The position numbers and the translations under genes were made by a program. Source: a virus. Taken from it: a stretch of DNA of 55,674 nucleotides. The DNA is taken from positions 1-55,674 of the IMG/VR virus record IMGVR_UViG_3300032282_003382. One strand, 5' to 3'. This document shows, piece after piece, positions 1 to 55,674 of the stretch (positions are counted from its first letter, which is position 1; each line of letters starts with the position of its first letter). Under the pieces are notes generated by a model. It had not been told where the DNA came from. It did not search any database and saw only the letters and a list, made by a program, of their open reading frames with translations.

Positions 1-1527
1 AGTAATCGTAACAGCGCAATTAATGTGGTAAGCAATGCCTTAAGTGCCCTGAGTGTCAGAGCAGACACTATGAGCAACAGAATTAGTGATGAAATTTCTA
101 ACCGTAGAAGTGCTAGTGCTGATCTAGAAAGCCACATCAATACAGTAAGCAATGCAGTCAGTATAGTAAGTGCTGCTCAACTAAGCACACAGAATGCTCT
201 AAGCAATGAAATATCAATTCGTGCTGCTGCCAGTGCTACTTTAGAAACTCATATTAATACTGTAAGTAATGCAGTAAGTGTAGTTAGTGCAGCCGTAGCA
301 TCAGTAGAAAGTCATGTTAACACAGTAAGCAATGCAGTAAGTGTAGTTAGTGCTCAGCTTGCTAGTGCTGATACAAAACTTAGTAATGCTATATCTGTAT
401 TGAGTGCTAATTTTACTAGTACCAATGCCCAGTTAAGCAATGCCTGGAGTGCTATTAATAGACTAAGTAATGTGGTTTCAGGTCTGGGTGGTACCAACAT
501 AGATGTTATTAGTCAGTCCCTTTCAGTTATTAGTGCTGCATTCGTAAGTCAGTCTGATCGTGTTAGTGCTATTAGTGCTCAGATGTTTAGTATTAACACC
601 GTTGTAAGTAACCTTACAAGTAATGTATTAAGCATTGACACAAAATTAAGCAATGCGGTAAGTGTAGTAAGTGCGGCTCACTTAAGTGGTTGGAATGCCA
701 TAAGCAATGAAATTTCCGTCCGTGGTGCAGCCAGTGCAGATCTTAAATCAGCTATTAATGTTGTAAGCAATGCGGTATCTGTTGTTAGTGCAGCTCAATT
801 AAGTACACAGAATGCCATTAGCAATGAAATATCAGTTCGTGCTGCGGCAAGTGCAGATCTTAAATCAGCTATCAATGTTGTAAGTAATGCTGTTAGTGTA
901 GTTAGTGCTCAGGTAGCAACCAACTCAGCTCAGATGACTAGTGCTAATAATGCAATTAGTAATGCAGTATCAGTAGTAAGTGTAGCTGCTGCTGCAAAAT
1001 TACCCCTAGCTGGCGGTACTTTAACTGGTACTGTAACTTCCAGAGCTATAACACCAAGTACTGATAACACCTACAACCTAGGTACAGCAAGTACTGGCAG
1101 ATATGCAACCGTTTATGCTGTAACATTTAGTGGTGCAGCAACTACAGCACAATATGCTGACTTGGCAGAAAAGTATCTGGCTGATGCTGAATATGAAGTA
1201 GGTACTGTGGTTGTGATTGGTGGCTCAGCTGAAGTAACACAATCACAAACCAGTCATAATAATAGTGTGCTAGGTGTAGTTTCAGGTAAACCAGCTTACT
1301 TAATGAATTCTGATTCTGCAGGTGCAAGTATTGCCCTAACAGGTCGTGTTCCATGTTTTGTTAAAGGACCAGTTAGAAAAGGTGATGTAATGGTAACCAG
1401 TGATATACCTGGTAGAGCTCAGACACTGGATATTAATAAGTTTATGCCTGGTTGTGTATTAGGTAAGGCTCTGGAAAGTACAGATAACGAGTTGGACACC
1501 ATTGAAATAGTAGTAGGTATTCATTAA
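1..1527 (+). CDS. Tail fibre protein, C-terminal part (5' end outside window)
   Basis: The reading frame is open from base 1, so the gene starts upstream. Visible residues 1-330 are a low-complexity array built on N-A-V-S-V-V-S-A, rich in Ser, Ala, Asn and Val, as expected for a trimeric fibrous shaft. The last 170 residues change character: a short region with LPLAGGTLTGT, then a compact domain with YADLAEKY, VGTVV, PAYLMNS, GRVPC and KGDVMVTS. I know this kind of ending from marine T4-like phage fibres, where it is a C-terminal trimerisation or chaperone-like domain. The neighbour downstream is also a structural protein. Likely part of the adsorption apparatus; the receptor is unknown. Confidence 0.8.
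   Translation, partial: SNRNSAINVVSNALSALSVRADTMSNRISDEISNRRSASADLESHINTVSNAVSIVSAAQLSTQNALSNEISIRAAASATLETHINTVSNAVSVVSAAVASVESHVNTVSNAVSVVSAQLASADTKLSNAISVLSANFTSTNAQLSNAWSAINRLSNVVSGLGGTNIDVISQSLSVISAAFVSQSDRVSAISAQMFSINTVVSNLTSNVLSIDTKLSNAVSVVSAAHLSGWNAISNEISVRGAASADLKSAINVVSNAVSVVSAAQLSTQNAISNEISVRAAASADLKSAINVVSNAVSVVSAQVATNSAQMTSANNAISNAVSVVSVAAAAKLPLAGGTLTGTVTSRAITPSTDNTYNLGTASTGRYATVYAVTFSGAATTAQYADLAEKYLADAEYEVGTVVVIGGSAEVTQSQTSHNNSVLGVVSGKPAYLMNSDSAGASIALTGRVPCFVKGPVRKGDVMVTSDIPGRAQTLDINKFMPGCVLGKALESTDNELDTIEIVVGIH
67..960 (+). repeat. Imperfect tandem repeats in fibre shaft gene
   Basis: Repeats of about 117-126 bases (about 39-42 residues) share NEIS(I/V)R, AAASA and a following N-A-V-S-V-V-S-A element. 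Clear copies begin near 193, 694 and 811, the last two 117 bases apart, with degenerate copies between. The unit keeps the reading frame, so copy number can change by recombination without breaking the gene. Confidence 0.75.
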
Positions 1528-1529
1528 TA

Positions 1530-4154
1530 ATGAGCAAACCAGTTTGGGTAACTAAAAGTTCTTTCCTGGGAACTATCCCAGAACAGCAGTTTTATTCAAC
1601 CCTGCTGGAAGCCTACGACGATACAGACCCAATCAATCCAATTTATTTTGAACTTGTAGCGGGCCAACCACCCAATGGTATTCACTTAGATGGATTTGGT
1701 GGGTTAGTTGGTTCTCCACAAACTCTTAGAAAAATTGCTGGTGTCCCTGCCAATGTACCACAAGCAGTAACTAGTCGTTTTGCTGTTAGAACTCGTGCTT
1801 CCAGATATGTAACAACATTTACTGGAGATGGTAGCAGCACTTCATTTACATTATTAACCAATCCTGATTTTGATATATTTAGAACATTAATATTAGTAGA
1901 TAATGAGTTTGTAAGTGGATATGTTAAAAAAGTTGGTAGTGTTTTCAGAATGTTCTTGCGTAAACCTCCAGCCATGGGCAGTAATATCCAATTAAGTCTA
2001 TACGATAGCACTGGCCCAGTATCAGACAGAACATTTACAATAACTGTTGTGGGTGAAAATGCCCCAGAAATTTTAAACACCATAACATCCACTGGTTCAT
2101 ATCTGGATGGAAATTACTATGAATATGCTACAGAAGCTCTGGATTTGGATAGTACAGATGTTCTGACTTATTATATTTCCAGCGGAGAATTGCCATCTGG
2201 TATAACATTGAATTCAGAGACTGGTCTTATTAGCGGATACATTGATGTATTAACACCAAATATGTTAGCTGGTCGTACCTATATTGACTATACATTTACA
2301 GTCACTGTATCTGACACTAAATTGACCGACAGCAAAACATTTAGCCTGAGAGTGTATTCATTAGCTGCTGTGGATGCTGCTGGAACTGGCACAACTGGTG
2401 ATAATACATTTTTCACGGCCGACCTTACTAAGAAACATACGCCTGTTATTAGAAATATTTCAGGAGAAATTGGTCCTGTAAGACATGACAATTTCTTTAT
2501 GTACAAGTTTAATGGCACAGACTTTGACGGTGATGTAATCAGTTATAGTAAAGACATTGGTTCTGGTGCATTGTTTGATGACATACTTTTTGGATTTGAT
2601 GGGTCAGCCTTTGATAAAGCACCATTCCAATTCCCACCTGGACTAAGTTTAGATACTGAAACTGGATGGTTGTATGGATATATACCATTCCAAAGCGAAC
2701 TTAAAGTTACTTATGAATTTACAGTATCCTCATATAAGCGCGATGTATTTTTCTTAGACTATGATGGTAGTACATTACTAAATTATATTAGCTTACCTAA
2801 AAAATTCAGTATAACAGTAATGGGTACCGAAAACGCAGATGTAACCTGGGTATCAGATTCTTATTTAGGTAGCATTGACAACGGGGCCATAAGTGAATTA
2901 AAAGTAGAAGCAACCGCAAACAATGGTCATACTTTATTTTATGAACTAGCCACTGGCGAATACAATCGTATGCCAGCTGGGTTAAAGTTGTTATCTGATG
3001 GATTACTTTCAGGCCGCCCAGGATTTAGAACATTTAGTTTAGATGCAGACTATGAAACTTCAACAACATTTGATAAAACAAGTTTCTTTTTTGATGAGAC
3101 AACTTTTGACCAAACTCGTAGATTTACCGTTAGAGTATATGATGAAGAAGGTACCGTTAATGTTACAAAAGAATTTACAATCAGAGTAAACAGAGCTTAC
3201 GACAAACCATATGAAAACTTATACATTGGTGCTCAACTAAACCAAACAGACAAGAATAATTTTGATACTATTATTAACAGTGGAGATTTGATACCTACTG
3301 CTGACTTATATCGTGCCAATGACAAATATTGGGGCAGAACAAACATATTAAAAATGCTCATAGCCAATGGGGTTAATGCTGCTATTCCTGCAGATTTCAT
3401 GTCAGCGATGTCAACTAACCATTATAGAAAAACATTGTACTTTGGTGACATCAAAACAGCACAAGTATTAGATGAAAATGATGATGTAAAATACGAAGTA
3501 GTGTATGTTGAAATTAAAGACGATACAAAAAATTCTTTAGGTAAAAACATAAACACATCCATAACTGCCAAAACACAATCTGGTGATTTGACCTTGTATC
3601 CAAATAATTTAACTGATATGCGTAAACGAATTTTTAATCAGGTTGGACAAGAAAACAAGCGATTACCAGACTGGATGATAGCAAAACAACCTGATGGTTC
3701 TGTTCTTGGATTTACCAATGGCTGTATATTGGCCTATGTTAAACCAGGGAAAGCTGCTGCTGTTGCGTATAGAATTGCAAACAGAGCTAAAATAGATCCA
3801 AGTAATGTCGATTATTTTGACTTTAAAAATATAACTTTCATGGCTGATAGATATATCTGGGATACTGATTTACTAGCCAACTATAATAAAGAAACTAAAA
3901 ATTACTTAACTTATGCAGCTACTACTATTGATGTCTTTAGTAAGAGATTTGATTATGTAGTGTCTGAAGATGGTAGCACTTTAATTTACCCATATGAAAG
4001 TGTATATGTTAACGATCCAAATTCGTTACCAAACCCAACTGCTACTACATTCGACAAGAATAGTTTACAGTTCCTGAAATATCAGGATGTTTATGCTGCC
4101 CCAGAAGAGCGCGATAAATATCTGATGTTTCCAAAGCGTAATATACTAAGCTAA
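1530..4154 (+). CDS. Large virion protein with Ig-like (He_PIG type) domains
   Basis: This 874-residue protein carries at least three copies of the putative-Ig motif (P-x-G-(I/L)-x-L then T-G-x-(I/L)-x-G): LPSGITLNSETGLISGYI, PPGLSLDTETGWLYGYIP and PAGLKLLSDGLLSGRP. Each sits in a beta-rich segment of 100-150 residues. The last 250 residues lack the motif and look like a separate head domain. Such multi-Ig proteins are found in baseplates, tail fibres and whiskers of T4-like phages and may bind glycans weakly. It starts two bases after the fibre gene stop, without a clear Shine-Dalgarno sequence, which suggests translational coupling. The exact virion position is unknown. Confidence 0.7.
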   Translation: MSKPVWVTKSSFLGTIPEQQFYSTLLEAYDDTDPINPIYFELVAGQPPNGIHLDGFGGLVGSPQTLRKIAGVPANVPQAVTSRFAVRTRASRYVTTFTGDGSSTSFTLLTNPDFDIFRTLILVDNEFVSGYVKKVGSVFRMFLRKPPAMGSNIQLSLYDSTGPVSDRTFTITVVGENAPEILNTITSTGSYLDGNYYEYATEALDLDSTDVLTYYISSGELPSGITLNSETGLISGYIDVLTPNMLAGRTYIDYTFTVTVSDTKLTDSKTFSLRVYSLAAVDAAGTGTTGDNTFFTADLTKKHTPVIRNISGEIGPVRHDNFFMYKFNGTDFDGDVISYSKDIGSGALFDDILFGFDGSAFDKAPFQFPPGLSLDTETGWLYGYIPFQSELKVTYEFTVSSYKRDVFFLDYDGSTLLNYISLPKKFSITVMGTENADVTWVSDSYLGSIDNGAISELKVEATANNGHTLFYELATGEYNRMPAGLKLLSDGLLSGRPGFRTFSLDADYETSTTFDKTSFFFDETTFDQTRRFTVRVYDEEGTVNVTKEFTIRVNRAYDKPYENLYIGAQLNQTDKNNFDTIINSGDLIPTADLYRANDKYWGRTNILKMLIANGVNAAIPADFMSAMSTNHYRKTLYFGDIKTAQVLDENDDVKYEVVYVEIKDDTKNSLGKNINTSITAKTQSGDLTLYPNNLTDMRKRIFNQVGQENKRLPDWMIAKQPDGSVLGFTNGCILAYVKPGKAAAVAYRIANRAKIDPSNVDYFDFKNITFMADRYIWDTDLLANYNKETKNYLTYAATTIDVFSKRFDYVVSEDGSTLIYPYESVYVNDPNSLPNPTATTFDKNSLQFLKYQDVYAAPEERDKYLMFPKRNILS

Positions 4155-4158
4155 ATAC
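4151..4158 (+). promoter_or_regulatory. Late promoter, CTAAATAC
   Basis: The T4-type late core TAAATA overlaps the stop codon of the Ig-like gene. A GGAG ribosome site (4166-4169) and ATG 4178 follow with 19 bases between motif and start, the spacing seen at several other sites in this window. Confidence 0.65.
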
Positions 4159-4177
4159 AAAGAACGGAGTTTAAAGA

Positions 4178-4927
4178 ATGTCAAGCCAAATTACAACAGA
4201 CAATATTGATGGAACTTACCCAATCGCTGGTCAGGATAATGACAGCCAGGGATTCAGAGACAATTTCACCAATATTAAAAATAACTTTGCTTATGCAAAA
4301 TCAGAAATTGATGACCTACTTACTAAAGTAGTCGTAAAAACTGCGCTATCAGGCGAAGTAAGCACAAATAATACCATGAACGGTGCAGCCATTAACGGCG
4401 CACAGTTAATCAATACTTCAGAAACTCGTTACTCCATTGGTACCACATCTGGTACTGTTACTCTTAACATGGCTGTGGGTAATTACCAATCAGTTACACT
4501 AAATGGTAGCGGAACTTTAGCATTTAGTGGATTCCCAGCAGCTGGACAAATAGGTAAAATTCGTTTAGAAATTGTTATTACTAGTACAGCCTATACTCTA
4601 ACACTACCTGCGGCAGTAACCAAAGGATTAACCTATATCAAAGGTATACAAAACAATGTATTGACATTTGATGCCACTGGTACATATCAGTTTGAATTTA
4701 CTACAGACGATGCTGGTAGTTCAATTACTATGTATGATCTGACCAGAGGTAGAATATCAGCCATAAGCGGTAATCCAACCCCAATGGGTGCTGCAGGTGA
4801 TATTGCAGGTATGATGAGATTTACAAGCACAGACGGAAGCACAGTACCAAGATTATATGTATGTTTGGGAAATTATGATGGCTCAAGTATAATTTGGTAC
4901 AAAGCAATACTAAGCCCTGATGTTTGA
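4178..4927 (+). CDS. Virion structural protein, fibre-like
   Basis: The N-terminus (residues 1-50) contains TDNIDGTYPIAGQDNDSQGF and RDNFTNIKNNF, which I recognise as a recurring N-terminal module of tail fibre or structural proteins in marine T4-like phages. The remaining 200 residues are rich in Ser, Thr and Gly with alternating hydrophobics, consistent with beta structure and no enzyme motif. It has its own late promoter and good GGAG ribosome site, and is the last of three consecutive structural genes. A collar, whisker or fibre-adaptor role is possible; the sequence does not decide. Confidence 0.65.
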   Translation: MSSQITTDNIDGTYPIAGQDNDSQGFRDNFTNIKNNFAYAKSEIDDLLTKVVVKTALSGEVSTNNTMNGAAINGAQLINTSETRYSIGTTSGTVTLNMAVGNYQSVTLNGSGTLAFSGFPAAGQIGKIRLEIVITSTAYTLTLPAAVTKGLTYIKGIQNNVLTFDATGTYQFEFTTDDAGSSITMYDLTRGRISAISGNPTPMGAAGDIAGMMRFTSTDGSTVPRLYVCLGNYDGSSIIWYKAILSPDV

Positions 4928-5166
4928 TGCATCCTCTGTTTTCAGAACCAAATAGCCTTACCGACAAGGAATTGGCTGACAAGATACTTGACTTGTCACG
5001 CAAACTTAGTGCATCATACCGCATGGGCAATTCATATCTAATTGGACAAATCAATATGATCCTGGGAAGCCTTACAGAAGAACAACGACTCAGACAAGAC
5101 AAAGCATTATCTGAACTCATGGCCAAACATGGCAAGAAATTTGACGATATAATCGATATAAAATGA
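4927..5166 (+). CDS. Small protein of unknown function
   Basis: A 79-residue, mostly helical protein with charged and Leu-rich segments (LADKILDLSRKL, LTEEQRLRQDKALSEL). The ATG at 4927 overlaps the preceding stop by one base (TGATG); a TTG one codon upstream is the less likely start. No domain is recognised. It is coupled to the structural gene before it and overlaps the next gene by four bases, so it is probably expressed late with them. Confidence 0.65.
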   Translation: MHPLFSEPNSLTDKELADKILDLSRKLSASYRMGNSYLIGQINMILGSLTEEQRLRQDKALSELMAKHGKKFDDIIDIK

Positions 5167-5756
5167 ATGTAGAATTTACTTGGGACACAGAGTTTGACGC
5201 TACAATAGTGTTAGACTCAGAAATCTTACCTAACAAATATCATATCATACTAGGTATGGTAACAAACACATCTGATCAGTCTGATCAGGTTCAGGCCTTT
5301 GAAAAGGTTAAATTTTTCCTCAAAGACTGGATGCAACATAGTTGTTTCTCAGAACATGGCACGCCCAGTTTTAATATTCTGATGGAACACTTTGACCAAA
5401 AAATAGTACAGTTACCAGTATCAGCATCTGACCTAATCATAGGTGCAGCATTGTTTAGTAAATTATATGCCATAGTAGATGGTTATTTAATCATTGATTT
5501 TGTTCAAATACAGAGTGACTTAGGTAGCAATGTACTGTATACTATCAGTGATGAGGATAAATTTACAGAACTTAATAGTCCAAGCTGGACTGATATGCCT
5601 TGGTGGAACAGATCAGATCTTAGTGTAAATGATCTGGAAAACAACAATCCACTTGATTGGTCAGAATTAGATCTAGAAACTACCAAAGACAAAGTTAATA
5701 AACAGAAATTTAATCCCACAATCATAAATGGTGGTAAACATGAGTCTCAGTCCTAA
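5163..5756 (+). CDS. Phage protein of unknown function
   Basis: A 197-residue acidic protein. The first 130 residues look globular (VEFTWDTEFDATIVLDS, hydrophobic strands near 95-120); the C-terminal 60 residues are hydrophilic and rich in Asn, Asp and Trp (MPWWNRSDLS). ATGA overlap with the preceding gene. It sits directly before the DnaE-like fragment and overlaps it by 17 bases, so the two are probably translated together. I see no family motif. Confidence 0.6.
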   Translation: MNVEFTWDTEFDATIVLDSEILPNKYHIILGMVTNTSDQSDQVQAFEKVKFFLKDWMQHSCFSEHGTPSFNILMEHFDQKIVQLPVSASDLIIGAALFSKLYAIVDGYLIIDFVQIQSDLGSNVLYTISDEDKFTELNSPSWTDMPWWNRSDLSVNDLENNNPLDWSELDLETTKDKVNKQKFNPTIINGGKHESQS

Positions 5757-6267
5757 CGGTGAATTTTTTGTAAACACAGATGATGCTTTTGATCTGTTAT
5801 ACACAATGCCGGAATTTGACTTAAGTAAATTAGAGTTTATTGGTGATGGAACTCTACAATTTAATCAGTCCAATACAGAATTAAAAACAGGATTTTGTAA
5901 ACTTAAGGAATTATATCATTCCTACAAATCCATATTAACTAAACCTGAATTTGATGCTGATCGTCAGAAAACTTGGTTTATGCCTGCAGAATATCAGGAT
6001 GTGGATATTGATAGTTTGGTATTAAAACGATGTACTACACAAGCTGAAACAAACAGGGCAGTTTTGGAACTGTTGGAATACAAGCAGCGGAATCTGTATC
6101 CATTGTTACAATATCTTAATTACATGGTAGAAACACTCAGGGCTAATAACATTGTTTGGGGTGTAGGTCGTGGAAGTAGTGTAGCAAGTTTTGTACTCTA
6201 CTTGTTAGGGGTTCATAAAGTAGATAGTTTGGCCTACAATTTAGATCCCTACGAATTTTTTAGGTAA
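5740..6267 (+). CDS. Truncated DNA polymerase III alpha-like protein (GRGS module only)
   Basis: Near the C-terminus the protein carries VWGVGRGSSVASFVLYLLG followed by a V-D-S-L-x-Y-N-L-D-P-Y-E-F-F element. This matches the DnaE/PolC palm segment that holds the phosphate-binding GRGS loop and the L-D-P-L-x-F-x-L-x-F-E-R-F run. The protein then stops, just before the point where DnaE has its catalytic P-D-(I/F)-D-x-D-F motif. There is also no PHP domain. At about 175 residues it cannot be a polymerase. ATG 5740 has a weak GGTGG site; ATG 5728 is the alternative. The phage has its own family-B polymerase, so this may be a binding or decoy module. Function unknown. Confidence 0.65.
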   Translation: MSLSPNGEFFVNTDDAFDLLYTMPEFDLSKLEFIGDGTLQFNQSNTELKTGFCKLKELYHSYKSILTKPEFDADRQKTWFMPAEYQDVDIDSLVLKRCTTQAETNRAVLELLEYKQRNLYPLLQYLNYMVETLRANNIVWGVGRGSSVASFVLYLLGVHKVDSLAYNLDPYEFFR

Positions 6268-6271
6268 ATAC
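6264..6271 (+). promoter_or_regulatory. Late promoter, GTAAATAC
   Basis: TAAATA core overlapping the stop codon of the DnaE-like gene, followed by AGGAG (6280-6284) and ATG 6292. The 20-base spacing matches the other late promoters in the window. Confidence 0.6.
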
Positions 6272-6291
6272 TACTGATCAGGAGATTTATA

Positions 6292-6741
6292 ATGGCAAAG
6301 AAAATTTACAAGACTGCTCGTGGAGCACAAGTAAACATGGACAGTCTAAGACTACAAAATGAAAACGTAATAGCCGTGGGCAATATGAAGGTTAACGCTC
6401 GTGGTGATGAACTAGGACCAGGTGGTCAGGTTGTTCGTACACGCAATCAGGTACTCAAGGATCGTGAAAGAATTCATACCATGGTACCCACCGACGAACC
6501 AGTATACGCAAGTCTGGAAGAAGCATTAGCTGCTCAGGAAGAAGCTGATGCTAATGACCCAGCTATGATGGATAATCTTTCATCACAAGAATCTGTTGCA
6601 GAATCAGAGCCTGAGGAAAATCCCATAGAAGTTGAACCACCAAGCGTAAGAGGAAGCCTTGCAAGTGCTGTAACGAAACAAACTACGGTTAAACCAACTG
6701 TAACCCGTAACACTCGTCAAACAGGACTAAAGCGTATATGA
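6292..6741 (+). CDS. Acidic phage protein of unknown function, probably late
   Basis: A 149-residue protein with an ordered N-terminal 75 residues (KIYKTARGAQVNMDSLRLQN, GPGGQVVRTRNQVLKDRERI), then a Glu/Pro/Ser-rich linker (residues 85-120) and a basic C-terminus rich in Thr and Arg. I have a sense of seeing the N-terminus in other marine T4-like phages, always as a hypothetical protein. A late promoter with a strong AGGAG site drives it, which fits a virion or assembly role. It overlaps the GroES-like gene by four bases, so the two are probably made together. Confidence 0.6.
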   Translation: MAKKIYKTARGAQVNMDSLRLQNENVIAVGNMKVNARGDELGPGGQVVRTRNQVLKDRERIHTMVPTDEPVYASLEEALAAQEEADANDPAMMDNLSSQESVAESEPEENPIEVEPPSVRGSLASAVTKQTTVKPTVTRNTRQTGLKRI

Positions 6742-7109
6742 TTAACAGCATTAAAATCAAAGAACTAAAACCATTACATGATAATATTTTAGTTACTGAA
6801 ATGAACTTCAAAGAACGTTTTACAACAGGTGGTATTATTGTGGTAGGTGATGACGGCAAGGCATCTGGTATTAGACCACGTTGGGGCAAGGTATGGGCCA
6901 TTGGACCCGAGCAAACTGATGTTAAAATAGGACAATATGTTTTAGTTGCTCATGGTCGTTGGACTCGTGGTGTTAAGGTTGAAGATGACACTGGCGAATT
7001 TGTAATTCGCAGAATTGATAACAATGACATCCTATTAGTGTCTGACGAACCACTTCTTGATGACACACAAAGTACTGCTATTATTGGACAGAAAAAATCC
7101 TTTAGTTAA
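6738..7109 (+). CDS. GroES-like co-chaperonin (gp31 analogue)
   Basis: Residues 10-100 follow the Cpn10 fold: LKPLHDNILV at the first strand, a mobile loop around RFTTGGIIV, then GKVWAIGP, VKIGQYVLV and a RRIDNNDIL ending. The GG(I/V)IV mobile loop is the GroEL contact in this family. At 123 residues it is longer than bacterial GroES (about 97), like T4 gp31 (111), which replaces GroES to let GroEL fold the large capsid protein. Expected to work in the host cytoplasm on host GroEL. It is behind a late promoter with the upstream gene, which fits a role in capsid folding. Confidence 0.85.
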   Translation: MINSIKIKELKPLHDNILVTEMNFKERFTTGGIIVVGDDGKASGIRPRWGKVWAIGPEQTDVKIGQYVLVAHGRWTRGVKVEDDTGEFVIRRIDNNDILLVSDEPLLDDTQSTAIIGQKKSFS

Positions 7110-7882
7110 TGATTGATTTTAAAAAATACAAGCGATTTTTTGCTTTTGGCTGTAGTTTCACACAATATAAATGGCCTTCCTGGGCTGACCTCATAGCCCA
7201 GGAAATACCAGAGTCCTATAACTATGGGCTAGGTGGATCCAGTAATGTTTTGTTATATCTGAGTTTTATGGAAGTACATCAAAAATACCAGATTACGTCA
7301 GATGATCTGGTAATTTTTACCTGGACCAATTGTGCTCGTGAAGATCGTTATTTAGACGGGCGCTGGCATACTCCTGGTAATATCTATACCACAGGATTTT
7401 ATGATGCTGAATATGTTAAAAAATATGCCGATTTGCGTGGATATTTTCTCAGAGACATGGGTATCATACAGGGCACTAAATTAATTTTAGATAGTTTGAA
7501 AGTAGATCATCATTTCCATTGCATGGTTCCATTGCAAACTGTAAATCAATATACTGACAAAGCCATGAGGAATATCAAAGACATAGAATCCAGATATGCA
7601 GATGTGTTGGCTTTCATTAAACCAAGTTATCATGAAGTAATTTTTGATTTTGATTGGCTTAAACGACAGCCCAGACCCTCAGTCTGGTATAATAATGAGT
7701 TCCATACAGATCCACATCCTACACCAGATGAACATTTAGAATACATTTTAAAAGTTCACCCCGGTACTGTGTTCAAACAAAGTACTGTAGAATATGCCAA
7801 TGAATATACCAAAAGAATTTTGGCTGATGCTTATATTCAGGACATAGAATATATTAAACGGCCTGACGTTTCTAGACTTTAA
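7109..7882 (+). CDS. SGNH/GDSL hydrolase-like protein
   Basis: The N-terminus FFAFGCSFTQYKW matches block I of SGNH hydrolases (G-x-S-x-T/N), followed by YNYGLGGSSNVLL, which fits block II (conserved Gly), and FTWTN, which fits block III (conserved Asn). Near the end DPHPTPDEH provides the Asp-x-x-His of block V. The Ser, Gly, Asn and His set is therefore present, so esterase or acyl hydrolase activity is plausible. No signal peptide is visible. It overlaps the GroES stop by one base (TAATG). The substrate is unknown; family members on phages can deacetylate surface sugars or act on virion glycans. Confidence 0.65.
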   Translation: MIDFKKYKRFFAFGCSFTQYKWPSWADLIAQEIPESYNYGLGGSSNVLLYLSFMEVHQKYQITSDDLVIFTWTNCAREDRYLDGRWHTPGNIYTTGFYDAEYVKKYADLRGYFLRDMGIIQGTKLILDSLKVDHHFHCMVPLQTVNQYTDKAMRNIKDIESRYADVLAFIKPSYHEVIFDFDWLKRQPRPSVWYNNEFHTDPHPTPDEHLEYILKVHPGTVFKQSTVEYANEYTKRILADAYIQDIEYIKRPDVSRL

Positions 7883-7901
7883 ATTCTGTATATGCTACTA
7901 T
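7873..7901 (+). promoter_or_regulatory. Candidate sigma-70 promoter, TAGACT-17-TACTAT
   Basis: The -35 TAGACT (7873-7878) and -10 TACTAT (7896-7901, with an extended TG at 7893) are 17 bases apart. A strong AAGGAG ribosome site (7909-7914) and ATG 7920 follow. It would drive the small gene and the clamp loader, so an early or middle class is likely. Confidence 0.5.
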
Positions 7902-7919
7902 AGCATTCAAGGAGACATT

Positions 7920-8186
7920 ATGAGAGTATTAAAACGCTGGATTAGAAACTGGCTTAATAATTATGAAGATGTACCTGTGTCTGTTTGTCATGATCAGGAT
8001 ATTCATACAAATACAAAAAAAATTACATTTACTCTGAACAGAGCCATAGGTGGAGCGGTAATACAAAGCCGGATATATGACAGAACTTTAGATGAGGATA
8101 AAACCACGTTGTACATCATTAATGATGAACAGGAATTTACAGAAGCATTCGCCCAAATCGTTAGCCTGGAGTACTTAAAGATATGA
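7920..8186 (+). CDS. Small protein of unknown function before clamp loader
   Basis: An 88-residue protein with a basic N-terminus (RVLKRWIRNW) and a beta-rich rest (TKKITFTLNRAIGGAVIQS, TTLYIINDEQEF). No motif recognised. It has a strong AAGGAG site and overlaps the gp44 gene by four bases (ATGA), so it may be a small accessory to replication. That role is inferred from position only. Confidence 0.6.
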   Translation: MRVLKRWIRNWLNNYEDVPVSVCHDQDIHTNTKKITFTLNRAIGGAVIQSRIYDRTLDEDKTTLYIINDEQEFTEAFAQIVSLEYLKI

Positions 8187-9103
8187 ATATCTGGACTGAA
8201 AAATATCGTCCCAAAGAAGTAGATGATTATGTGTTTCAAAATCCTGAACAAAAAGAACAAGTAAACAAGTGGATTACTGAAGGTAAGGTTCCACATCTGT
8301 TGTTTAGCGGTAGTCCTGGTACAGGTAAAACTACCTTGGCTAAATTGCTAATCCGCCAATTGGGCGTACAGGATCATGATTTACTAGAGATCAATGCTAG
8401 TCGTGAGCGTGGCATTGATACCATACGCAAAACCATTGTTAACTTTAGCAGCACTATGCCCTTTGGTGATTTTAAAATCATCCTCATGGATGAGGCAGAC
8501 TATCTGACTCCTGAAGCACAGGCAAGTATGCGTGGGGTCATGGAAGAATATGCTGAGACTGCTAGGTTTATTTTAACTTGCAACTATCCCAATAAAATTA
8601 TCCCGGCATTACACAGTCGTTGTCAGGGCTTCCATATTAATAACCTGGACCATACAGAGTTTACAGCTAGGATAGCAACTATCCTGGTAACTGAAAGCAT
8701 TGAGTTTGATCTGGATGTGTTAGACACCTTTGTCAAGGCAACCTACCCAGACTTGCGTAAATGTCTGAACTCTGTGCAACAAAGCATAGCCAATAATAAA
8801 CTCCTAGAGCCTAGTGCATCTAATGCAGGATCCCATGATTATAGACTAGACGCTGTGGAACTATTTAAACATGGTAAAACCCGCGAAGCTCGTAAGTTAA
8901 TTTGCAGTCAGGCTCGTGCAGACGAGATGGATGAATTTTTCAGATGGTGTTATGATAACCTTAGCCTGTTTAGTAAAACAGAACAGGGCCAGGACAGAGC
9001 CATAACTATTATTAAAAATGCACTAGTTAGTCATAGTCAGGTATCAGATTTTGAAATTAACATTGCAGCTATGCTAGTAGAATTATCACAAATTGGAGAA
9101 TAA
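8183..9103 (+). CDS. 44: Sliding clamp loader ATPase subunit, gp44/RFC-small type
   Basis: Starts NIWTEKYRP, the usual beginning of RFC-like clamp loaders. Walker A GSPGTGKTT is at 43-51, Walker B LMDEAD at 101-106 and the SRC motif (arginine finger) near 145 in LHSRCQGF. At 306 residues it matches T4 gp44 (319). It should form the ATPase ring that opens the gp45-like clamp (encoded at 32.1 kb) and loads it on primer junctions for the family-B polymerase. The gp62 partner is not recognised; the next gene holds its usual place but does not look like it. Confidence 0.92.
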   Translation: MNIWTEKYRPKEVDDYVFQNPEQKEQVNKWITEGKVPHLLFSGSPGTGKTTLAKLLIRQLGVQDHDLLEINASRERGIDTIRKTIVNFSSTMPFGDFKIILMDEADYLTPEAQASMRGVMEEYAETARFILTCNYPNKIIPALHSRCQGFHINNLDHTEFTARIATILVTESIEFDLDVLDTFVKATYPDLRKCLNSVQQSIANNKLLEPSASNAGSHDYRLDAVELFKHGKTREARKLICSQARADEMDEFFRWCYDNLSLFSKTEQGQDRAITIIKNALVSHSQVSDFEINIAAMLVELSQIGE

Positions 9104-9104
9104 C

Positions 9105-9446
9105 TTGAAGAAAAATAACCTATACCTCATGGCATTTTACCATAAAGTGCCCAAACATCGTGCAAAAACACAATTAAAGAACTTTGGTGGGAACGACGAC
9201 AACTGGACTTACGAAGAACGAGTAGAATTTGGTAGCAAAATCAAGGACCGTGATTACAACCTAGCTGGGGTTATCCTGGATATTGGTAATGAAAAGACTA
9301 TTAAATGCAGCATGGGACCTAATCGAGAATTCCATAGTTTACTAGGTTATTTTAAAAAGTCTTACCCACAGTACTTTCCACAAGAGCCAGCGCCAGTTAC
9401 TCAGCCTGTATTAGAAGTTAAAAAGGAAAATAATGAGCCTGCTTAA
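9105..9446 (+). CDS. Phage protein of unknown function after gp44
   Basis: The start is TTG 9105, chosen because GGAG (9095-9098) sits six bases upstream. The 113-residue protein has YHKVPKHRAKTQLKNFGG at the start, TYEERVEFGSKIKDRDYNL in the middle, a FHSLLGYFKKSYPQYF segment and a Pro/Glu-rich tail. I believe similar proteins occur as hypothetical genes in marine T4-like phages. T4 has gp62 here (187 residues), but length and motifs give no support for that. The C-terminus overlaps the signal peptide of the next gene by 14 bases. Confidence 0.6.
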   Translation: MKKNNLYLMAFYHKVPKHRAKTQLKNFGGNDDNWTYEERVEFGSKIKDRDYNLAGVILDIGNEKTIKCSMGPNREFHSLLGYFKKSYPQYFPQEPAPVTQPVLEVKKENNEPA

Positions 9447-10338
9447 GACTTTAGTCTTAGGGTTGTTTTGTTTTACAGTACAGGCTGAAACTATTACTTT
9501 AACTTCGCCTTATGGACCAGGTCATTTTACTACCCCACCAGTTTATCCCATACTAGAAGCCGCCAATCAGAGTCAGAACAAGTATAACTTTGTACTAGAA
9601 TTAAAACCCGGTGGAAATGGTGTTGTTAATGTAAGGTACATGGATCAGAGTCCTGAAACCAGACTAAGTATCATTGCTCCAGCTCATGTTGAAAACATTG
9701 ATTCTGGAGAGCTTATAGAGTCCAATTACGTTCCTGTAACCGGCCTCGGCGATGCTTGTGTAGGTGTGTTTGTTCGTAATGATCAGGTATTTAAAAAACC
9801 TGAGCTTATTGTGGGTGGAGTAGGATTTGGAAATGCTGCGCATTTAACTGGATTAAGCGTAGCAGAACGTTTTAATCAAACTAGCAGATACATACCATTT
9901 AAAACTAATCTGGATGCCTTTGTCAGTTTGGCACAGGACGGTGGTATAGACATTACCACTGAGCGAGTATTGACTTACAATAATATGCGCAGCAAGTTTC
10001 AGAATATCAGAGTGTATGCTGTTAACTGCCCTGTTAGAATAACAGATAGTCCTGAAACGCCCACAATGTCAGAGCTTGGATATAGAGTTCCCACTGTTTG
10101 GAACATTTTTATAGCCAACAAAGCCATGAGTGCTGAACGCAGAACCGAATTAGCTAAAATTTTGGATGCTTCTATAGTTAAAGTAGGTGCTGCTAAAATT
10201 AAAGAATTAAGTGATTTACGCCCACCAGTGTTTGATAGTATTAACATACAGAATTTCTATAATTCACGCATAGAAACCCATAGGTTAGTGCTCAGAAAAT
10301 ACAAATCTAAAGTAGAGTCTGATAAAAACTATAAATAA
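9433..10338 (+). CDS. TctC/Bug-type periplasmic solute-binding protein
   Basis: Residues 1-18 form a signal peptide (SLLKTLVLGLFCFTVQA, cleavage after A18). The mature part follows the tripartite tricarboxylate transporter receptor family: ITLTSPYGPG near the start (family P-x-x-P-G-G), ELKPGGNGVVN (family N-K-P-G-A-G-G), then GVGFGNAAHLTG and a conserved C-terminal MSAERRTELAKIL. Such proteins bind carboxylates or similar solutes in the periplasm and pass them to TctAB; no membrane subunits are encoded here. It is 301 residues, normal for the family, and reads as intact. The family is hugely expanded in Burkholderiales, which hints at the host. Exported use by host transporters is inferred. 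Confidence 0.8.
   Translation: MSLLKTLVLGLFCFTVQAETITLTSPYGPGHFTTPPVYPILEAANQSQNKYNFVLELKPGGNGVVNVRYMDQSPETRLSIIAPAHVENIDSGELIESNYVPVTGLGDACVGVFVRNDQVFKKPELIVGGVGFGNAAHLTGLSVAERFNQTSRYIPFKTNLDAFVSLAQDGGIDITTERVLTYNNMRSKFQNIRVYAVNCPVRITDSPETPTMSELGYRVPTVWNIFIANKAMSAERRTELAKILDASIVKVGAAKIKELSDLRPPVFDSINIQNFYNSRIETHRLVLRKYKSKVESDKNYK
10330..10337 (+). promoter_or_regulatory. Late promoter, perfect TATAAATA
   Basis: Identical to the T4 late consensus. It overlaps the stop of the TctC-like gene and is followed by CAAGGA (10346-10351) and ATG 10360. It gives the DctP-like gene its own late transcription, ended by the hairpin at 11348. Confidence 0.8.
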
Positions 10339-10359
10339 GAATATACAAGGACTAAACTT

Positions 10360-11316
10360 ATGGACAAGACATACAAAATCAAATGGGTAGTAGCACACGA
10401 TCCACTTTATCTGTTTCTCAGAGCTGCTGAGGATTTCAAAGCTGAAGTAAATGCTCGCTGCAATAACTACAAAATTGATGTAGAGATCATGACCCCTACA
10501 CAATATGCAGAGCGTTATAATGATGGTAAGTATGTCCCACGTCAGGAACTATTCAACCTTATGCACTCTGGTGCAGTACAAATGAGTCAGATGGTTACAA
10601 CTACTCTAGCTGCAAAATTTAACAAACAGATGCATGTTTTAGATATGCCATTCTTGTTTAAAGATCATGATCACGCAACTGAAGTATTAGAAGGCAAAGT
10701 AGGAGAGTATCTACTAAACAGTTTTACTCCTGAAAGCAAAGTTAAAGGTTTAGCATTTACATACTCAGGTGGTTTTAGATGTGTTCCAACTAACCAGGAT
10801 GTAAGTAGCCTAGCTGACTTAGTAAATCAACCTATTCGTACTGGTATGAATCCCATGGCTGTAGAAACATTTAAAGCTATTGGTGCTACTCCAGTTCAAA
10901 TGGAACTAGAAGAAATTAATCAGGGTGTATCAGAAGGTCTTATTGTTGGCGGTGAGAGTGCATTTCCTAGAATATACCCATGCAACCAGAATGAGTTTAG
11001 TAAAACAGTTTTAGACACTGGCCATAGTTTATTCTTAACCAGCATTATTGTAAGCACTGATTGGTGGAATACATTACCTGCAGAGCTTAGAGAAATTATT
11101 GCTGATAGTGCAGTAGCAGCAGGCCGAGCAGAACGCCGTAAGAGTATTGAAGATGGTGAAGACACTAAAGTTAAATTAGCCGCAGAAGGTGTTAAGGTAA
11201 TTACATTATCTGATGCTGATAAAGCTGAGTTTAAGGCCAAGACAGAAACAGTATATGCAAAGTTTGCTGACTTCTTTAATCCTGGTCTTGTTGAAGACAT
11301 CAGAAGAGTACATTAA
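10360..11316 (+). CDS. TRAP-type DctP-like solute-binding protein lacking signal peptide
   Basis: The 318 residues follow the DctP family (PF03480) along their whole length: YKIKWVVAHDP as first strand, a KAEV/YKIDVEIMTPTQ second strand, VLDMPFLFKDHDHA (the family L-x-x-P-F-L-F block), GLAFTYSGGFRC, a DLVNQPIRTG hinge with the Arg that binds the substrate carboxylate, and LFLTSIIVSTDWWNTLP. It begins where mature DctP proteins begin: there is no signal peptide and no suitable upstream start. It has its own late promoter and terminator. It may therefore act in the cytoplasm or be packed in the virion, unless an unusual export route exists. No DctQM is present. Confidence 0.8.
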   Translation: MDKTYKIKWVVAHDPLYLFLRAAEDFKAEVNARCNNYKIDVEIMTPTQYAERYNDGKYVPRQELFNLMHSGAVQMSQMVTTTLAAKFNKQMHVLDMPFLFKDHDHATEVLEGKVGEYLLNSFTPESKVKGLAFTYSGGFRCVPTNQDVSSLADLVNQPIRTGMNPMAVETFKAIGATPVQMELEEINQGVSEGLIVGGESAFPRIYPCNQNEFSKTVLDTGHSLFLTSIIVSTDWWNTLPAELREIIADSAVAAGRAERRKSIEDGEDTKVKLAAEGVKVITLSDADKAEFKAKTETVYAKFADFFNPGLVEDIRRVH

Positions 11317-11347
11317 TCTGAAGGTGTTGTGAAAATTAATAAACCAT

Positions 11348-11372
11348 AAAACCCCATGTTGGGGTTTTATGT
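11348..11372 (+). terminator. Rho-independent terminator
   Basis: AAAACCCC (11348-11355) pairs perfectly with GGGGTTTT (11361-11368) around the loop ATGTT. The run of T is contained in the 3' arm. It closes the solute-binding gene unit; the rest of the 94-base gap shows nothing else. Confidence 0.8.
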
Positions 11373-11410
11373 AGTGAAATATTCTATAATTATTTGAAGA
11401 GTACATATAC

Positions 11411-12631
11411 TTGAAGCTGGTTTACAAATCGCAAATCATAAATCCTAAATTAGGATTTTATGAGGTAGGCAAAGATATTTTTTATAATAAAGTAGAAGCC
11501 CTAGAGGCAGCTACTAGGTTAAAACTACCATTTGAATCTATACATTGGAATTTTAATGATAATGTATATAAGAAGGTTGATTGGATTACTGAACCAGAAA
11601 TCTCATTAAGATCTCTATATGAAACCAGAGCTAGACAACTTAGAGAAAAATATGATTATATCATAATGAATTGTAGTGGTGGATCTGATTCAAATACTGC
11701 TCTGTTCAGTTTTATAAATCAAGGATTGCATGTTGATGAAATTGTAGTTAGGTATGCTAAAGCAGCCACTCAGGGTAAAAAACCAGATTTTTTTAACTTG
11801 GCACCAGAGAATGAACACAGTGAATATTTTTTTGCTGTAAAACCCATGATTAGATGGTTACAAAAAGTAAGCCCTAAAACAAAAATAACCATACACGATC
11901 ATAGTTTTGATGCATTTAATGATAAAAATTATTTTGACGAAAACTTTATTTACTGGTGTGGAGATTTCCAAAGTCCTGGTTTCATAACTAGATTCCATCA
12001 CAATACTATCATAGAAAATTTAAGAGAATTTGACAAAGATAAAAAAATTGCTATTGTGTTTGGTATAGATAAACCTAAGATTTATCTTAAAGGTGATAAA
12101 CTGCACACTTTTTTCCTAGACGCACCCATGCAACCTGGACTGGTTCCAACATTTACAGATAATACCAACATAACTTCAGAACTGTTTTACTGGACACCAG
12201 ACTTGCCAGAAATAGTCGTTAAACAATGTCACGAACTTAAAAAATGGTTTTTAATACCGCAGAACAGACCTTATATTAGAATTTTAGATTATAACAAAGT
12301 TAAAGATCCACATTATAGGACTTTTTATGAAACAGTACTCAAGGGTGTAATTTATCCTGATTACGATTTGGGCACATTTCAGTGTAATAAACCTGGTAAA
12401 AGCACATTACAAGAATGGGATTTTTGGATTAAAGATTTTAAACACACCAATGGTTATAATATCTGGGTAGATGGACTAAAGCACATTATTCAAAATGTTA
12501 ACCCTTTATATTTTGATAAGACCCCTGAGCTTGAAACTTTTAACTGGAATATAAAAAGAATTCAAAGTAATAATTATTTCATAGGCTCATTTCCACTTCC
12601 ACCTAGTAAACTAATAGAACTAAACTACTGA
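11411..12631 (+). CDS. PP-loop (N-type ATP pyrophosphatase) family protein
   Basis: The ATP-pyrophosphate loop SGGSDS is at residues 89-94, after a hydrophobic strand (YDYIIMNC). PP-loop enzymes adenylate a carboxylate, amide or oxo group and then add a nucleophile, as in asparagine synthetase, GuaA, TilS or QueC. The 406-residue protein is longer than QueC and lacks its zinc cysteine cluster, so it is a different branch. The start is TTG 11411; no ATG lies near it. The gene is flanked by a terminator before and a sigma-70 promoter after, so it stands alone. Two other PP-loop proteins lie at 42.7 and 44.3 kb. Substrate unknown. Confidence 0.65.
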   Translation: MKLVYKSQIINPKLGFYEVGKDIFYNKVEALEAATRLKLPFESIHWNFNDNVYKKVDWITEPEISLRSLYETRARQLREKYDYIIMNCSGGSDSNTALFSFINQGLHVDEIVVRYAKAATQGKKPDFFNLAPENEHSEYFFAVKPMIRWLQKVSPKTKITIHDHSFDAFNDKNYFDENFIYWCGDFQSPGFITRFHHNTIIENLREFDKDKKIAIVFGIDKPKIYLKGDKLHTFFLDAPMQPGLVPTFTDNTNITSELFYWTPDLPEIVVKQCHELKKWFLIPQNRPYIRILDYNKVKDPHYRTFYETVLKGVIYPDYDLGTFQCNKPGKSTLQEWDFWIKDFKHTNGYNIWVDGLKHIIQNVNPLYFDKTPELETFNWNIKRIQSNNYFIGSFPLPPSKLIELNY

Positions 12632-12652
12632 TTCCATTGAAGTTTTTTCTGA

Positions 12653-12681
12653 TTGACATCAGATTAGATTTCACATATAAT
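12653..12681 (+). promoter_or_regulatory. Consensus sigma-70 promoter, TTGACA-17-TATAAT
   Basis: TTGACA at 12653-12658 and TATAAT at 12676-12681 are both perfect and 17 bases apart. GGAG (12701-12704) and ATG 12711 follow. A strong host-type promoter, expected to fire right after infection. Confidence 0.9.
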
Positions 12682-12710
12682 ATGGGTATCTTATAAGCCT
12701 GGAGCCAGAT

Positions 12711-13406
12711 ATGGAAATTAGCATCGTAAATTTTATCGCTGCAAGTGTCTGTGCCTATGAGCATAACGACCATCAGGTCAAAGGATATGGTCAAGGAGAA
12801 GTAAACTCTGAAAAAGTTTTTAGCAATACTATGCTTTTACTGGCAGCTCTGGAAATTAAAGAGAATCATGGTTTGTATAAGGTAACTAAATTAACAATCA
12901 CACAGGAACATCTAGACAAGGCCAACCTGTACAAAGAAGTTCTCCAAAACGATCATATGTTGAAAATACTCAGCAGCAAAAACATATCCAATTGGGAAAA
13001 AGGTGTTTATGACCTGCTGTCCATAGAAGTATTTGATCAAAGAACTATACAAACCAAATCAAACATGATGGCATTTTTGCCCCAGATGGCTCAGACCATT
13101 CTGGATAAGCAGGCAAAACTGGATAAAATTAACCAGTTACCTAGTAAACATCAGGGTCAGGTTGGAGCAAAACTTGAACTAGATGTCACAATCATGCAAC
13201 ATTTTTATATGAACAAGTATAATACCAATCTAACCAAGGCTGTGGACCAATCTGGTAACTTGTATATCTGGTGGGGCCAGTTGGCATTTAAAGAAAATCA
13301 GAAACTTAAAATTACTGGCAAGGTTAAAAAACATGGTATTGAACACGAAACTGGAACTAAAAGCACTAACTTAAATTATGTAAAGGTAAAAGAATATGCA
13401 GAATAA
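12711..13406 (+). CDS. Early phage protein, possible OB-like C-terminal domain
   Basis: 231 residues. The first 110 are mainly helical; the last 85 contain LELDVTIMQHFYMN, LYIWWGQLAF, KLKITGKVKKHG and STNLNYVKV, an alternating-strand pattern that would fit an OB-like fold and thus nucleic-acid binding. That is inferred from pattern only. It is the first gene behind the perfect sigma-70 promoter, so it should be among the earliest proteins made, and it overlaps the HAD gene by 11 bases. No family recognised. Confidence 0.6.
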   Translation: MEISIVNFIAASVCAYEHNDHQVKGYGQGEVNSEKVFSNTMLLLAALEIKENHGLYKVTKLTITQEHLDKANLYKEVLQNDHMLKILSSKNISNWEKGVYDLLSIEVFDQRTIQTKSNMMAFLPQMAQTILDKQAKLDKINQLPSKHQGQVGAKLELDVTIMQHFYMNKYNTNLTKAVDQSGNLYIWWGQLAFKENQKLKITGKVKKHGIEHETGTKSTNLNYVKVKEYAE

Positions 13407-13980
13407 AATTATCCTAACGGATTGCGATGGAGTATTGTTAGATTGGGAGTTTGCATTTGATTGCTGGATGCAGAGTCATGGTTTCAACATGGTTGAAGGT
13501 GGTAAATTAGATTATAGAATTGGCAAGCGATACAACATACCCTACGATCAAGGTAAACAACTTATAAAAATATTCAATGCTAGTGCTAGTGTTGGATTTA
13601 TTCCTGCTCTGCGTGATGCCATTTACTATGTAAAGCGACTACATGAAGAACATGGTTATGTATTTCACTGCATAACTAGCCTGAGCTTAGATGCAAGCGC
13701 ACAGAAACTTAGGAAGATGAACCTAGACAAACTGTTTGGTAAGACAGTTTTTGAGGAACTAGTATGTCTGGATACTGGTGCTGATAAGGACCAGGCTCTG
13801 GAACCATATCGTGGAACAGGCCTTTATTGGATTGAAGACAAGCCAAAAAATGCAGACCTGGGCCACGACTTAGGTTTGCGGAGTATACTCATTGAACACG
13901 GCCATAACATGGCACATGACTGTGAGTATCCTGTTGTAAAAAACTGGAAAGAGATCTACAACATTATTGTTGAGGATTAA
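13396..13980 (+). CDS. HAD-superfamily phosphatase, nucleotidase-like
   Basis: Motif I is ILTDCDGVLLDW near the N-terminus, with the nucleophilic Asp and the Asp two residues on. Motif II is probably the S/T in CITSLS near residue 96, and motif IV is YWIEDKPKNAD near 140-150. The cap segment lies between. At 194 residues it resembles phage 5'(3')-deoxyribonucleotidases and related HAD proteins. It would dephosphorylate a small molecule, probably a nucleotide, in the cytoplasm. Early operon with the preceding gene. It ends tail-to-tail with phoH, the two stop codons sharing the palindrome TTAA. Confidence 0.7.
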   Translation: MQNKIILTDCDGVLLDWEFAFDCWMQSHGFNMVEGGKLDYRIGKRYNIPYDQGKQLIKIFNASASVGFIPALRDAIYYVKRLHEEHGYVFHCITSLSLDASAQKLRKMNLDKLFGKTVFEELVCLDTGADKDQALEPYRGTGLYWIEDKPKNADLGHDLGLRSILIEHGHNMAHDCEYPVVKNWKEIYNIIVED

Positions 13981-14711
13981 AGTTCTTTGAATATATGTAG
14001 CACCTCCTTTACGGCTGGATGGCGTTGTATATCCTTGTTGGCAAACTGCATACCTGCGATATACTCTGTCTGTCCATGGCTTTGAAGAAGCTCAAGCAAA
14101 TTTAGCAATCCATTTTCAGCATTGCGTTTATCTGTTTGTTTAGTATCTCCTGTAACAACAATCTTGGACCCATCGCCTAAGCGTGTCAGTAACATTTTTA
14201 TCTGATTTGGCGTTGCGTTTTGCATTTCGTCTGCAATTATCCACGCATTTTTAAAATTTCTTCCACGCATATATGCTAGGGGACATATTTCAATAATTTG
14301 CTCTTCTAGCATACGAACGACTTCTTTGGGACTGTAGTACTCAGTGATAACATCCATGAGTGGTTTAGTCCAGGGTTCCATCTTGCTGTTTAAATCACCG
14401 GGTAAAAACCCGTGCTGCTCATCTTCTACGCCAACTGCTGGGCGTGTCAGAATGATCTTTTCTACGGTACCTTCTTTGTAGGCCTTGATACCTGCTAGAA
14501 CTGCTAACATGGTTTTGCCTGTTCCTGCTGGGCCTACACTATAAACTATGGGATATTTTTCTGATAAAAGTAAATGTACATACTTTTCTTGATTTAAACT
14601 TCTGGGGACGATGCTTACTGTTCTGCGTTGTTTTACATATTCATTAAATTTTGCTGGTGCTGCATTGTTATCTACTAGGGCTAAGTTACTGCGTCTGCTT
14701 CGTTTGCTCAA
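13977..14711 (-). CDS. phoH: PhoH-like ATPase
   Basis: Walker A GPAGTGKT is at residues 60-67, followed by the PhoH signature block ILTRPAVGVEDEQHGFLPGD and Walker B with WIIADEMQNATP. ITGDTKQTD-like sensor I reads VVTGDTKQTD. PhoH proteins are P-loop ATPases of the helicase type, common in marine phages; their job in infection is unsettled, with RNA metabolism and phosphate stress both proposed. The start is TTG 14711, set by a strong AGGAGG five bases before it. This is the only minus-strand gene seen in the window. Confidence 0.9.
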   Translation of the reverse strand: MSKRSRRSNLALVDNNAAPAKFNEYVKQRRTVSIVPRSLNQEKYVHLLLSEKYPIVYSVGPAGTGKTMLAVLAGIKAYKEGTVEKIILTRPAVGVEDEQHGFLPGDLNSKMEPWTKPLMDVITEYYSPKEVVRMLEEQIIEICPLAYMRGRNFKNAWIIADEMQNATPNQIKMLLTRLGDGSKIVVTGDTKQTDKRNAENGLLNLLELLQSHGQTEYIAGMQFANKDIQRHPAVKEVLHIFKEL

Positions 14712-14740
14712 GTAAGCCTCCTAAGGTTAAATGTTACGAA

Positions 14741-14760
14741 GTATTTAGGTCAGTTAGTCA
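14741..14760 (-). promoter_or_regulatory. Candidate phoH promoter region
   Basis: On the minus strand CTAAATAC (14741-14748) repeats the late-type motif found at 4151, 37 bases or fewer before the phoH start. TTGACT (14755-14760) lies just upstream and could be a -35, but no good -10 is found at the right distance. Which element is used is open. Confidence 0.4.
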
Positions 14761-14795
14761 ATCATAATACGGCCTTAGAAAAACGGTTTGTACTT

Positions 14796-14803
14796 TATAA
14801 ATA
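14796..14803 (+). promoter_or_regulatory. Late promoter, perfect TATAAATA
   Basis: Perfect T4 late consensus in the divergent gap between phoH and the late gene block, 61 bases before ATG 14865. It would give a leader of about 55 bases. Confidence 0.75.
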
Positions 14804-14851
14804 CTGGGCTGTAACTGAGCTTTTTCCAAAACTATGTACCAAACCCAAAAG

Positions 14852-14859
14852 CATAAATA
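14852..14859 (+). promoter_or_regulatory. Second late-type motif, CATAAATA
   Basis: A second TAAATA core only five bases before ATG 14865. If used it would give a leaderless or nearly leaderless transcript; no ribosome site lies between it and the ATG. It may instead be chance AT-richness. Confidence 0.4.
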
Positions 14860-14864
14860 AACTT

Positions 14865-15416
14865 ATGCATACCATTAAAGACCTTTTATCCAATACAAAG
14901 AAAATCTACGGTTCTCGTAACTTCCTAGAGCAACTCATGGACTTTGAGCGTGTATTAGACAGCCTGAATCTTTATGTTTTTAAGAACTGGATTCGTGGCG
15001 AATTAGTAGAAGGCCCAGTTGTTAGCAAATACTGGGTGAGCTGCAAGTTTATGTACCCAAAGAAACTGATGCCTGATCCCCGAGGCGGAGAAAAACTACT
15101 AAGTTATGGTTGTCTGATTAACTATACCAAAGACAAGTTAGAAACACCCATTGAAATTGAAACACCTTCAGACTTCCAGCCTGGAACCAAATATCCAAAA
15201 ATGGTTAAGCGTAGTGTCTGGATCGTAGAAATTATTATGCCTAAGAAGCTCATGTCAGACATTGAACGCGGCAGCGTTGATCTCGAAGATGAAATTATTG
15301 ACATGGAAGATTTACAAAAGGCTGATGAGCAGGACTTAGAAGCTGAAAGTATGCAGACACAGGATCAACAAAACATGGAAGATTCAGGAGCACCAGGAGC
15401 AGCACCTAATGTCTAA
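14865..15416 (+). CDS. Late phage protein of unknown function
   Basis: 183 residues. A globular first 130 (FLEQLMDFERVLDSLNLYVF, NWIRGELVEGP, WVSCKFMYPKKLMP, VWIVEIIMPKKLM) is followed by an acidic Gln/Glu/Asp-rich tail. The pattern MPKKLM occurs twice, in segments that may be duplicated strands. It opens the late block with two late promoter motifs upstream, and overlaps the next gene by eight bases. I have no function; a virion or assembly role is likely from its promoter class. Confidence 0.6.
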   Translation: MHTIKDLLSNTKKIYGSRNFLEQLMDFERVLDSLNLYVFKNWIRGELVEGPVVSKYWVSCKFMYPKKLMPDPRGGEKLLSYGCLINYTKDKLETPIEIETPSDFQPGTKYPKMVKRSVWIVEIIMPKKLMSDIERGSVDLEDEIIDMEDLQKADEQDLEAESMQTQDQQNMEDSGAPGAAPNV

Positions 15417-15957
15417 AGTAATTACTGAAGGCCTAAGAATAGGCGATCTTAAAGGCATGGTAGATTCACATTGTACCATAGACGAATACACAAGTAAGAT
15501 GGGCGATGATCATGACATCATTGTAATAAGTTTTAAAGTACAAGACCAAGCACCAGCTCTGGATCTAGTTGACTTTATTGAAAAAGGTTATGATTTTGTT
15601 CTGGATGGTGATGCAACATCAACTGAACTTGATGATGGTAAGTATATGGTATTTGTTGAGGTAGAACGTACACCAAAATTTGTAAACCAGTTATTAAATA
15701 TGCTAGCTGAAATGGAAAACCTAACTGAAAACAAAGGTTCAGAGTTTACATTCAGTTATGGTAAAAAAGCACAAAAACACCCCTGTGATTATCAGAACCT
15801 TAGTAGGCTGGTGCCACTAACTACTGAACAGTACAAGCGCCGTTATGGTAAAACTGAAATCGATGAAATGAAAACTGCTGCAAATATCCCTGTGGATACC
15901 AAAGCACCTGTTAACGATTACACAGAAAGTTTAAGAGTAGCCGCAGGAATAAAATAA
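15409..15957 (+). CDS. Late phage protein of unknown function
   Basis: 182 residues with a mixed alpha/beta pattern: LRIGDLKGMVDSHCTIDEY, DHDIIVISFKVQD, LDLVDFIEKGYDFVLDG and YMVFVEVERTPKFV. A conserved-looking C-terminal segment (LVPLTTEQYKRRYG) precedes a flexible tail. The strands followed by an acidic helix could bind nucleic acid or another protein, but no motif supports more. It lies between the opening late gene and the candidate spanin gene with short overlaps on both sides. Confidence 0.6.
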   Translation: MSKVITEGLRIGDLKGMVDSHCTIDEYTSKMGDDHDIIVISFKVQDQAPALDLVDFIEKGYDFVLDGDATSTELDDGKYMVFVEVERTPKFVNQLLNMLAEMENLTENKGSEFTFSYGKKAQKHPCDYQNLSRLVPLTTEQYKRRYGKTEIDEMKTAANIPVDTKAPVNDYTESLRVAAGIK

Positions 15958-16436
15958 TGTTCAGAGTCATACAACTAATAGTAGTATTAGTTATTTTTGC
16001 TGTGTTAGCAGCAGGTATGTATTATGTATCAGGACTCAGAGCTGACCTAGCAGTAAGTCAGGAAAACTCCAAGAAATTAGAAGAGGGTATCAAAGCCCAA
16101 CAAGAAGCCATGGAAGCACTCAAAGCTGATCAGGCTAAGATCAAAGACATCAACAACGATCTAAACACCAAGATCCAGTTACAAAACAAAGACATGGACA
16201 ACCTTAAAGATAGGTTCAGTACCAATGCCAAGGGTGAGAAACGAGACTTTGGTGGTACTGCTGTAAAGAATCCTGGTGGTATGGAACGAGCTGTTAACCG
16301 TGGTACGGAAAATGCTAGCCGTTGTTTAGAGATAGCATCAGGATCTCCATTAACAGAGCGTGAAAAGGCTGCTACTAAAAAGTCTGAAATTAATACCGAG
16401 TGCCCAGCACTTGCTAACCCTAACTACAAACCATGA
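15957..16436 (+). CDS. Candidate inner-membrane spanin (Rz-like)
   Basis: One N-terminal membrane segment (residues 5-26, IQLIVVLVIFAVLAAGMYYV) is followed by a long coiled coil (about 30-90) with regular hydrophobic spacing and by a soluble periplasmic end carrying two Cys (CLEIASG, TECPALANPNY). This N-in topology, coiled coil and 159-residue length fit the Rz type i-spanin, which with an outer-membrane lipoprotein fuses the two membranes at the end of lysis. The next gene is a lipoprotein, overlapping by four bases, as expected for a spanin pair. Sequence similarity to a known Rz is not obvious, so this rests on architecture. Confidence 0.6.
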   Translation: MFRVIQLIVVLVIFAVLAAGMYYVSGLRADLAVSQENSKKLEEGIKAQQEAMEALKADQAKIKDINNDLNTKIQLQNKDMDNLKDRFSTNAKGEKRDFGGTAVKNPGGMERAVNRGTENASRCLEIASGSPLTEREKAATKKSEINTECPALANPNYKP

Positions 16437-16804
16437 GATATATTCTACTACCTTTATTATTGTTATTGACTGGTTGTGCTAGTTTTGATTTGTTTAAGTC
16501 AGAGCCAGCAGTACAACCCATAACAATACAGACTAAGCCCACAGAGCGTACTAAACTTGACTTGGCTGATCCAGCACCCTTGCAGATTAAAGCACCTAAA
16601 TGGATTTTAGTAACACCTGATAATGTTGATACGGTCTGGAAAAGACTAGCAGAACAAAAAGCAGACATGGTATTGTTTAGTTTAACTGACGATAACTATG
16701 AAGCATTATCCATGGACATGGCAGAAATTCGTAACTTTATTAGTACCCAGAGAATGATTATACAGAAGTACAAAGAATACTATGAGCCTAAGGAGGCAAA
16801 ATAA
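16433..16804 (+). CDS. Lipoprotein, candidate outer-membrane spanin
   Basis: A lipoprotein signal peptide ends in LLLLTGC with the lipidated Cys at 15; the next residue is Ala, not Asp, which points to the outer membrane. The mature part of 108 residues has a short Pro/Thr-rich stretch and then KWILVTPDNVDTVWKRL and a helical C-terminus (AEIRNFISTQRMIIQKY). It could be the o-spanin partner of the preceding gene. It is longer and less proline-rich than classical Rz1, so it could also be another envelope lipoprotein. Confidence 0.55.
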   Translation: MRYILLPLLLLLTGCASFDLFKSEPAVQPITIQTKPTERTKLDLADPAPLQIKAPKWILVTPDNVDTVWKRLAEQKADMVLFSLTDDNYEALSMDMAEIRNFISTQRMIIQKYKEYYEPKEAK

Positions 16805-16998
16805 TGGATAACAAAGCATACGAGAAGCATAAAGCAGAACAACCTGTACAAAACCATACAGTAAAAGAAGTAGCTACTATTGATCCCTTTGATGGTGAAC
16901 ATACCAACACAGAGATCGGCATGGTTGTGGTCATAGGTGTATTATTGGTATATGCATTATGGCAAATTGTAAGACCTAAAAAGAAAAAGGATGATTAA
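16804..16998 (+). CDS. Small single-pass membrane protein
   Basis: 64 residues: a hydrophilic N-terminal 38, one membrane helix ([18 protein letters not shown], about 39-57) and a basic C-terminus (RPKKKKDD). The positive end suggests the C-terminus stays in the cytoplasm. It overlaps the lipoprotein stop by one base (TAATG) inside the candidate lysis cassette. It could modulate lysis (antiholin or holin accessory), but the sequence shows only a membrane anchor. Confidence 0.6.
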
Positions 16999-18580
16999 AA
17001 ATATGTCAAGTTTCCCAGTAACTGGATTAAGTGTTGATTTAGACTTAAGCAAATTTGCAACCAAAGAAGAACTGCAAACAATTAGTTTAACACCTGGCCC
17101 AAAGGGCGACAATGGTGTAGATGGCAAACAAGGTGTACAAGGCGAACACGGTGAACGTGGCGATGTTGGGCCACAAGGCCCAGTAGGTGAACGTGGTGAG
17201 AAGGGTGATGTTGGTCCCCAAGGTCCACAAGGTGAACAAGGGCCCCCTGGCCAAGTAATTACTATTGATCACGAAGGCAAACAAGGCGTTGAAGGTCCAG
17301 TTGGACCACGTGGTGAGAAGGGCGATAAAGGAGACACCGGCGAAGTTGGTCCACAAGGACTACAAGGCGTTGAAGGTCCACAAGGTCCACGTGGACCACA
17401 AGGTGAACAAGGTGCTAATGGTGTTGCTGGTGCAAAAGGTGACAAGGGAGATAAAGGCGATGCAGGTGCTCCAGGAGCGAAAGGTGATACTGGCGCACAA
17501 GGTCCTAAGGGCGATGCAGGTGCTCCAGGTGCAGGTACACAGGCTCAACTTGATGATTTGCTACGCCAGATTAACGAACTTAACGCTAAAGTAACCAGTT
17601 GCTGTGATAACAAAGATACAAAGATCACAGTCATTGAAAAGAGCGAAACAGGTGCTCAAATTATTCTAAACTTAGATAGTCGTAACATCAACAGTTTACC
17701 ACGCAATTCAGCGCCAGGTAAATGGTATGACTTGACCAGCAATCATAATGATGCTACTGTATTTGGTACAGTGGCCTATGGCAGTTTAGGTGGACAATAT
17801 TGTGCTGTATTCCCAGGCGGCGCGGCCAACTACGTTCAAGTACTATCTAGAGAATATTTCAAAGGTGGTGCTTTTACAGTTCAGAGTTGGGTGTATGTTA
17901 CAAAAGTAGACAACTGGAATCGTATTATTGACTTTGGTAATGGCGTTGGTGTTCAGTGTATTGTATTGTCCAACAGTTACGGAACAAGCGGCAATCCTGG
18001 ATTGTACATGGAAAGTCAAGCGTTACAAATGAAGGCAAAAGTTGCGGCACCATTGAATCAATGGAATCATATCTGTACTACATTTGTGCCTAACACTAAT
18101 CCTGATAACAAACCAGTTGTTAATAATACAGCTACTGATACTACTAAAGGTGTTGCTAAAATCTTTATCAATGGTGTGTTACAAGGTGCAACTTACATGC
18201 CTAAGCCAACCAATATAGTGCGTAAAAATTGCTATATTGGTAAATCAAATTGGCCACCGACACAAGATCCAAACATGACTGGCGGTATTGGTGCTGTTCA
18301 GATTTATGACGGTGCATTAACTGATGCTGAAATCTTGGCAAACTATAACACAACTAAGAGTTATTATGCAACGGCTCCAGTTCAGCCTCCAATGCCAATA
18401 GCACCGGCAGCTACTCCAGCAACCACTACAACTACCAGTGCAGGGTATCCAGGTGCTGTATCAATGGGTGCTCCTACTCCGATGCCAATGTCTAGCTCAA
18501 GCAGTGTGTCAGCACCATCGGCCCCAGCTCCAGCACAACTTGACTCAAGTGTAGCTGCGGCAGGTTATATTAATTTATAA
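16991..18580 (+). CDS. Collagen-like fibre protein with LamG-type lectin domain
   Basis: Residues 36-182 are Gly-X-Y collagen repeats rich in PKGD, PQGP and GEKGD triplets, broken once by [10 protein letters not shown] short coiled-coil segment ([16 protein letters not shown]) follows, which could register the trimer. Residues 220-455 form a concanavalin-A/LamG-like domain ([55 protein letters not shown]), normally a sugar binder. The last 70 residues are Pro/Ala/Ser-rich. This fits a host-binding fibre or head decoration. ATG 16991 overlaps the previous gene; ATG 17003 is a possible alternative. Confidence 0.8.
17096..17537 (+). repeat. Collagen Gly-X-Y coding repeat
   Basis: About 145 codons with glycine in nearly every third position, using GGT/GGC mostly, with near-repeats of ggtccacaaggt and ggcgataaagg. 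One interruption near 17252-17284 splits it into two blocks. The tandem triplets make a stretch prone to in-frame length change. Confidence 0.85.
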
Positions 18581-18592
18581 AAGGAAAACAAT

Positions 18593-18805
18593 ATGAACGC
18601 ATTAAGAAGTATGTTAAGTGACGATACTGGTGCAGTTAGTAGCAAACGCACAATCACATTCCTGTCATTTTTATTATGTGCAGCTGGATTTATCAGCAAT
18701 ACATGGTTTGAAATTAAAATTGATGCAGGGCTATTTAATAGTCTTATGTACATTGTTATCGGTGGACTAGGATTTACAGCAAGCGAAAAGTTTGCTGCCA
18801 AATAA
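18593..18805 (+). CDS. Holin-like small membrane protein
   Basis: 70 residues with two membrane helices (TFLSFLLCAAGFISNTWFEI and LFNSLMYIVIGGLGFTASEKF) after the soluble start MNALRSMLSDDTGAVSSKR. This matches small phage holins I know from marine phages, which start with a short S-D-D-x-G-x-x-S-S-K-R leader and end in G-(L/F)-G-F-T-x-x-E-K-F. The expected role is a timed pore in the inner membrane. It has a fair AAGGAAAA site and sits among other small membrane genes. No endolysin is recognised beside it. Confidence 0.65.
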   Translation: MNALRSMLSDDTGAVSSKRTITFLSFLLCAAGFISNTWFEIKIDAGLFNSLMYIVIGGLGFTASEKFAAK

Positions 18806-18817
18806 GGAAAAAATAAT

Positions 18818-19414
18818 ATGGCATTAATTGATTCAGTATTAAACATGATAAGCAAGACCCCAAAGGATCCAGATGCACCTAAGCCTCCAGTAGGTAGTCG
18901 TAGTGAGCGTGAAGCAAAGATCAAAGATAAAGCAGGTATGGTTATTAACATATTTGCTTTATTACTAGCCGTTAACACTTACTTTGGTAATAGTTACAGC
19001 AGTCTAATCCTTAATAACACTATCAAGGCCAACGATACCTGGGCATTTTATCAGGCCAAGAGCATGAAGCAAACCATGGCAGAATATGCTCGTGATGATG
19101 CTATCAGAGCTGGAGATAAGAAACGAGCTGCAGAACTTAGCGCCAAGATTGACCGTTATGAAAACGAACCTGGTGATGGTAAGAAGGATTTGATGGTCAA
19201 AGCTAAGAAGTTAGAAGTAGAACGCGATGCTGCTAAAGTTAAATCACCCTGGACTAGTTATGCCAGTACAGCATTCCAGTTAAGCATCGTATTATTGTCA
19301 GCCAGTATCTTGGCAGTTAGCATGAGCTTGTTCTGGGGCAGTTTTGTAGTAGCAGGACTTGGAACATTGTTAATGAGTCAGGGCGTCTGGCTCTGGTTAC
19401 CAATAGTTTTATAA
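18818..19414 (+). CDS. DUF4337-like membrane protein
   Basis: 198 residues with about three membrane helices: one around 42-62 (MVINIFALLLAVNTYFGN) and two at the C-terminus (LSIVLLSASILAVSMSLF and the final 25 residues). Between them is a periplasmic or cytoplasmic helical hairpin with the motif NDTWAFYQAKSMKQ, which I recognise from DUF4337 (PF14235) proteins. Function of the family is unknown. Position inside the holin group suggests a role in the envelope at lysis or in stability of infected cells; that is inference. Confidence 0.65.
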   Translation: MALIDSVLNMISKTPKDPDAPKPPVGSRSEREAKIKDKAGMVINIFALLLAVNTYFGNSYSSLILNNTIKANDTWAFYQAKSMKQTMAEYARDDAIRAGDKKRAAELSAKIDRYENEPGDGKKDLMVKAKKLEVERDAAKVKSPWTSYASTAFQLSIVLLSASILAVSMSLFWGSFVVAGLGTLLMSQGVWLWLPIVL

Positions 19415-19420
19415 TAAATA
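19413..19420 (+). promoter_or_regulatory. Late promoter, AATAAATA
   Basis: TAAATA core overlapping the previous stop, followed by AAAGGAG (19425-19431) and ATG 19439, 18 bases after the motif. It gives the 3TM holin-like gene its own late transcript, which ends at the hairpin at 19771. Confidence 0.65.
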
Positions 19421-19438
19421 TACAAAAGGAGCAACAAC

Positions 19439-19753
19439 ATGGAGTCAGAACAGAAAAAAGATCCTAACTGGATGCAAAATCTATGGCGTCCTGCCATGGG
19501 ATGGATGTATATGGTTATATGTATGTTAGACATGGCAATATTTCCAGTTTTATGGAGTGCATTACAAGCATATATGAAAATGCCAATTACACAATGGAAT
19601 CCATTAACCCTACAAGGTGCAGGATTATTCCATATTGCTATGGGCGCAGTTCTAGGTATTGCAGCATTTGGTCGTACACAAGAAAAGATTGCAGGTGCTA
19701 ACAATGGTGGCGCAGCGCCTGCTCCAAAACCAGCACCAGAACCAGAACGTTAA
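19439..19753 (+). CDS. Three-helix holin-like protein (GTA-holin type)
   Basis: 104 residues. The pattern W-R-P-x-x-G-W-x-Y near the start, a first helix (MVICMLDMAIFPVLWSALQ), then WNPLTLQGAGLFHIAMGAVLG and IAAFGRTQEK match the 3TM holin family (PF11351) known from gene transfer agents and many phages. The C-terminus is an Ala/Pro-rich tail. It probably forms or tunes the lysis hole. The gene has its own late promoter and is followed directly by a terminator, so it is a single-gene unit that can be timed apart from the rest of the cassette. Confidence 0.75.
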   Translation: MESEQKKDPNWMQNLWRPAMGWMYMVICMLDMAIFPVLWSALQAYMKMPITQWNPLTLQGAGLFHIAMGAVLGIAAFGRTQEKIAGANNGGAAPAPKPAPEPER

Positions 19754-19770
19754 AATTTATTAGCAATCTG

Positions 19771-19801
19771 ATGCCGGCAAGTTTGACTCTGCCGGCATTT
19801 T
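19771..19801 (+). terminator. Rho-independent terminator with promoter element in its loop
   Basis: ATGCCGGCA (19771-19779) pairs perfectly with TGCCGGCAT (19790-19798), a nine-bp GC-rich stem followed by TTTT. The ten-base loop contains most of the TTGACT -35 box of the next promoter. Confidence 0.88.
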
Positions 19802-19811
19802 CATCTATAAT
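19783..19811 (+). promoter_or_regulatory. Sigma-70 promoter for leaderless dnaJ, TTGACT-17-TATAAT
   Basis: TTGACT (19783-19788) and TATAAT (19806-19811) are 17 bases apart. Initiation about seven bases after the -10 falls on A19818, the first base of the dnaJ ATG, and no ribosome site is present, so the transcript would be leaderless. Confidence 0.8.
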
Positions 19812-19817
19812 TGAGCC

Positions 19818-20693
19818 ATGAGTTATTATGATACTTTGGGTGTAAGTAAAACGGCGTCTCAGGATGAGATTAAGAAGGCCTATCGTAAATTAGCCAGCAA
19901 ACATCACCCTGACAAGGGCGGCGATACTAAAACATTTCAGGAAATTCAAACTGCTTACGATGTATTAGCTGACCCTAACAGACGAGCTGAGTATGATGCT
20001 GGCCCTAGACAATTCTCACAATTTAGTGGGCGTAGTCAAAGTAACCCATTTGAAGGCATGGGCCCAGATCCTTTTGGTTTTGGGTTTAATCATAATGGCG
20101 GTGATTTTCATATAGACATCAATGAAATTTTTGGCCGTATGGGTGGACGTCAACAACCACAGCGTAACTCAGACATCAGAGTAGCCGTAGAAATACCATT
20201 ATCAAGCACTCTAGCCGAACAAAAGAAAACCATACAATACAAAACCAGCAAGGGTACTAGCCATACTGTTGAAATTGTTATACCTGCTGGTATACAACAG
20301 ATGTACAGAGTCAGATATTCAGGTTATGGTGATGATACTTATCCCCATGTCAGACCTGGAGATCTTTTGGTTGAAGCTCATATAGGGTTGCCAGAAGGAT
20401 ACACTATAAACAATAATAAATTATACAAAAAGGTATTACTACCTTTGACTGATGCTTTAACTGGTGCTAAAATAGATATTGAGAATTTTGATGGAAAAAC
20501 TCTGGAGGTTAGATTACCGCCAGGATTGCAAGACCAGAGTAAAATATGCCTGCGTGGGCAAGGATTAATGGCGCATCGTGGCCAAAGAGAAGATTTATAT
20601 CTGGATGTTAAAATTGAAATACCTAAATTAGATACAGATCAAACCATAGCTGAATTTTGTCAGGTATTAGAATCCCGCAAGTCAGGCCAATAA
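19818..20693 (+). CDS. DnaJ/CbpA-like Hsp40 co-chaperone
   Basis: The J-domain covers residues 1-65 with HPD at 30-32, after YYDTLGVSK and before [12 protein letters not shown] Gly/Phe-rich linker (60-105) follows. The rest carries the two beta-barrel substrate domains ([52 protein letters not shown]). There is no CxxCxGxG zinc module, so it is class B, like CbpA. HPD stimulates the ATPase of host DnaK, so the phage can direct DnaK to chosen clients. It sits under an early-type promoter and leads into clpA. The C-terminal dimerisation segment may be short. Confidence 0.88.
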
Positions 20694-20696
20694 ATA
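20689..20696 (+). promoter_or_regulatory. Late promoter, AATAAATA
   Basis: TAAATA core overlapping the dnaJ stop, followed by AAGGA (20708-20712) and ATG 20719. clpA could thus be read early from the dnaJ promoter and again late from here. Confidence 0.6.
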
Positions 20697-20718
20697 TTTT
20701 TATAACTAAGGAAACACC

Positions 20719-22977
20719 ATGATCCAATATAACGCTGACATGGAAGCGGTGATTAGCCACGCTGTAGAGTTAGCAGTTAAGTATGAACATGAATATGTAA
20801 TGCTAGAGCATGTATTACTGAGTCTAATAAATCAAAAGAACTTCAGAGTATTACTCATAGATTTTGGTACAGATGTTGAAGGATTGGAAAAGGATCTAGC
20901 AGAATATCTGCTTACTATCCCCAAACATCATCACAAAAAAACATATCAGCCCAAGCGTACTAACAGCCTTGAGAGAATTTTTAACAGGGCATTGACGCAG
21001 GTTTTGTTTAGCGGCCGCAATCATGTATTGCCCATAGACTTGTTCCTGAGCATTAGCATGGAAGAAAAGAGTCATGCTAGTTACTTTATTCAGAAATACA
21101 ACATTGACAAGAAAGAGTTAGTACAATTCTTTAACGAAAACTATTCACAAGTCGCCAGCAACATGAGCGACAATAAGGCCGATTTAATCCTAGATGAGCA
21201 TTGTACTAACCTTAATGAAATGGCCAAGGCAGAGAAAATTGATCCTGTTATTGGGCGTGATAGTGAGCTCATGGAGATTATACAAGTACTAGCCCGTAAA
21301 CAAAAATCCAATGTATTGTTGGTTGGTGATCCTGGTGTAGGTAAGACAGCTATTGTAGAAGGACTTGCACTTAACATTGTGGAAGGTAATGTTCCGCCCC
21401 ACTTAAAAGATCATATTGTATATAACCTAGATGTGGGTAGTATGCTTGCTGGGTCAAAATATCGCGGGGACTTTGAAGAAAAACTTAAAGACACTATCAA
21501 AGCTCTACAAGCTAAAGGAAATTGTATTCTATTCATAGACGAAGCACATCAGATGCATGGTGCTGGCGCTGGCGGTGGGGGTGGTGTAGACTTAGCTAAT
21601 ATGCTTAAACCAGCTTTAGCCAAAGGCGGATTAAAAGTAGTAGCTAGTACAACCTGGGAAGAATATACACAGAGCTTTGAAAAGGATCGCGCACTGATGC
21701 GCCGCTTTTATCGCTTAACTGTGGACGAGCCTACTCCAGATGTTACTAAACAGATCTTGACTAGACTTAAGCCAATTTATGAACAATTCCATGGTGGTAA
21801 GATTCATCTTAAAGCTATCAATGCTGCTGTGGATTATAGTGTAAGGTACATAACTGATAAGAAGTTACCAGACAAGGCCATTGATCTTATTGACATGGCC
21901 TGTGCCAAGGCTAAAATTATTGATCCAAACTTTGTGATTAAGCGTCAGAATATTCTGGAAGTAGTTAGTAAGGCTGCTAAAATTCCATTGGAAAACCTTA
22001 CTAATGAGTCAGAGGCTATTACTGTTAACTTAGAAGATAACATTAAACAAAAACTATATGGCCAGGATGAAGCAATTACACAGGTACTGGAAAAGATTTA
22101 TATTGCCAAGGCTGGCCTTAAGACTATTAATAAACCCATAGGTAACTTTTTATTCCTGGGACCAACAGGAGTAGGTAAAACAGAGCTAGCCAAATTATTG
22201 TCTGAAAACCTGCAGATGAAACTTATTCGTTACGATATGTCAGAGTATCAGGAACGCCATGCCATAGCAAAGCTCATTGGTGCGCCACCAGGATATGTAG
22301 GCTATGAAGATGGTAACCTGGGCGGTGGACTATTGGTATCAGACATTGAAAAGAATCCGCATAGTATAATATTGTTTGACGAAATTGAAAAAGCACATCC
22401 TGATGTTAGTAATGTACTACTTCAGCTCATGGACGAAGGTACAGTTACTAGTTCAAACGGCAAAAAAGTAAGTGCTCGTAATACCATAATAATCCTAACC
22501 AGTAATTTAGGTGCTACCGAGTCTGAAAAGAATACCATAGGATTTGGTGACCTTACTCGCAAGGGTGAGGATGACAAAGCTGTTAAGGAGTTCTTTAAGC
22601 CTGAATTCCGTAACCGGTTGGATGGGGTAGTTAAGTTCAAGAGTCTGGATATGCAGTATGTAAAACGCATTGTGAACAAATTTATTTCTGAGCTTAATGA
22701 AATGCTGTCACAGAAAAACATCAAACTTCGTTGTTCAGAAAAATGTATTGATGCGTTAGCAACCAAGGGCTATGATAAGAAAATGGGGGCTAGGCCGCTT
22801 GCTCGTACCATAGATTCAGAGATCAAAGTACCATTAAGTAAAAAGATCTTGTTTGAGAAAATTCCAGGCAACAGTATTATTGAAGTTGACTATACTGACA
22901 AGTTCCTGTTTAATGTAATACTTTCTACAACTGAAAGGGAAATCCTAAGTGGATCAGAAATTTTGGAACAAACTTAA
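20719..22977 (+). CDS. clpA: ClpA-type AAA+ unfoldase
   Basis: 752 residues, as E. coli ClpA (758). An N-domain (1-140) with VMLEHVLLSLI is followed by AAA-1 with Walker A GDPGVGKT (203-210), Walker B ILFIDEAH and the ClpA-like GAGAGGGGGVD loop, then AAA-2 with GPTGVGKT (481-488), LFDEIEKAHPDV and the GYVG pore loop. There is no ClpB/ClpC middle domain. The tripeptide IGF (607-609) lies where ClpA has its ClpP-docking IGL loop. It should therefore be able to dock on host ClpP and feed it proteins. No clpP or clpS is seen nearby. Possible uses are removal of host proteins or prohead proteolysis. Confidence 0.9.
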   Translation: MIQYNADMEAVISHAVELAVKYEHEYVMLEHVLLSLINQKNFRVLLIDFGTDVEGLEKDLAEYLLTIPKHHHKKTYQPKRTNSLERIFNRALTQVLFSGRNHVLPIDLFLSISMEEKSHASYFIQKYNIDKKELVQFFNENYSQVASNMSDNKADLILDEHCTNLNEMAKAEKIDPVIGRDSELMEIIQVLARKQKSNVLLVGDPGVGKTAIVEGLALNIVEGNVPPHLKDHIVYNLDVGSMLAGSKYRGDFEEKLKDTIKALQAKGNCILFIDEAHQMHGAGAGGGGGVDLANMLKPALAKGGLKVVASTTWEEYTQSFEKDRALMRRFYRLTVDEPTPDVTKQILTRLKPIYEQFHGGKIHLKAINAAVDYSVRYITDKKLPDKAIDLIDMACAKAKIIDPNFVIKRQNILEVVSKAAKIPLENLTNESEAITVNLEDNIKQKLYGQDEAITQVLEKIYIAKAGLKTINKPIGNFLFLGPTGVGKTELAKLLSENLQMKLIRYDMSEYQERHAIAKLIGAPPGYVGYEDGNLGGGLLVSDIEKNPHSIILFDEIEKAHPDVSNVLLQLMDEGTVTSSNGKKVSARNTIIILTSNLGATESEKNTIGFGDLTRKGEDDKAVKEFFKPEFRNRLDGVVKFKSLDMQYVKRIVNKFISELNEMLSQKNIKLRCSEKCIDALATKGYDKKMGARPLARTIDSEIKVPLSKKILFEKIPGNSIIEVDYTDKFLFNVILSTTEREILSGSEILEQT

Positions 22978-23653
22978 AATAGTAAAGTTTGGAAAGACTA
23001 ACAAGATTTCGTTTGGACAATATGCCTATAAATTAAAGTTACGGGCTCATGGTGCATCTGCTCTTAAAGATAAAGAGTATTGTAATAACTTAGAAAAAAT
23101 TACAACTTATCTGGAAAAAAGGCAGTCCTATGGTAGTTGGTCGTCTAGCAGATTTTTAACAGCTGAAGAGATGTTGTCGCTCCATAAAATTTATGCAGAA
23201 ATGATGGAGCAGGACAAAATAACAATGCGTGTAGAAGAGCCGTTTGCAACATTTTATTTTGAAACAGAAGATGATGCCAAGTATTTTGCTACAAAAATGC
23301 CCAAAACTATGTGCATTGAACTATTTCAGTATCCTGAATCTGAAACCGAATTAGAAGCACTCAGAGCCAATAAAATAATTAAAAAACGTCCTATTATGGG
23401 TTATGCTTATTGTGTAACATTTAAACCAGGCACTTATGAAGAGTCTGATAAAGCAGCCATAAAAAATCTAATTGAAAACTTAGATGCAAAAGCTAGCAAT
23501 GGTTTTATAGATCGTCTTAATGATAAAAACCATAAGTTTTGGAGTTCTTACAAAATTTATATCAGAACAGAAGCTGATTATACCTGGATGGCCATGGCCG
23601 TTAATTCAAAACTATTAGGAAAAATAAATCAACTACACTTCACCAATAAATAA
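22949..23653 (+). CDS. Phage protein of unknown function
   Basis: The start is GTG 22949, overlapping clpA by 29 bases, with AAAGGGA upstream. 234 residues, basic at the N-terminus (WNKLKIVKFGKTNKIS), with two halves: a helical part to about 85 and an alpha/beta part (FATFYFETEDDAKYFATKM, MGYAYCVTFKPGTYEE, YKIYIRTEADYTWMAMAV). The second half looks like a repeated beta-alpha-beta unit, perhaps ferredoxin-like. No family recognised. Coupling to clpA might mean an adaptor role, but nothing in the sequence proves it. Confidence 0.6.
   Translation: MDQKFWNKLKIVKFGKTNKISFGQYAYKLKLRAHGASALKDKEYCNNLEKITTYLEKRQSYGSWSSSRFLTAEEMLSLHKIYAEMMEQDKITMRVEEPFATFYFETEDDAKYFATKMPKTMCIELFQYPESETELEALRANKIIKKRPIMGYAYCVTFKPGTYEESDKAAIKNLIENLDAKASNGFIDRLNDKNHKFWSSYKIYIRTEADYTWMAMAVNSKLLGKINQLHFTNK
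23645..23652 (+). promoter_or_regulatory. Late promoter, AATAAATA
   Basis: TAAATA core at the end of the preceding gene, then AAAGGAA (23657-23663) and ATG 23670, 17 bases after the motif. It opens the late block that runs to the hairpin at 27513. Confidence 0.65.
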
Positions 23654-23669
23654 TTTAAAGGAACTTATT

Positions 23670-23837
23670 ATGGCCCAAATTGTGCAAAAAACTCTAACCA
23701 TTAGTTTAAGTAAACTGGTTAAAACCTCAGATGCAGATAATGATATTGATACATCTAGTCTAAATGAAAATCTAGAAGTTCTAGTAGCTGAACTTATTAA
23801 TGACCCCTCTATTATTGTTGAAGTGACACATGACTGA
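23670..23837 (+). CDS. Small late protein (55 residues)
   Basis: ATG 23670 with an AAAGGAA site seven bases upstream opens a 55-residue frame ending at 23837. The product begins AQIVQKTLTISLSKLVK and ends ELINDPSIIVEV, an acidic helical protein. I have an impression of similar short genes in marine T4-like phages but no function. It overlaps the glycosyltransferase start by eight bases and has a well-placed late promoter, which together support a real gene. Confidence 0.7.
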   Translation: MAQIVQKTLTISLSKLVKTSDADNDIDTSSLNENLEVLVAELINDPSIIVEVTHD

Positions 23838-24639
23838 TAAACTTACGTTTGAAAATACATTTAAGAAAAAAACAACGACCCCAAAGGTTGTAGCACCAAC
23901 AGTAGTACCACAGTCCACAAAGTCAGTATTAAAACCACATGTTTACTTTGCATTACCCTGTTATGGTGGTCTAATTTATGAGAGCTGCTTTATGAGTCTG
24001 CTTAGATTTACTACTTTAGCAGCTCGTGCTGGTCTGGAATGGACAGTTGACACCATGGTGAACGAGAGTTTAATTCCCCGTGGCCGTAATAACCTTGTAG
24101 CAAAGTTTTTAAGCAATCCAGGTGCTACACATCTGATGTTCATTGATGCTGATATTCGTTGGCAACCCGAATACATCTTTAAAATGCTAGAAGCTAACAA
24201 AGAAGTGGTTTGTGGATTATACCCCATGAAATGTGTACCACCTAAGTTTGTTATTAATGCCATTCCTAATAGCGTTAAAGAGGGTCAACTAGAAGAAGTA
24301 AGTACTGCTGGTACAGGGTTTATGATGATTAAACGTGAATGTATTGAAGAAATGGTCAGAGCTTATCCTGAAACCAAATACAATGACAACATTGGTGTAG
24401 GTAAAGAGTTTGAACCCAATATGTATGCTTTGTTTGATTGCAGCATTGACTCTGATAAGAACTACTTGTCTGAAGACTGGACCTTCTGTTATCGTTGGCG
24501 TAAACTAGGTAAAAAGGTTTGGGTACACAAGGATCTAATATTGGACCATCAGGGCACTTACACATTCAGAGGTGCTGAAGCTGCTGAGTATCATAATAAG
24601 TTAGCAGCAGAAGCTGAAGCAGCACAAAGGAAAGCATAA
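23830..24639 (+). CDS. GT-A type glycosyltransferase-like protein
   Basis: 269 residues. After a Thr/Pro/Lys-rich N-terminal 35, HVYFALPCYGG starts a nucleotide-sugar fold; MFIDADIRW supplies the metal-binding D-x-D, and GTGFMMIKRECIEEM and LSEDWTFCYRWRKLGKKVW are the conserved later blocks of GT2-like enzymes (acidic catalytic region E-D). Likely transfers a sugar from a nucleotide sugar. Lying in a late block of virion-type genes, it may glycosylate capsid or fibre protein, or modified DNA. The acceptor cannot be read from sequence. Confidence 0.75.
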   Translation: MTDKLTFENTFKKKTTTPKVVAPTVVPQSTKSVLKPHVYFALPCYGGLIYESCFMSLLRFTTLAARAGLEWTVDTMVNESLIPRGRNNLVAKFLSNPGATHLMFIDADIRWQPEYIFKMLEANKEVVCGLYPMKCVPPKFVINAIPNSVKEGQLEEVSTAGTGFMMIKRECIEEMVRAYPETKYNDNIGVGKEFEPNMYALFDCSIDSDKNYLSEDWTFCYRWRKLGKKVWVHKDLILDHQGTYTFRGAEAAEYHNKLAAEAEAAQRKA

Positions 24640-25112
24640 TGGACTACACTGAGAAAATAACTTTAGATATTTTTTTAAGATCACGTAGTTTAAAATCAAA
24701 AAACAAAAATCCCAGAATAGGTATAAGTATAAATTCTGAAAAATTAGATGAATTTGATGCTGTACCTGATGAGGTTGGGATTACAAAAGTTTCCTATAGT
24801 ATTGAAGTCCCTGAAGGTGAAAATATATTAGCAATTTCTTTATTGAATAAAGAAAGCGATAAAGATACAGTAGTTTCAGATACTGGTGAAATATTAGATG
24901 ATTTAAACTGTGAAATTTTAGGAGTTACTATAGAAGGTGTAGAGCTAGATAATTTAGTTCGAGCTCATGGAACCTATTATTTAAATGAGCCAGTGTTTTA
25001 TAACAACGAAGAAAATTCAGTATTACCAGGTCATACTTTTCTTAGCTGGAATGGGACTTTTAAGTTCCGTTTCAGCAGTCCCTTGTACATCTGGCTTTTA
25101 GAAAACGTATAA
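24639..25112 (+). CDS. Late phage protein of unknown function, beta-sandwich-like
   Basis: 157 residues of alternating hydrophobic strands (ITLDIFLRSRSL, VSYSIEVPEGENILAISLLN, CEILGVTIEGVELDNLV, GTFKFRFSSPLYIWL), suggesting an all-beta domain like a carbohydrate-binding module. Overlaps the glycosyltransferase stop by one base (TAATG). A smaller gene at 25361 shares the strand order and a P-G/E-G-x-(N/H) turn, so the two may be related. Very AT-rich. Confidence 0.6.
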   Translation: MDYTEKITLDIFLRSRSLKSKNKNPRIGISINSEKLDEFDAVPDEVGITKVSYSIEVPEGENILAISLLNKESDKDTVVSDTGEILDDLNCEILGVTIEGVELDNLVRAHGTYYLNEPVFYNNEENSVLPGHTFLSWNGTFKFRFSSPLYIWLLENV

Positions 25113-25117
25113 TTCTG

Positions 25118-25125
25118 CTAAATAT
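25118..25125 (+). promoter_or_regulatory. Late promoter, CTAAATAT
   Basis: TAAATA core in the 31-base gap before ATG 25144, with GAGGG between. Same spacing (18 bases) as other late sites. Confidence 0.55.
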
Positions 25126-25143
25126 CCTTAAGAGGGATATAAC

Positions 25144-25359
25144 ATGTTCATATCAGATTTTCTAAGCGAAGACAAGCCTAAGATTCGTAAAGTTACCAAA
25201 ACCAGAGCTGACGATAGTGTAGAAACAACCTATGAAGTTCTAAACTCCAAGGGTGTTACAGTTAAGACTGGTATGAGCAAGGAAACAGCCGCTGACTACC
25301 TCAAGCATCATTATCCTGATCTAGTAGCTGAAACATATCGCAAAAAATTCTCAGCTTAA
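25144..25359 (+). CDS. Small late protein of unknown function
   Basis: 71 residues. The core TYEVLNSKGVTVKTGMSKE looks like a strand-turn-strand pair followed by an amphipathic helix (AADYLKHHYPDL). The first residues MFISDFLSEDKP resemble the start of the protein encoded at 26060 (SSEFITES), a short leader-like peptide often seen on T4-like virion precursors. GAGGG ribosome site. Function unknown. Confidence 0.6.
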   Translation: MFISDFLSEDKPKIRKVTKTRADDSVETTYEVLNSKGVTVKTGMSKETAADYLKHHYPDLVAETYRKKFSA

Positions 25360-25360
25360 C

Positions 25361-25639
25361 ATGGACATAGATTTACTCAGGTTTGATTTATACTGCACTA
25401 ACATTAGCAATACCCCACAGTATAGAATCTATATTGACGAAGATTTTCTAGTAGAACGCAACTACATCTGGAATAATGCAGAATGTTTTGTCAGAGAAAA
25501 CTGTGAGCTTAGATTAGAGCCCGGTCTGCACAAAATAAGCATTTTAGCAGATAACCCAGAGATTTTCGTAATAAAAAATGCCCTATTCAATTCAGAGCCA
25601 TTAGAAGTAAACACAGACGGTTCTTTTACGAAGCCATAA
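25361..25639 (+). CDS. Small late beta-rich protein of unknown function
   Basis: 92 residues, beta-rich (LLRFDLYCTNI, YRIYIDEDFLVERNY, CELRLEPGLHKISILAD). The E-R-x-Y-x-W and P-G-L-H-K-I turns look like a small sugar- or protein-binding sandwich. One base separates it from the preceding gene. Possibly related to the protein at 24639. No ribosome site is strong; coupling is likely. Confidence 0.55.
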   Translation: MDIDLLRFDLYCTNISNTPQYRIYIDEDFLVERNYIWNNAECFVRENCELRLEPGLHKISILADNPEIFVIKNALFNSEPLEVNTDGSFTKP

Positions 25640-25642
25640 ATA
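25635..25642 (+). promoter_or_regulatory. Late promoter, CATAAATA
   Basis: TAAATA core overlapping the previous stop, then GAGG (25657-25660) and ATG 25666. Confidence 0.65.
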
Positions 25643-25665
25643 CCAGATATAGTTACGAGGATATT

Positions 25666-26058
25666 ATGAAACTAAACGAATTTCACATTGAAAACGATGC
25701 AGCCATAGGCATGAAGGCCGAACAAATGCATGCCGATCATGAAGTACAAATGGCCCGTGCAGACTGTTACAAAGCTGCAAAAGCAGCCATTGATTTGCAC
25801 ACACTACTTAAGACTGTTCCTGATAGTGCTAACCTAGAAGGTTGGGTACAAGCAAAGATTACTAAAGCTGCTGACTATTTGGATAGCGTTAGAAACTATT
25901 TAGAATATGAAAAAATGTCTGGTAACGATTTCACTGTTGCTGAAGATGGTGGCACTAGTGCAGGTGGTATTGCATCAAGCATGGGTGGTGGCAATGGTTT
26001 CTTAAATGGCGGTCCAGGTTCTCCTGTTATTCGCCGCACAAAGAAAAAAGAAAAGTAA
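25666..26058 (+). CDS. Late phage protein, helical with Gly-rich tail
   Basis: 130 residues. Residues 1-90 are helical (AEQMHADHEVQMARADCYKA, LHTLLKTV, LEGWVQAKITKAADYLDSV), followed by a flexible Gly/Ser tail (GGTSAGGIASSMGGGNG) and a basic end. I recognise the HEVQMARAD and EGWVQAKITKAADYL blocks as recurring in marine T4-like phages, without known function. Late promoter and GAGG site. A scaffold or internal virion protein is a fair guess. Confidence 0.65.
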   Translation: MKLNEFHIENDAAIGMKAEQMHADHEVQMARADCYKAAKAAIDLHTLLKTVPDSANLEGWVQAKITKAADYLDSVRNYLEYEKMSGNDFTVAEDGGTSAGGIASSMGGGNGFLNGGPGSPVIRRTKKKEK

Positions 26059-26059
26059 T

Positions 26060-26521
26060 ATGAAGTCTAGCGAGTTCATAACAGAGTCAATTATTGAAGA
26101 TACTATACAGGCTGGTGATGATTTTGGTATTGAATTAGAAGATGGAACCTTAATTGATACCTATGTTTTAGAATCTATTAATGGTAGTATCATACTTGCC
26201 GCAACATCAGAAATTGTTGAGGCATTAAGCACAGCATATACTTTAACTGAAGCTGAGTATCAGGGACATAAGGTTCCCTTAGGCAAGCCCATGAGAGGTG
26301 ATGTTAAAAAGTTCAAGGTGTATGTAAAGGATCCCAAGACTGGTAATGTTAAAAAGGTAAACTTTGGTCACGGTGGTACTAGTGCCAAGAAAGCTGGTCA
26401 GAAGACCATGCGTATTAAAAAGTCTAATCCAAAGAGACGCAAAAGTTTTAGAGCAAGACACCATTGCGAGAATCCAGGTCCTCGTACTAAAGCAAGATAT
26501 TGGTCTTGCAGAGCCTGGTAA
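26060..26521 (+). CDS. Late phage protein with basic Cys-containing C-terminal domain
   Basis: The start ATG 26060 lies two bases after the previous stop. 153 residues: an acidic first half with leader-like SSEFITESIIEDT, then a basic domain from about 70 with GHKVPLGKPMRGDVKKFKVY, KKVNFGHGG, NPKRRKSFRARHHCENPGP and KARYWSCRAW. This ending is a recurring phage domain in my memory, carried by proteins of unknown function in marine T4-like phages. Its charge suggests DNA or RNA contact, and the two Cys and two His may bind a metal. Confidence 0.65.
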   Translation: MKSSEFITESIIEDTIQAGDDFGIELEDGTLIDTYVLESINGSIILAATSEIVEALSTAYTLTEAEYQGHKVPLGKPMRGDVKKFKVYVKDPKTGNVKKVNFGHGGTSAKKAGQKTMRIKKSNPKRRKSFRARHHCENPGPRTKARYWSCRAW

Positions 26522-26532
26522 AAGGAAAACAA

Positions 26533-27465
26533 ATGTTTGATATTAAAAAATTCTTAGAAGCAGAAGCTAGACTTAATTCACCATATAAGCCAGCTCGTGC
26601 TGAACACAGACCAGATACTGCCATGGGTACCGACAAGGCACCATTTAAAGGTAAGTTAGTAGGCAGCGATGAGAGTGTTGACCCAACACTAACTAATCAA
26701 TTAGAATCAGAGTGGGGTAAGTTTAAAGAAGAAAATATTTCACCTGTTAAACCAGGACAACCAACAACACCACCAAGTCCAGAAGAAAAAGCAGCAGCAG
26801 CCAAAGCAGCTATGGTTGCTAAGACAACTTTACAACCAGCTGGTATTGACCCACTTAAGTTATCCAAAGGTGATAAACCAACTCAGAATAAATTAGCCAG
26901 CATCATTAATACTATTGCTAGCGACCCACAAACAGCCTCTAAACTTAATCCATTACTAAAGAGCGCAGTAACTGAAACTGATAATCCTTCTGACAAAGTA
27001 TCATTAGATATTCCACTCCTAATTCGTTTACTTGAGTATGCTCGTGAAGATGCTAAAACAGACATGGACTTACATGATTTAACAGAGAAACTAATTGCTC
27101 AGGGTTCGGAGCCTGGTAAGACATTAACCATGGCTGACTATGAAGACTTAGTACCTGGTACAGATGTAGTAACCATGGCTGAAGGTAAAATTAGAAACTT
27201 TGACATGGATACTGAAGAAGCTGCTGATGTTGCTGCAAAAATTAATGAGCATCTGGATCATATGCAACAGGATCTTAGTGAGATAGAACAAATTGTAAAA
27301 CACCATGTACCTAGTGTGTATCGTAACATGGAGGCTTATACCTTTGCACATATCAAGACATCATTTGGCGGCTATGGTTACATTGATCGTTTTAATACTA
27401 GCATTTCTGATTTAGTTGAAGAACTCAATGAATATGCCCAGGGTGATGACGAAGATACAATGTAA
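26533..27465 (+). CDS. Late phage protein with DUF5661-like segment
   Basis: ATG 26533 has an AAGGAAA site. 310 residues: a disordered N-terminal 110 rich in Pro, Ala and Lys, then a helical part. Residues around 150-200 (LLIRLLEYAREDAKTDMDLH, LTMADYEDLV) resemble DUF5661, which I know from marine phages. The C-terminal 100 residues are acidic and helical with a long coiled coil (INEHLDHMQQDLSEIEQIV). It is the last gene before the hairpin at 27513. A scaffold or internal head protein would fit. Confidence 0.6.
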   Translation: MFDIKKFLEAEARLNSPYKPARAEHRPDTAMGTDKAPFKGKLVGSDESVDPTLTNQLESEWGKFKEENISPVKPGQPTTPPSPEEKAAAAKAAMVAKTTLQPAGIDPLKLSKGDKPTQNKLASIINTIASDPQTASKLNPLLKSAVTETDNPSDKVSLDIPLLIRLLEYAREDAKTDMDLHDLTEKLIAQGSEPGKTLTMADYEDLVPGTDVVTMAEGKIRNFDMDTEEAADVAAKINEHLDHMQQDLSEIEQIVKHHVPSVYRNMEAYTFAHIKTSFGGYGYIDRFNTSISDLVEELNEYAQGDDEDTM

Positions 27466-27512
27466 TACAGGTGTATGCTTGTAAGACTTACAGGTAATAA
27501 ATTAAATCCAAC

Positions 27513-27545
27513 GGGGTATTGGTCAGAGCCAATACCCCAATCTTA
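27513..27545 (+). terminator. Terminator-like hairpin
   Basis: GGGGTATTGG (27513-27522) pairs perfectly with CCAATACCCC (27529-27538) around TCAGAG. Only a weak T run follows (AATCTTAT), so it may act as a terminator or as a transcript-end stabiliser. It ends the late block from 23.7 kb. Confidence 0.7.
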
Positions 27546-27559
27546 TAGACCTTAAGTTA

Positions 27560-28069
27560 ATGACAAACTTTGAAATTTACCGTAAAGAAGTATATGAACT
27601 AGTTATAGAAACAGAACATCGTTTACATTTAAACATCAGCACTACCCTTGAAGCCTATGTAGTAAATCTCGTAGCCCATTATTTTGATAAACCTGATTTA
27701 GATTATACAGAACCTGTGGCTATAACCTATATGACCATGAAACAACAACATACTGCCAACATGGCTAAATTGCAAAAACTGGCTGATGTTTGTTTATTAG
27801 TAAGTGGAGTATGTCCATTTAATGCTAGTCGTTATGGGGTAGACCCAAAGTATTATACAGACATAGGCCGTACCTGTTATTATGAGGCTAGTCAATGCCC
27901 TAAACCACCAGATCAGTTATTAGCTGAACTGTCACAATACTTTCCTAAACTCCGAGACATCATAAGTGCTAGTCTGGATCAGACCACTAAGAGTCTTAGG
28001 CAAAAACGCAAGCTCACTGAAGCTGGTAGTGAATTATATGGTAACCTTGGTCCAATAATAATTACTTGA
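27560..28069 (+). CDS. Phage protein of unknown function, helical
   Basis: 169 residues, mostly helical, with an acidic N-terminus (FEIYRKEVYELVIETEHRL) and four Cys (CLLVSGVCPFNASRYG, RTCYYEASQCPKPP). The Cys pairs could hold a metal, but the spacing fits no known zinc motif. ATG 27560 follows the hairpin with no clear ribosome site. No family recognised. It lies just before the DsbA-like/polymerase unit. Confidence 0.6.
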   Translation: MTNFEIYRKEVYELVIETEHRLHLNISTTLEAYVVNLVAHYFDKPDLDYTEPVAITYMTMKQQHTANMAKLQKLADVCLLVSGVCPFNASRYGVDPKYYTDIGRTCYYEASQCPKPPDQLLAELSQYFPKLRDIISASLDQTTKSLRQKRKLTEAGSELYGNLGPIIIT

Positions 28070-28073
28070 TGTA

Positions 28074-28102
28074 TTGTATTTTAGTTTTGTATCTGTTACA
28101 AT
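28074..28102 (+). promoter_or_regulatory. Candidate sigma-70 promoter, TTGTAT-17-TACAAT
   Basis: TTGTAT (28074-28079) and TACAAT (28097-28102) are 17 bases apart in the 57-base gap before the DsbA-like gene, which has AAGGAG at 28117-28122. It would drive the DsbA-like gene and the DNA polymerase. Confidence 0.5.
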
Positions 28103-28126
28103 GCATGTCTACTTTAAGGAGAATGT

Positions 28127-28387
28127 ATGAGTAGCAAAATGTTTAATGCAGAACAAAAGGCCAAGCTGAACCAACTAGTAAACGAAGGTATCGGCATCCT
28201 GACCGAAATTGAAGATCTAACTGGTGGACTAAATGACACCATCAAAGCTGTGGCTGAAGAAATGGAAATTAAACCAGCCACACTCAAGAAGGCTATTAAA
28301 ATTGCCCAGAAGTCTAAACTGGGTGAAACTAATGCCGAGCACGACGAACTTGTAACTATTTTGGAAACTGTAGGACGCACTCTTTAA
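28127..28387 (+). CDS. DsbA-like double-stranded DNA-binding protein
   Basis: 86 residues, fully helical, close to T4 DsbA in length (89) and in layout: an acidic N-terminal helix pair (AEQKAKLNQLVNEGIGILTE), a middle with EMEIKPATLKKAIKIAQK and an acidic C-terminal helix. In T4, DsbA binds late-promoter DNA and modestly boosts late transcription. Similarity is by pattern and by the family's usual annotation, not by a fixed motif. It is coupled to the polymerase gene (stop and start share a base). A replication accessory is the alternative. Confidence 0.5.
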   Translation: MSSKMFNAEQKAKLNQLVNEGIGILTEIEDLTGGLNDTIKAVAEEMEIKPATLKKAIKIAQKSKLGETNAEHDELVTILETVGRTL

Positions 28388-31047
28388 TGAGTTATGTGGA
28401 TGCATTCTGGGAAAGAGATCGTGACCGTATTCACGTCGTAGAGCGTGTGAACGGTGAGCGTGTCTATACAGAATATCCTGCTAACTATGTGTTTTATTAC
28501 AATGATCAAAAGGGTAAGTTCAGAACAATTTATGGTAATACTGTAAGTCGTTTTAGCACCAAGAGCCATAAAGAGTTTCAGAAAGAAGTTCGCATACACG
28601 GCAAAGATAAAACTTGGGAGTCGGATATTAACCCAGTGTTTAGATGCCTGAGCGAAAACTATCTGGGCAAAGATAGTCCAAAACTTCAGACTTGTTTTTT
28701 CGATATTGAAGTGGACTTTGACCCTGTGCGTGGATATAGTCGTCCTGACGATCCATTTAACCCTATTACAGCCATCAGTTTATATTTTGACTGGCTGGAT
28801 AAACTAATCACATTAGTTGTTGCCCCCAAGGGCATGAGCACAGAAACTGCTACAGAAATTTGTGATGGTTTTGAAAACTGTTTCTTGTTTAGTACTGAAG
28901 CAGAACTCTTGGATGCATTCCTGAACTTGATTGATGACGCAGACATCCTAAGTGGTTGGAACTCAGAAGGCTTTGATATTCCCTATACCACCATGCGCAT
29001 CAACAAGGTGCTGAGCAAAGATGACACTCGTAGACTTTGCCTCTGGGGTCAATATCCCAAGCACCATCCTTTTGAGCGTTTTGGATCTCAGGAATTTACC
29101 TTTGATTTAATTGGTCGTGTACACCTGGACTATATGCAGTTATATCGCAAATATAACTATGAAGAACGACATAGTTATGCCTTAGACGCTATTGGTGAAT
29201 ACGAACTAAACGAACGCAAGTTAGCTTATGAAGGTACCCTAGACCAGTTATATAACAAGGACTTTAAAAAGTTTATTGACTATAACCGTCAGGATACCAT
29301 CTTGTTGGCCAAGTTAGATAAGAAGTTAAGATTTTTAGATCTAGCTAATGAACTTGCCCATGATAATACTGTATTACTACAGACTACCATGGGTGCTGTT
29401 GCAGTAACTGAACAAGCAATTATTAATTATGCACATCAACGAAGTTTAATTGTACCTAACCGAAAGGAAAGAATTACAGATGAACAAACTCAAGCCGCAG
29501 GTGCCTATGTTGCTTATCCCAAAAAAGGGCTACACGACTACGTCGGAGCCATCGACATCAACAGTCTGTATCCTTCTGCGATCCGGGCCCTCAACATGGC
29601 GCCAGAAACAATTGTCGGACAACTCAGACAAACAATGACGCAAAACTATCTGGCTGCTAAAATAGCCAGTGGTACTAGCGCATCCGGAGCCTGGGAAGGA
29701 TTGTTTGGTACCCTAGAGTACACCGCAGTTCTAAATCAGGAAGCAGGTACAGAAATTACCATAGACTGGGAGGGCGGTGACTCAGATGTTTATAGTGCTG
29801 CCCAGGTCTGGAAGATGATATTTGATGGTAATAATCCCTGGACACTGAGTGCTAACGGTACCATCTTCAAGTATGATACTGAAGGTACTGTACCTGGACT
29901 GTTGGGTCAATGGTATTCAGAGCGTAAAGAACTTCAGGCAAAAAAGAAGGCTGCCACTGAAGCTTCTGAAATTGCGTTCTGGGATAAGCGTCAATTAGTT
30001 AAAAAAATTAACCTAAACAGTTTGTATGGTGCTATTCTTAACCCAGGGTGTAGGTTCTTTGACATCAGGATTGGACAAAGTACTACTCTGGTTGGTCGTC
30101 AGGTTGCCAAACATATGGCCAGTTTCCTTAATGAACAAGTTACTGGTGAATATAATCACTTAGGTGATTGTATTGTTTATGGTGACACAGACTCATGTTA
30201 CTTTAGTATGTACCCTATATTAAAGGCTGAGATCGAGTCTGGTAAGATGACCTGGAATAAAGATATTTGCATACAGTTATATGATGAAATTGCAGATCAA
30301 CTTAACCAGAGCTTTCCAGCCTTTATGGAACAGAGTTTTCATTGTCCTAGAAAGTTAGGTGAGATCATTAAAGGCGGGCGTGAGCTTATTGGTATTAAAA
30401 GTTTGTTTATTACTAAGAAGCGTTATGCTGTGCTGATTTATGATCAGGAAGGAAAACGACTGGATGTTGATGGTAAACCAGGTAAAGTAAAAGCCATGGG
30501 TCTGGATCTAAAGCGTTCAGATACTCCTAAGGTAGTACAGGATTTTCTAAGTCAGATTTTAATGGAAACGCTCAAAGGTTCTGACAAGGAAATTATCATA
30601 GAGATGATCAAGGACTTCAAACTGTTGTTTGCGCAAAGACCAGCCTGGGAAAAAGGTACGCCTAAGAGAGTAAACAACTTAACTAAGTTTACCAACGAAG
30701 AAAAGCGTTTAGGTAAAGCTAATATGCCTGGACATGTCAGAGCTGCTATGAACTGGAATAACCTGAAGCGTATGAATTCAGACAATTACAGTATGCAAAT
30801 CATGGATGGTATGAAAACTATTGTGTGTAAGCTCAAAGATAATCCCATGGGTTATACTAGTGTTGGTTATCCCACAGATGAAACACATATACCTGAATGG
30901 TTTAAAGAATTACCCTTTGATGACGATGAGATGGAAGCCACTATTGTAGATCAGAAGGTAGACAACTTATTGGGTATCCTAGACTGGGACTTGTTAAATG
31001 CCACTAATAACAAGAGTATGGTAAACGACCTGTTTAGTTTTGATTGA
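28387..31047 (+). CDS. 43: Family-B replicative DNA polymerase (gp43)
   Basis: 886 residues, like T4 gp43 (898). The 3'-5' exonuclease begins with CFFDIEVDFD (Exo I) and includes LSGWNSEGFDIPY (Exo II) and DYNRQDTILL (Exo III). Polymerase motifs are DINSLYPSAI (A), KKINLNSLYGAILNPG (B) and YGDTDSCYF (C), with both catalytic Asp present. KKRYAVL follows in the thumb region. The C-terminus SMVNDLFSFD resembles the clamp-binding peptide of gp43. The enzyme replicates the phage genome with the gp45-like clamp encoded two genes on. Intact, no intein or intron seen. Confidence 0.97.
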   Translation: MSYVDAFWERDRDRIHVVERVNGERVYTEYPANYVFYYNDQKGKFRTIYGNTVSRFSTKSHKEFQKEVRIHGKDKTWESDINPVFRCLSENYLGKDSPKLQTCFFDIEVDFDPVRGYSRPDDPFNPITAISLYFDWLDKLITLVVAPKGMSTETATEICDGFENCFLFSTEAELLDAFLNLIDDADILSGWNSEGFDIPYTTMRINKVLSKDDTRRLCLWGQYPKHHPFERFGSQEFTFDLIGRVHLDYMQLYRKYNYEERHSYALDAIGEYELNERKLAYEGTLDQLYNKDFKKFIDYNRQDTILLAKLDKKLRFLDLANELAHDNTVLLQTTMGAVAVTEQAIINYAHQRSLIVPNRKERITDEQTQAAGAYVAYPKKGLHDYVGAIDINSLYPSAIRALNMAPETIVGQLRQTMTQNYLAAKIASGTSASGAWEGLFGTLEYTAVLNQEAGTEITIDWEGGDSDVYSAAQVWKMIFDGNNPWTLSANGTIFKYDTEGTVPGLLGQWYSERKELQAKKKAATEASEIAFWDKRQLVKKINLNSLYGAILNPGCRFFDIRIGQSTTLVGRQVAKHMASFLNEQVTGEYNHLGDCIVYGDTDSCYFSMYPILKAEIESGKMTWNKDICIQLYDEIADQLNQSFPAFMEQSFHCPRKLGEIIKGGRELIGIKSLFITKKRYAVLIYDQEGKRLDVDGKPGKVKAMGLDLKRSDTPKVVQDFLSQILMETLKGSDKEIIIEMIKDFKLLFAQRPAWEKGTPKRVNNLTKFTNEEKRLGKANMPGHVRAAMNWNNLKRMNSDNYSMQIMDGMKTIVCKLKDNPMGYTSVGYPTDETHIPEWFKELPFDDDEMEATIVDQKVDNLLGILDWDLLNATNNKSMVNDLFSFD

Positions 31048-31053
31048 TACTAT

Positions 31054-32073
31054 ATGCCTTTCGCACCTATAAATGTAAACTTTAGTACGGTATTAAAAGA
31101 GATAAATGTTTTAAAATCGTTGCTTTTAGAAACCCAAACAGTTTTGGATAGGGGAGCAATTCAACTTTTAAATGACAAGGTTTTAAATACAGTAAATCTT
31201 TTAGCATATGGTGAAATATTTGTCAGAAAGACTGAGCTTGAAGAATTGTTTACTAATCAGTTTAATGCGTTTTCAGCAGCTAATGATGCTACAGTTTCGT
31301 TTCTAAAAGAATTGTTAAATGCTAAACAAGATTTACTTAAGCATACAATAGATGTTGTAAAACCTTTAATAGAATTAAAAATTCAAGTAAGCGTTGGTAA
31401 AAACTATACCTACGATAGTATATTAACAAGTTATTTAAAGGACGACATATCATTCAGGGACAAGGTTAAAAATTTATTACACCGAGCTACCGATTTTAAA
31501 TATCCAGCTCTAATTTTAGGTAAAGACTATCTTAACCTTTCAGATTATATAGTGTCCAATGATCCATTATTTGTAATTTTTCCAGAACAAGATGAATCTA
31601 ATTTAGATACCCTTTATCATCCTGTTTATGTTAATAGCATCCGAAAGTATTTTTATAAAAATAATAATGAAAACAAATTGACATTACTACCTGAAAACCA
31701 ATTTGGTATTATAGTATCTAATGTTTATGAAGATACTCTACCAGATGCTAAAATAGTTGATCATTTCAAAAGTATTAAAAATTTACTCAGACCTGGCGGA
31801 TCTTTCTTTTTTACTTTTTTTGATTATACTAATGTTGCTAGTCTTGAATTAGTGGAAAAAATTACTGAATTTGGAAATCAATTAATGGAGCCTAATATAG
31901 TCCTGCCGCCTATAAGATTTTATGATGATTACAAGCAAATCATAGAAGGCCAAGGAATGTACATAGATGGATTTGTTCAGGGCGCCACTCATAATTTAAT
32001 GGTAGTGCGTAAGGATGGAGAACTTAAAACGATTAAAGCTAAAAAAGTAATTGGTGAAATAATTGCAGTATAA
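31054..32073 (+). CDS. Protein with C-terminal methyltransferase-like fold
   Basis: 339 residues, very AT-rich. The first 130 are helical and coiled-coil-like (INVLKSLLLETQTVLDRG). The C-terminal half contains NQFGIIVSNVYEDTL and IKNLLRPGGSFFFTFFDYTN, the post-motif region of class I SAM methyltransferases (L-L-x-P-G-G followed by a hydrophobic strand). A clear glycine-rich SAM loop is not seen; the candidate site near YPALILGKDYLNLSDY is weak, so activity is uncertain. It sits between polymerase and clamp. Could be a structural or inactive relative. Confidence 0.55.
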   Translation: MPFAPINVNFSTVLKEINVLKSLLLETQTVLDRGAIQLLNDKVLNTVNLLAYGEIFVRKTELEELFTNQFNAFSAANDATVSFLKELLNAKQDLLKHTIDVVKPLIELKIQVSVGKNYTYDSILTSYLKDDISFRDKVKNLLHRATDFKYPALILGKDYLNLSDYIVSNDPLFVIFPEQDESNLDTLYHPVYVNSIRKYFYKNNNENKLTLLPENQFGIIVSNVYEDTLPDAKIVDHFKSIKNLLRPGGSFFFTFFDYTNVASLELVEKITEFGNQLMEPNIVLPPIRFYDDYKQIIEGQGMYIDGFVQGATHNLMVVRKDGELKTIKAKKVIGEIIAV

Positions 32074-32083
32074 TGTTGCACGA

Positions 32084-32091
32084 TCTAAATA
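32084..32091 (+). promoter_or_regulatory. Late-type promoter motif, TCTAAATA
   Basis: TAAATA core 34 bases before the clamp ATG, which has a GGAG site. The clamp gene would be expected earlier than virion genes; in T4 gp45 is also needed for late transcription, so late supply of clamp makes sense. Confidence 0.5.
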
Positions 32092-32125
32092 AACATGCTA
32101 TACTTAAATCTAACGGAGAAAATTA

Positions 32126-32860
32126 ATGAAAGACAACCTTACAGACCTAGTTAACCATACCCATGTATTGGGCAATGTTAGCTTTGTTAAAATTGTTGGC
32201 ACAGACAAAGAAACTGAATTCCAGAGCGTAGCTGATGACAAATCAGTTATTATTCAGGGTAAGTTTAAGAATGTTATCCCTGAGTTCAATGGCGTATTTG
32301 GTATGCCTAACTTAACCAAACTAAACATCATTCTTAACATTCCTGAGTATGATACCGATGCTAGCATTGTAGTTAATACCCAAACTAAGAATGGTGAAAC
32401 TGTACCTAGCGGATTGCGTTTTGAAAACAAAGCCAGCGACTTTAGAAACGATTATCGTTTCATGAGCACTGAAATTGTAAACGAAAAGCTCAAGGATCTA
32501 AAAGCTAAGACTAGTATTAAGTGGAATGTTAGTGTACAACCTAGCGTAGCAAATATTCAGCGTTTTAAATTCCAGAGCCAAGCAAACACAGAAGAGCCTG
32601 TATTTGTAGCCAAGACTGATGGTAGTAAACTAAAGTTTCACTTTGGTGACCCAAGTAGCATGAACGGTGAGTTTGTGTTTGATAATGGTATTTCAGGAAC
32701 ATTGACCAAGGCCTGGCAATTTCCAGTAGCACCAGTAATCAGTATCCTAAACTTGCTAGGCGATAAGACTTTGCAGATTAGTGATCAGGGTGCTCTACAA
32801 ATTATTGTTGACTCAGGCACAGCAGAATACACCTACACACTACCAGCACAAGTTAAATAA
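32126..32860 (+). CDS. 45: Sliding clamp, gp45-like
   Basis: 244 residues, near T4 gp45 (228). VIPEFNGVFGMPNLTKLNIIL resembles the D-L-x-G-F-L-G-x-L-x-L segment of gp45, and the rest shows the alternating strands and pseudo-repeat of clamp folds, ending in TAEYTYTLPAQ. It should trimerise around DNA, be loaded by the gp44 protein, tether the polymerase and, in T4-type phages, activate late promoters through gp33 and gp55, neither of which is recognised here. The stop overlaps the start of the TGT-like gene. Confidence 0.8.
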   Translation: MKDNLTDLVNHTHVLGNVSFVKIVGTDKETEFQSVADDKSVIIQGKFKNVIPEFNGVFGMPNLTKLNIILNIPEYDTDASIVVNTQTKNGETVPSGLRFENKASDFRNDYRFMSTEIVNEKLKDLKAKTSIKWNVSVQPSVANIQRFKFQSQANTEEPVFVAKTDGSKLKFHFGDPSSMNGEFVFDNGISGTLTKAWQFPVAPVISILNLLGDKTLQISDQGALQIIVDSGTAEYTYTLPAQVK

Positions 32861-34494
32861 TGACCATTGCTAAAGACAATCTGACAGCAAGACAGAAGGA
32901 TTATGCTATCTTCCTTCCAGCTATCTCTGGTTTTTATAGCGGCTATGTAGGCAAACAACGACATGAAACCCATGTAGACCCTGCTCGTATCCCTAGCAGG
33001 TTTGAACACGGCATAGAAGGTCTTAACTTCCTAAATCCTGAGCAGGCTTACTTCCCATATCGTTGGGGCCTATATAGTGCTGGCCATGCTAACCTAGATA
33101 CATCTAAGTTTGATGCATCTGAGGATATGATTCGTAATCGTGACAAGGATAGTTTTATTCTTGGTGACTCAGGTGGTTTCCAGATTGGTAAAGGCGTCTG
33201 GGAAGGTGATTGGAGAGCTGGTTCTGGTTGTGCCAAGGCGCATAAAAAGCGTACACAAGTTCTGGACTGGATGGAAAGTTACATGAACTATGGTATGACC
33301 CTAGACGTGCCCGGTTGGGTAGGGCGTACCCCCGCAGGTGTTGCTGCTACTAAGATTAGCAACTATGGCGAAGCTGTTGAAGCCACAAAGTTTAACTTTG
33401 AATATTGGTTAAGGAATCGTAAAGGTAACTGTAAGTTTTTAACTGTGCTACAGGGAGACAACCATAAAGAAGCTGACGAGTGGTACAATGAGATGAAGAA
33501 GTTTTGTGACCCTAAAGTATATCCCAACGATCACTTCAATGGTTGGGCCATGGGATCACAAAATAAATGCGATGCTCATTTAGTAGTAAAGCGGTTAGTA
33601 ACCATGATTTATGATGGATTGTTGGAAACTGGCAAACAGGACTGGATTCACTATTTGGGTACTAGTAAGTTAGAATGGGCTATGATGTTTACAGATATAC
33701 AAAGAGCCATACGCAAGTATCATAATCCTAACTTTACTATTAGCTTTGACTGTGCTAGTCCATTCTTAGCTACTGCTAATGGTCAGGTCTATAACGAAAA
33801 TAGACTAGATAATCGTGGTAAGTGGGCTTACAAGATGATTAAATGTGTAGACGATAAAAAGTATGCTCGTGATAGTCGTATGTTCAGAGATGCTGTTATC
33901 CAGGATGGTATCTACAAGAACTTTATTGATAGTCCTATAATGCAGCGTACTGAGATCAAAGATATTTGCATCTATGGTGCAGGTGTACGCAAGACCGATG
34001 CTGAACTTGGTGGTACTAAGTTTAATGTTAATAACGATGATCATTATCATGTTAAGCCAGATCGTAATAAGATTAATAAAGTAGGACGCACTAGTTGGGA
34101 CAGTTTTAGCTATGCTATCTTAATGGGCCATAACATTCATGCGCACATTAGATCTGTGCAGGATGGTAACGATCTGTATGACAGTGGTGTTATTCCAGCA
34201 GCTCTGGTAAGAGAACAGACTGACAGAAAATATTTCAGAGACTTAGTAGACTCAATCTTTAGTGCGCCTAGTTATGGTGCAGCCATGGCCATAGTTGATC
34301 ATGATTACAATAGTAAATGGTTCATGGATATTCGTGGCAGTAGTGCAAACGGTTATCTGGGTAAGAATGCCAGAAACGCCAATACTATGTTTGATGAACT
34401 ATTTGACATGCAAACTGGTCCACCAGTAGTAAATGAAGATGGTCTAAACCTTGCAAAACTAGATGCTCTGGAAGAAGCAGAAAAGAAGAAATAA
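32860..34494 (+). CDS. TGT/DpdA-like 7-deazaguanine base-exchange enzyme
   Basis: 544 residues with the tRNA-guanine transglycosylase barrel motifs in order: GDSGGFQ (D103, general acid/base), TLDVPGW (D149), TVLQGD (197-200), NGWAMGS (228-233) and SFDCASP (nucleophile D297). The C-x-C-x-x-C zinc motif of tRNA TGTs is not visible. The length and the context with FolE, QueD and QueE fit DpdA, the TGT relative that puts 7-deazaguanine bases into DNA. ATG 32860 shares a base with the clamp stop (TAATG). So it likely modifies guanine in phage DNA during replication, protecting it from restriction. A tRNA target is the alternative. Confidence 0.82.
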   Translation: MTIAKDNLTARQKDYAIFLPAISGFYSGYVGKQRHETHVDPARIPSRFEHGIEGLNFLNPEQAYFPYRWGLYSAGHANLDTSKFDASEDMIRNRDKDSFILGDSGGFQIGKGVWEGDWRAGSGCAKAHKKRTQVLDWMESYMNYGMTLDVPGWVGRTPAGVAATKISNYGEAVEATKFNFEYWLRNRKGNCKFLTVLQGDNHKEADEWYNEMKKFCDPKVYPNDHFNGWAMGSQNKCDAHLVVKRLVTMIYDGLLETGKQDWIHYLGTSKLEWAMMFTDIQRAIRKYHNPNFTISFDCASPFLATANGQVYNENRLDNRGKWAYKMIKCVDDKKYARDSRMFRDAVIQDGIYKNFIDSPIMQRTEIKDICIYGAGVRKTDAELGGTKFNVNNDDHYHVKPDRNKINKVGRTSWDSFSYAILMGHNIHAHIRSVQDGNDLYDSGVIPAALVREQTDRKYFRDLVDSIFSAPSYGAAMAIVDHDYNSKWFMDIRGSSANGYLGKNARNANTMFDELFDMQTGPPVVNEDGLNLAKLDALEEAEKKK

Positions 34495-34496
34495 GT

Positions 34497-34525
34497 TTGA
34501 TTTTATTAATTTATAATAGTATAAT
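34497..34525 (+). promoter_or_regulatory. Candidate sigma-70 promoter, TTGATT-17-TATAAT
   Basis: TTGATT (34497-34502) and TATAAT (34520-34525) are 17 bases apart; a second TATAAT lies at 34512. It starts the unit T-fold protein, small gene, glycosyltransferase, folE. Confidence 0.65.
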
Positions 34526-34534
34526 AGGAACATT

Positions 34535-34987
34535 ATGGAACAACATAAACAAGCCATGACAGAACAGCGTCAAAGAATACAGGATCGTGCTACAAAAATG
34601 ATCTGGGTTACCTTTCGCAAGGAAGGTATCCACAAGTATCCAGCAGCAGCTACAGATCCAAGTCTGGCTACAGGTGACGAATATGATGTCAGTTTCTTAG
34701 CTACCCCACATCGTCATATCTTTCATTTTAGAGTAGCCATACAAGTATTTCATGATGACAGAGATATTGAGTTTATTCAGTTTAAGCGTTGGCTGGAAAA
34801 ACTTTATAGTGAAGGTACTCTGCAACTTAACTATAAGAGCTGTGAAATGATTTCAGATGATCTATATCAGATTATCGCAACCAGGTATCCAGACCGTGAC
34901 ATTGAAATTGATGTTGCGGAAGATGGAGAAAACGGTAGTGGTACAAAGTATCTAACGCATTATCCTAACTTAAACATGAAAATATAA
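34535..34987 (+). CDS. T-fold (QueD/PTPS-like) divergent protein
   Basis: 150 residues. I read it as a divergent T-fold protein: GIHKYPAA (H33) and ATPHRHIFHF (H59, H61) can give the three zinc His of QueD/PTPS; DDRDIEFIQFKRWL matches the G-M-x-x-D-F-x-x-L-K block; SCEMISDDLYQII and EIDVAEDGENG match the P-T-x-E-N-L-A and V-x-V-x-E blocks. The phage's true QueD (45232) shows the same layout with CEGLADFLYEYI and VEVRET. Activity is unknown. Its operon with FolE, which makes the QueD substrate, supports a role in pterin or deazaguanine chemistry. Confidence 0.55.
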   Translation: MEQHKQAMTEQRQRIQDRATKMIWVTFRKEGIHKYPAAATDPSLATGDEYDVSFLATPHRHIFHFRVAIQVFHDDRDIEFIQFKRWLEKLYSEGTLQLNYKSCEMISDDLYQIIATRYPDRDIEIDVAEDGENGSGTKYLTHYPNLNMKI

Positions 34988-34996
34988 GGAATTATC

Positions 34997-35224
34997 ATGG
35001 CTCATCCAGCTTGGCTTAAGAAGTATTTGAAAATGAAACCTGAAGTATCTGACATCTTCACAGACCTAGAAGAATTTAAGGCGTTTTGTGTAAAGTATGG
35101 TAGAGTATTCAGAGAAGCTGATCTATATAATAATCGCAATGAGACTTACCAGGACTTTAACCGCAGCAAAGCCGGCAAGAATGTTAAAAACGGCTGGTCT
35201 GAAGAACTTAAAAAGATGGCATAA
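34997..35224 (+). CDS. Small protein of unknown function
   Basis: 75 residues, basic, mostly helical (FTDLEEFKAFCVKYGRVFRE, with QDFNRSKAGKNVKNGW). AAGGA site ahead of ATG 34997. Lies between the T-fold and glycosyltransferase genes, overlapping the next start by one base. No motif. Confidence 0.6.
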   Translation: MAHPAWLKKYLKMKPEVSDIFTDLEEFKAFCVKYGRVFREADLYNNRNETYQDFNRSKAGKNVKNGWSEELKKMA

Positions 35225-36297
35225 TGAATACGATTTATATTGTACCCATTGAACCTATTGATCAAAGGTACACTAAACAATGGTATGAAAATATCCCAGA
35301 ATTGTTTAATACAGCCATTTTTAATAATAAACTAAAATACAAAGTAAAAACACTAGATGGTGTTCAGTTAACTGCTGGTACTACATCTGGTGCATTTTTA
35401 GACTTTGGTGCCACTAATGTTTATAAGGCTAGTCAGACACAGCTCATTAGTGAAATGTTTAGCAGAGGTGAGATTGTAGCAGGAGATAAGTTTTTAGTAA
35501 CTGATGCCTGGAATTTTGTAATCACTGCTATCAGATATATGTCTGACTTGTTAGAGATTCCTGTAGAGATACATGGTATCTGGCATGCAGGTGCTTATGA
35601 CCCAAGTGATATTTTAGGTTATAAAATGTCTAAACCCTGGCCCTGGCATACTGAACTTGGTTGGTTTCATGCTTGTACTACTAACTATTATGCTACTCAT
35701 TTTCATAGAGATATGTTTATGCGTAATTTAGAAATTGACAATGATATCTATGGTTACAAGGCCATAGTAAGCGGACAGCCACATAATCCCATTATTGCTC
35801 AGTGTGAAAAATATGTTTCCAAAACTAAGAAAGAAATGGTTATTTGGCCACATCGTTATAATGATGACAAGCAGCCTAATATCATAGAAGATCTTTCAAA
35901 GCGATTAACTCCAGAAGTAGTTATTACTCAGAAAATGAATCTAAACAAGGATAAGTTTTATGAGACCATGGGTGATGCTAGTGTAGTGTTTAGTTGCAGC
36001 CTACATGAGAACTTGGGTATTAGTCAGATGGAAGGTACTTTGGCTGGAGCCATTCCAGTAGTTCCAGATCGTTGTAGTTACTCAGAAATGTATGTGCCAG
36101 AATTTAAATATCCAAGTATCTGGACCGAAAGTTTCGACAATTATAAGAAATACAAGGCTGATATTATTGACTTTATTTCTGACAAAGTGTACAATAGATC
36201 TAAATATATCACAGCACTAGCATATCAGACAGATATCTTAAAGAACAAATATCTGAATGCTGATGTAATGATTAACAATATTTTAGGATTAAAATGA
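35224..36297 (+). CDS. GT-B type glycosyltransferase-like protein
   Basis: 357 residues. The C-terminal half carries the retaining GT-B pattern: VFSCSLHENLGISQMEGTLAGAIPVVPDRCSYSEMY, with the family's E-x-x-G-x-x-x-x-E-A-x-A-x-G-x-P-V-V block. The N-terminal half has IYIVPIEP and LEIPVEIHGIWHAG as the first Rossmann strands. It likely transfers a hexose from a nucleotide sugar. Sitting in one unit with folE and the T-fold gene and downstream of the DpdA-like gene, it could sugar-coat modified DNA as T4 does with hydroxymethylcytosine, or act on a surface glycan. The acceptor is not known. Confidence 0.7.
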   Translation: MNTIYIVPIEPIDQRYTKQWYENIPELFNTAIFNNKLKYKVKTLDGVQLTAGTTSGAFLDFGATNVYKASQTQLISEMFSRGEIVAGDKFLVTDAWNFVITAIRYMSDLLEIPVEIHGIWHAGAYDPSDILGYKMSKPWPWHTELGWFHACTTNYYATHFHRDMFMRNLEIDNDIYGYKAIVSGQPHNPIIAQCEKYVSKTKKEMVIWPHRYNDDKQPNIIEDLSKRLTPEVVITQKMNLNKDKFYETMGDASVVFSCSLHENLGISQMEGTLAGAIPVVPDRCSYSEMYVPEFKYPSIWTESFDNYKKYKADIIDFISDKVYNRSKYITALAYQTDILKNKYLNADVMINNILGLK

Positions 36298-37004
36298 CAG
36301 ACACAAGCAAACATCTATCACAAGTATTACGCGAGCGCATGAAGTCCGATGGTAAAAGGTTCTGGGCCGGAGATAACATCAGCGACTACATAGCTGAATC
36401 AGACAAAGAACACTTGATCTCTGAAGCCACAGAAGCATTTGAAAAGGTTCTGGATGTATTACTAATTGATCGCGAAAACGATCCTAACAGTAAAGGCACA
36501 GCCAAACGATTGGCCAAGATGTACTTCAATGAGATTATGTCAGGACGCTATGATCCGGCACCTAATGCTACATCGTTTCCCAACAATAATGATGATGGTG
36601 CTCAACCCTATAACGGTATGATAGTTGTCAGGGCAGAACTAAAGAGTATGTGTAGTCATCATCATCAACCAGTTACTGGTACAGCCTATATTGGTGTTAT
36701 TCCCAATGGCAGAGTAATTGGACTTAGCAAGTATATTAGAATTGCGCAATGGTGTGCTCGCAGAGGTACTTTGCAAGAACAATTATGTAATGATATTGCC
36801 AACAATATTGGTATTGCTACTGGTAGTGGAAATCTTGGTGTATATGTACAAGCTACTCATGGTTGTTGTGAAAACCGTGGTGTAATGGCTCGTAGTAGTC
36901 TTACACAAACCACAGTATTACGTGGTGCATTTAATGACGATCCTGGTACCAAGAAAGAATTTTTCGACAACATTAAACTACAACAAGATTTTGCTCCTCG
37001 TTAA
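36294..37004 (+). CDS. folE: GTP cyclohydrolase I
   Basis: 236 residues. The FolE core is clear: SMCSHHHQPVTG with the zinc ligands Cys120 and His123, PNGRVIGLSKYIRI, the RGTLQEQLCNDIAN helix, and VQATHGCCENRGVMARSS with the third zinc Cys (191 or 192). The reaction opens GTP to 7,8-dihydroneopterin triphosphate, first step of both folate and 7-deazaguanine synthesis. With QueD and QueE in the same window the deazaguanine branch is favoured. ATGA overlap with the glycosyltransferase gene. No fusion or gap seen. Confidence 0.95.
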   Translation: MTDTSKHLSQVLRERMKSDGKRFWAGDNISDYIAESDKEHLISEATEAFEKVLDVLLIDRENDPNSKGTAKRLAKMYFNEIMSGRYDPAPNATSFPNNNDDGAQPYNGMIVVRAELKSMCSHHHQPVTGTAYIGVIPNGRVIGLSKYIRIAQWCARRGTLQEQLCNDIANNIGIATGSGNLGVYVQATHGCCENRGVMARSSLTQTTVLRGAFNDDPGTKKEFFDNIKLQQDFAPR

Positions 37005-37012
37005 GGGAAACT

Positions 37013-37414
37013 ATGAAAGTAGGACTTAGTTATAGCCGCTGCATCGTGGACATCCTGGATGGCCAGGTGCAGGAAAGAGATGTTTTAGTCATTGTCACGG
37101 GCACCAAGTTTGACCCGCACAATGATCAGCAATGGGCTGACATCTATCGTGGTTATGAGATCACCTGGTCCCGGTTCAACTATACCGAAAGCGAATACCG
37201 CGATCTCACTATCCGGATGTACAACAATGGTCAGATACACCAACCGCGTTTGTTTGACGCTGGCCGTCGTTTTACAGGCGAAACTATATGGGGCCGATAT
37301 TGGCGTGACCTTGTGCCGATTCCCGAAGATCTAGAACAGCATCCTGCTGCGCAGGAACTCTGGGATCAGTTTAAAATGGTTGCTGCATTAAGCGATATTA
37401 AAATTATTGATTAA
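37013..37414 (+). CDS. Phage protein of unknown function, higher GC
   Basis: 133 residues. KVGLSYSRCIVDILDGQV, DVLVIVTGTKFDPH, QWADIYRGYEITWS and NGQIHQPRLF are blocks I believe recur in hypothetical proteins of T4-like phages. Codon use is visibly GC-richer than in neighbours (gtcacgggcaccaagtttg), which suggests a different history. An AAGGGAAA site precedes the ATG. The fold looks alpha/beta; no function known. Confidence 0.6.
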   Translation: MKVGLSYSRCIVDILDGQVQERDVLVIVTGTKFDPHNDQQWADIYRGYEITWSRFNYTESEYRDLTIRMYNNGQIHQPRLFDAGRRFTGETIWGRYWRDLVPIPEDLEQHPAAQELWDQFKMVAALSDIKIID

Positions 37415-37422
37415 GAGAAGTT

Positions 37423-37869
37423 ATGCCACGCAAACAGAAAGAACTAAAAGTACCATGTTTTAGTTGTACAACCATGCATAAGGAAAGTGAACTGATTGAA
37501 ATGTCTGGTCAGTTAATTTGCCCTAGTTGTGGTGAAGGCTGGGTTATGTTAGACCAGCGTGATAGCTATGTTGAAGTGGATTTATTAGAAGCATTAGAAG
37601 AATTAAAGCGTGAATTTGAATCATTAGTAGTACCACTAACCAAGGAGAATAAAATGGCAAAAAGTAAGCCCGCAGTAAAAACCATCAGCGACAAGCTGGT
37701 CAAAGTAAACGAAAACTTCACCATTAACATGTATGACAACGGTTTCATGATTGAAGTTGGCGGCCGAGACAACGAGAACGAGTGGAAGAATGCCAAGATC
37801 ATGGTGACCACCGTGGATGAACTGGTGGCCCTGGTGCGTGAAGCCACTGAAATGGAACGAGATAGTTAA
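37423..37869 (+). CDS. Zinc-ribbon protein, possibly with internal start
   Basis: 148 residues. The first 77 hold a zinc ribbon (CFSC, then CPSC 16 residues later) and an acidic helix. The second part, from Met78, is KVNENFTINMYDNGFMIEVGG with a helical end, GC-richer than the first. An AAGGAG site stands directly before Met78 (37654), so a second product of 71 residues is likely. The gene reads like an in-frame join of two phage genes. The ribbon might bind nucleic acid. Confidence 0.65.
   Translation: MPRKQKELKVPCFSCTTMHKESELIEMSGQLICPSCGEGWVMLDQRDSYVEVDLLEALEELKREFESLVVPLTKENKMAKSKPAVKTISDKLVKVNENFTINMYDNGFMIEVGGRDNENEWKNAKIMVTTVDELVALVREATEMERDS
37642..37656 (+). promoter_or_regulatory. 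Internal ribosome binding site and ATG within zinc-ribbon gene
   Basis: AAGGAG (37642-37647) lies six bases before an in-frame ATG (37654). It is a stronger site than the one at the gene start, so the C-terminal part is probably also made alone. Confidence 0.65.
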
Positions 37870-37896
37870 TTTAACAATTTTATTTGGAGTTTTATT

Positions 37897-38283
37897 ATGA
37901 AACCTGTTTGTGCATATCCATCGTGTAATTCTTTGGTTCATACTGTAGATAGAAAACGAAAGAAACTAAGAACTGTGTGTAAAACTCATCACACAACGAA
38001 AAAAGATTTAGTTAATGCTTGGAAATTATCTAAACAATGTGCCAACAAACATGGTGACATTACTGGTACTCCTTGTCTGGTTACAGATAAATTTACTAAC
38101 CCTTCACACTTGGACATTGATCATGTTGATGGAAATCCGTTTAACAACAACCCAAACAATCATCAAGTCTTGTGTAAGTTATGTCATATAGATAAAACTA
38201 TGAGACGGCAAGATCATATGCGTAGTGCAAAACAGAAATCATTTACAAGCACTGCTGGTAATCTTTTTCACGGAGTAAATTAA
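37897..38283 (+). CDS. HNH endonuclease-like protein
   Basis: 128 residues. The HNH core is LDIDHVDGNPFNNNPNNHQVLCKLCH: D-H of the first motif, N-N-P-N-N as the Asn part and a C-x-x-C-H ending. Additional Cys pairs (CAYPSC, CKTHH) suggest zinc binding at the N-terminus. This is the size of free-standing phage HNH homing endonucleases, which cut DNA and often spread between phages. It is preceded by a GGAG site. Target site not known. Confidence 0.8.
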   Translation: MKPVCAYPSCNSLVHTVDRKRKKLRTVCKTHHTTKKDLVNAWKLSKQCANKHGDITGTPCLVTDKFTNPSHLDIDHVDGNPFNNNPNNHQVLCKLCHIDKTMRRQDHMRSAKQKSFTSTAGNLFHGVN

Positions 38284-38284
38284 T

Positions 38285-38698
38285 ATGACTTCATGGACCA
38301 TAGCAACCACAGAAAAGAAATCTTGCGAAGAGCGGGAAATCTGGACCAAGGGTGATCAAGAGATTGTAGTAATAAATGGCTTCCGTTGGGGATCATATAG
38401 TGTTGAAACATCTGACGATAATCCACCAGATGGTATTACTGCAGAAAACTCCGAGGGTATTGATATGAATGCTCTATACGGTGACAACATTGAAAACTCA
38501 GAACTAATTAGCATGGATGATGGCTGGTATGGTGACATTGAATATAGCGATAATATCACCGAAGAAGCACAAGAACTAATACAGGAAGGTATTGACGAAG
38601 AAGGCGACCATTATAGTTACTTAGAAAATAATGGTTGGACTAACGATGATACCGAAGCCTGGTTTTTTGGACCGTTGGAAATTACTAAAGAAGATTAA
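38285..38698 (+). CDS. Strongly acidic phage protein of unknown function
   Basis: 137 residues, about a quarter Asp and Glu with very few Lys or Arg after residue 35. Trp residues recur (SWTIATTEKK, NGFRWGSYSV, DDGWYGDIEY, NNGWTNDDTEAWFFGPLEI). High negative charge with aromatic residues would suit a DNA mimic (anti-restriction) protein, but charge alone does not prove it. GGAG site before the ATG; the stop overlaps the next gene. Confidence 0.6.
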   Translation: MTSWTIATTEKKSCEEREIWTKGDQEIVVINGFRWGSYSVETSDDNPPDGITAENSEGIDMNALYGDNIENSELISMDDGWYGDIEYSDNITEEAQELIQEGIDEEGDHYSYLENNGWTNDDTEAWFFGPLEITKED

Positions 38699-39369
38699 TG
38701 CAAGCTCATATCATTACCCTTAAAGGGCATGAGTTATCTGAAAGACTAAGTCAGGAGTGCAGAGCCCAGGCAGCAAAGTTTAATATAACTGCCTGGGTTT
38801 TTGATGCCATCTGGGGTAAAGATTATGCTGAACATGCCAGTAAGTTAAATATCCACATCCATCCAACTGTACCTAATGGTAAAATGACCATAGGTCACTA
38901 TGGTAATTTTCTGAGCCATTTTTATCTATGGCAGCAATGCGTTAAAGATGCTAAACCTTATCTGATATTAGAACACGATGGCTACTTCATTAAGCCGCTA
39001 CCTAATAATATTTTAGATCAGTTCACTGATGTACTTAAACTAGACAGTATTGATCCGTATCGCAAAGACTATGAGCAAGTAATGGCTGACGAGTTTAATA
39101 TGCCATTGTGTATCCGAAATATAAAGCCTAGTAAAGTTAAACAAGCTGGTGGTTACACCTGGGGCTGTTATGCCTATATTATTAAACCACATGCTGCCCA
39201 AAAACTTATTGACTGGGTCAAAGAATATGGGTTCTTACCCACAGATAATCAGATAGGCCTTGGTATTATAGATATTAAAACTTGTTATCCAACCATAGCA
39301 AGGATGCATCCATTTTTGTGCATAGGAGATAATATCTATACCCAATCTACAGCAGCCTACACCGAGTAG
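38698..39369 (+). CDS. GT25-like glycosyltransferase
   Basis: 223 residues. HIITLKGHELSERLSQEC, GHYGNFLSHFYLWQQCV and LILEHDGYFIKPLP (the family's L-E-D-D metal site, here E-H-D) with GGYTWGCYAYIIKPHAAQKLI and FLPTDNQIG match the GT25 family of LPS galactosyltransferases. It could alter host LPS to block other phages, or decorate virion sugars. The middle acidic motif differs from the usual E-D-D, so the metal site may be altered. TAATG overlap with the gene before. Confidence 0.75.
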   Translation: MQAHIITLKGHELSERLSQECRAQAAKFNITAWVFDAIWGKDYAEHASKLNIHIHPTVPNGKMTIGHYGNFLSHFYLWQQCVKDAKPYLILEHDGYFIKPLPNNILDQFTDVLKLDSIDPYRKDYEQVMADEFNMPLCIRNIKPSKVKQAGGYTWGCYAYIIKPHAAQKLIDWVKEYGFLPTDNQIGLGIIDIKTCYPTIARMHPFLCIGDNIYTQSTAAYTE

Positions 39370-39371
39370 TC

Positions 39372-39379
39372 CATAAATA
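39372..39379 (+). promoter_or_regulatory. Late-type motif, CATAAATA
   Basis: TAAATA core four bases before ATG 39384, so any transcript from it would start inside the radical SAM gene. It may be chance, or the true start codon may lie further downstream. Confidence 0.3.
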
Positions 39380-39383
39380 AAAA

Positions 39384-40484
39384 ATGGAAGATAATAAGCA
39401 CGAAACACTTACACAACAATATAGCACCTGGGGCGATAAGTTATTACAACATACTGATGTTTTACATAGCATTCAGTTTAAAAGGCAATTTAAACCCATA
39501 ACTGTTCAGCTGAGTCCAGTAGAAGCTTGTAGTAGCGGCTGTCCATTTTGTAGTGTTGCTGAGAGACCATTAAAGTCATATCTGCCCTGGGCTGATCTTA
39601 AAAAAGTACTAGAGGATTTTAAATCCCTGGGTGCCAAAAGCATAGAGATAACTGGTGGCGGTGAACCTTTATTATACAGGGATAAAGAAGCCAAGACTGA
39701 CATCAATTCCATTGTAGAATATGCTTCAGAGCTAGGATATGACATTGGTATCATAACCAACACTTTAAAACTAAATCGTATTAAACCAGAAAACTTTGAT
39801 AAAATTAAATGGATTCGCATAAGCCTAATTAAACTGGATGAAGGTTATAATCCAGAAGATTATGATTTTGCTGGATTCCCCAAGTCTAAAATTGGTCTAA
39901 GCTATATCATTTATGAAGGTACTCAAGGAACTGGTACTAGACTAGGCATGAGTTATAAGCCTACTGATGTTGAGACCATAAACAGAATTGCCAAAGTAGT
40001 TGAATTACATCCTGAAATTAAATTCGTTAGAATTGCTGGTAATTGTTTAATCAAAGGTAATAATGCTCTGATCCGAGACAAGTTTAAAAGAGTAATAGAT
40101 GCCATAGACACCAATAACAAGATATTCATTAAAGATATTGGTGATGATGACAGTCCCTTTGATCAGGGCTGTTATGTGGGCATGGTTAGGCCTTATGTAG
40201 CACCTGATCCCACTGGTACTGGAAAATACAAAGTTTACACCTGTACTAGTCATGTTCTGAACAAGCAAAATTATGATTTAGACTATGCCCTGTGTGATGT
40301 AGATAATATTAAGTCAACCTGGGAAGCATTAAATAAGAATTATGCAGACCAGGGTTATCCATATCAGATAAAAAACAACTGCGGTACAAATTGGACTGAA
40401 TCATGTAACTATTGTTACTACAAGTTCAATAACAAGATACTGCATACTGTTGCCCAGGAAATGCCTGATAAAAATTTTGCTTAA
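39384..40484 (+). CDS. Radical SAM protein with SPASM-like C-terminus
   Basis: 366 residues. The [4Fe-4S] motif CSSGCPFC gives C49, C53 and C56 (CX3CX2C), followed by SIEITGGGEPLLY (SAM-binding GGE). The C-terminus has further Cys (CYVGM, YTCTSHV, and NCGTNWTESCNYCYY) like the auxiliary clusters of SPASM proteins. Such enzymes generate a 5'-deoxyadenosyl radical to change peptides or small molecules. No obvious peptide substrate is next to it. The methyltransferase gene starts on its last base. Confidence 0.85.
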   Translation: MEDNKHETLTQQYSTWGDKLLQHTDVLHSIQFKRQFKPITVQLSPVEACSSGCPFCSVAERPLKSYLPWADLKKVLEDFKSLGAKSIEITGGGEPLLYRDKEAKTDINSIVEYASELGYDIGIITNTLKLNRIKPENFDKIKWIRISLIKLDEGYNPEDYDFAGFPKSKIGLSYIIYEGTQGTGTRLGMSYKPTDVETINRIAKVVELHPEIKFVRIAGNCLIKGNNALIRDKFKRVIDAIDTNNKIFIKDIGDDDSPFDQGCYVGMVRPYVAPDPTGTGKYKVYTCTSHVLNKQNYDLDYALCDVDNIKSTWEALNKNYADQGYPYQIKNNCGTNWTESCNYCYYKFNNKILHTVAQEMPDKNFA

Positions 40485-41068
40485 TGAACAAATTCGACGA
40501 ACAATACTACAAAACAAATAACTACACAAATTACTTAAGTAAAAAAGAACGATATCTCAGAACAGCCGATGAGATATATCAGACTTTTAATAAGTTTAGC
40601 ATACTTAATACAGAATCTACCATATTGGATTATGGTTGTGGTGTAGGATTTTTAATTGCTGGTTTTGAAAAAATTGGATTTCAGAATGTCTATGGATACG
40701 ATATATCTGAATGGGCCACTGCCAAAGCATCAGAGTTTGGTCATAAACTAATATCTAAACCAGAGGGCTTTTATGATCTGGGTATCTTTTTAGATGTTTT
40801 GGAACACATGACTGATGAACAAATAGATACTACTTTTTTAAAATTAGAATTTGACAAAGTATTGGTGCGCATACCTTGCAGCGTACCCACAGATCCAAAA
40901 CGATTCTTTTTAGAAGTAAGCAGGCAGGATGATACCCATATTAATTGTAAAACACCATCAGGCTGGATTGAATGTTTCCGTAAAATAGGATACAAGGTCC
41001 ATTTGGAACTGAATATGGCCAGTATATACAATTCTGATGGATGTTTTTGCAGTTTGTTTATCAGATGA
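40484..41068 (+). CDS. Class I SAM-dependent methyltransferase
   Basis: 194 residues. Motif I is ILDYGCGVGFLIAGF, with YGYDIS as the ribose-binding acidic strand and DLGIFLDVLEHM as motif III/IV, a pattern of the Methyltransf_23 group that acts on small molecules such as quinones or sugars. Stop-start overlap with the radical SAM gene suggests one pathway. Substrate unknown. Confidence 0.8.
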   Translation: MNKFDEQYYKTNNYTNYLSKKERYLRTADEIYQTFNKFSILNTESTILDYGCGVGFLIAGFEKIGFQNVYGYDISEWATAKASEFGHKLISKPEGFYDLGIFLDVLEHMTDEQIDTTFLKLEFDKVLVRIPCSVPTDPKRFFLEVSRQDDTHINCKTPSGWIECFRKIGYKVHLELNMASIYNSDGCFCSLFIR

Positions 41069-41070
41069 GC

Positions 41071-41097
41071 TTGACTATTATTGTAGTATCGTATAAT
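41071..41097 (+). promoter_or_regulatory. Candidate sigma-70 promoter before cupin operon
   Basis: TTGACT (41071-41076) with TATAAT (41092-41097; 15-base spacing) or TAATAT (41095-41100; 18). AAGGAG and ATG 41131 follow. It would drive the long coupled unit from the cupin to the second PP-loop gene. Confidence 0.55.
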
Positions 41098-41130
41098 ATT
41101 AGTTCTTAATTAAGTGCCAAGGAGTAGCTA

Positions 41131-41595
41131 ATGCTATTAAAGTTATTGGACAAGCTGGGCCGTAAGCGTATTGTAATGGATAGAGTAAACAATGAACCTT
41201 ATCTGGAGCGGTATTATGTTTTTCTCAAGGACCGAGGAGTATTTCCATTTAATGTCTTTCTACACAAGTTTCTTAAGTCAGATCCCGATGACTTGCATGA
41301 TCATCCTTGGCCTTATGCCACGCTGATACTTAAAGGCGGTTACTGGGAATGGATGCCTAAATTCGATGATACCGGTAATAAAATATCTGAGTACAAAGTT
41401 TGGCGTGGACCTGGACATTTTAGGATTAGTAGTGCCAAAAGTTTTCACAGAGTAGAATTAGAGCCAGGTGTAACAGCCTGGAGTTTGTTTATGCCAGGCC
41501 CTAAGCAAAGAGAATGGGGATTTCTTAGCAAAGGTGTCTGGATTCAATGGGAAAAATATCTTGAACTTAGACGGCTTAATGCTCAAAAAATATAA
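41131..41595 (+). CDS. Cupin-fold protein
   Basis: 154 residues. DDLHDHPWPYATLILKGGYWEW fits cupin motif 1 (H-x-H-x-n-G-G-x-x-E) with metal ligands H, H and E, and SAKSFHRVEL supplies the His of motif 2. It is most like metal-dependent small cupins that oxidise or isomerise small molecules or bind sugars. Strong AAGGAG site. First gene of a run of overlapping genes ending at 45150, so it probably acts in the same pathway. Confidence 0.75.
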   Translation: MLLKLLDKLGRKRIVMDRVNNEPYLERYYVFLKDRGVFPFNVFLHKFLKSDPDDLHDHPWPYATLILKGGYWEWMPKFDDTGNKISEYKVWRGPGHFRISSAKSFHRVELEPGVTAWSLFMPGPKQREWGFLSKGVWIQWEKYLELRRLNAQKI

Positions 41596-41803
41596 ACATA
41601 TCTTTTTTGACATAGATAAACCTTTGACTCCTAATGATAAACACTATACACTAATCTACAACTATACATCGCCCAAAAGACATTGTAGAGTCTGGTATGA
41701 CGTTAGATACAAAGAAGAAGCTTTTGTATTTTGGTTTGCTAACATGAAAAACATTTACAACAATAATTTGAAAGACTATTATGACACAGAAACTAACTAT
41801 TGA
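41579..41803 (+). CDS. Small protein of unknown function
   Basis: ATG 41579 overlaps the end of the cupin gene by 17 bases. 74 residues, basic and aromatic (LKKYKHIFFDIDKPLTPND, HCRVWYDVRYKEEAFVFWF). The start FFDID resembles a HAD-like first strand, but the protein is far too short for that fold. Its end overlaps the PRTase gene by 23 bases. Possibly a remnant or a small regulator. Confidence 0.5.
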   Translation: MLKKYKHIFFDIDKPLTPNDKHYTLIYNYTSPKRHCRVWYDVRYKEEAFVFWFANMKNIYNNNLKDYYDTETNY

Positions 41804-42281
41804 TCACAAGCAGTTCCAGAGCATTGTAGCTGCAATTTGTAGAGACATTGTTCTGGACGATTGGCGTCCTGATTATATTGTGGGTATTACTCGTGGTGGG
41901 TTACTACCCGCAGTTCTTATAAGTCATTATTTGGATGTACCTATGCACACTCTTAAGGTAAGCCTGCGTGATACTTCTGATACTGAAAGTAATTGCTGGA
42001 TGGCCGAGGATGCGTTCAATGGTAAAAACATTCTGATTGTTGATGATATTAACGATAGTGGTGCTACCATTAATTGGATTATGTCAGACTGGCAAGCCAG
42101 TGCATATCCTAAAGATTTGAAATGGAATGATATCTGGGGTAACAATGTCAGAGTAGCTGTTATTGTAGACAACTTATCAAGCCAGTCTAACCTTAGTGCT
42201 CATTATGTAGGTATGGAAGTAAACAAGGCAGAGAATGATGTCTGGATTGATTTTCCATATGAAGACTGGTGGATGAAATGA
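41781..42281 (+). CDS. Purine-type phosphoribosyltransferase
   Basis: 166 residues. The PRPP loop is ILIVDDINDSGAT (family V-D-D-(I/V)-x-x-(S/T)-G-x-T), with YIVGITRGGLLPAVLIS as the first PRTase strand and phosphate loop. This is the size and layout of xanthine/hypoxanthine PRTases. It would join or split a base and PRPP. In this context a 7-deazaguanine or another modified base is an attractive substrate, since the pathway intermediates here are free bases. That link is inference. Confidence 0.8.
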   Translation: MTQKLTIDHKQFQSIVAAICRDIVLDDWRPDYIVGITRGGLLPAVLISHYLDVPMHTLKVSLRDTSDTESNCWMAEDAFNGKNILIVDDINDSGATINWIMSDWQASAYPKDLKWNDIWGNNVRVAVIVDNLSSQSNLSAHYVGMEVNKAENDVWIDFPYEDWWMK

Positions 42282-42652
42282 CAGCCCTGATTGATGCTCA
42301 ACTATCAGGATATGCACCCTGGACTGATGAAGTAGAAGAACTATCAGACTTTCATGTAGCTGTATACAAAGATAAATTTGCAGTATCTCCAGGCCATTTA
42401 TTGTTTGTGCCTAGACACAATACTCCAGAAGTTATACAAGATGCGTTCTATAGTGCCTATATGCATGGTTGCCGTTTAAAACTCAGCGAACAATGTGATG
42501 GGTTTAATATAGGCATGAACACTGGAGACGCCGCAGGACAAACAGTTATGTACCCCCATATACATCTAATTCCCAGATACCGAGGTGATGTAGAGAATCC
42601 CCGTGGTGGTGTTCGTAATGTTATACCAGGCAAAGGTGATTACAAAGCATAA
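42278..42652 (+). CDS. HIT-family nucleotide hydrolase-like protein
   Basis: ATG 42278 overlaps the PRTase stop (ATGA). 124 residues; GHLLFVPRHN and QTVMYPHIHLIPRYRGD are the HIT blocks. The triad reads Y-P-H-I-H instead of H-x-H-x-H: the first His is Tyr, while the middle (nucleophilic) His and the last His remain. HIT proteins cut nucleoside phosphates from amines, sugars or other nucleotides. It lies between a PRTase and a PP-loop enzyme, so it may remove AMP from an adenylated intermediate. Confidence 0.78.
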   Translation: MTALIDAQLSGYAPWTDEVEELSDFHVAVYKDKFAVSPGHLLFVPRHNTPEVIQDAFYSAYMHGCRLKLSEQCDGFNIGMNTGDAAGQTVMYPHIHLIPRYRGDVENPRGGVRNVIPGKGDYKA

Positions 42653-43473
42653 TGCCTGGTATAGACAATTGGTTAAACCTTAACCTAATTCCTGGAGACA
42701 CAAGCAATCTAACAAAACAGTTAGCATGCCAGTTCAATCTGGGCACAGTTAAAAAGTTATCTATAAACGATGCTGCTGATTATACGGCAGATATCATATA
42801 TCAAAAGTATAAGGATCTGTACTTAAGTTTTAGTGGTGGGCTAGATAGTATGTTTGTGGCCAATGTCTTATATAGAAATAAAATACCATTTAAACCTATT
42901 ATTTTTGATTGGTATTGGCAAGAACCTGAGTGCTGGCATGCCTATGACTGGTGTGAAAAGCATCAGATTGAACCCATAGTTTATACTATAACTAAAGATA
43001 CTGAACAGGAATTTTTAGAAAAAATACTTAAGTATGCTTTGCAAGTTAAAACTCCAGCTAAGATTGGTTATATACCCATAATCCTGGCAGAAACATTACC
43101 TATTACTGGCAGGCTCATTACAGGTTATGGTGATCCGTTTTATATTTCAGTTAGTTATTCTGAGCCCATGGGCGATGTTTTTGAAATATCAGAACACGAC
43201 TATTATATGGATTTAGTTTACGGGTCAGATCATCCAGGTGGATTTTTAAGTTATACTCCAGAAATGTTTTTTAGCCTGGTGCGAAATATTCCAAATCATC
43301 TTAATACACAACAAGCCAAGGCTGAAATTTATGGATTAGAGTTCAGGCCAAAGTTTAATAATATTAATGTATTACCCTGGGGTAAATATCAAACACTCAG
43401 AGACAAGATAAATAAACCGTTTGAACTTACCGTACAACGATACCATAAAACTTCATTACTTAAATTGTTATGA
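42652..43473 (+). CDS. PP-loop ATPase, paralogue A of pair
   Basis: 273 residues. The PP-loop SGGLDS is at 61-66, after LYLSF. The start MPGIDNW, the loop position and AYDWCEKHQIEPIVY match the protein at 44272 (MPGRNNW, 61-66, ALDWCKQRNINPVVI), so the two are paralogues. PP-loop enzymes use ATP to adenylate a substrate group and then add N or S. QueC, the missing step of the preQ0 pathway, is a PP-loop enzyme, but its Cys-rich zinc site is absent here. TAATG overlap with the HIT gene. Confidence 0.75.
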   Translation: MPGIDNWLNLNLIPGDTSNLTKQLACQFNLGTVKKLSINDAADYTADIIYQKYKDLYLSFSGGLDSMFVANVLYRNKIPFKPIIFDWYWQEPECWHAYDWCEKHQIEPIVYTITKDTEQEFLEKILKYALQVKTPAKIGYIPIILAETLPITGRLITGYGDPFYISVSYSEPMGDVFEISEHDYYMDLVYGSDHPGGFLSYTPEMFFSLVRNIPNHLNTQQAKAEIYGLEFRPKFNNINVLPWGKYQTLRDKINKPFELTVQRYHKTSLLKLL

Positions 43474-44282
43474 CACCAGTAATTTTTACGCATAAAGATA
43501 TATTTAAAAACAAAAACTATTTTAGCACATACAATTATATTCTGGATAGGAATTTTAAGTATTCAACAAATATTTGTCCACACCGTGGCTATGCTTTATC
43601 CAGACCCACCTACGCATTCAATGATTTAAGTTGTGGATTACATGGTTGGTCCTGGGACTTAAATGGAAAAGCCAGTCAACCCAATCAATCTAATTTAGTT
43701 CAGAAACAAGCCACCTTAGGGAAAAGTGGATTTATATTCAAGGACTTTGAAGAGCCAAATACTCCCTGGGTACATGAGCTAGGTGCTGAAGATTTAGAGT
43801 ATAGCCATAGTTTTTATAGAAAATGTCCTGGTGACTGGCGCTGGCAGATGGAGATGCATATTGATTTAGCTCATGTGCCTTACATACATCCTACATTGTC
43901 TAGCTACATAGACATAACTAAAATTAAAACAGAAGCTGGTGAAAATTATATTGCACAGTATCATGATCATGGCTGGTGGTTGTTTGTATATCCTGGTATA
44001 CATATAGAATATGAGCCAGGTAAAATTTACATTTCTGAAATGATACCCAATAAAACTGGATTGGGCTATGAGATGTTTGGGCATTATTTGTTTGATCCAT
44101 TACTTTCAGAATCAGAAAAAAATAATTTCTGCTTTGTGAATGAAACTACTCTGGATGAAGACATAGCAGCAGTAGCTAAAATGAAAATGGATTTTGTGAA
44201 ACCTAAGCCAACCACAGACCCATTGGAAGTATATAATCTACACTGGTATGATTTTTATAAAGAAAATTATCATGCCAGGTAG
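43470..44282 (+). CDS. Rieske non-haem iron oxygenase
   Basis: 270 residues. The Rieske site is CPHRG then CGLHGW: C36, H38, C55, H58 (C-x-H-x16-C-x2-H). The catalytic iron site is DLAHVPYIH: D132, H135, H140, the DxxHxxxxH pattern of ring-hydroxylating oxygenases. The third ligand may be an Asp in TTLDEDIAAV near 230. It is shorter than typical alpha subunits (about 400). It would hydroxylate or demethylate a small substrate using electrons from a host reductase. It lies between two PP-loop paralogues with overlaps on both sides, so they likely share a substrate. Confidence 0.85.
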   Translation: MTPVIFTHKDIFKNKNYFSTYNYILDRNFKYSTNICPHRGYALSRPTYAFNDLSCGLHGWSWDLNGKASQPNQSNLVQKQATLGKSGFIFKDFEEPNTPWVHELGAEDLEYSHSFYRKCPGDWRWQMEMHIDLAHVPYIHPTLSSYIDITKIKTEAGENYIAQYHDHGWWLFVYPGIHIEYEPGKIYISEMIPNKTGLGYEMFGHYLFDPLLSESEKNNFCFVNETTLDEDIAAVAKMKMDFVKPKPTTDPLEVYNLHWYDFYKENYHAR

Positions 44283-45150
44283 GAATAATTGGGTAAAACT
44301 TTCTTATGACGGTAAACCTCAAAGAAGTTTGTCTGAAAGTTTTATAATAACATACACAGAAAAAACTGATCGCATTATTAGTTTTAAACAGGCATGTACT
44401 GAATCAGCTCAGGAAATCTTTGACACTTATAAGAATGTCTATGTTAGTATGAGTGGAGGTTCTGATAGTGAATGTGTAGCAAACAGTTTTTATAATGCTG
44501 GATTGCCCTTTACCCCTGTAATATTAAAGATAGAAGATTATAACAGACATGACATTGTATATGCTCTGGACTGGTGTAAACAACGAAACATTAATCCTGT
44601 AGTTATCGAGCATGAAGTACAAAGCTGGGTATCTACTATAGCTGCATTACAAAAATTAGACCGTAACAGAATGTTATGGGGCATGGGCAATGTTTGGTTG
44701 GCTGATCATGTTAAACAATTAGGTGGTTATTTAGTAACTGGCTGCTGTGACCTACAACTCATACCTGATCCTGATTTAGAATTAGAATATTCTAAGCTAA
44801 ATGCCAAGTTTCAGGGTCAGTATGTACACTGGGAATGTGACTATGCTGTGGATCATCACGACCCAGGATATCATCCCAATGGATTCTTTATTTGGAAACC
44901 TGAAATGTTGCTGAGCTTCATAAATGAACGCAATCCAGCTTGGACTAATGCAGAAGCAAAATGGAATGTATATAAGGTTGGTCCCAGACCTAAATATGTG
45001 GGCATGGAAAATATTGACTTTGAAACAATTTATAGTACAATACGAAGTCCAGTTACAATTAAAAAGATAGTAGGCAAACACGATTGGATATTAGCTGGAA
45101 CTAATGAAACTTTATGGCAAGATATCTACGCTGGGAAAAAGCCAGCATAA
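44272..45150 (+). CDS. PP-loop ATPase, paralogue B of pair
   Basis: The start ATG 44272 is chosen over 44248 because it gives MPGRNNW, matching the paralogue's MPGIDNW, and overlaps the Rieske stop. 292 residues; SGGSDS at 61-66, exactly the position in paralogue A. After the common first 110 residues the two diverge: B has YLVTGCCDLQLIP and DYAVDHHDPGYHPNGFF, A has LITGYGDPF and YGSDHPGGFLSY. The shared core suggests the same chemistry on different or successive substrates. It is the last gene before queD. Confidence 0.78.
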   Translation: MPGRNNWVKLSYDGKPQRSLSESFIITYTEKTDRIISFKQACTESAQEIFDTYKNVYVSMSGGSDSECVANSFYNAGLPFTPVILKIEDYNRHDIVYALDWCKQRNINPVVIEHEVQSWVSTIAALQKLDRNRMLWGMGNVWLADHVKQLGGYLVTGCCDLQLIPDPDLELEYSKLNAKFQGQYVHWECDYAVDHHDPGYHPNGFFIWKPEMLLSFINERNPAWTNAEAKWNVYKVGPRPKYVGMENIDFETIYSTIRSPVTIKKIVGKHDWILAGTNETLWQDIYAGKKPA

Positions 45151-45153
45151 ATA
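45146..45153 (+). promoter_or_regulatory. Late-type motif, CATAAATA
   Basis: TAAATA core overlapping the PP-loop B stop, 78 bases before the queD ATG. The rest of the 81-base gap shows no other promoter. A late supply of QueD is possible. Confidence 0.45.
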
Positions 45154-45231
45154 TTAGTCAGAGGACTTGGCATTCACCCCTCTTAAAACATTCTGCATGC
45201 CATAAAACTTACTCAGAGAAAGAGGCAAGAG

Positions 45232-45711
45232 ATGGCAAAATACATTTCAACAAAAACTTATAAACAAATTGGCCCAGTGGCCTATCGTCAATGGCGTGCT
45301 GATAGTCATTGCAATCTAGTTCATGGATACGCACTTAGTTTCCACTTTGAATTTGAATGTGATACCCTGGACGCTCGTAATTGGTGCATGGACTTCGGTG
45401 GGCTTCGTCCACTAAAAGATAAACTAGAGGAATGGTTCGACCATACTCTATTGGTTGCACAGGATGATCCTCATCGTGATGCACTACTAAACTTAGGTAA
45501 ACTGGGCATAGCCAAGATCACCGAAGTGGAAAAAACTGGCTGCGAAGGCTTGGCTGACTTCCTGTACGAATATATCAACACCATATTCTTCCCCATGTAT
45601 GGAACAGAAGAAGCCAAGCGTGTGTGGTGTTGCAAAGTAGAAGTCAGAGAGACCGATGCTAACATGGCCATGCGTGTGGGTCATAGAGAAGACAACGAGT
45701 TTAGTGATTAA
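45232..45711 (+). CDS. queD: QueD, 6-carboxy-tetrahydropterin synthase
   Basis: 159 residues. The T-fold blocks are RQWRADSHCNLVHGYALSFH (zinc His26 and His31, catalytic Cys27), NWCMDFGGLRPLKDKLEEW, FDHTLL (D70, H71 of the catalytic dyad), GCEGLADFLYEYI and KVEVRETDANM. The usual H-G-H reads H-G-Y, so one zinc His of the classic family is replaced; I recall this Q-W-x-A-x-S-H-C...H-G-Y variant from marine QueD-like proteins. It converts dihydroneopterin triphosphate to 6-carboxytetrahydropterin, the substrate of QueE. TAATG overlap with the next gene. Confidence 0.88.
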   Translation: MAKYISTKTYKQIGPVAYRQWRADSHCNLVHGYALSFHFEFECDTLDARNWCMDFGGLRPLKDKLEEWFDHTLLVAQDDPHRDALLNLGKLGIAKITEVEKTGCEGLADFLYEYINTIFFPMYGTEEAKRVWCCKVEVRETDANMAMRVGHREDNEFSD

Positions 45712-46568
45712 TGAATGCGCTGGACATAAAATGGTTGCATGTTGAACCTAGTTCAAGATGTAATGCTTATTGTCCAGCGTGTCCCAGAAATAATGGATCT
45801 ACTCAAAAACAAGAATTTATCCAGACTGATTTAGATACAGAAAAATTTGAAGTTGTTGTAAAATCATTGTACAATTTAGAAACTATCCAGTTTTGTGGAA
45901 ATTTAGGTGAACCTGTAATAGCACATAATTTTTTAGACTTAATACACATAGCTAAAAAACATTGTACAAAAATACAAATCCACACAAACGGCAGTTTAAG
46001 AAATATTACTTGGTGGAAAGAATTAGCTGCGCTGTTACAAGATATAGAACATAATGTTTGGTTTGGTATTGATGGCATTAATGACATCCATGCAATTTAT
46101 AGACAAGGCACTGATTACACAAAGATAATAGACAATGCTAGTAGTTTTATTAATAATGGTGGACATGCTACCTGGCAGTTTATACCCTTTGATCATAATA
46201 AACATCAAATTTTAGAATGTATGAGATTAAGTCAGCAACTGGGATTTAAAAACTTTAAATTTGTAAAATCATATAGACAACAACAACAAGTGAATAACAT
46301 TCATTGGCGAACTAAAGAAAATGTTAGTATTAATACACCTAACGAAGTTATTCACTTATTAAGAAAAGAACAAAATATAGAAGCTATGTCAGTCCAAGAA
46401 AAAGACTGTATGCATCTATCTTATCCCAGTGTGTACTTATCAGCACTGGGTAAACTGAGCACTTGTTGTTACTTTGGTAATATTCAATGGTATGATGATG
46501 TGTACCAACTATTGGAGAGTAAATTAGATTTAACTCACCATCGTTGTTTGGAATCATGTGGGGAATAG
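45711..46568 (+). CDS. Radical SAM protein with SPASM-like C-terminus
   Basis: 285 residues. CNAYCPAC gives C17, C21 and C24 (CX3CX2C). FCGNLGEPVIAHNF replaces the GGE region with a G-N-x-G-E-P form typical of SPASM/twitch enzymes, and the C-terminus has KDCMH, STCCYFG and HRCLESCGE for auxiliary clusters. Many such proteins modify peptides or cofactors. It lies between queD and the deazaguanine transporter, so a role in tailoring the base is possible. Substrate unknown. Confidence 0.82.
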   Translation: MNALDIKWLHVEPSSRCNAYCPACPRNNGSTQKQEFIQTDLDTEKFEVVVKSLYNLETIQFCGNLGEPVIAHNFLDLIHIAKKHCTKIQIHTNGSLRNITWWKELAALLQDIEHNVWFGIDGINDIHAIYRQGTDYTKIIDNASSFINNGGHATWQFIPFDHNKHQILECMRLSQQLGFKNFKFVKSYRQQQQVNNIHWRTKENVSINTPNEVIHLLRKEQNIEAMSVQEKDCMHLSYPSVYLSALGKLSTCCYFGNIQWYDDVYQLLESKLDLTHHRCLESCGE

Positions 46569-46594
46569 TCCACATTAACTTTAAGGAGAAATAA

Positions 46595-47206
46595 ATGTTA
46601 GATAAGTTATTACCTGGTATTGATAAAGCTCTAGCTACTAAGCTAGTGATTTTTCATACCTTCATTATTGCACTAAGTAATTACCTGGTAAGCATGAAGT
46701 TTGAGTTATTGGGATTCCCACTAACTTACGCTGCATTCACCTTCCCACTAGTCGTCGTTGCAACTGACTTGACTGTTAGGATGGTAGGTAAGAGCCTGGG
46801 CAGAGCAGTAGTAGGACTTAGTTTTATCCCAGCAATTTGTGCCAGTATCTGGGTAGTTATAGCGTCTGGTGCTCCAGAAAGCGTTGCACTTAGAATTGGT
46901 GTTGCTAGTGGTGTAGCATACCTAATCAGTACATTGCTTGATGTTTATGTGTTCCAGTGGTTCAGAGAGAAGTATAGCTCTTGGTGGATTGCACCAACCC
47001 TGAGTAGTGTAGTTACTAGCATTATTGATACCTACGCATTCTTTGGTACGGCGTTCCATAATAGTGCCAACGAGTTTATGGCAGCAAACTGGCAAGTAGT
47101 AGCTACTAACCAGATCATTACTAAGATTGTTGTTAGCTTACTTGTTATTCTGCCAGCTTATGGTGTATTGCTCAATTATTTGCAAAAGAAGATTGAAGCT
47201 GAATAA
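46595..47206 (+). CDS. yhhQ: YhhQ-type queuosine precursor transporter
   Basis: 203 residues with about six membrane helices (VIFHTFIIALSNYLVSM, YAAFTFPLVVVATDLTVRM, FIPAICASIWVVIASG, ASGVAYLISTLLDVYVFQW, SVVTSIIDTYAFFGTAF, IVVSLLVILPAYGVLL). The segment F-P-L-V-V-V-A-T-D-L and the D-V-Y-x-F and S-x-x-x-D-T-x-x-F-x-x-A-F blocks are those of the QPT/YhhQ family (DUF165), which imports preQ0 or preQ1. It is placed in the host inner membrane. AAGGAG site. With QueD/E next to it, the phage can both make and import 7-deazaguanine bases. Confidence 0.9.
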   Translation: MLDKLLPGIDKALATKLVIFHTFIIALSNYLVSMKFELLGFPLTYAAFTFPLVVVATDLTVRMVGKSLGRAVVGLSFIPAICASIWVVIASGAPESVALRIGVASGVAYLISTLLDVYVFQWFREKYSSWWIAPTLSSVVTSIIDTYAFFGTAFHNSANEFMAANWQVVATNQIITKIVVSLLVILPAYGVLLNYLQKKIEAE

Positions 47207-47411
47207 CAATCAGTTGTTGTCTTGGGTGGCCAATGCTGTTATAGTATTGGCCACTGTCACCACAGCATTTGACATCATACCCGCAAATAAAGTATTATTC
47301 CTTGTGGGCTGTATACTTTGGACTATAGTTGGAATAAAATGGCGTCAACCAAGTCTGTGGTCACTTAATATATTTTGCGGATTGTTATACATTATAGGAT
47401 TGTTGAAATGA
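47193..47411 (+). CDS. Small membrane protein of unknown function
   Basis: About 72 residues from TTG 47193 (AAGAAG ahead; other starts upstream are possible). Two or three membrane helices: LLSWVANAVIVLATVTTAF, VLFLVGCILWTIVGI and LWSLNIFCGLLYIIGLL. It overlaps the YhhQ gene by 14 bases, so it may assist the transporter, but the family is not recognised. Confidence 0.55.
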   Translation: MKLNNNQLLSWVANAVIVLATVTTAFDIIPANKVLFLVGCILWTIVGIKWRQPSLWSLNIFCGLLYIIGLLK

Positions 47412-47746
47412 AAGCACAAAAACCAGCCGAGGGAATCCTCAAACAACATGATTGGGGCAAATCTAAGGTCTATCAGGTCATCTGCGATTGTGGCCAATCT
47501 GACCACACCCACACAGTATGGGTAGAAGCAGATGATTGTAATGTATCTGTACAAATTTATGTAGATGTTAAAAGCCCATCTTGGAGCATGAATCGTTTTA
47601 AACAAATCTGGACATTGTTAACTACAGGTTATCTACGGCACGAAACTGCGTTATCCATGTCTAATCAACAAGCTCTGAATTATGCAGAAGCATTAAAGTC
47701 TGCCATCAAAGATGTTGAAAACTTTAGAAAGAAAACCAATGTCTAA
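47408..47746 (+). CDS. Phage protein of unknown function
   Basis: ATG 47408 overlaps the preceding stop (ATGA). 112 residues. YQVICDCGQSDHTHTVWVEADD has C-x-C and H-x-H, which may hold zinc; the middle is beta-rich (VSVQIYVDVKSP) and the end is helical. I recall a similar D-W-x-x-x-x-Y-x-V-x-C-x-C-G pattern in marine T4-like phages. Its last eight bases overlap queE. Confidence 0.6.
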   Translation: MKAQKPAEGILKQHDWGKSKVYQVICDCGQSDHTHTVWVEADDCNVSVQIYVDVKSPSWSMNRFKQIWTLLTTGYLRHETALSMSNQQALNYAEALKSAIKDVENFRKKTNV

Positions 47747-48587
47747 AATCAAAGTAGCAGAACTATTTTATAGCATACAAGGAGAAGGTAGGTACATGGG
47801 TGTGCCTAGTGTGTTCTTGCGTGTATTTGGATGTAACTTTAAATGTGCCGGTTTTGGCATGCCCCGAGGAGAATTCAGCAATGAAGCTATCAATATTGAC
47901 CCTGCTAACTATACCGACTACAAATCCCTTCCTCTTGTTAGCACAGGTTGTGATAGTTACGCTAGTTGGGATCCTCGCTTTAAGCATCTATCTCCCGTTT
48001 TGGATACTGATGCGATTGCCCTTGCTATTGTGGATACGCTACCGCACAAGGAATGGCGCGACGAACATCTGGTGATCACAGGAGGTGAACCTTTATTAGG
48101 ATGGCAACGAGCATATCCAGACTTGCTGCGGCATCCTAAAATGGCAGATCTTAAAGAGATCACTTTCGAAACTAACGGTACTCAACCACTAACTGATGAG
48201 CTGGCTGATTACTTGCTAGAATGGTTGATGCCACATCCAGATTATACCAGAGAAATCACATTCAGTGTTAGTGCAAAACTACCATGCTCAGGTGAGAAGT
48301 GGTCAGATGCCATTAAGCCCGAGGTAGTAGCAGGTTATCAGCAGCTAGGTTATGTGTATCTCAAGTTTGTGGTGGCCACAGATCGTGATGTGCAAGATGC
48401 TATCATGGCCGCGCATGAGTTCAAGGAGGCAGGTGTGGATGTGCCTGTGTATCTAATGCCCGTAGGTGGTGTGGAAAGTGTTTATAGTCTGAACAATCGC
48501 ACAGTGGCACACAAGGCCATGGAACTGGGTTATCGTTACAGCGATAGACTTCAGGTCCCTTTGTTTAAAAATGCCTGGGGTACTTGA
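47739..48587 (+). CDS. queE: QueE, 7-carboxy-7-deazaguanine synthase (unusual Cys spacing)
   Basis: ATG 47739 is inside the previous gene's end. 282 residues: LFYSIQGEGRYMGVPSVFLR is the QueE start, VITGGEPLLG the SAM site, ITFETNGTQPL and FSVSAKLPCSGEK follow, and YLKFVVAT and MPVGG close the barrel. The Fe-S motif is C32-x3-C36, but the third Cys is C71 (STGCDSYASW), 34 residues on instead of 2, an insertion of about 32 residues. It converts 6-carboxytetrahydropterin to 7-carboxy-7-deazaguanine. GC-richer than neighbours. Last gene of the modification region. Confidence 0.92.
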   Translation: MSKIKVAELFYSIQGEGRYMGVPSVFLRVFGCNFKCAGFGMPRGEFSNEAINIDPANYTDYKSLPLVSTGCDSYASWDPRFKHLSPVLDTDAIALAIVDTLPHKEWRDEHLVITGGEPLLGWQRAYPDLLRHPKMADLKEITFETNGTQPLTDELADYLLEWLMPHPDYTREITFSVSAKLPCSGEKWSDAIKPEVVAGYQQLGYVYLKFVVATDRDVQDAIMAAHEFKEAGVDVPVYLMPVGGVESVYSLNNRTVAHKAMELGYRYSDRLQVPLFKNAWGT

Positions 48588-48670
48588 TGTGGCCCAGGTG
48601 ACTCTGTTGTGGAACAACTCTAGCATGATGCTGATGAACACCTGATATGGTTACTTAAAGGAAAGTCACT

Positions 48671-48694
48671 ATGAGAAAATTAGTTAATAAATAA
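48671..48694 (+). CDS. Possible seven-codon minigene
   Basis: ATG 48671 encodes MRKLVNK and stops at TAA. It has a good AAAGGAAA site six bases upstream, and its end overlaps the AATAAATA motif. It may be a leader peptide or the remnant of a lost gene. The rest of the 157-base gap (48588-48744) shows only a short five-bp hairpin near 48606. Confidence 0.3.
   Translation: MRKLVNK
48686..48693 (+). promoter_or_regulatory. Late promoter, AATAAATA
   Basis: TAAATA core 51 bases before ATG 48745. A transcript from here would begin near 48700, after the ATG at 48694, which supports 48745 as the real start of the next gene. Confidence 0.6.
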
Positions 48695-48744
48695 TGCACG
48701 AACCCTTCGACTCAATTGCTAGTATCAACCTATCAGGAATAACC

Positions 48745-49119
48745 ATGAACAATTTTTTCAAGAAGATATTTGGATCCAAACCTGACCCAGAACCTAAGGT
48801 TAACATCCCACGCAAACCCAAAGAGCTTAGTCCTAAAGAAAAGGCTACTGCTTCTAACGAACCCTATATTGCTATACTAAGTGTAGATATAGACGACACT
48901 AATCCAAGAAATGGTAGCTTTGAACTAGACTGGAACGAATTCTTTGTTGCTAAACTGATCAGAGCAGGATATGTGGGCAAAGATGATAGTCAGATCATCG
49001 ATCAATGGTTCCAGGATGTCTGTCGTCATGTTGTCTTGGAAACCTATGAGCAATATGAAGCCATGAATCCCAAAGTTCGTCGTAAAGACAGGAATGACGG
49101 TAGAGCTGAGTACAGTTAA
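48745..49119 (+). CDS. Late phage protein of unknown function
   Basis: ATG 48745 (AGGAAT upstream) is preferred to ATG 48694 because the late promoter overlaps the latter. 124 residues: a short basic N-terminus (FFKKIFGSKP), a Pro/Lys-rich linker, then YIAILSVDIDDTNPRNG, FELDWNEFFVAKLI and IIDQWFQDVCRHVV. I recall the D-x-x-D-T-N-P-x-N-G-S-F-E-L-D-W-N block from marine T4-like phages without known role. Confidence 0.6.
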   Translation: MNNFFKKIFGSKPDPEPKVNIPRKPKELSPKEKATASNEPYIAILSVDIDDTNPRNGSFELDWNEFFVAKLIRAGYVGKDDSQIIDQWFQDVCRHVVLETYEQYEAMNPKVRRKDRNDGRAEYS

Positions 49120-49640
49120 TGATACTCTATGTCACTGGACATAACCATATTCTGGCACCTAAAGCAGCATCAGACTTCGAATACGCTGAACAAGATACCC
49201 AGATAGCCTATAAACAAACTCATGTACATCCAGCTAACAAACCCTACACCTACGCCCATAGACTAAGCCAGATTCTTAAGGCCAGATTATTTCTGGATGC
49301 TATGTTTTATCAGTCTGATGCAGAAAGTGTAAACAAGTTTTTAAACTTTGTATTGATAGATCAACCCGAACAATATGTAGCGATTCTGGCCCTGGCCAGA
49401 CCTAGTAAAGAGACATCAGAACAACTTAATACGAGCCTAAGGTCCTATAATAGACCAGATCCGATATTCATTTACTATTATGAACTTCAGAGCCAGTTTA
49501 ATCCAACCTGGGCCATGCCACATCTGATAATGCCCACAACCGAAACCATATTCAAAACATATACTGATGAACTTACTATGTCTGATGCCCATATGGCTTG
49601 GACCAAAATACTTCTAAAAAGGTTGACAGCTACTGAATAA
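49119..49640 (+). CDS. Phage protein of unknown function
   Basis: 173 residues, TAATG overlap with the gene before. Mixed alpha/beta: LYVTGHNHILAPKAASD at the start, KARLFLDAMFYQSDAES and IFIYYYELQSQFNPTW later. No motif recognised. The next sigma-70 promoter overlaps its last 18 bases. Confidence 0.55.
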   Translation: MILYVTGHNHILAPKAASDFEYAEQDTQIAYKQTHVHPANKPYTYAHRLSQILKARLFLDAMFYQSDAESVNKFLNFVLIDQPEQYVAILALARPSKETSEQLNTSLRSYNRPDPIFIYYYELQSQFNPTWAMPHLIMPTTETIFKTYTDELTMSDAHMAWTKILLKRLTATE

Positions 49641-49651
49641 AGTGCTATTAT
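49623..49651 (+). promoter_or_regulatory. Sigma-70 promoter, TTGACA-17-TATTAT
   Basis: Perfect TTGACA (49623-49628) inside the end of the preceding gene, 17-base spacer and TATTAT (49646-49651), then AAAGG and ATG 49680. Drives the FEN exonuclease unit. Confidence 0.78.
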
Positions 49652-49679
49652 TATTCTACATAATTTCTAAAGGTTTAAC

Positions 49680-50729
49680 ATGAAATATTTGCTTGTAGAT
49701 TTAGCCAATGGGTTTTTTAGGGCTCGTCATGTAGCACATCGTGGTAGTGAACTAGAGGAACGAGTAGCGTTTGCTATTCATGTAACTCTGGGTAGCATAC
49801 AAAAGGCCTGGCGTGAACAAAAAGCAGACCATGTAGTATTCTGTTTAGAAGGGCGCAGCTGGCGTAAGGACTATTACAAACCCTACAAAGCTAATCGTGC
49901 CGAAGCTCGTGCAGCACAAACAGAAAAAGAACAGGAAGAAGATAAGGCATTCTGGGGTGCATTTGATGACCTACAACAATACCTTATTAATAGTACCTGT
50001 TGTACAGTACTACAACATAAACAACTAGAAGCAGATGATCTTATTGCTGGTTGGATACAAATACATCCAAACGACAGTCACGTAATCATTAGCTCTGACT
50101 CAGACTTCCATCAACTACTAGCAACTAATGTAGAACAATACAATGGCGTAGCAGATGAGCTGCATACCATTAACGGCATCTATGATAAGAAGGGTAAATT
50201 AGTACTGGATAAGAAGACCAAGGAGCCCAAGACTATTCCTGATCCTGAATGGATCTTGTTTGAAAAAGTTATGCGTGGTGATCCTACTGACAATATTTTT
50301 AGTGCCTATCCAGGTGTACGCACTAAAGGTTCTAAAACTAAAGTAGGGTTAACAGAAGCCTATGAGGATCGTCACAAACAAGGATTTGCCTGGAATAACC
50401 TAATGTTACAACGCTGGACAGACCATAACGGTGTTGAGCATAAAGTATTAGATGATTATCATCGCAATCGTGTACTAGTAGACCTCAAAGCACAGCCTGA
50501 TGCCATTAAGTCTATTATTGTACAAACAATTACTGAAGCAAGTACTGCTAAATTAGTCAGCATGGTAGGTGCAAAGTTTCTGAAATACTGTGGCAAATAT
50601 GACCTGGTTAAACTAAGTGAACAAGCCACACAATATTCAGAAATGCTTAACAGCACTTATCCTGAAACAGAAGCATCTGCTGATACGCAGAACTTTCTGA
50701 AACAACTTACACTGGAGAATGTATCATGA
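49680..50729 (+). CDS. FEN/RNase H-type 5'-3' exonuclease
   Basis: 349 residues. YLLVDLANGFFRARH carries the first metal Asp; VFCLEGRSWRKDYYKPYKANR is the conserved R-x-x-x-x-x-Y-K-x-x-R block; LEADDLIAGW and ISSDSDFHQLL give the two acidic clusters; GDPTDNIF fits the helix-hairpin-helix region. This matches T4 Rnh (305 residues) and relatives, which remove RNA primers and flaps on the lagging strand. Under a strong sigma-70 promoter, as expected for a replication gene. An insertion around 160-190 (KKGKLVLDKKTKE) makes it slightly long. Confidence 0.88.
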   Translation: MKYLLVDLANGFFRARHVAHRGSELEERVAFAIHVTLGSIQKAWREQKADHVVFCLEGRSWRKDYYKPYKANRAEARAAQTEKEQEEDKAFWGAFDDLQQYLINSTCCTVLQHKQLEADDLIAGWIQIHPNDSHVIISSDSDFHQLLATNVEQYNGVADELHTINGIYDKKGKLVLDKKTKEPKTIPDPEWILFEKVMRGDPTDNIFSAYPGVRTKGSKTKVGLTEAYEDRHKQGFAWNNLMLQRWTDHNGVEHKVLDDYHRNRVLVDLKAQPDAIKSIIVQTITEASTAKLVSMVGAKFLKYCGKYDLVKLSEQATQYSEMLNSTYPETEASADTQNFLKQLTLENVS

Positions 50730-51205
50730 GCTTAACTGCAAAACCCATTGTTAAAAATAAATTCTGGATCGTAGAGAAGGATGGCGAAAAGGTTGCTACC
50801 ATCCAACGCAATACTCAGGGTGTAGTATATGTACACAATAATGAACGTAAGTTATTTGATAACATCAAGAACTTAGAAAAGACTTACAACATTAGTTTTG
50901 ATACTAAAGTTCAGACTAAACCTAAGGCAGTAGTAACTGAAGACATTTCAGGTTATCCTACTGCACATCGTCCACATAATGTCCTTAAAGATATTAAACA
51001 CAAATCCTTCATCTATACCAAGAGTGCCAAGAGCAAGAGTTATTTCTGTGCTGGCTATTACATCATTGAATTTAGTAATAACTGGATGCCTAGCTTTTGT
51101 CCTAAACTAATTACTCTACAACGATATAAGTTTCAGGGTCCGTTTAAGTCTAAGTTAGAACAACAAGAACATCTTAGGTTGGCTAATACCAAGGACGTAA
51201 TTTAA
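50726..51205 (+). CDS. Phage protein of unknown function
   Basis: 159 residues, basic, ATGA overlap with the exonuclease gene. KNKFWIVEKDGEKVATIQRN, GVVYVHNNERKLF and ISGYPTAHRPHN are blocks I know as a recurring hypothetical protein in marine T4-like phages. The start looks like a small beta barrel. Coupling to the FEN gene suggests a replication role, not proven. Confidence 0.65.
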   Translation: MSLTAKPIVKNKFWIVEKDGEKVATIQRNTQGVVYVHNNERKLFDNIKNLEKTYNISFDTKVQTKPKAVVTEDISGYPTAHRPHNVLKDIKHKSFIYTKSAKSKSYFCAGYYIIEFSNNWMPSFCPKLITLQRYKFQGPFKSKLEQQEHLRLANTKDVI

Positions 51206-51405
51206 TGGACAGTATTGTAAAGAAATTTAACGAAAAAGTACAAATACTGAACCAATCCGGCTCAAAAGAGTTAACTTTGGGTGCAAAAGAAGCCAGGGAA
51301 TTGCATCATGCAATTTTCAACATGCTAGAGCGTATTAGTGAGCTTGAGAAGGCCAAGGCCACTGATAATGTGGTTGAATTGATAGCTGATGGTGGTAAAT
51401 TTTAA
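51205..51405 (+). CDS. Small helical protein of unknown function
   Basis: 66 residues, two helices (IVKKFNEKVQIL and ARELHHAIFNMLERISELEKA), likely a helical hairpin that dimerises. TAATG overlap with the gene before. It ends the sigma-70 unit that begins with the exonuclease. Confidence 0.6.
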   Translation: MDSIVKKFNEKVQILNQSGSKELTLGAKEARELHHAIFNMLERISELEKAKATDNVVELIADGGKF

Positions 51406-51415
51406 GTTTTTTTTA

Positions 51416-51423
51416 GATAAATA
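51416..51423 (+). promoter_or_regulatory. Late-type motif, GATAAATA
   Basis: TAAATA core eight bases before ATG 51432; a TATAAT also begins at 51427. A transcript from here would be almost leaderless. Confidence 0.45.
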
Positions 51424-51431
51424 CTTATATA

Positions 51432-51731
51432 ATGAGCAGACCTAAACCTACAGTATTAATTGAGCAGGTTCAAAAAACGACCTATAAATGCGACCAGATT
51501 TTAGAAAGCCAGGGCATTTGGGCTGTGTTCTATGAGAACAAACCCATTAACCTAAAAAGCTCTAACCTAGTTACCAGTTACCCAGGTCCAAAGTATAAGA
51601 AGGTTAGTTTCAGTAACCAGGGTCATGCTATCAACTTATGTAAGAAATTAAATGCCTTGTTCAAAACTGACAAATTTTCTGTAGTATTGCTCACACAAGG
51701 TGACACAATCTACCCTAAACCCACAGCGTAA
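51432..51731 (+). CDS. Small phage protein of unknown function
   Basis: 99 residues, basic, with VLIEQVQKTTYKCDQILES, IWAVFYENKPINLKSSN and a helix (HAINLCKKLNALF). The layout suggests a small alpha/beta domain. No motif. No good ribosome site before the ATG, in line with a leaderless start. It overlaps the next gene by 32 bases. Confidence 0.55.
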   Translation: MSRPKPTVLIEQVQKTTYKCDQILESQGIWAVFYENKPINLKSSNLVTSYPGPKYKKVSFSNQGHAINLCKKLNALFKTDKFSVVLLTQGDTIYPKPTA

Positions 51732-52086
51732 TTATGTAGAGCAGATACTTAAACTGCTCAGCATAGACATAACGCTAGAATCCCTAAACCAGTATCAATT
51801 TCTTATTTGGAAAAATCCGTTTGATCCTAACTCCATGCAGTTAACCAAACATGGTTATCAGATATTCCGTGATAAATTGACATTAGAAGCAAAGCGTTTT
51901 AAAATAAAACCTGAACACGCAAAAACTAAAACCTACGCTATTATATCTAAAAAAATGGCAGGACCTTTTTACTTTAGCCCAGCATATACTTTGTATGCAT
52001 TTGATAGTCGCGACTCCTTCATGTTAAGTTTAATGAGTGGTGATTTAAGTCAGTACCTGGAACAAAATAGTTTTCGTGATAACTAG
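51700..52086 (+). CDS. Phage protein of unknown function
   Basis: 128 residues from GTG 51700; the start is uncertain because no ribosome site is clear. Basic and helical, with RNYVEQILKLLSIDITLE and KTYAIISKKMAGPFYFSPAY. No family recognised. It overlaps the preceding gene by 32 bases, more than usual in this window, so the true start may be further in. Confidence 0.5.
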   Translation: MTQSTLNPQRNYVEQILKLLSIDITLESLNQYQFLIWKNPFDPNSMQLTKHGYQIFRDKLTLEAKRFKIKPEHAKTKTYAIISKKMAGPFYFSPAYTLYAFDSRDSFMLSLMSGDLSQYLEQNSFRDN

Positions 52087-52094
52087 GAGTTAAT

Positions 52095-52769
52095 GTGGCA
52101 ATAGATTGGAAGTATCCATTGCATGAAGATGGTGTATATTATTGTATACCTAAGTCTGATCAGGAATTACATACATTCATTGAACCTAACTTAGATACAG
52201 GTCCCTGGATAGCAGGTGGTGCTGCTCTGAGATGGTATGAGGGTAAATCCCTGGACGACCATGATGTAGATATATTTTGTAGCAGTCAAGAACAATATGA
52301 TAATGTTAACAATAAAATTCATGCAAGATACATTGATGACCCTACTGCCTACTGCATTACTAAATTATTTGAAACTGATAATGCATCAACTTTAAGAATT
52401 GATAAAATAGTAAAAAATTCTGACTCCTTGTTTGGGCTAAATGGCATAGCCATCAGCTGGAAAATTCAGTTAATTAAAAAGTTTATGCCTGCAAACTTGG
52501 ACGAATTATTAGATAAGTTTGATATTAGTGTCTGTAAGGTAGCTACAGACTTTAAAAAATTTAAAGTTAACCCTGAAGCTGCCAGAGACATTAAAGCCAA
52601 ACGTCTGTACTTTCCCAATGGCTTTAAACCAGATAGCCTAAAACGCATAGTGAAATACAATGCCTATGGTTATACCCCTGATCCTGATATCTGGGATAAA
52701 TTATTCCAAGTAGAAGGCCTAGTAACTAAATTCCATCCCAATGTTGGAGATTATGACAATGCATTCTGA
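52095..52769 (+). CDS. Nucleotidyltransferase-like protein
   Basis: GTG 52095 with AGGAG five bases before it. 224 residues. WIAGGAALRWYEGKSLDDHDVDIF has the pol-beta-type nucleotidyltransferase pattern G-G-x-x-L-x(n)-D-(x)-D, with D-x-D as the metal pair; LRIDKIV may supply the third Asp. The rest is helical (WKIQLIKKFMPANLDEL, RDIKAKRLYF). Such enzymes add nucleotides to RNA, protein or small molecules, or are toxins. I cannot tell the substrate. Confidence 0.65.
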   Translation: MAIDWKYPLHEDGVYYCIPKSDQELHTFIEPNLDTGPWIAGGAALRWYEGKSLDDHDVDIFCSSQEQYDNVNNKIHARYIDDPTAYCITKLFETDNASTLRIDKIVKNSDSLFGLNGIAISWKIQLIKKFMPANLDELLDKFDISVCKVATDFKKFKVNPEAARDIKAKRLYFPNGFKPDSLKRIVKYNAYGYTPDPDIWDKLFQVEGLVTKFHPNVGDYDNAF

Positions 52770-53133
52770 AGCTGGCTGGAGTTTGCTAAGTCCTAACCCA
52801 ATTATTAAGTACCTACCAGAGTTTGATGAACATATAGTATACTGGTGTGGCATAGGTATGCTACATTCTACGGCTTTAACTCTGGCATGTCACCATATGG
52901 CTAATATCTACCCTGGTGCTAGCGTTAAAGCAGCCTTGTATGATAAATTTTTGAAATTATATAATGCTGGGGCATTTCAGACTTCAGACTGGGACACACT
53001 GGCTAACCAAGGTTATGCAACTCATTATGACTTAATTAGTAGCTGGTTAAAAAATAAGGGCGGAACTGCCCCGGGTCCTGATCGAGATTTAATTCAAGTG
53101 CTATCCATGCTTAAACTAAACCAGAGTGTTTAA
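52759..53133 (+). CDS. Phage protein of unknown function
   Basis: ATG 52759 is favoured because GGAG lies nine bases before it; ATG 52741 and 52753 are alternatives. 124 residues, helical with aromatic residues (EAGWSLLSPNPIIKYL, IVYWCGIGMLHSTALTLACHHMANIY, HYDLISSWLKNKGG). It overlaps the nucleotidyltransferase-like gene by 11 bases. No function recognised; partner of that enzyme is possible. Confidence 0.55.
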   Translation: MHSEAGWSLLSPNPIIKYLPEFDEHIVYWCGIGMLHSTALTLACHHMANIYPGASVKAALYDKFLKLYNAGAFQTSDWDTLANQGYATHYDLISSWLKNKGGTAPGPDRDLIQVLSMLKLNQSV

Positions 53134-53139
53134 TATAAT
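53111..53139 (+). promoter_or_regulatory. Weak candidate sigma-70 promoter, TTAAAC-17-TATAAT
   Basis: Perfect TATAAT (53134-53139) just after the previous stop; the -35 TTAAAC is poor. An AAGGA site and ATG 53159 follow. Confidence 0.4.
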
Positions 53140-53158
53140 TATTAGTAAGGAATTAATC

Positions 53159-53365
53159 ATGTACAATACCAGAATATCAGATTTAGAATACAAACATGTC
53201 TTATTAGAGCGAGAAATTATCAAACTAGGACAGAACCCTAACTTTGATGAAACTCAGATGACCGAACTTAAGAAGAAAAAACTAGCCATCAAAGATGAAA
53301 TTACTCGCCTGCACAGACTACAATGGGATATAGATCATGAACATGTGGGTTACGGCGACGAATAA
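53159..53365 (+). CDS. YdcH/DUF465-like small coiled-coil protein
   Basis: ATG 53159 follows AAGGA. 68 residues: ISDLEYKHVLLEREIIKL and MTELKKKKLAIKDEITRLH form a helical hairpin. The second helix, with L-K-K-x-K-L-x-x-K-D-E-I, matches DUF465/YdcH proteins. Function of the family is unknown. Confidence 0.65.
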   Translation: MYNTRISDLEYKHVLLEREIIKLGQNPNFDETQMTELKKKKLAIKDEITRLHRLQWDIDHEHVGYGDE

Positions 53366-53370
53366 AACAG

Positions 53371-53399
53371 TTGACAAGCATCTGAAAAGATGCTATACT
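53371..53399 (+). promoter_or_regulatory. Sigma-70 promoter, TTGACA-17-TATACT
   Basis: Perfect TTGACA (53371-53376), 17-base spacer and TATACT (53394-53399). GGAG and ATG 53440 follow. Strong host-type promoter for the final gene group. Confidence 0.85.
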
Positions 53400-53439
53400 G
53401 GTAACTGTTTGCTAATTTGTTTAGCCTGGAGATAAAACG

Positions 53440-53829
53440 ATGGCGTTCCATTTAGAGGGTCCTTGGCTTACTACCACAGGTAAAAAGAAAGGCAAGGTTA
53501 AATTTCGCAATGCAGAACAAGCTCGCAACGCTCGTATGAATAAAGAAAGCTGGGAAAAACTCCTGCAAGATCATAAGGTTACGGCAGAAGAAAAAAAACG
53601 CAAGCGGGCATTGGCAAGTAAGCCCTATGTGCCAGCCATGCCTGGCTATCGTGGTGCTACTGACCCACGCATTCCTAGTTTGGAGACCACAGGTGCGCCT
53701 TGTGTAAAAGCGCCTGCCAAGATCTACACTGGTGACAAGATGATTGGTATTTCACAAATGCCAAAGTCAAACGCTGTTCCAATTTTCAATCCGGACCACA
53801 TCATAGAAATTGCTCGTATGCGAAGATAA
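53440..53829 (+). CDS. Basic early phage protein of unknown function
   Basis: 129 residues, strongly basic in the first 60 (TTGKKKGKVKFRNAEQARNARM, EEKKRKRALASKPY), then Pro/Gly-rich (VPAMPGYRGATDPRIPSLE) and a helical end. The first part may bind nucleic acid; the middle looks disordered. Directly behind a strong sigma-70 promoter, so probably an early protein. I recall the P-G-Y-R-G-A-x-D-P-R-I-P-S-L block from other T4-like phages as hypothetical. Confidence 0.6.
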   Translation: MAFHLEGPWLTTTGKKKGKVKFRNAEQARNARMNKESWEKLLQDHKVTAEEKKRKRALASKPYVPAMPGYRGATDPRIPSLETTGAPCVKAPAKIYTGDKMIGISQMPKSNAVPIFNPDHIIEIARMRR

Positions 53830-53857
53830 TACACAGGTAGCAAAATGTATCACTACA

Positions 53858-54238
53858 ATGGAATTAGACAAAATGGAAACTGAAAACACCCTGTGGGAAC
53901 AGAACGAAGTATTTCGTATACTCAGCGGCAAACCAGGTACAGCCTATCAGGAGTCTGAGGATTATGAAAAAGCTTCTTTCCGTAAATGGACTGTATCCTT
54001 GCTGCATAATGGGCCTATCACCGTGGAGTTCGTCAAAAGCGATGGAACCCTACGCACCATGCGCTGCACCCTGGATCGGTCACTGATTGATGCGCCCATG
54101 CACCCAGGTTTGACTGAATCCAAGACCCGGACCAAAGATGTCCATGTGCAAACTGTGTGGGATCTGGAAGCCAAGCAGTGGCGCAGTTTCCGCTATGACC
54201 GTTTGAAGATTATCAGTGTGAACATAGAGCTTGCGTAA
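53858..54238 (+). CDS. WYL_2/DUF2693-like phage protein
   Basis: 127 residues. WTVSLLHNGPITVEFVKSDG with LRTMRCTLDRS is the core of the DUF2693 (WYL_2) family, an SH3-like barrel seen in T4-like phages, followed by QWRSFRYDRLKIISV. Starts at 53810, 53858 and 53873 are all possible; none has a strong ribosome site. Codon use is GC-richer than in neighbours. The family may bind nucleic acid or small ligands, with no proven role. Confidence 0.7.
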   Translation: MELDKMETENTLWEQNEVFRILSGKPGTAYQESEDYEKASFRKWTVSLLHNGPITVEFVKSDGTLRTMRCTLDRSLIDAPMHPGLTESKTRTKDVHVQTVWDLEAKQWRSFRYDRLKIISVNIELA

Positions 54239-54246
54239 GTAGAAAA

Positions 54247-54825
54247 ATGACCGATCTAAAACAAGAAGTCTATGTAAGTGTAGACGTTGAAACAGATGGG
54301 CCTATACCAGGTCCGCATAGTATGCTGAGTCTGGGTGCTGTAGCAATGTTACCCAATAATGATATTAATCTAAGGGAGATTGATAGTTTTACTACCAATC
54401 TAATTACATTGCCAGGTGCTGCACCAGACCCTGATACACAAATCTGGTGGGAATCACAGGATCCTAAGGTATATGCTGCAAGCAGAGACAATCCTAAAGA
54501 TCCTGTTATTGCCATGACAGAGTTTACAGACTGGTTGGATAAGTTACCTGGATTGCCAGTATGTGTGGCTATGCCAGCAGGCTTTGATTTTATGTTTGTG
54601 TACTGGTATCTGATGCGTTTTGCTCATCGTAGTCCTTTTAGTTTTAGTAGCCTGGATATCAAGACGTATGCCATGGCTGTACAAAAAACTGGATATCGTA
54701 AAAGTGCAAAGCGTTATTGGCCTAGTCGTTGGTTTCCTAAGAACATGCCTCACACCCATGTAGCTCTGGACGATGCTCGTGAACAAGGTCATTTGTTTTT
54801 AAACATACTTAAGGATAACACATGA
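54247..54825 (+). CDS. DEDD-type 3'-5' exonuclease (DnaQ-like)
   Basis: 192 residues. VYVSVDVETDG is ExoI (D-x-E), AMPAGFDFMFVYWYL is ExoII with Asp, and HTHVALDDAREQGHLFL is ExoIII (H-x-x-x-x-D-A), making it a DEDDh enzyme. It should trim 3' ends of DNA or RNA. The family-B polymerase has its own proofreading domain, so this one may work in repair, recombination or RNA decay (compare T4 DexA). ATGA overlap with the next gene. Confidence 0.85.
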   Translation: MTDLKQEVYVSVDVETDGPIPGPHSMLSLGAVAMLPNNDINLREIDSFTTNLITLPGAAPDPDTQIWWESQDPKVYAASRDNPKDPVIAMTEFTDWLDKLPGLPVCVAMPAGFDFMFVYWYLMRFAHRSPFSFSSLDIKTYAMAVQKTGYRKSAKRYWPSRWFPKNMPHTHVALDDAREQGHLFLNILKDNT

Positions 54826-55286
54826 AACAAGATATTGAACTAAGCATCAAGAAGTGTTTGAAGTTTTTGCAAATCCGTCAAAAAATACACATCTATAAGT
54901 TTGAAGAACATAAACAGATTCCTGATGCCGACTCTGGTGTATATGTTATTGCCATGGACTCTGGTAAGAAGTCCGAAGCAGTATATGTAGGCAAGGGTGA
55001 CATCAAAGCTCGTCAGATCAGACACGCCTGGAAGGCTTATGATCGTGTACCAGTAGGCCATGCTTATCCCAAGGGCTGGCAATGGCTGGCTGAGAATGTA
55101 GCTCGTGTTCCAGAAAACTGGACTGTGTATTATGTAAGTCTGGAAAAGGAAACAGCAAGGAGTGCCATGGAAGGTGGTCTAATTCATATGCTACAGCCTT
55201 TGGCCAATGATGAGACTTTCAAAGATGAAAACCGTGAAATTTCCCCAGTAGAATCAAGCACTTACAAGGCACGAAAAAAGGCTTGA
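54822..55286 (+). CDS. GIY-YIG-like protein
   Basis: 154 residues. SGVYVIAMDSG and EAVYVGKGDIKARQIRHAW give the two strands (here G-V-Y and Y-V-G) and the Arg of the GIY-YIG nuclease fold; SAMEGGLIHMLQPLAND supplies the catalytic Glu and the final N-P-like block. Probably a structure- or site-specific nuclease; homing endonuclease or restriction-type use are both possible. Confidence 0.7.
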   Translation: MKQDIELSIKKCLKFLQIRQKIHIYKFEEHKQIPDADSGVYVIAMDSGKKSEAVYVGKGDIKARQIRHAWKAYDRVPVGHAYPKGWQWLAENVARVPENWTVYYVSLEKETARSAMEGGLIHMLQPLANDETFKDENREISPVESSTYKARKKA

Positions 55287-55311
55287 CTTTTGGCTCTAAA
55301 TCCAGCATAAT
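55283..55311 (+). promoter_or_regulatory. Sigma-70 promoter, TTGACT-17-CATAAT
   Basis: TTGACT (55283-55288) overlaps the previous stop; CATAAT (55306-55311) is 17 bases on. AGGAG and ATG 55342 follow. Confidence 0.7.
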
Positions 55312-55341
55312 GCTTGCATAGTAACTAACTAGGAGCACTAA

Positions 55342-55674
55342 ATGTACGCAATCCAAACAGGCACTAAGTTTCTCAAGCCCAGCGCCAGCTACACATCATT
55401 CTATGATATTGTTGTTACAGAGACTCCTAAGTTCGTTAAGACACATCAGGAAGCTATTGCCCAACGCAATGCTATCCTAGCACAGATTGACAAGAGCATC
55501 GGGTATTTTGAAGCACAGATGGCCAGTGAAGGCGCAAAGGTAGCTAAAGAGCTCGCAAGGATCCCTAAGCTAGAAGCCAAGTTAGCAGAGCTTAAAGAAC
55601 TGCCCTACAAAGAAGTATACAAGCGGATCCCACGCTACGAGAAGGAGCTGAAGGATGCCATGTGGTACAAGACA
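55342..55674 (+). CDS. Early phage protein, N-terminal part (3' end outside window)
   Basis: ATG 55342 with AGGAG eight bases before it opens a frame that stays open to the window end (111 residues). It starts YAIQTGTKFLKPSASYTSF, then a long charged coiled coil (QEAIAQRNAILAQIDKSIG, AKVAKELARIPKLEAKLAEL). No family recognised. The sigma-70 promoter marks it as an early gene. Confidence 0.7.
   Translation, partial: MYAIQTGTKFLKPSASYTSFYDIVVTETPKFVKTHQEAIAQRNAILAQIDKSIGYFEAQMASEGAKVAKELARIPKLEAKLAELKELPYKEVYKRIPRYEKELKDAMWYKT

Follow-up and report, generated by a model that had tools for sequence, protein, structure and literature searches.

Genes for carboxylate transport have been noted in phages earlier, such as tctA in the SUP05 viruses (PMC4164917) and the TRAP receptor-like ORF193 in the Ralstonia jumbo phage RP12 (PMC5468394), and the available portions of these two reports describe neither a leaderless DctP, i.e., one without a signal peptide, nor a PP-loop neighbour. 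An RP12 protein from the viral structure library showed only 7% identity in the alignment. Two UniProt entries from an uncultured Caudovirales phage, A0A6J7WI33 and A0A6J7WKL0, annotated as 'TRAP transporter solute receptor DctP/TeaA', belong to the same family as the protein described here (55% and 44% identity, respectively); with 159 and 162 aa, they have the size of two split lobes and are the two halves of a split copy. For these entries the deposited annotation was found, with no analysis, and the literature searches returned no published description of a leaderless phage DctP family.

The stretch of DNA analysed here (the window) is the whole of the IMG/VR record IMGVR_UViG_3300032282_003382, 55,674 nt (55.7 kb) in length, and represents a fragment of the larger genome of an uncultured jumbo-type phage, the DNA polymerase of which is closest to those of the Sinorhizobium phage Phosso (469 kb) and the Agrobacterium phage Atu_ph07 (490 kb). 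Adjacent genes for a TctC/Bug-type and a DctP-type protein had been proposed at positions 9433-11316 in a sequence-only reading, and both open reading frames were found at this place. The TctC protein has in common with the TctC/Bug receptors (BugD, 2f5x; PF03401) the signal peptide, the match to the TctC profile and the presence of TctA, the TTT permease, in some related phages, whereas it is divergent, falling below the Pfam cut-off, and no TctA was found in the 55.7 kb of this genome fragment. With the TRAP solute-binding proteins (DctP family, PF03480; IseP, 8t9t; SiaP), the DctP protein shares the fold, the Pfam match and the carboxylate arginine; unlike them, the phage proteins lack a signal peptide, have the invariant motifs WVxAHEP, FTYSGG, R204 and ER..S, occur in phages without detected DctQ or DctM, and exist also in split-lobe versions.

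The TctC and DctP proteins of the window

The TctC/Bug-type gene (9433..10338, plus strand) encodes a solute-binding protein of 301 aa, predicted to be exported. Its N-terminus consists of MSLLKTLVLGLFCFTVQA (9433..9486, plus strand) followed by ETIT, a normal signal peptide with a maximal 9-residue hydropathy of 2.56, as compared with 1.67 or less in every phage DctP, so that both the N-terminus and the hydropathy agree with the signal peptide ascribed to this protein earlier. Taken alone, the protein scores 18.1 bits to Pfam TctC, under the cut-off of 27; it is placed in the family because TctC is the sole match of its phage relatives at E<=0.01 (18 of 18) and a profile from two phage TctC sequences reaches BugD at 3e-7. 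The maximal N-terminal hydropathy amounts to at least 2.29 in all the 18 phage TctCs, and this measure fully separates them from the phage DctPs. The start of TctC is overlapped by 14 nt by a small gene that follows the clamp loader (9093..9446, plus strand), which is likely a case of translational coupling.

The DctP gene (10360..11316, plus strand) starts 21 nt past the end of TctC, with its own Shine-Dalgarno sequence AAGGA (10347..10351, plus strand) 8 nt before the ATG at 10360, and a 12-pair hairpin directly 3' of the gene (11345..11371) is terminator-like on the minus strand only. The product, 318 aa in length and scoring 166 bits to PF03480, was characterized by Pfam, start site, structure and hydropathy as a DctP-fold protein without a signal peptide, predicted to be cytosolic. 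The start codon is fixed by the Shine-Dalgarno sequence and by a stop in the same frame eight codons before it, with no alternative start codon; inspection of the start site and the N-terminus ruled out that a start or signal peptide farther upstream had been missed. In the AlphaFold model (pLDDT 96), which has the two-lobed solute-binding fold, the first strand begins already at residue 4, and the binding fold is therefore complete. The best match among the solved structures is the isethionate receptor IseP (TM 0.87), and R160 aligns with KIR/KVR, the carboxylate arginine of the solved TRAP binding proteins; both R160 and R140 are kept in at least 90% of 52 phage DctPs. Since it has no export signal, DctP is expected to remain in the cytosol, a predicted location that is well supported, and it probably acts inside the infected cell and not as a transporter helper. 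No sign of a virion-protein nature was seen for either TctC or DctP.

Relatives of DctP in phages and bacteria

Single-protein scans of the viral contigs and the genome contigs matched no relatives. These were reached via the clamp-loader locus, which led to a related contig, L013, carrying in the same region a TctC as well as two copies of DctP, and then by the use of an alignment of three DctPs as the query, which retrieved 185 viral contigs encoding DctP relatives, of which 80 were kept. Both L013 copies have AGGAG directly before the leaderless start, and both have lost the carboxylate arginine. The contigs reach 345 kb in length, and the phage contexts are of more than one kind, some of the loci having T4-like replication genes. 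A signal peptide was absent from all the 52 distinct phage DctPs examined, as judged by a simple hydropathy measure (the 9-residue maximum given above) and not by a trained signal-peptide predictor; in nearly all of them the start coincides with the motif [KR]W[VL][LI]AHEP, and in most a Shine-Dalgarno sequence accompanies this mature N-terminus. The phage DctP represents a known fold that is predicted to operate in a cell compartment new for it, and it is widespread among uncultured phages. INPHARED (50,697 phage records) contained no member of the leaderless family; its DctP matches at 20-30% identity look bacterial and were set aside, the one inspected, on a Salmonella contig, having yiaO adjoining DctM.

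In four pairs, two of them in L114 and one each in L128 and the L013 contig (L114:6964-8984, L128:8971-9928, G020:38045-38804), DctP is encoded as two open reading frames of about 160 aa, all divided at one position close to residue 158, which leaves R140 in one half and R160 in the other. One L114 pair has an 18-nt gap and a fresh ATG, and therefore a frameshift or sequencing error was ruled out for it. Tandem DctP paralogues were found in L013, L114, L128 and L141.

The leaderless form is not confined to phages, since the 52-row phage alignment, used as the query, yielded 22 bacterial loci, some of which carry such copies too. Among the cellular DctPs, the closest are leaderless and come from Bacteriovoracaceae and gammaproteobacterial MAGs, where most of them adjoin an MFS transporter; they do not point to the transporter-rich donor that had been supposed. 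A leaderless DctP with a PP-loop gene occurs in a Xanthobacteraceae MAG, and both the leaderless and the signal-peptide forms occur within two Bacteriovoracaceae MAGs. The nearest relatives with a signal peptide are the 'AHEP' DctPs of Bdellovibrionota (L166-L169, L171, L173, L174), in which, unlike the phage copies, a signal peptide (hydropathy 2.3-3.5) stands ahead of the same W[VL]LAHEP motif, thus providing an internal positive control; the neighbours of some of them include an AMP-ligase and an ABC transporter of the NMT1 type, and a PP-loop gene is never among the neighbours. In the tree, one clade (96/99) unites all the phage and seven bacterial leaderless DctPs, with the signal-peptide proteins outside. 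Three bacterial copies that appear leaderless (L172, L177 and L179) also fall outside this clade and, therefore, the signal peptide may have been lost more than once; a single loss across the whole superfamily is not claimed.

Neighbouring genes and the possible function

The gene downstream of DctP (11411..12631, plus strand) encodes a PP-loop protein of 406 aa with the motif SGGSDS, a conserved neighbour of the phage DctPs. The residues S89, G90, G91, D93 and S94 of the SGGxDS motif are invariant in 21 sequences. The window protein stays below every Pfam cut-off and has weak Foldseek matches, the best one, a carbapenam synthetase, having an E of 2.8e-3, with none at E<=0.001; the other top matches, also weak, include GMP, beta-lactam, NAD and Asn synthetases. 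The putative assignment as a PP-loop, Asn-synthase-like protein rests on the invariant motif together with this weak resemblance in structure to the carbapenam, beta-lactam, GMP and Asn synthetases. In 25 of the 37 non-redundant loci, the phage DctP has a PP-loop protein no more than two genes away, as compared with a mean of 9.1 and a maximum of 15 in the random-position null, and PP-loop matches were found in 2 of the 77 background jumbo-phage loci. In the bacterial loci, the motif accompanies five of the ten leaderless copies versus none of the 11 with a signal peptide (one-sided Fisher test, about 0.012), and two of these five neighbours are a clear Asn_synthase (80-84 bits). Four leaderless bacterial copies (L160, L161, L162 and L170) have no PP-loop gene nearby, an MFS transporter being located just upstream in three of them, and L172 is located with an ABC transporter. 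Two of the PP-loop proteins were searched against INPHARED, with no match.

TctC lies within one gene of the phage DctP in 9 of the 37 loci (random-position mean 2.4, maximum 7), and this side-by-side pairing is not by chance; genome-wide, TctC is not clearly more frequent in the DctP phages (15/40) than in other jumbo phages (10/38). The TRAP permease, DctM/DctQ, was found in none of the 40 viral records with DctP, the bacterial controls being positive, although these records may be incomplete and the host may have a TRAP permease of its own. TctA is encoded in 7 of the 40 records, and only one of the 37 loci has it within two genes of DctP; the order PP-loop, TctA, a small signal-peptide-bearing protein and DctP was seen in L133 and L136. 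A DUF2061 membrane protein occurs within two genes of DctP in eight loci (null 1.8), and in eight of the 37 loci none of the four partners is nearby.

A possible reading of these data, which we prefer but hold tentatively, is an uptake-and-capture cassette, in which TctC supplies a carboxylate, the cytosolic DctP captures it, and the PP-loop enzyme uses it with ATP. TctC would pass the carboxylate on to a TTT permease, which would be that of the host in this case and which some related phages encode themselves; the two-lobed DctP would shut around this carboxylate, or a product of it, in the cytosol and hold or present it to the PP-loop enzyme, which may use ATP to activate it in the manner of asparagine or beta-lactam synthetases. 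The product might become attached to a molecule of the phage or of the host, or a host metabolite might be diverted. The wider proposal, that it is a phage-spread system in which a TRAP binding protein has been relocated to the cytosol, in some cases as two separate lobes, and has become the substrate-capturing partner of a TctC-fed PP-loop ligase, is put forward with more reserve.

Among the alternatives, it is rather unlikely that DctP serves in the cytosol as a sponge or sensor, sequestering a host metabolite or signal that bears a carboxylate, possibly one used in defence, with no need for an enzymatic partner and with the tandem and split paralogues as diversification. The complete two-lobed binding fold in the predicted cytosolic location, the tandem copies and the loss of the carboxylate arginine from both L013 copies are consistent with such a role, whereas a metabolic role is indicated by the linkage to the PP-loop proteins and carboxylate transporters, the bacterial leaderless copies are also kept beside transporter genes, and no defence link was seen. 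The frequency of DUF2061 near DctP, the records with TctA and the MFS transporters adjoining the bacterial leaderless copies would agree with a cytosolic accessory of a carboxylate importer, trapping the solute at the inner face and driving its accumulation, with DUF2061 or TctA as the membrane partner; however, stoichiometric capture would be expensive for bulk uptake, most loci have no adjacent transporter gene, and DUF2061 is without a known function, which makes this explanation decidedly unlikely.

The view that both proteins are periplasmic receptors raising carboxylate uptake in the infected cell, in the manner of the auxiliary metabolic gene pstS, was that of the sequence-only reading and is quite improbable as a whole. 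For TctC an uptake role is plausible, given its signal peptide and the TctA of some related phages. DctP comes from a transporter family, yet the second uptake booster akin to PstS was not borne out, with no export signal in it or in any of the phage relatives examined, most of which have a Shine-Dalgarno sequence at the mature N-terminus, and no TRAP permease in the phage records. That DctP is a decaying host-derived gene, which lost the signal peptide by accident, would fit the entirely leaderless phage clade as one loss, but is contradicted by the 28 invariant residues among the 52 sequences, the intact frames, the own ribosome-binding sites and the high-confidence fold, and is extremely improbable.

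A domain-based annotation would assign DctP to the TRAP transporter genes and take it for a booster of uptake, which is a caution for the catalogues of auxiliary metabolic genes. The leaderless family found in many phages, and tied to PP-loop enzymes there and in several bacterial phyla, suggests that binding proteins may be reused for intracellular chemistry in infection, and provides a small set of proteins that is directly testable.

Other genes of the window and of the related loci

Two further PP-loop proteins of the same family as that at 11411 (42652-43473 and 44248-45150) flank a Rieske [2Fe-2S] protein (43470; PF00355, 29 bits) at window positions 42652-45150. Directly upstream of the clamp loader, a Cpn10-like gene (6738-7109) has a homologue in almost every one of the 78 related viral loci, and a segment (VGRGSSVASFVLYLLGV) of the protein at 5728-6267 resembles, by eye only, the active site of the bacterial DNA polymerase III alpha. 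A sigma-70 promoter with 12/12 consensus (TTGACA-17-TATAAT) is located at 12653-12681, upstream of the gene at 12711. Within 32860-48587, FolE-like (36294), QueD-like (45232) and QueE-like (47712) proteins and a YhhQ-like transporter (46595) were recognized by eye from the sequence, and the protein at 32860, which is without a Pfam match, is possibly TGT/DpdA-like; together with this candidate, the set suggests a 7-deazaguanine DNA modification.

In two jumbo-phage loci (L035:18858-20909 and L047:11121-13632), TctA adjoins a signal-peptide-bearing protein with no Pfam match, possibly forming a phage-encoded TTT import pair. Six DctP phages (L083, L104, L132, L137, L153 and L155) carry also BKACE (PF05853; 301 bits in L132) and SDR, and most of them AMP-ligase genes too, an unusual acyl-metabolism set.

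Follow-up and report, generated by a model that had tools for sequence, protein, structure and literature searches.

Does a gene cassette lodged inside a phage deazaguanine operon serve that operon, or does it make something else? The question is raised by a virus record of 55,674 bases, analysed over its whole length (hereafter "the window") and probably incomplete, because related phage contigs reach 240-374 kb. It holds two PP-loop genes enclosing a gene for a Rieske oxygenase, a set for which the original prediction knew of no described phage pathway; our literature searches on Rieske, PP-loop and phage, and on Rieske auxiliary metabolic genes, were likewise empty. We established the gene identities, catalytic motifs, folds, linkage and mobility of this module. 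The reading we favour, at a probability of roughly one half, is that a mobile module, made of a PP-loop protein of the family called c0 here and a Rieske oxygenase, tailors a small molecule separate from the DNA base.

The cassette and the two genes before it are arranged as follows:

41781..42281, + strand: phosphoribosyltransferase-domain protein (PRTase; Pfam PF00156, E 1e-17), which belongs to the dpdA region
42269..42652, + strand: HIT-domain protein (Pfam PF01230, E 6e-9)
42652..43473, + strand: PP-loop protein 1 (PP1), 273 aa, SGGLDS at 61-66, family c0, clade I (AlphaFold, Foldseek)
43470..44282, + strand: Rieske non-heme-iron oxygenase, 270 aa (motifs, AlphaFold, Foldseek)
44272..45150, + strand: PP-loop protein 2 (PP2), 292 aa counted from its MPG start, SGGSDSE, family c0, clade I

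The coordinates bear out the original prediction that the three cassette genes all overlap, with the PRTase and HIT genes before them and queD after. The HIT stop and the PP1 start share one base at 42652, the PP1 stop and the Rieske start overlap in ATGA (43470-43473), and the MPG start of PP2 lies 11 bases inside the Rieske gene, with an alternative upstream ATG at 44248. These overlapping start and stop codons suggest co-translation. The HIT gene also occurs where a relative has no Rieske gene (L136, L140), and the PRTase in cassette-free relatives and in the cultured Pseudomonas phage Paride. Both PP-loop proteins start with MPG and carry the SGGxDS phosphate-binding loop at residues 61-66, as had been noticed; they were rightly called paralogous, yet they are distant, with 26% identity.

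On either side of the cassette lie the genes of a deazaguanine pathway, listed here with a third PP-loop gene found further upstream:

11411..12631, + strand: third PP-loop protein, 406 aa, SGGSDS at 89, family c3
32860..34494, + strand: DpdA-like 7-deazaguanine DNA transglycosylase candidate (sequence features and operon context)
35224..36297, + strand: probable GT-B-type glycosyltransferase (reading of the sequence and relatives)
36294..37004, + strand: FolE GTP cyclohydrolase I (NCBIfam FolE, 3e-39)
45232..45711, + strand: QueD-like 6-carboxytetrahydropterin synthase (Pfam PTPS 6e-15, PHROG 2389 3e-39)
46595..47206, + strand: YhhQ-type queuosine precursor transporter (NCBIfam, 1e-52)
47712..48587, + strand: QueE-like 7-carboxy-7-deazaguanine synthase, radical SAM, likely start 47739 (NCBIfam QueE 1e-12, under the model cut-offs)

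The original prediction did not include dpdA, folE, queE or the third PP-loop protein. The DpdA, glycosyltransferase and QueE assignments come from similarity and context, and the DpdA-like protein matched no NCBIfam family. A glycosyltransferase-like gene adjoins dpdA in several relatives and in Paride, and two further radical-SAM proteins are encoded near the cassette. The gene set dpdA, folE, queD and queE of a dpdA system is thus present, and the predicted deazaguanine neighbourhood is real. As in the phage dpdA systems described by Hutinet et al. 2019 (PMC6884629), these genes lie in one region; unlike them, the window adds the PP-loop and Rieske genes, and a search aimed at QueC itself found none. 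QueC is absent as well from two large relatives, G003 (240 kb) and G030 (354 kb). In dpdA systems without queC, 7-carboxy-7-deazaguanine (CDG) itself may be inserted in DNA.

Could the PP-loop proteins then stand in for QueC? Like QueC, Cap9 and QatC (PF06508), they have the SGGxDS loop of PP-loop ATP pyrophosphatases; QueC canonically acts on CDG, and the cassette adjoins queD and queE. In a pattern search of PP1, PP2 and the 11411-12631 protein, none of the QueC motifs listed in PMC13329287 was found (the zinc motif C(x)8CxxCxxC, YxQxHxxE, VPxRN and YPDC), and the C-terminal half of c0 proteins differs from that of QueC, Cap9 and QatC. PF06508 had no match over its cut-off within the window, and c0 proteins of other phages gave weak matches to it over their N-terminal third, some just above the cut-off. 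We rejected an identification as QueC on motifs, profile and fold.

PP1 and PP2 belong instead to an undescribed family of PP-loop ATP pyrophosphatases, for which no Pfam or NCBIfam model scored above its cut-off and which has the signature SGGxDSE...GxG[ED]...TPE...RPKxxGxE; in PP1, Met replaces the usual Glu after the loop. A PHROG label of "PAPS reductase" was discarded, being a weak match around the loop only. The best profile match of PP1 was NAD synthetase (NadE, 2e-8). Its AlphaFold model is confident (pLDDT 92.5), and Foldseek matched it in the PDB to TilS (1e-5) and carbapenam synthetase (CPS, 1e-4), and also to beta-lactam synthetase, LarE, TtuA and NAD synthetase. TM-scores against these solved enzymes are low (0.3-0.45), and therefore the nucleotide-binding core alone is truly common to PP1 and them. 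This HUP/PP-loop core is what c0 shares with TilS, NAD synthetase, the carbapenam and beta-lactam synthetases and asparagine synthetase, from which it differs by its own signature and by the absence of a glutaminase domain: PP1 and PP2, of 273 and 292 aa with the loop at residue 61, have no N-terminal Ntn-type domain. The comparison with QueC and amidotransferases called for by the original prediction placed the fold nearer to asparagine-synthase-like phage proteins than to QueC: the nearest viral models are "asparagine synthase" proteins and uncharacterised proteins encoded by uncultured phages, and QueC ranks far lower.

The Rieske protein has the complete cluster and the DxxHxxxxH iron site attributed to it. 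Its [2Fe-2S] ligands (C36PH38 and C55GLH58) and its iron site (D132-x2-H135-x4-H140, together with D231) are invariant in 34 homologues, and D231 is the likely third (carboxylate) iron ligand. The AlphaFold model, again confident (pLDDT 94.8), has the alpha-subunit fold, and the top Foldseek matches were CntA (E 6e-14), stachydrine demethylase and SxtT. Both iron sites and the overall fold are shared with carnitine monooxygenase CntA and stachydrine demethylase (TM 0.66-0.73), whereas the window protein is about 270 aa long against 391, only 16% identical, and has a PP-loop partner. Unlike for CntA, close relatives were found in this analysis in phage contigs only.

Searching with the Rieske alignment yielded 38 viral loci; the 41 close homologues encoded there all have the cluster motif. 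For linkage counts we used the 34 non-redundant Rieske genes of these 38 contigs, which, G023 included, are fragments. A c0 gene lies at most four genes from the Rieske gene in 33 of the 34 and directly adjoins it in 27, in both orientations, some pairs being convergent and overlapping. In eight large contigs, a PP-loop gene was at most three genes away for all nine Rieske genes, against a chance expectation of 2-15% per gene; the PP-loop/Rieske grouping is beyond chance. The c3 family, to which the 11411-12631 protein belongs, adjoins the Rieske gene in many other phages, standing directly before it, and the PP-loop/Rieske/PP-loop order thus recurs with different partners. Twenty-three contigs of the window's lineage (28-374 kb), sampled by similarity to the window through the polymerase or DpdA gene and regardless of the cassette, gave no match to the Rieske profile (a search without its own positive control), and two of them only, L136 and L139, hold a full-length c0 gene. 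From this linkage and from their rarity in the contigs chosen blind to the cassette, we conclude that the Rieske and c0 genes belong together. Contigs of aquatic phages carry the module widely, and it moves between lineages.

Is it tied to the deazaguanine genes? Among Rieske-bearing contigs of at least 100 kb, QueD was present in 8/8 and DpdA in 6/8. We first have to discount this figure: L234 apart, wherever a lineage locus leaves 3.5 kb or more of room, DpdA comes after the polymerase gene, and dpdA-folE-queD-queE is a lineage core found with or without the cassette. Co-occurrence at the genome level, the check proposed by the original prediction, is therefore uninformative, and an interpretation of it as support for a deazaguanine function fell. 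The opposite statement, that most phages with the cassette lack deazaguanine genes, was given up too: it rested on 20-kb loci, and QueD is in all eight long contigs. Paride shares the polymerase, DpdA-like, glycosyltransferase-like, PRTase-like and QueE genes and their order, in a stretch without the cassette, and seven lineage contigs (L140-L142, L144, L145, L151, L154) have the operon with no cassette in it. In the window and in five relatives, the Rieske and c0 genes lie in the interval from folE (or the PRTase) to queD or queE, and in L136 and L139 the folE-queD interval has c0 without Rieske.

At the level of the locus the check was more telling, as no deazaguanine gene lies within five genes in 26 of the 34 Rieske cases. 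There the neighbours are a c3 PP-loop protein (18/26), fatty-acid desaturase (17/26), TctC (14/26), GNAT acetyltransferase (11/26, with a GNAT-like family in a further count of 5/26) and 2OG oxygenases (10/26). Desaturase, GNAT, TctC and c3 partners are found at none of the eight Rieske genes in the deazaguanine interval. A homologue of SpeD (AdoMetDC) adjoins the Rieske gene in several loci, and in L002 it lies within the folE-queD interval. Among phage relatives of SpeD there are ornithine and arginine decarboxylases (PMC10407285, PMC9992855); a SpeD-type amine partner for the module is conceivable but speculative.

The two components of the module behave differently in phylogenies. On the Rieske tree, the label "in deazaguanine interval" changes 7 times for 8 genes, against 7.3 with shuffled labels (251 of 500 shuffles were as low), and at least five changes are forced by well-supported branches. 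Judged from these sequences, operon and non-operon Rieske genes are mixed as at random, and operon specialisation is absent. In the c0 tree, a single deep clade (clade I, support 100/100) takes in all 15 copies from the interval and only seven others, mostly from T4-like phages. Clade I has lost a Trp and the G.E after RPK, both nearly fixed in the other c0 clade. Together with the missing usual partners, this looks like adaptation to the local operon. As the Rieske genes are intermixed whereas the PP-loops are clade-specific, the Rieske gene is the general part of the module, and the operon PP-loops are a specialised branch. In the T4-like contig G023, a c3-Rieske-c0 triad is present and QueD and DpdA were not found; QueD was absent from 17 terminase relatives of G023 (up to 169 kb), among which a Rieske search, run without its own positive control, was also empty. 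This T4-like group appears to be without a deazaguanine pathway.

The PP-loop proteins matched nothing among 50,697 reference phages, and the Rieske protein had only a weak match (23%) there, in two Acinetobacter phage records. A pattern scan built on the Rieske alignment, which reaches near relatives only, found none in 84,980 bacterial and archaeal genomes. A second genome scan led to a Bdellovibrionaceae assembly in which a c0 gene has GNATs, AspH-like oxygenases and two fatty-acid desaturases as neighbours. The family is present in 24 of 141 Bdellovibrionales genomes, often in multiple copies, and the loci examined have recurrent AspH-like 2OG enzymes, desaturases, B12-type radical-SAM enzymes and GNATs. 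These clusters share the PP-loop family with the window together with desaturases, AspH-like 2OG enzymes and GNATs; they differ in that no Rieske gene was present in the loci examined, which also gave no QueD, FolE, QueE or DpdA profile match, and in that their c0 proteins are of clade II, the window's being of clade I. Given the common desaturase, 2OG and GNAT neighbours, the partners that phage c0 has outside the operon are those of its bacterial members.

The most serious competitor to a separate small molecule is hypermodification of the deazaguanine itself, where clade I PP-loops would replace QueC, adenylate the CDG carboxylate and join ammonia or an amine to it, the Rieske enzyme would oxidise the side group and DpdA would insert the base. 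We hold this to be possible but clearly less probable than the reading we favour. It draws on the repeated placement of the cassette, and of its PP-loop-only versions, between folE/PRTase and queD; on FolE, QueD and QueE, which make CDG while QueC is missing from the window, G003 and G030; on the grouping of operon PP-loops in one clade with only seven others; on the lack of desaturase and GNAT partners inside the operon; and on the SpeD homologue of L002 as a possible amine source. It is weakened by the missing QueC motifs and a fold nearer to asparagine-synthase-like phage proteins, by the cassette-free operons, by Rieske genes without operon specialisation, and by the T4-like group, where clade I PP-loops persist in the absence of known deazaguanine genes. 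A more specific form, with PP1 and PP2 conjugating CDG to amines (perhaps from a SpeD-type source), the Rieske enzyme oxidising the adduct, and DpdA inserting an amide-linked oxidised base that would be undescribed, we regard as somewhat unlikely. Amidation and oxidation as chemistry do fit the folds, which resemble TilS, lactam synthetase and NAD synthetase on one side and carnitine monooxygenase on the other; a deazaguanine substrate is the unsupported part of the original prediction, and its alternative, another small molecule, is the better supported half according to the locus counts and the T4-like group.

The cassette might also be passenger cargo, with the folE-queD gap an insertion hot spot functionally unlinked to its neighbours. 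This gap varies among relatives and holds unrelated genes, and Rieske genes enter and leave it freely. We consider such an explanation improbable: what recurs in the gap is c0, Rieske, SpeD and a small membrane-hydroxylase-like gene only, with the usual cargo at 0/8, the operon PP-loops are clade-specific, and the overlapping codons suggest co-translation. Sulfur transfer is more improbable still. PP-loop proteins of the LarE, TtuA or MnmA kind would thiolate a base, tRNA or cofactor, the Rieske enzyme acting separately, and LarE and TtuA are among the Foldseek matches, with weak MnmA and TtuA profile matches. PP1, however, has cysteines only at 26, 94 and 101, PP2 has no CxxC or three-Cys motif, and the c0 signature (SGGxDSE, TPE, RPK) includes no catalytic cysteine pair.

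We return to a module that probably builds its own small molecule, because elsewhere it lies among fatty-acid desaturases and acetyltransferases. Its core would be the c0 ATP pyrophosphatase and the short Rieske oxygenase, and the window would hold one copy of it. We infer a reaction type in which the c0 enzyme would adenylate the carboxylate (or carbonyl) of a small molecule, releasing PPi, and an amine would displace AMP to give an amide, lactam or amidine, as in an AMP-forming C-N ligase. With electrons from a ferredoxin or reductase, no obvious gene for which adjoins the Rieske gene and for which a host protein could serve, the Rieske oxygenase would hydroxylate or oxidatively N-dealkylate the product or its precursor, and the two diverged PP-loop copies would carry out two related ligations. 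The final product would be separate from the DNA base. Such a module would not be deazaguanine in origin; it would have come to lie within the core dpdA-folE-queD-queE operon, with the PRTase/HIT genes on one side and queD on the other, and its resident branch there might act on CDG.

The bacterial chromosomal relatives of c0, which have the same partner enzymes, offer an entry to the chemistry of the module. If it acts on deazaguanine, it would yield a new class of DNA base; otherwise, the module is a sign of a small-molecule pathway, as yet unknown, that phages acquire again and again.

In the window, the following further genes were found:

9433-10338, TctC-type solute-binding protein lookalike
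10360-11316, TRAP-type solute-binding protein lookalike
35224-36297, probable glycosyltransferase
39384-40484, radical-SAM protein
41131-41595, match to a phage 'cysteine dioxygenase' family
45711-46568, radical-SAM protein
47739-48587, QueE-like protein

The two radical-SAM proteins and the 'cysteine dioxygenase' match share one region with the cassette. TctC-like genes adjoin the cassettes of other phages, in 14 of the 26 cases where the Rieske gene has no deazaguanine gene within five genes. In the QueE-like protein, CxxxC occupies residues 32-36 and the following cysteine does not come before residue 71; the third radical-SAM cysteine therefore seems to be displaced, by an insertion of approximately 30 residues. 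A QueE of another type is found in the same position in other phages of this lineage.

Outside the window, the relevant genes were:

L001 13982-14614, QueC-like protein of approximately 210 aa
L025 10819-11175, AdoMetDC (SpeD) homologue
L045 10843-11235, AdoMetDC (SpeD) homologue
L368 2481-4958, Bdellovibrionales protein of approximately 800 aa
L371 5194-7587, Bdellovibrionales protein of approximately 800 aa
L385 7995-9617, Paride_0115, DpdA-like protein (Pseudomonas phage Paride, OR805295.1)

Both SpeD homologues directly adjoin a Rieske gene. The Ser that probably forms the pyruvoyl group is followed in them by Asn, a position at which His is usual in AdoMetDC. The QueC-like protein is present in several cassette phages (contigs L001, G010, G014, G015 and G033), distant from the deazaguanine genes; in these phages it carries C(x)7CxxCxxC, and the canonical QueC motifs are absent from it. 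Each large Bdellovibrionales protein matches the profile of c0, the cassette PP-loop family, over part of its length, and the L368 protein also has a GNAT domain match.

In Paride, as in several relatives that lack the cassette, a probable glycosyltransferase comes directly after the dpdA region, and because of this position the modified base might be glycosylated. The window DpdA-like protein is 40% identical to Paride_0115, annotated as 'hypothetical protein' in cultured PA5oct-like Pseudomonas phages. Since this homologue is followed in Paride by glycosyltransferase-like, PRTase-like and QueE genes, gene content suggests that PA5oct-like phages may have an unnoticed deazaguanine DNA modification.
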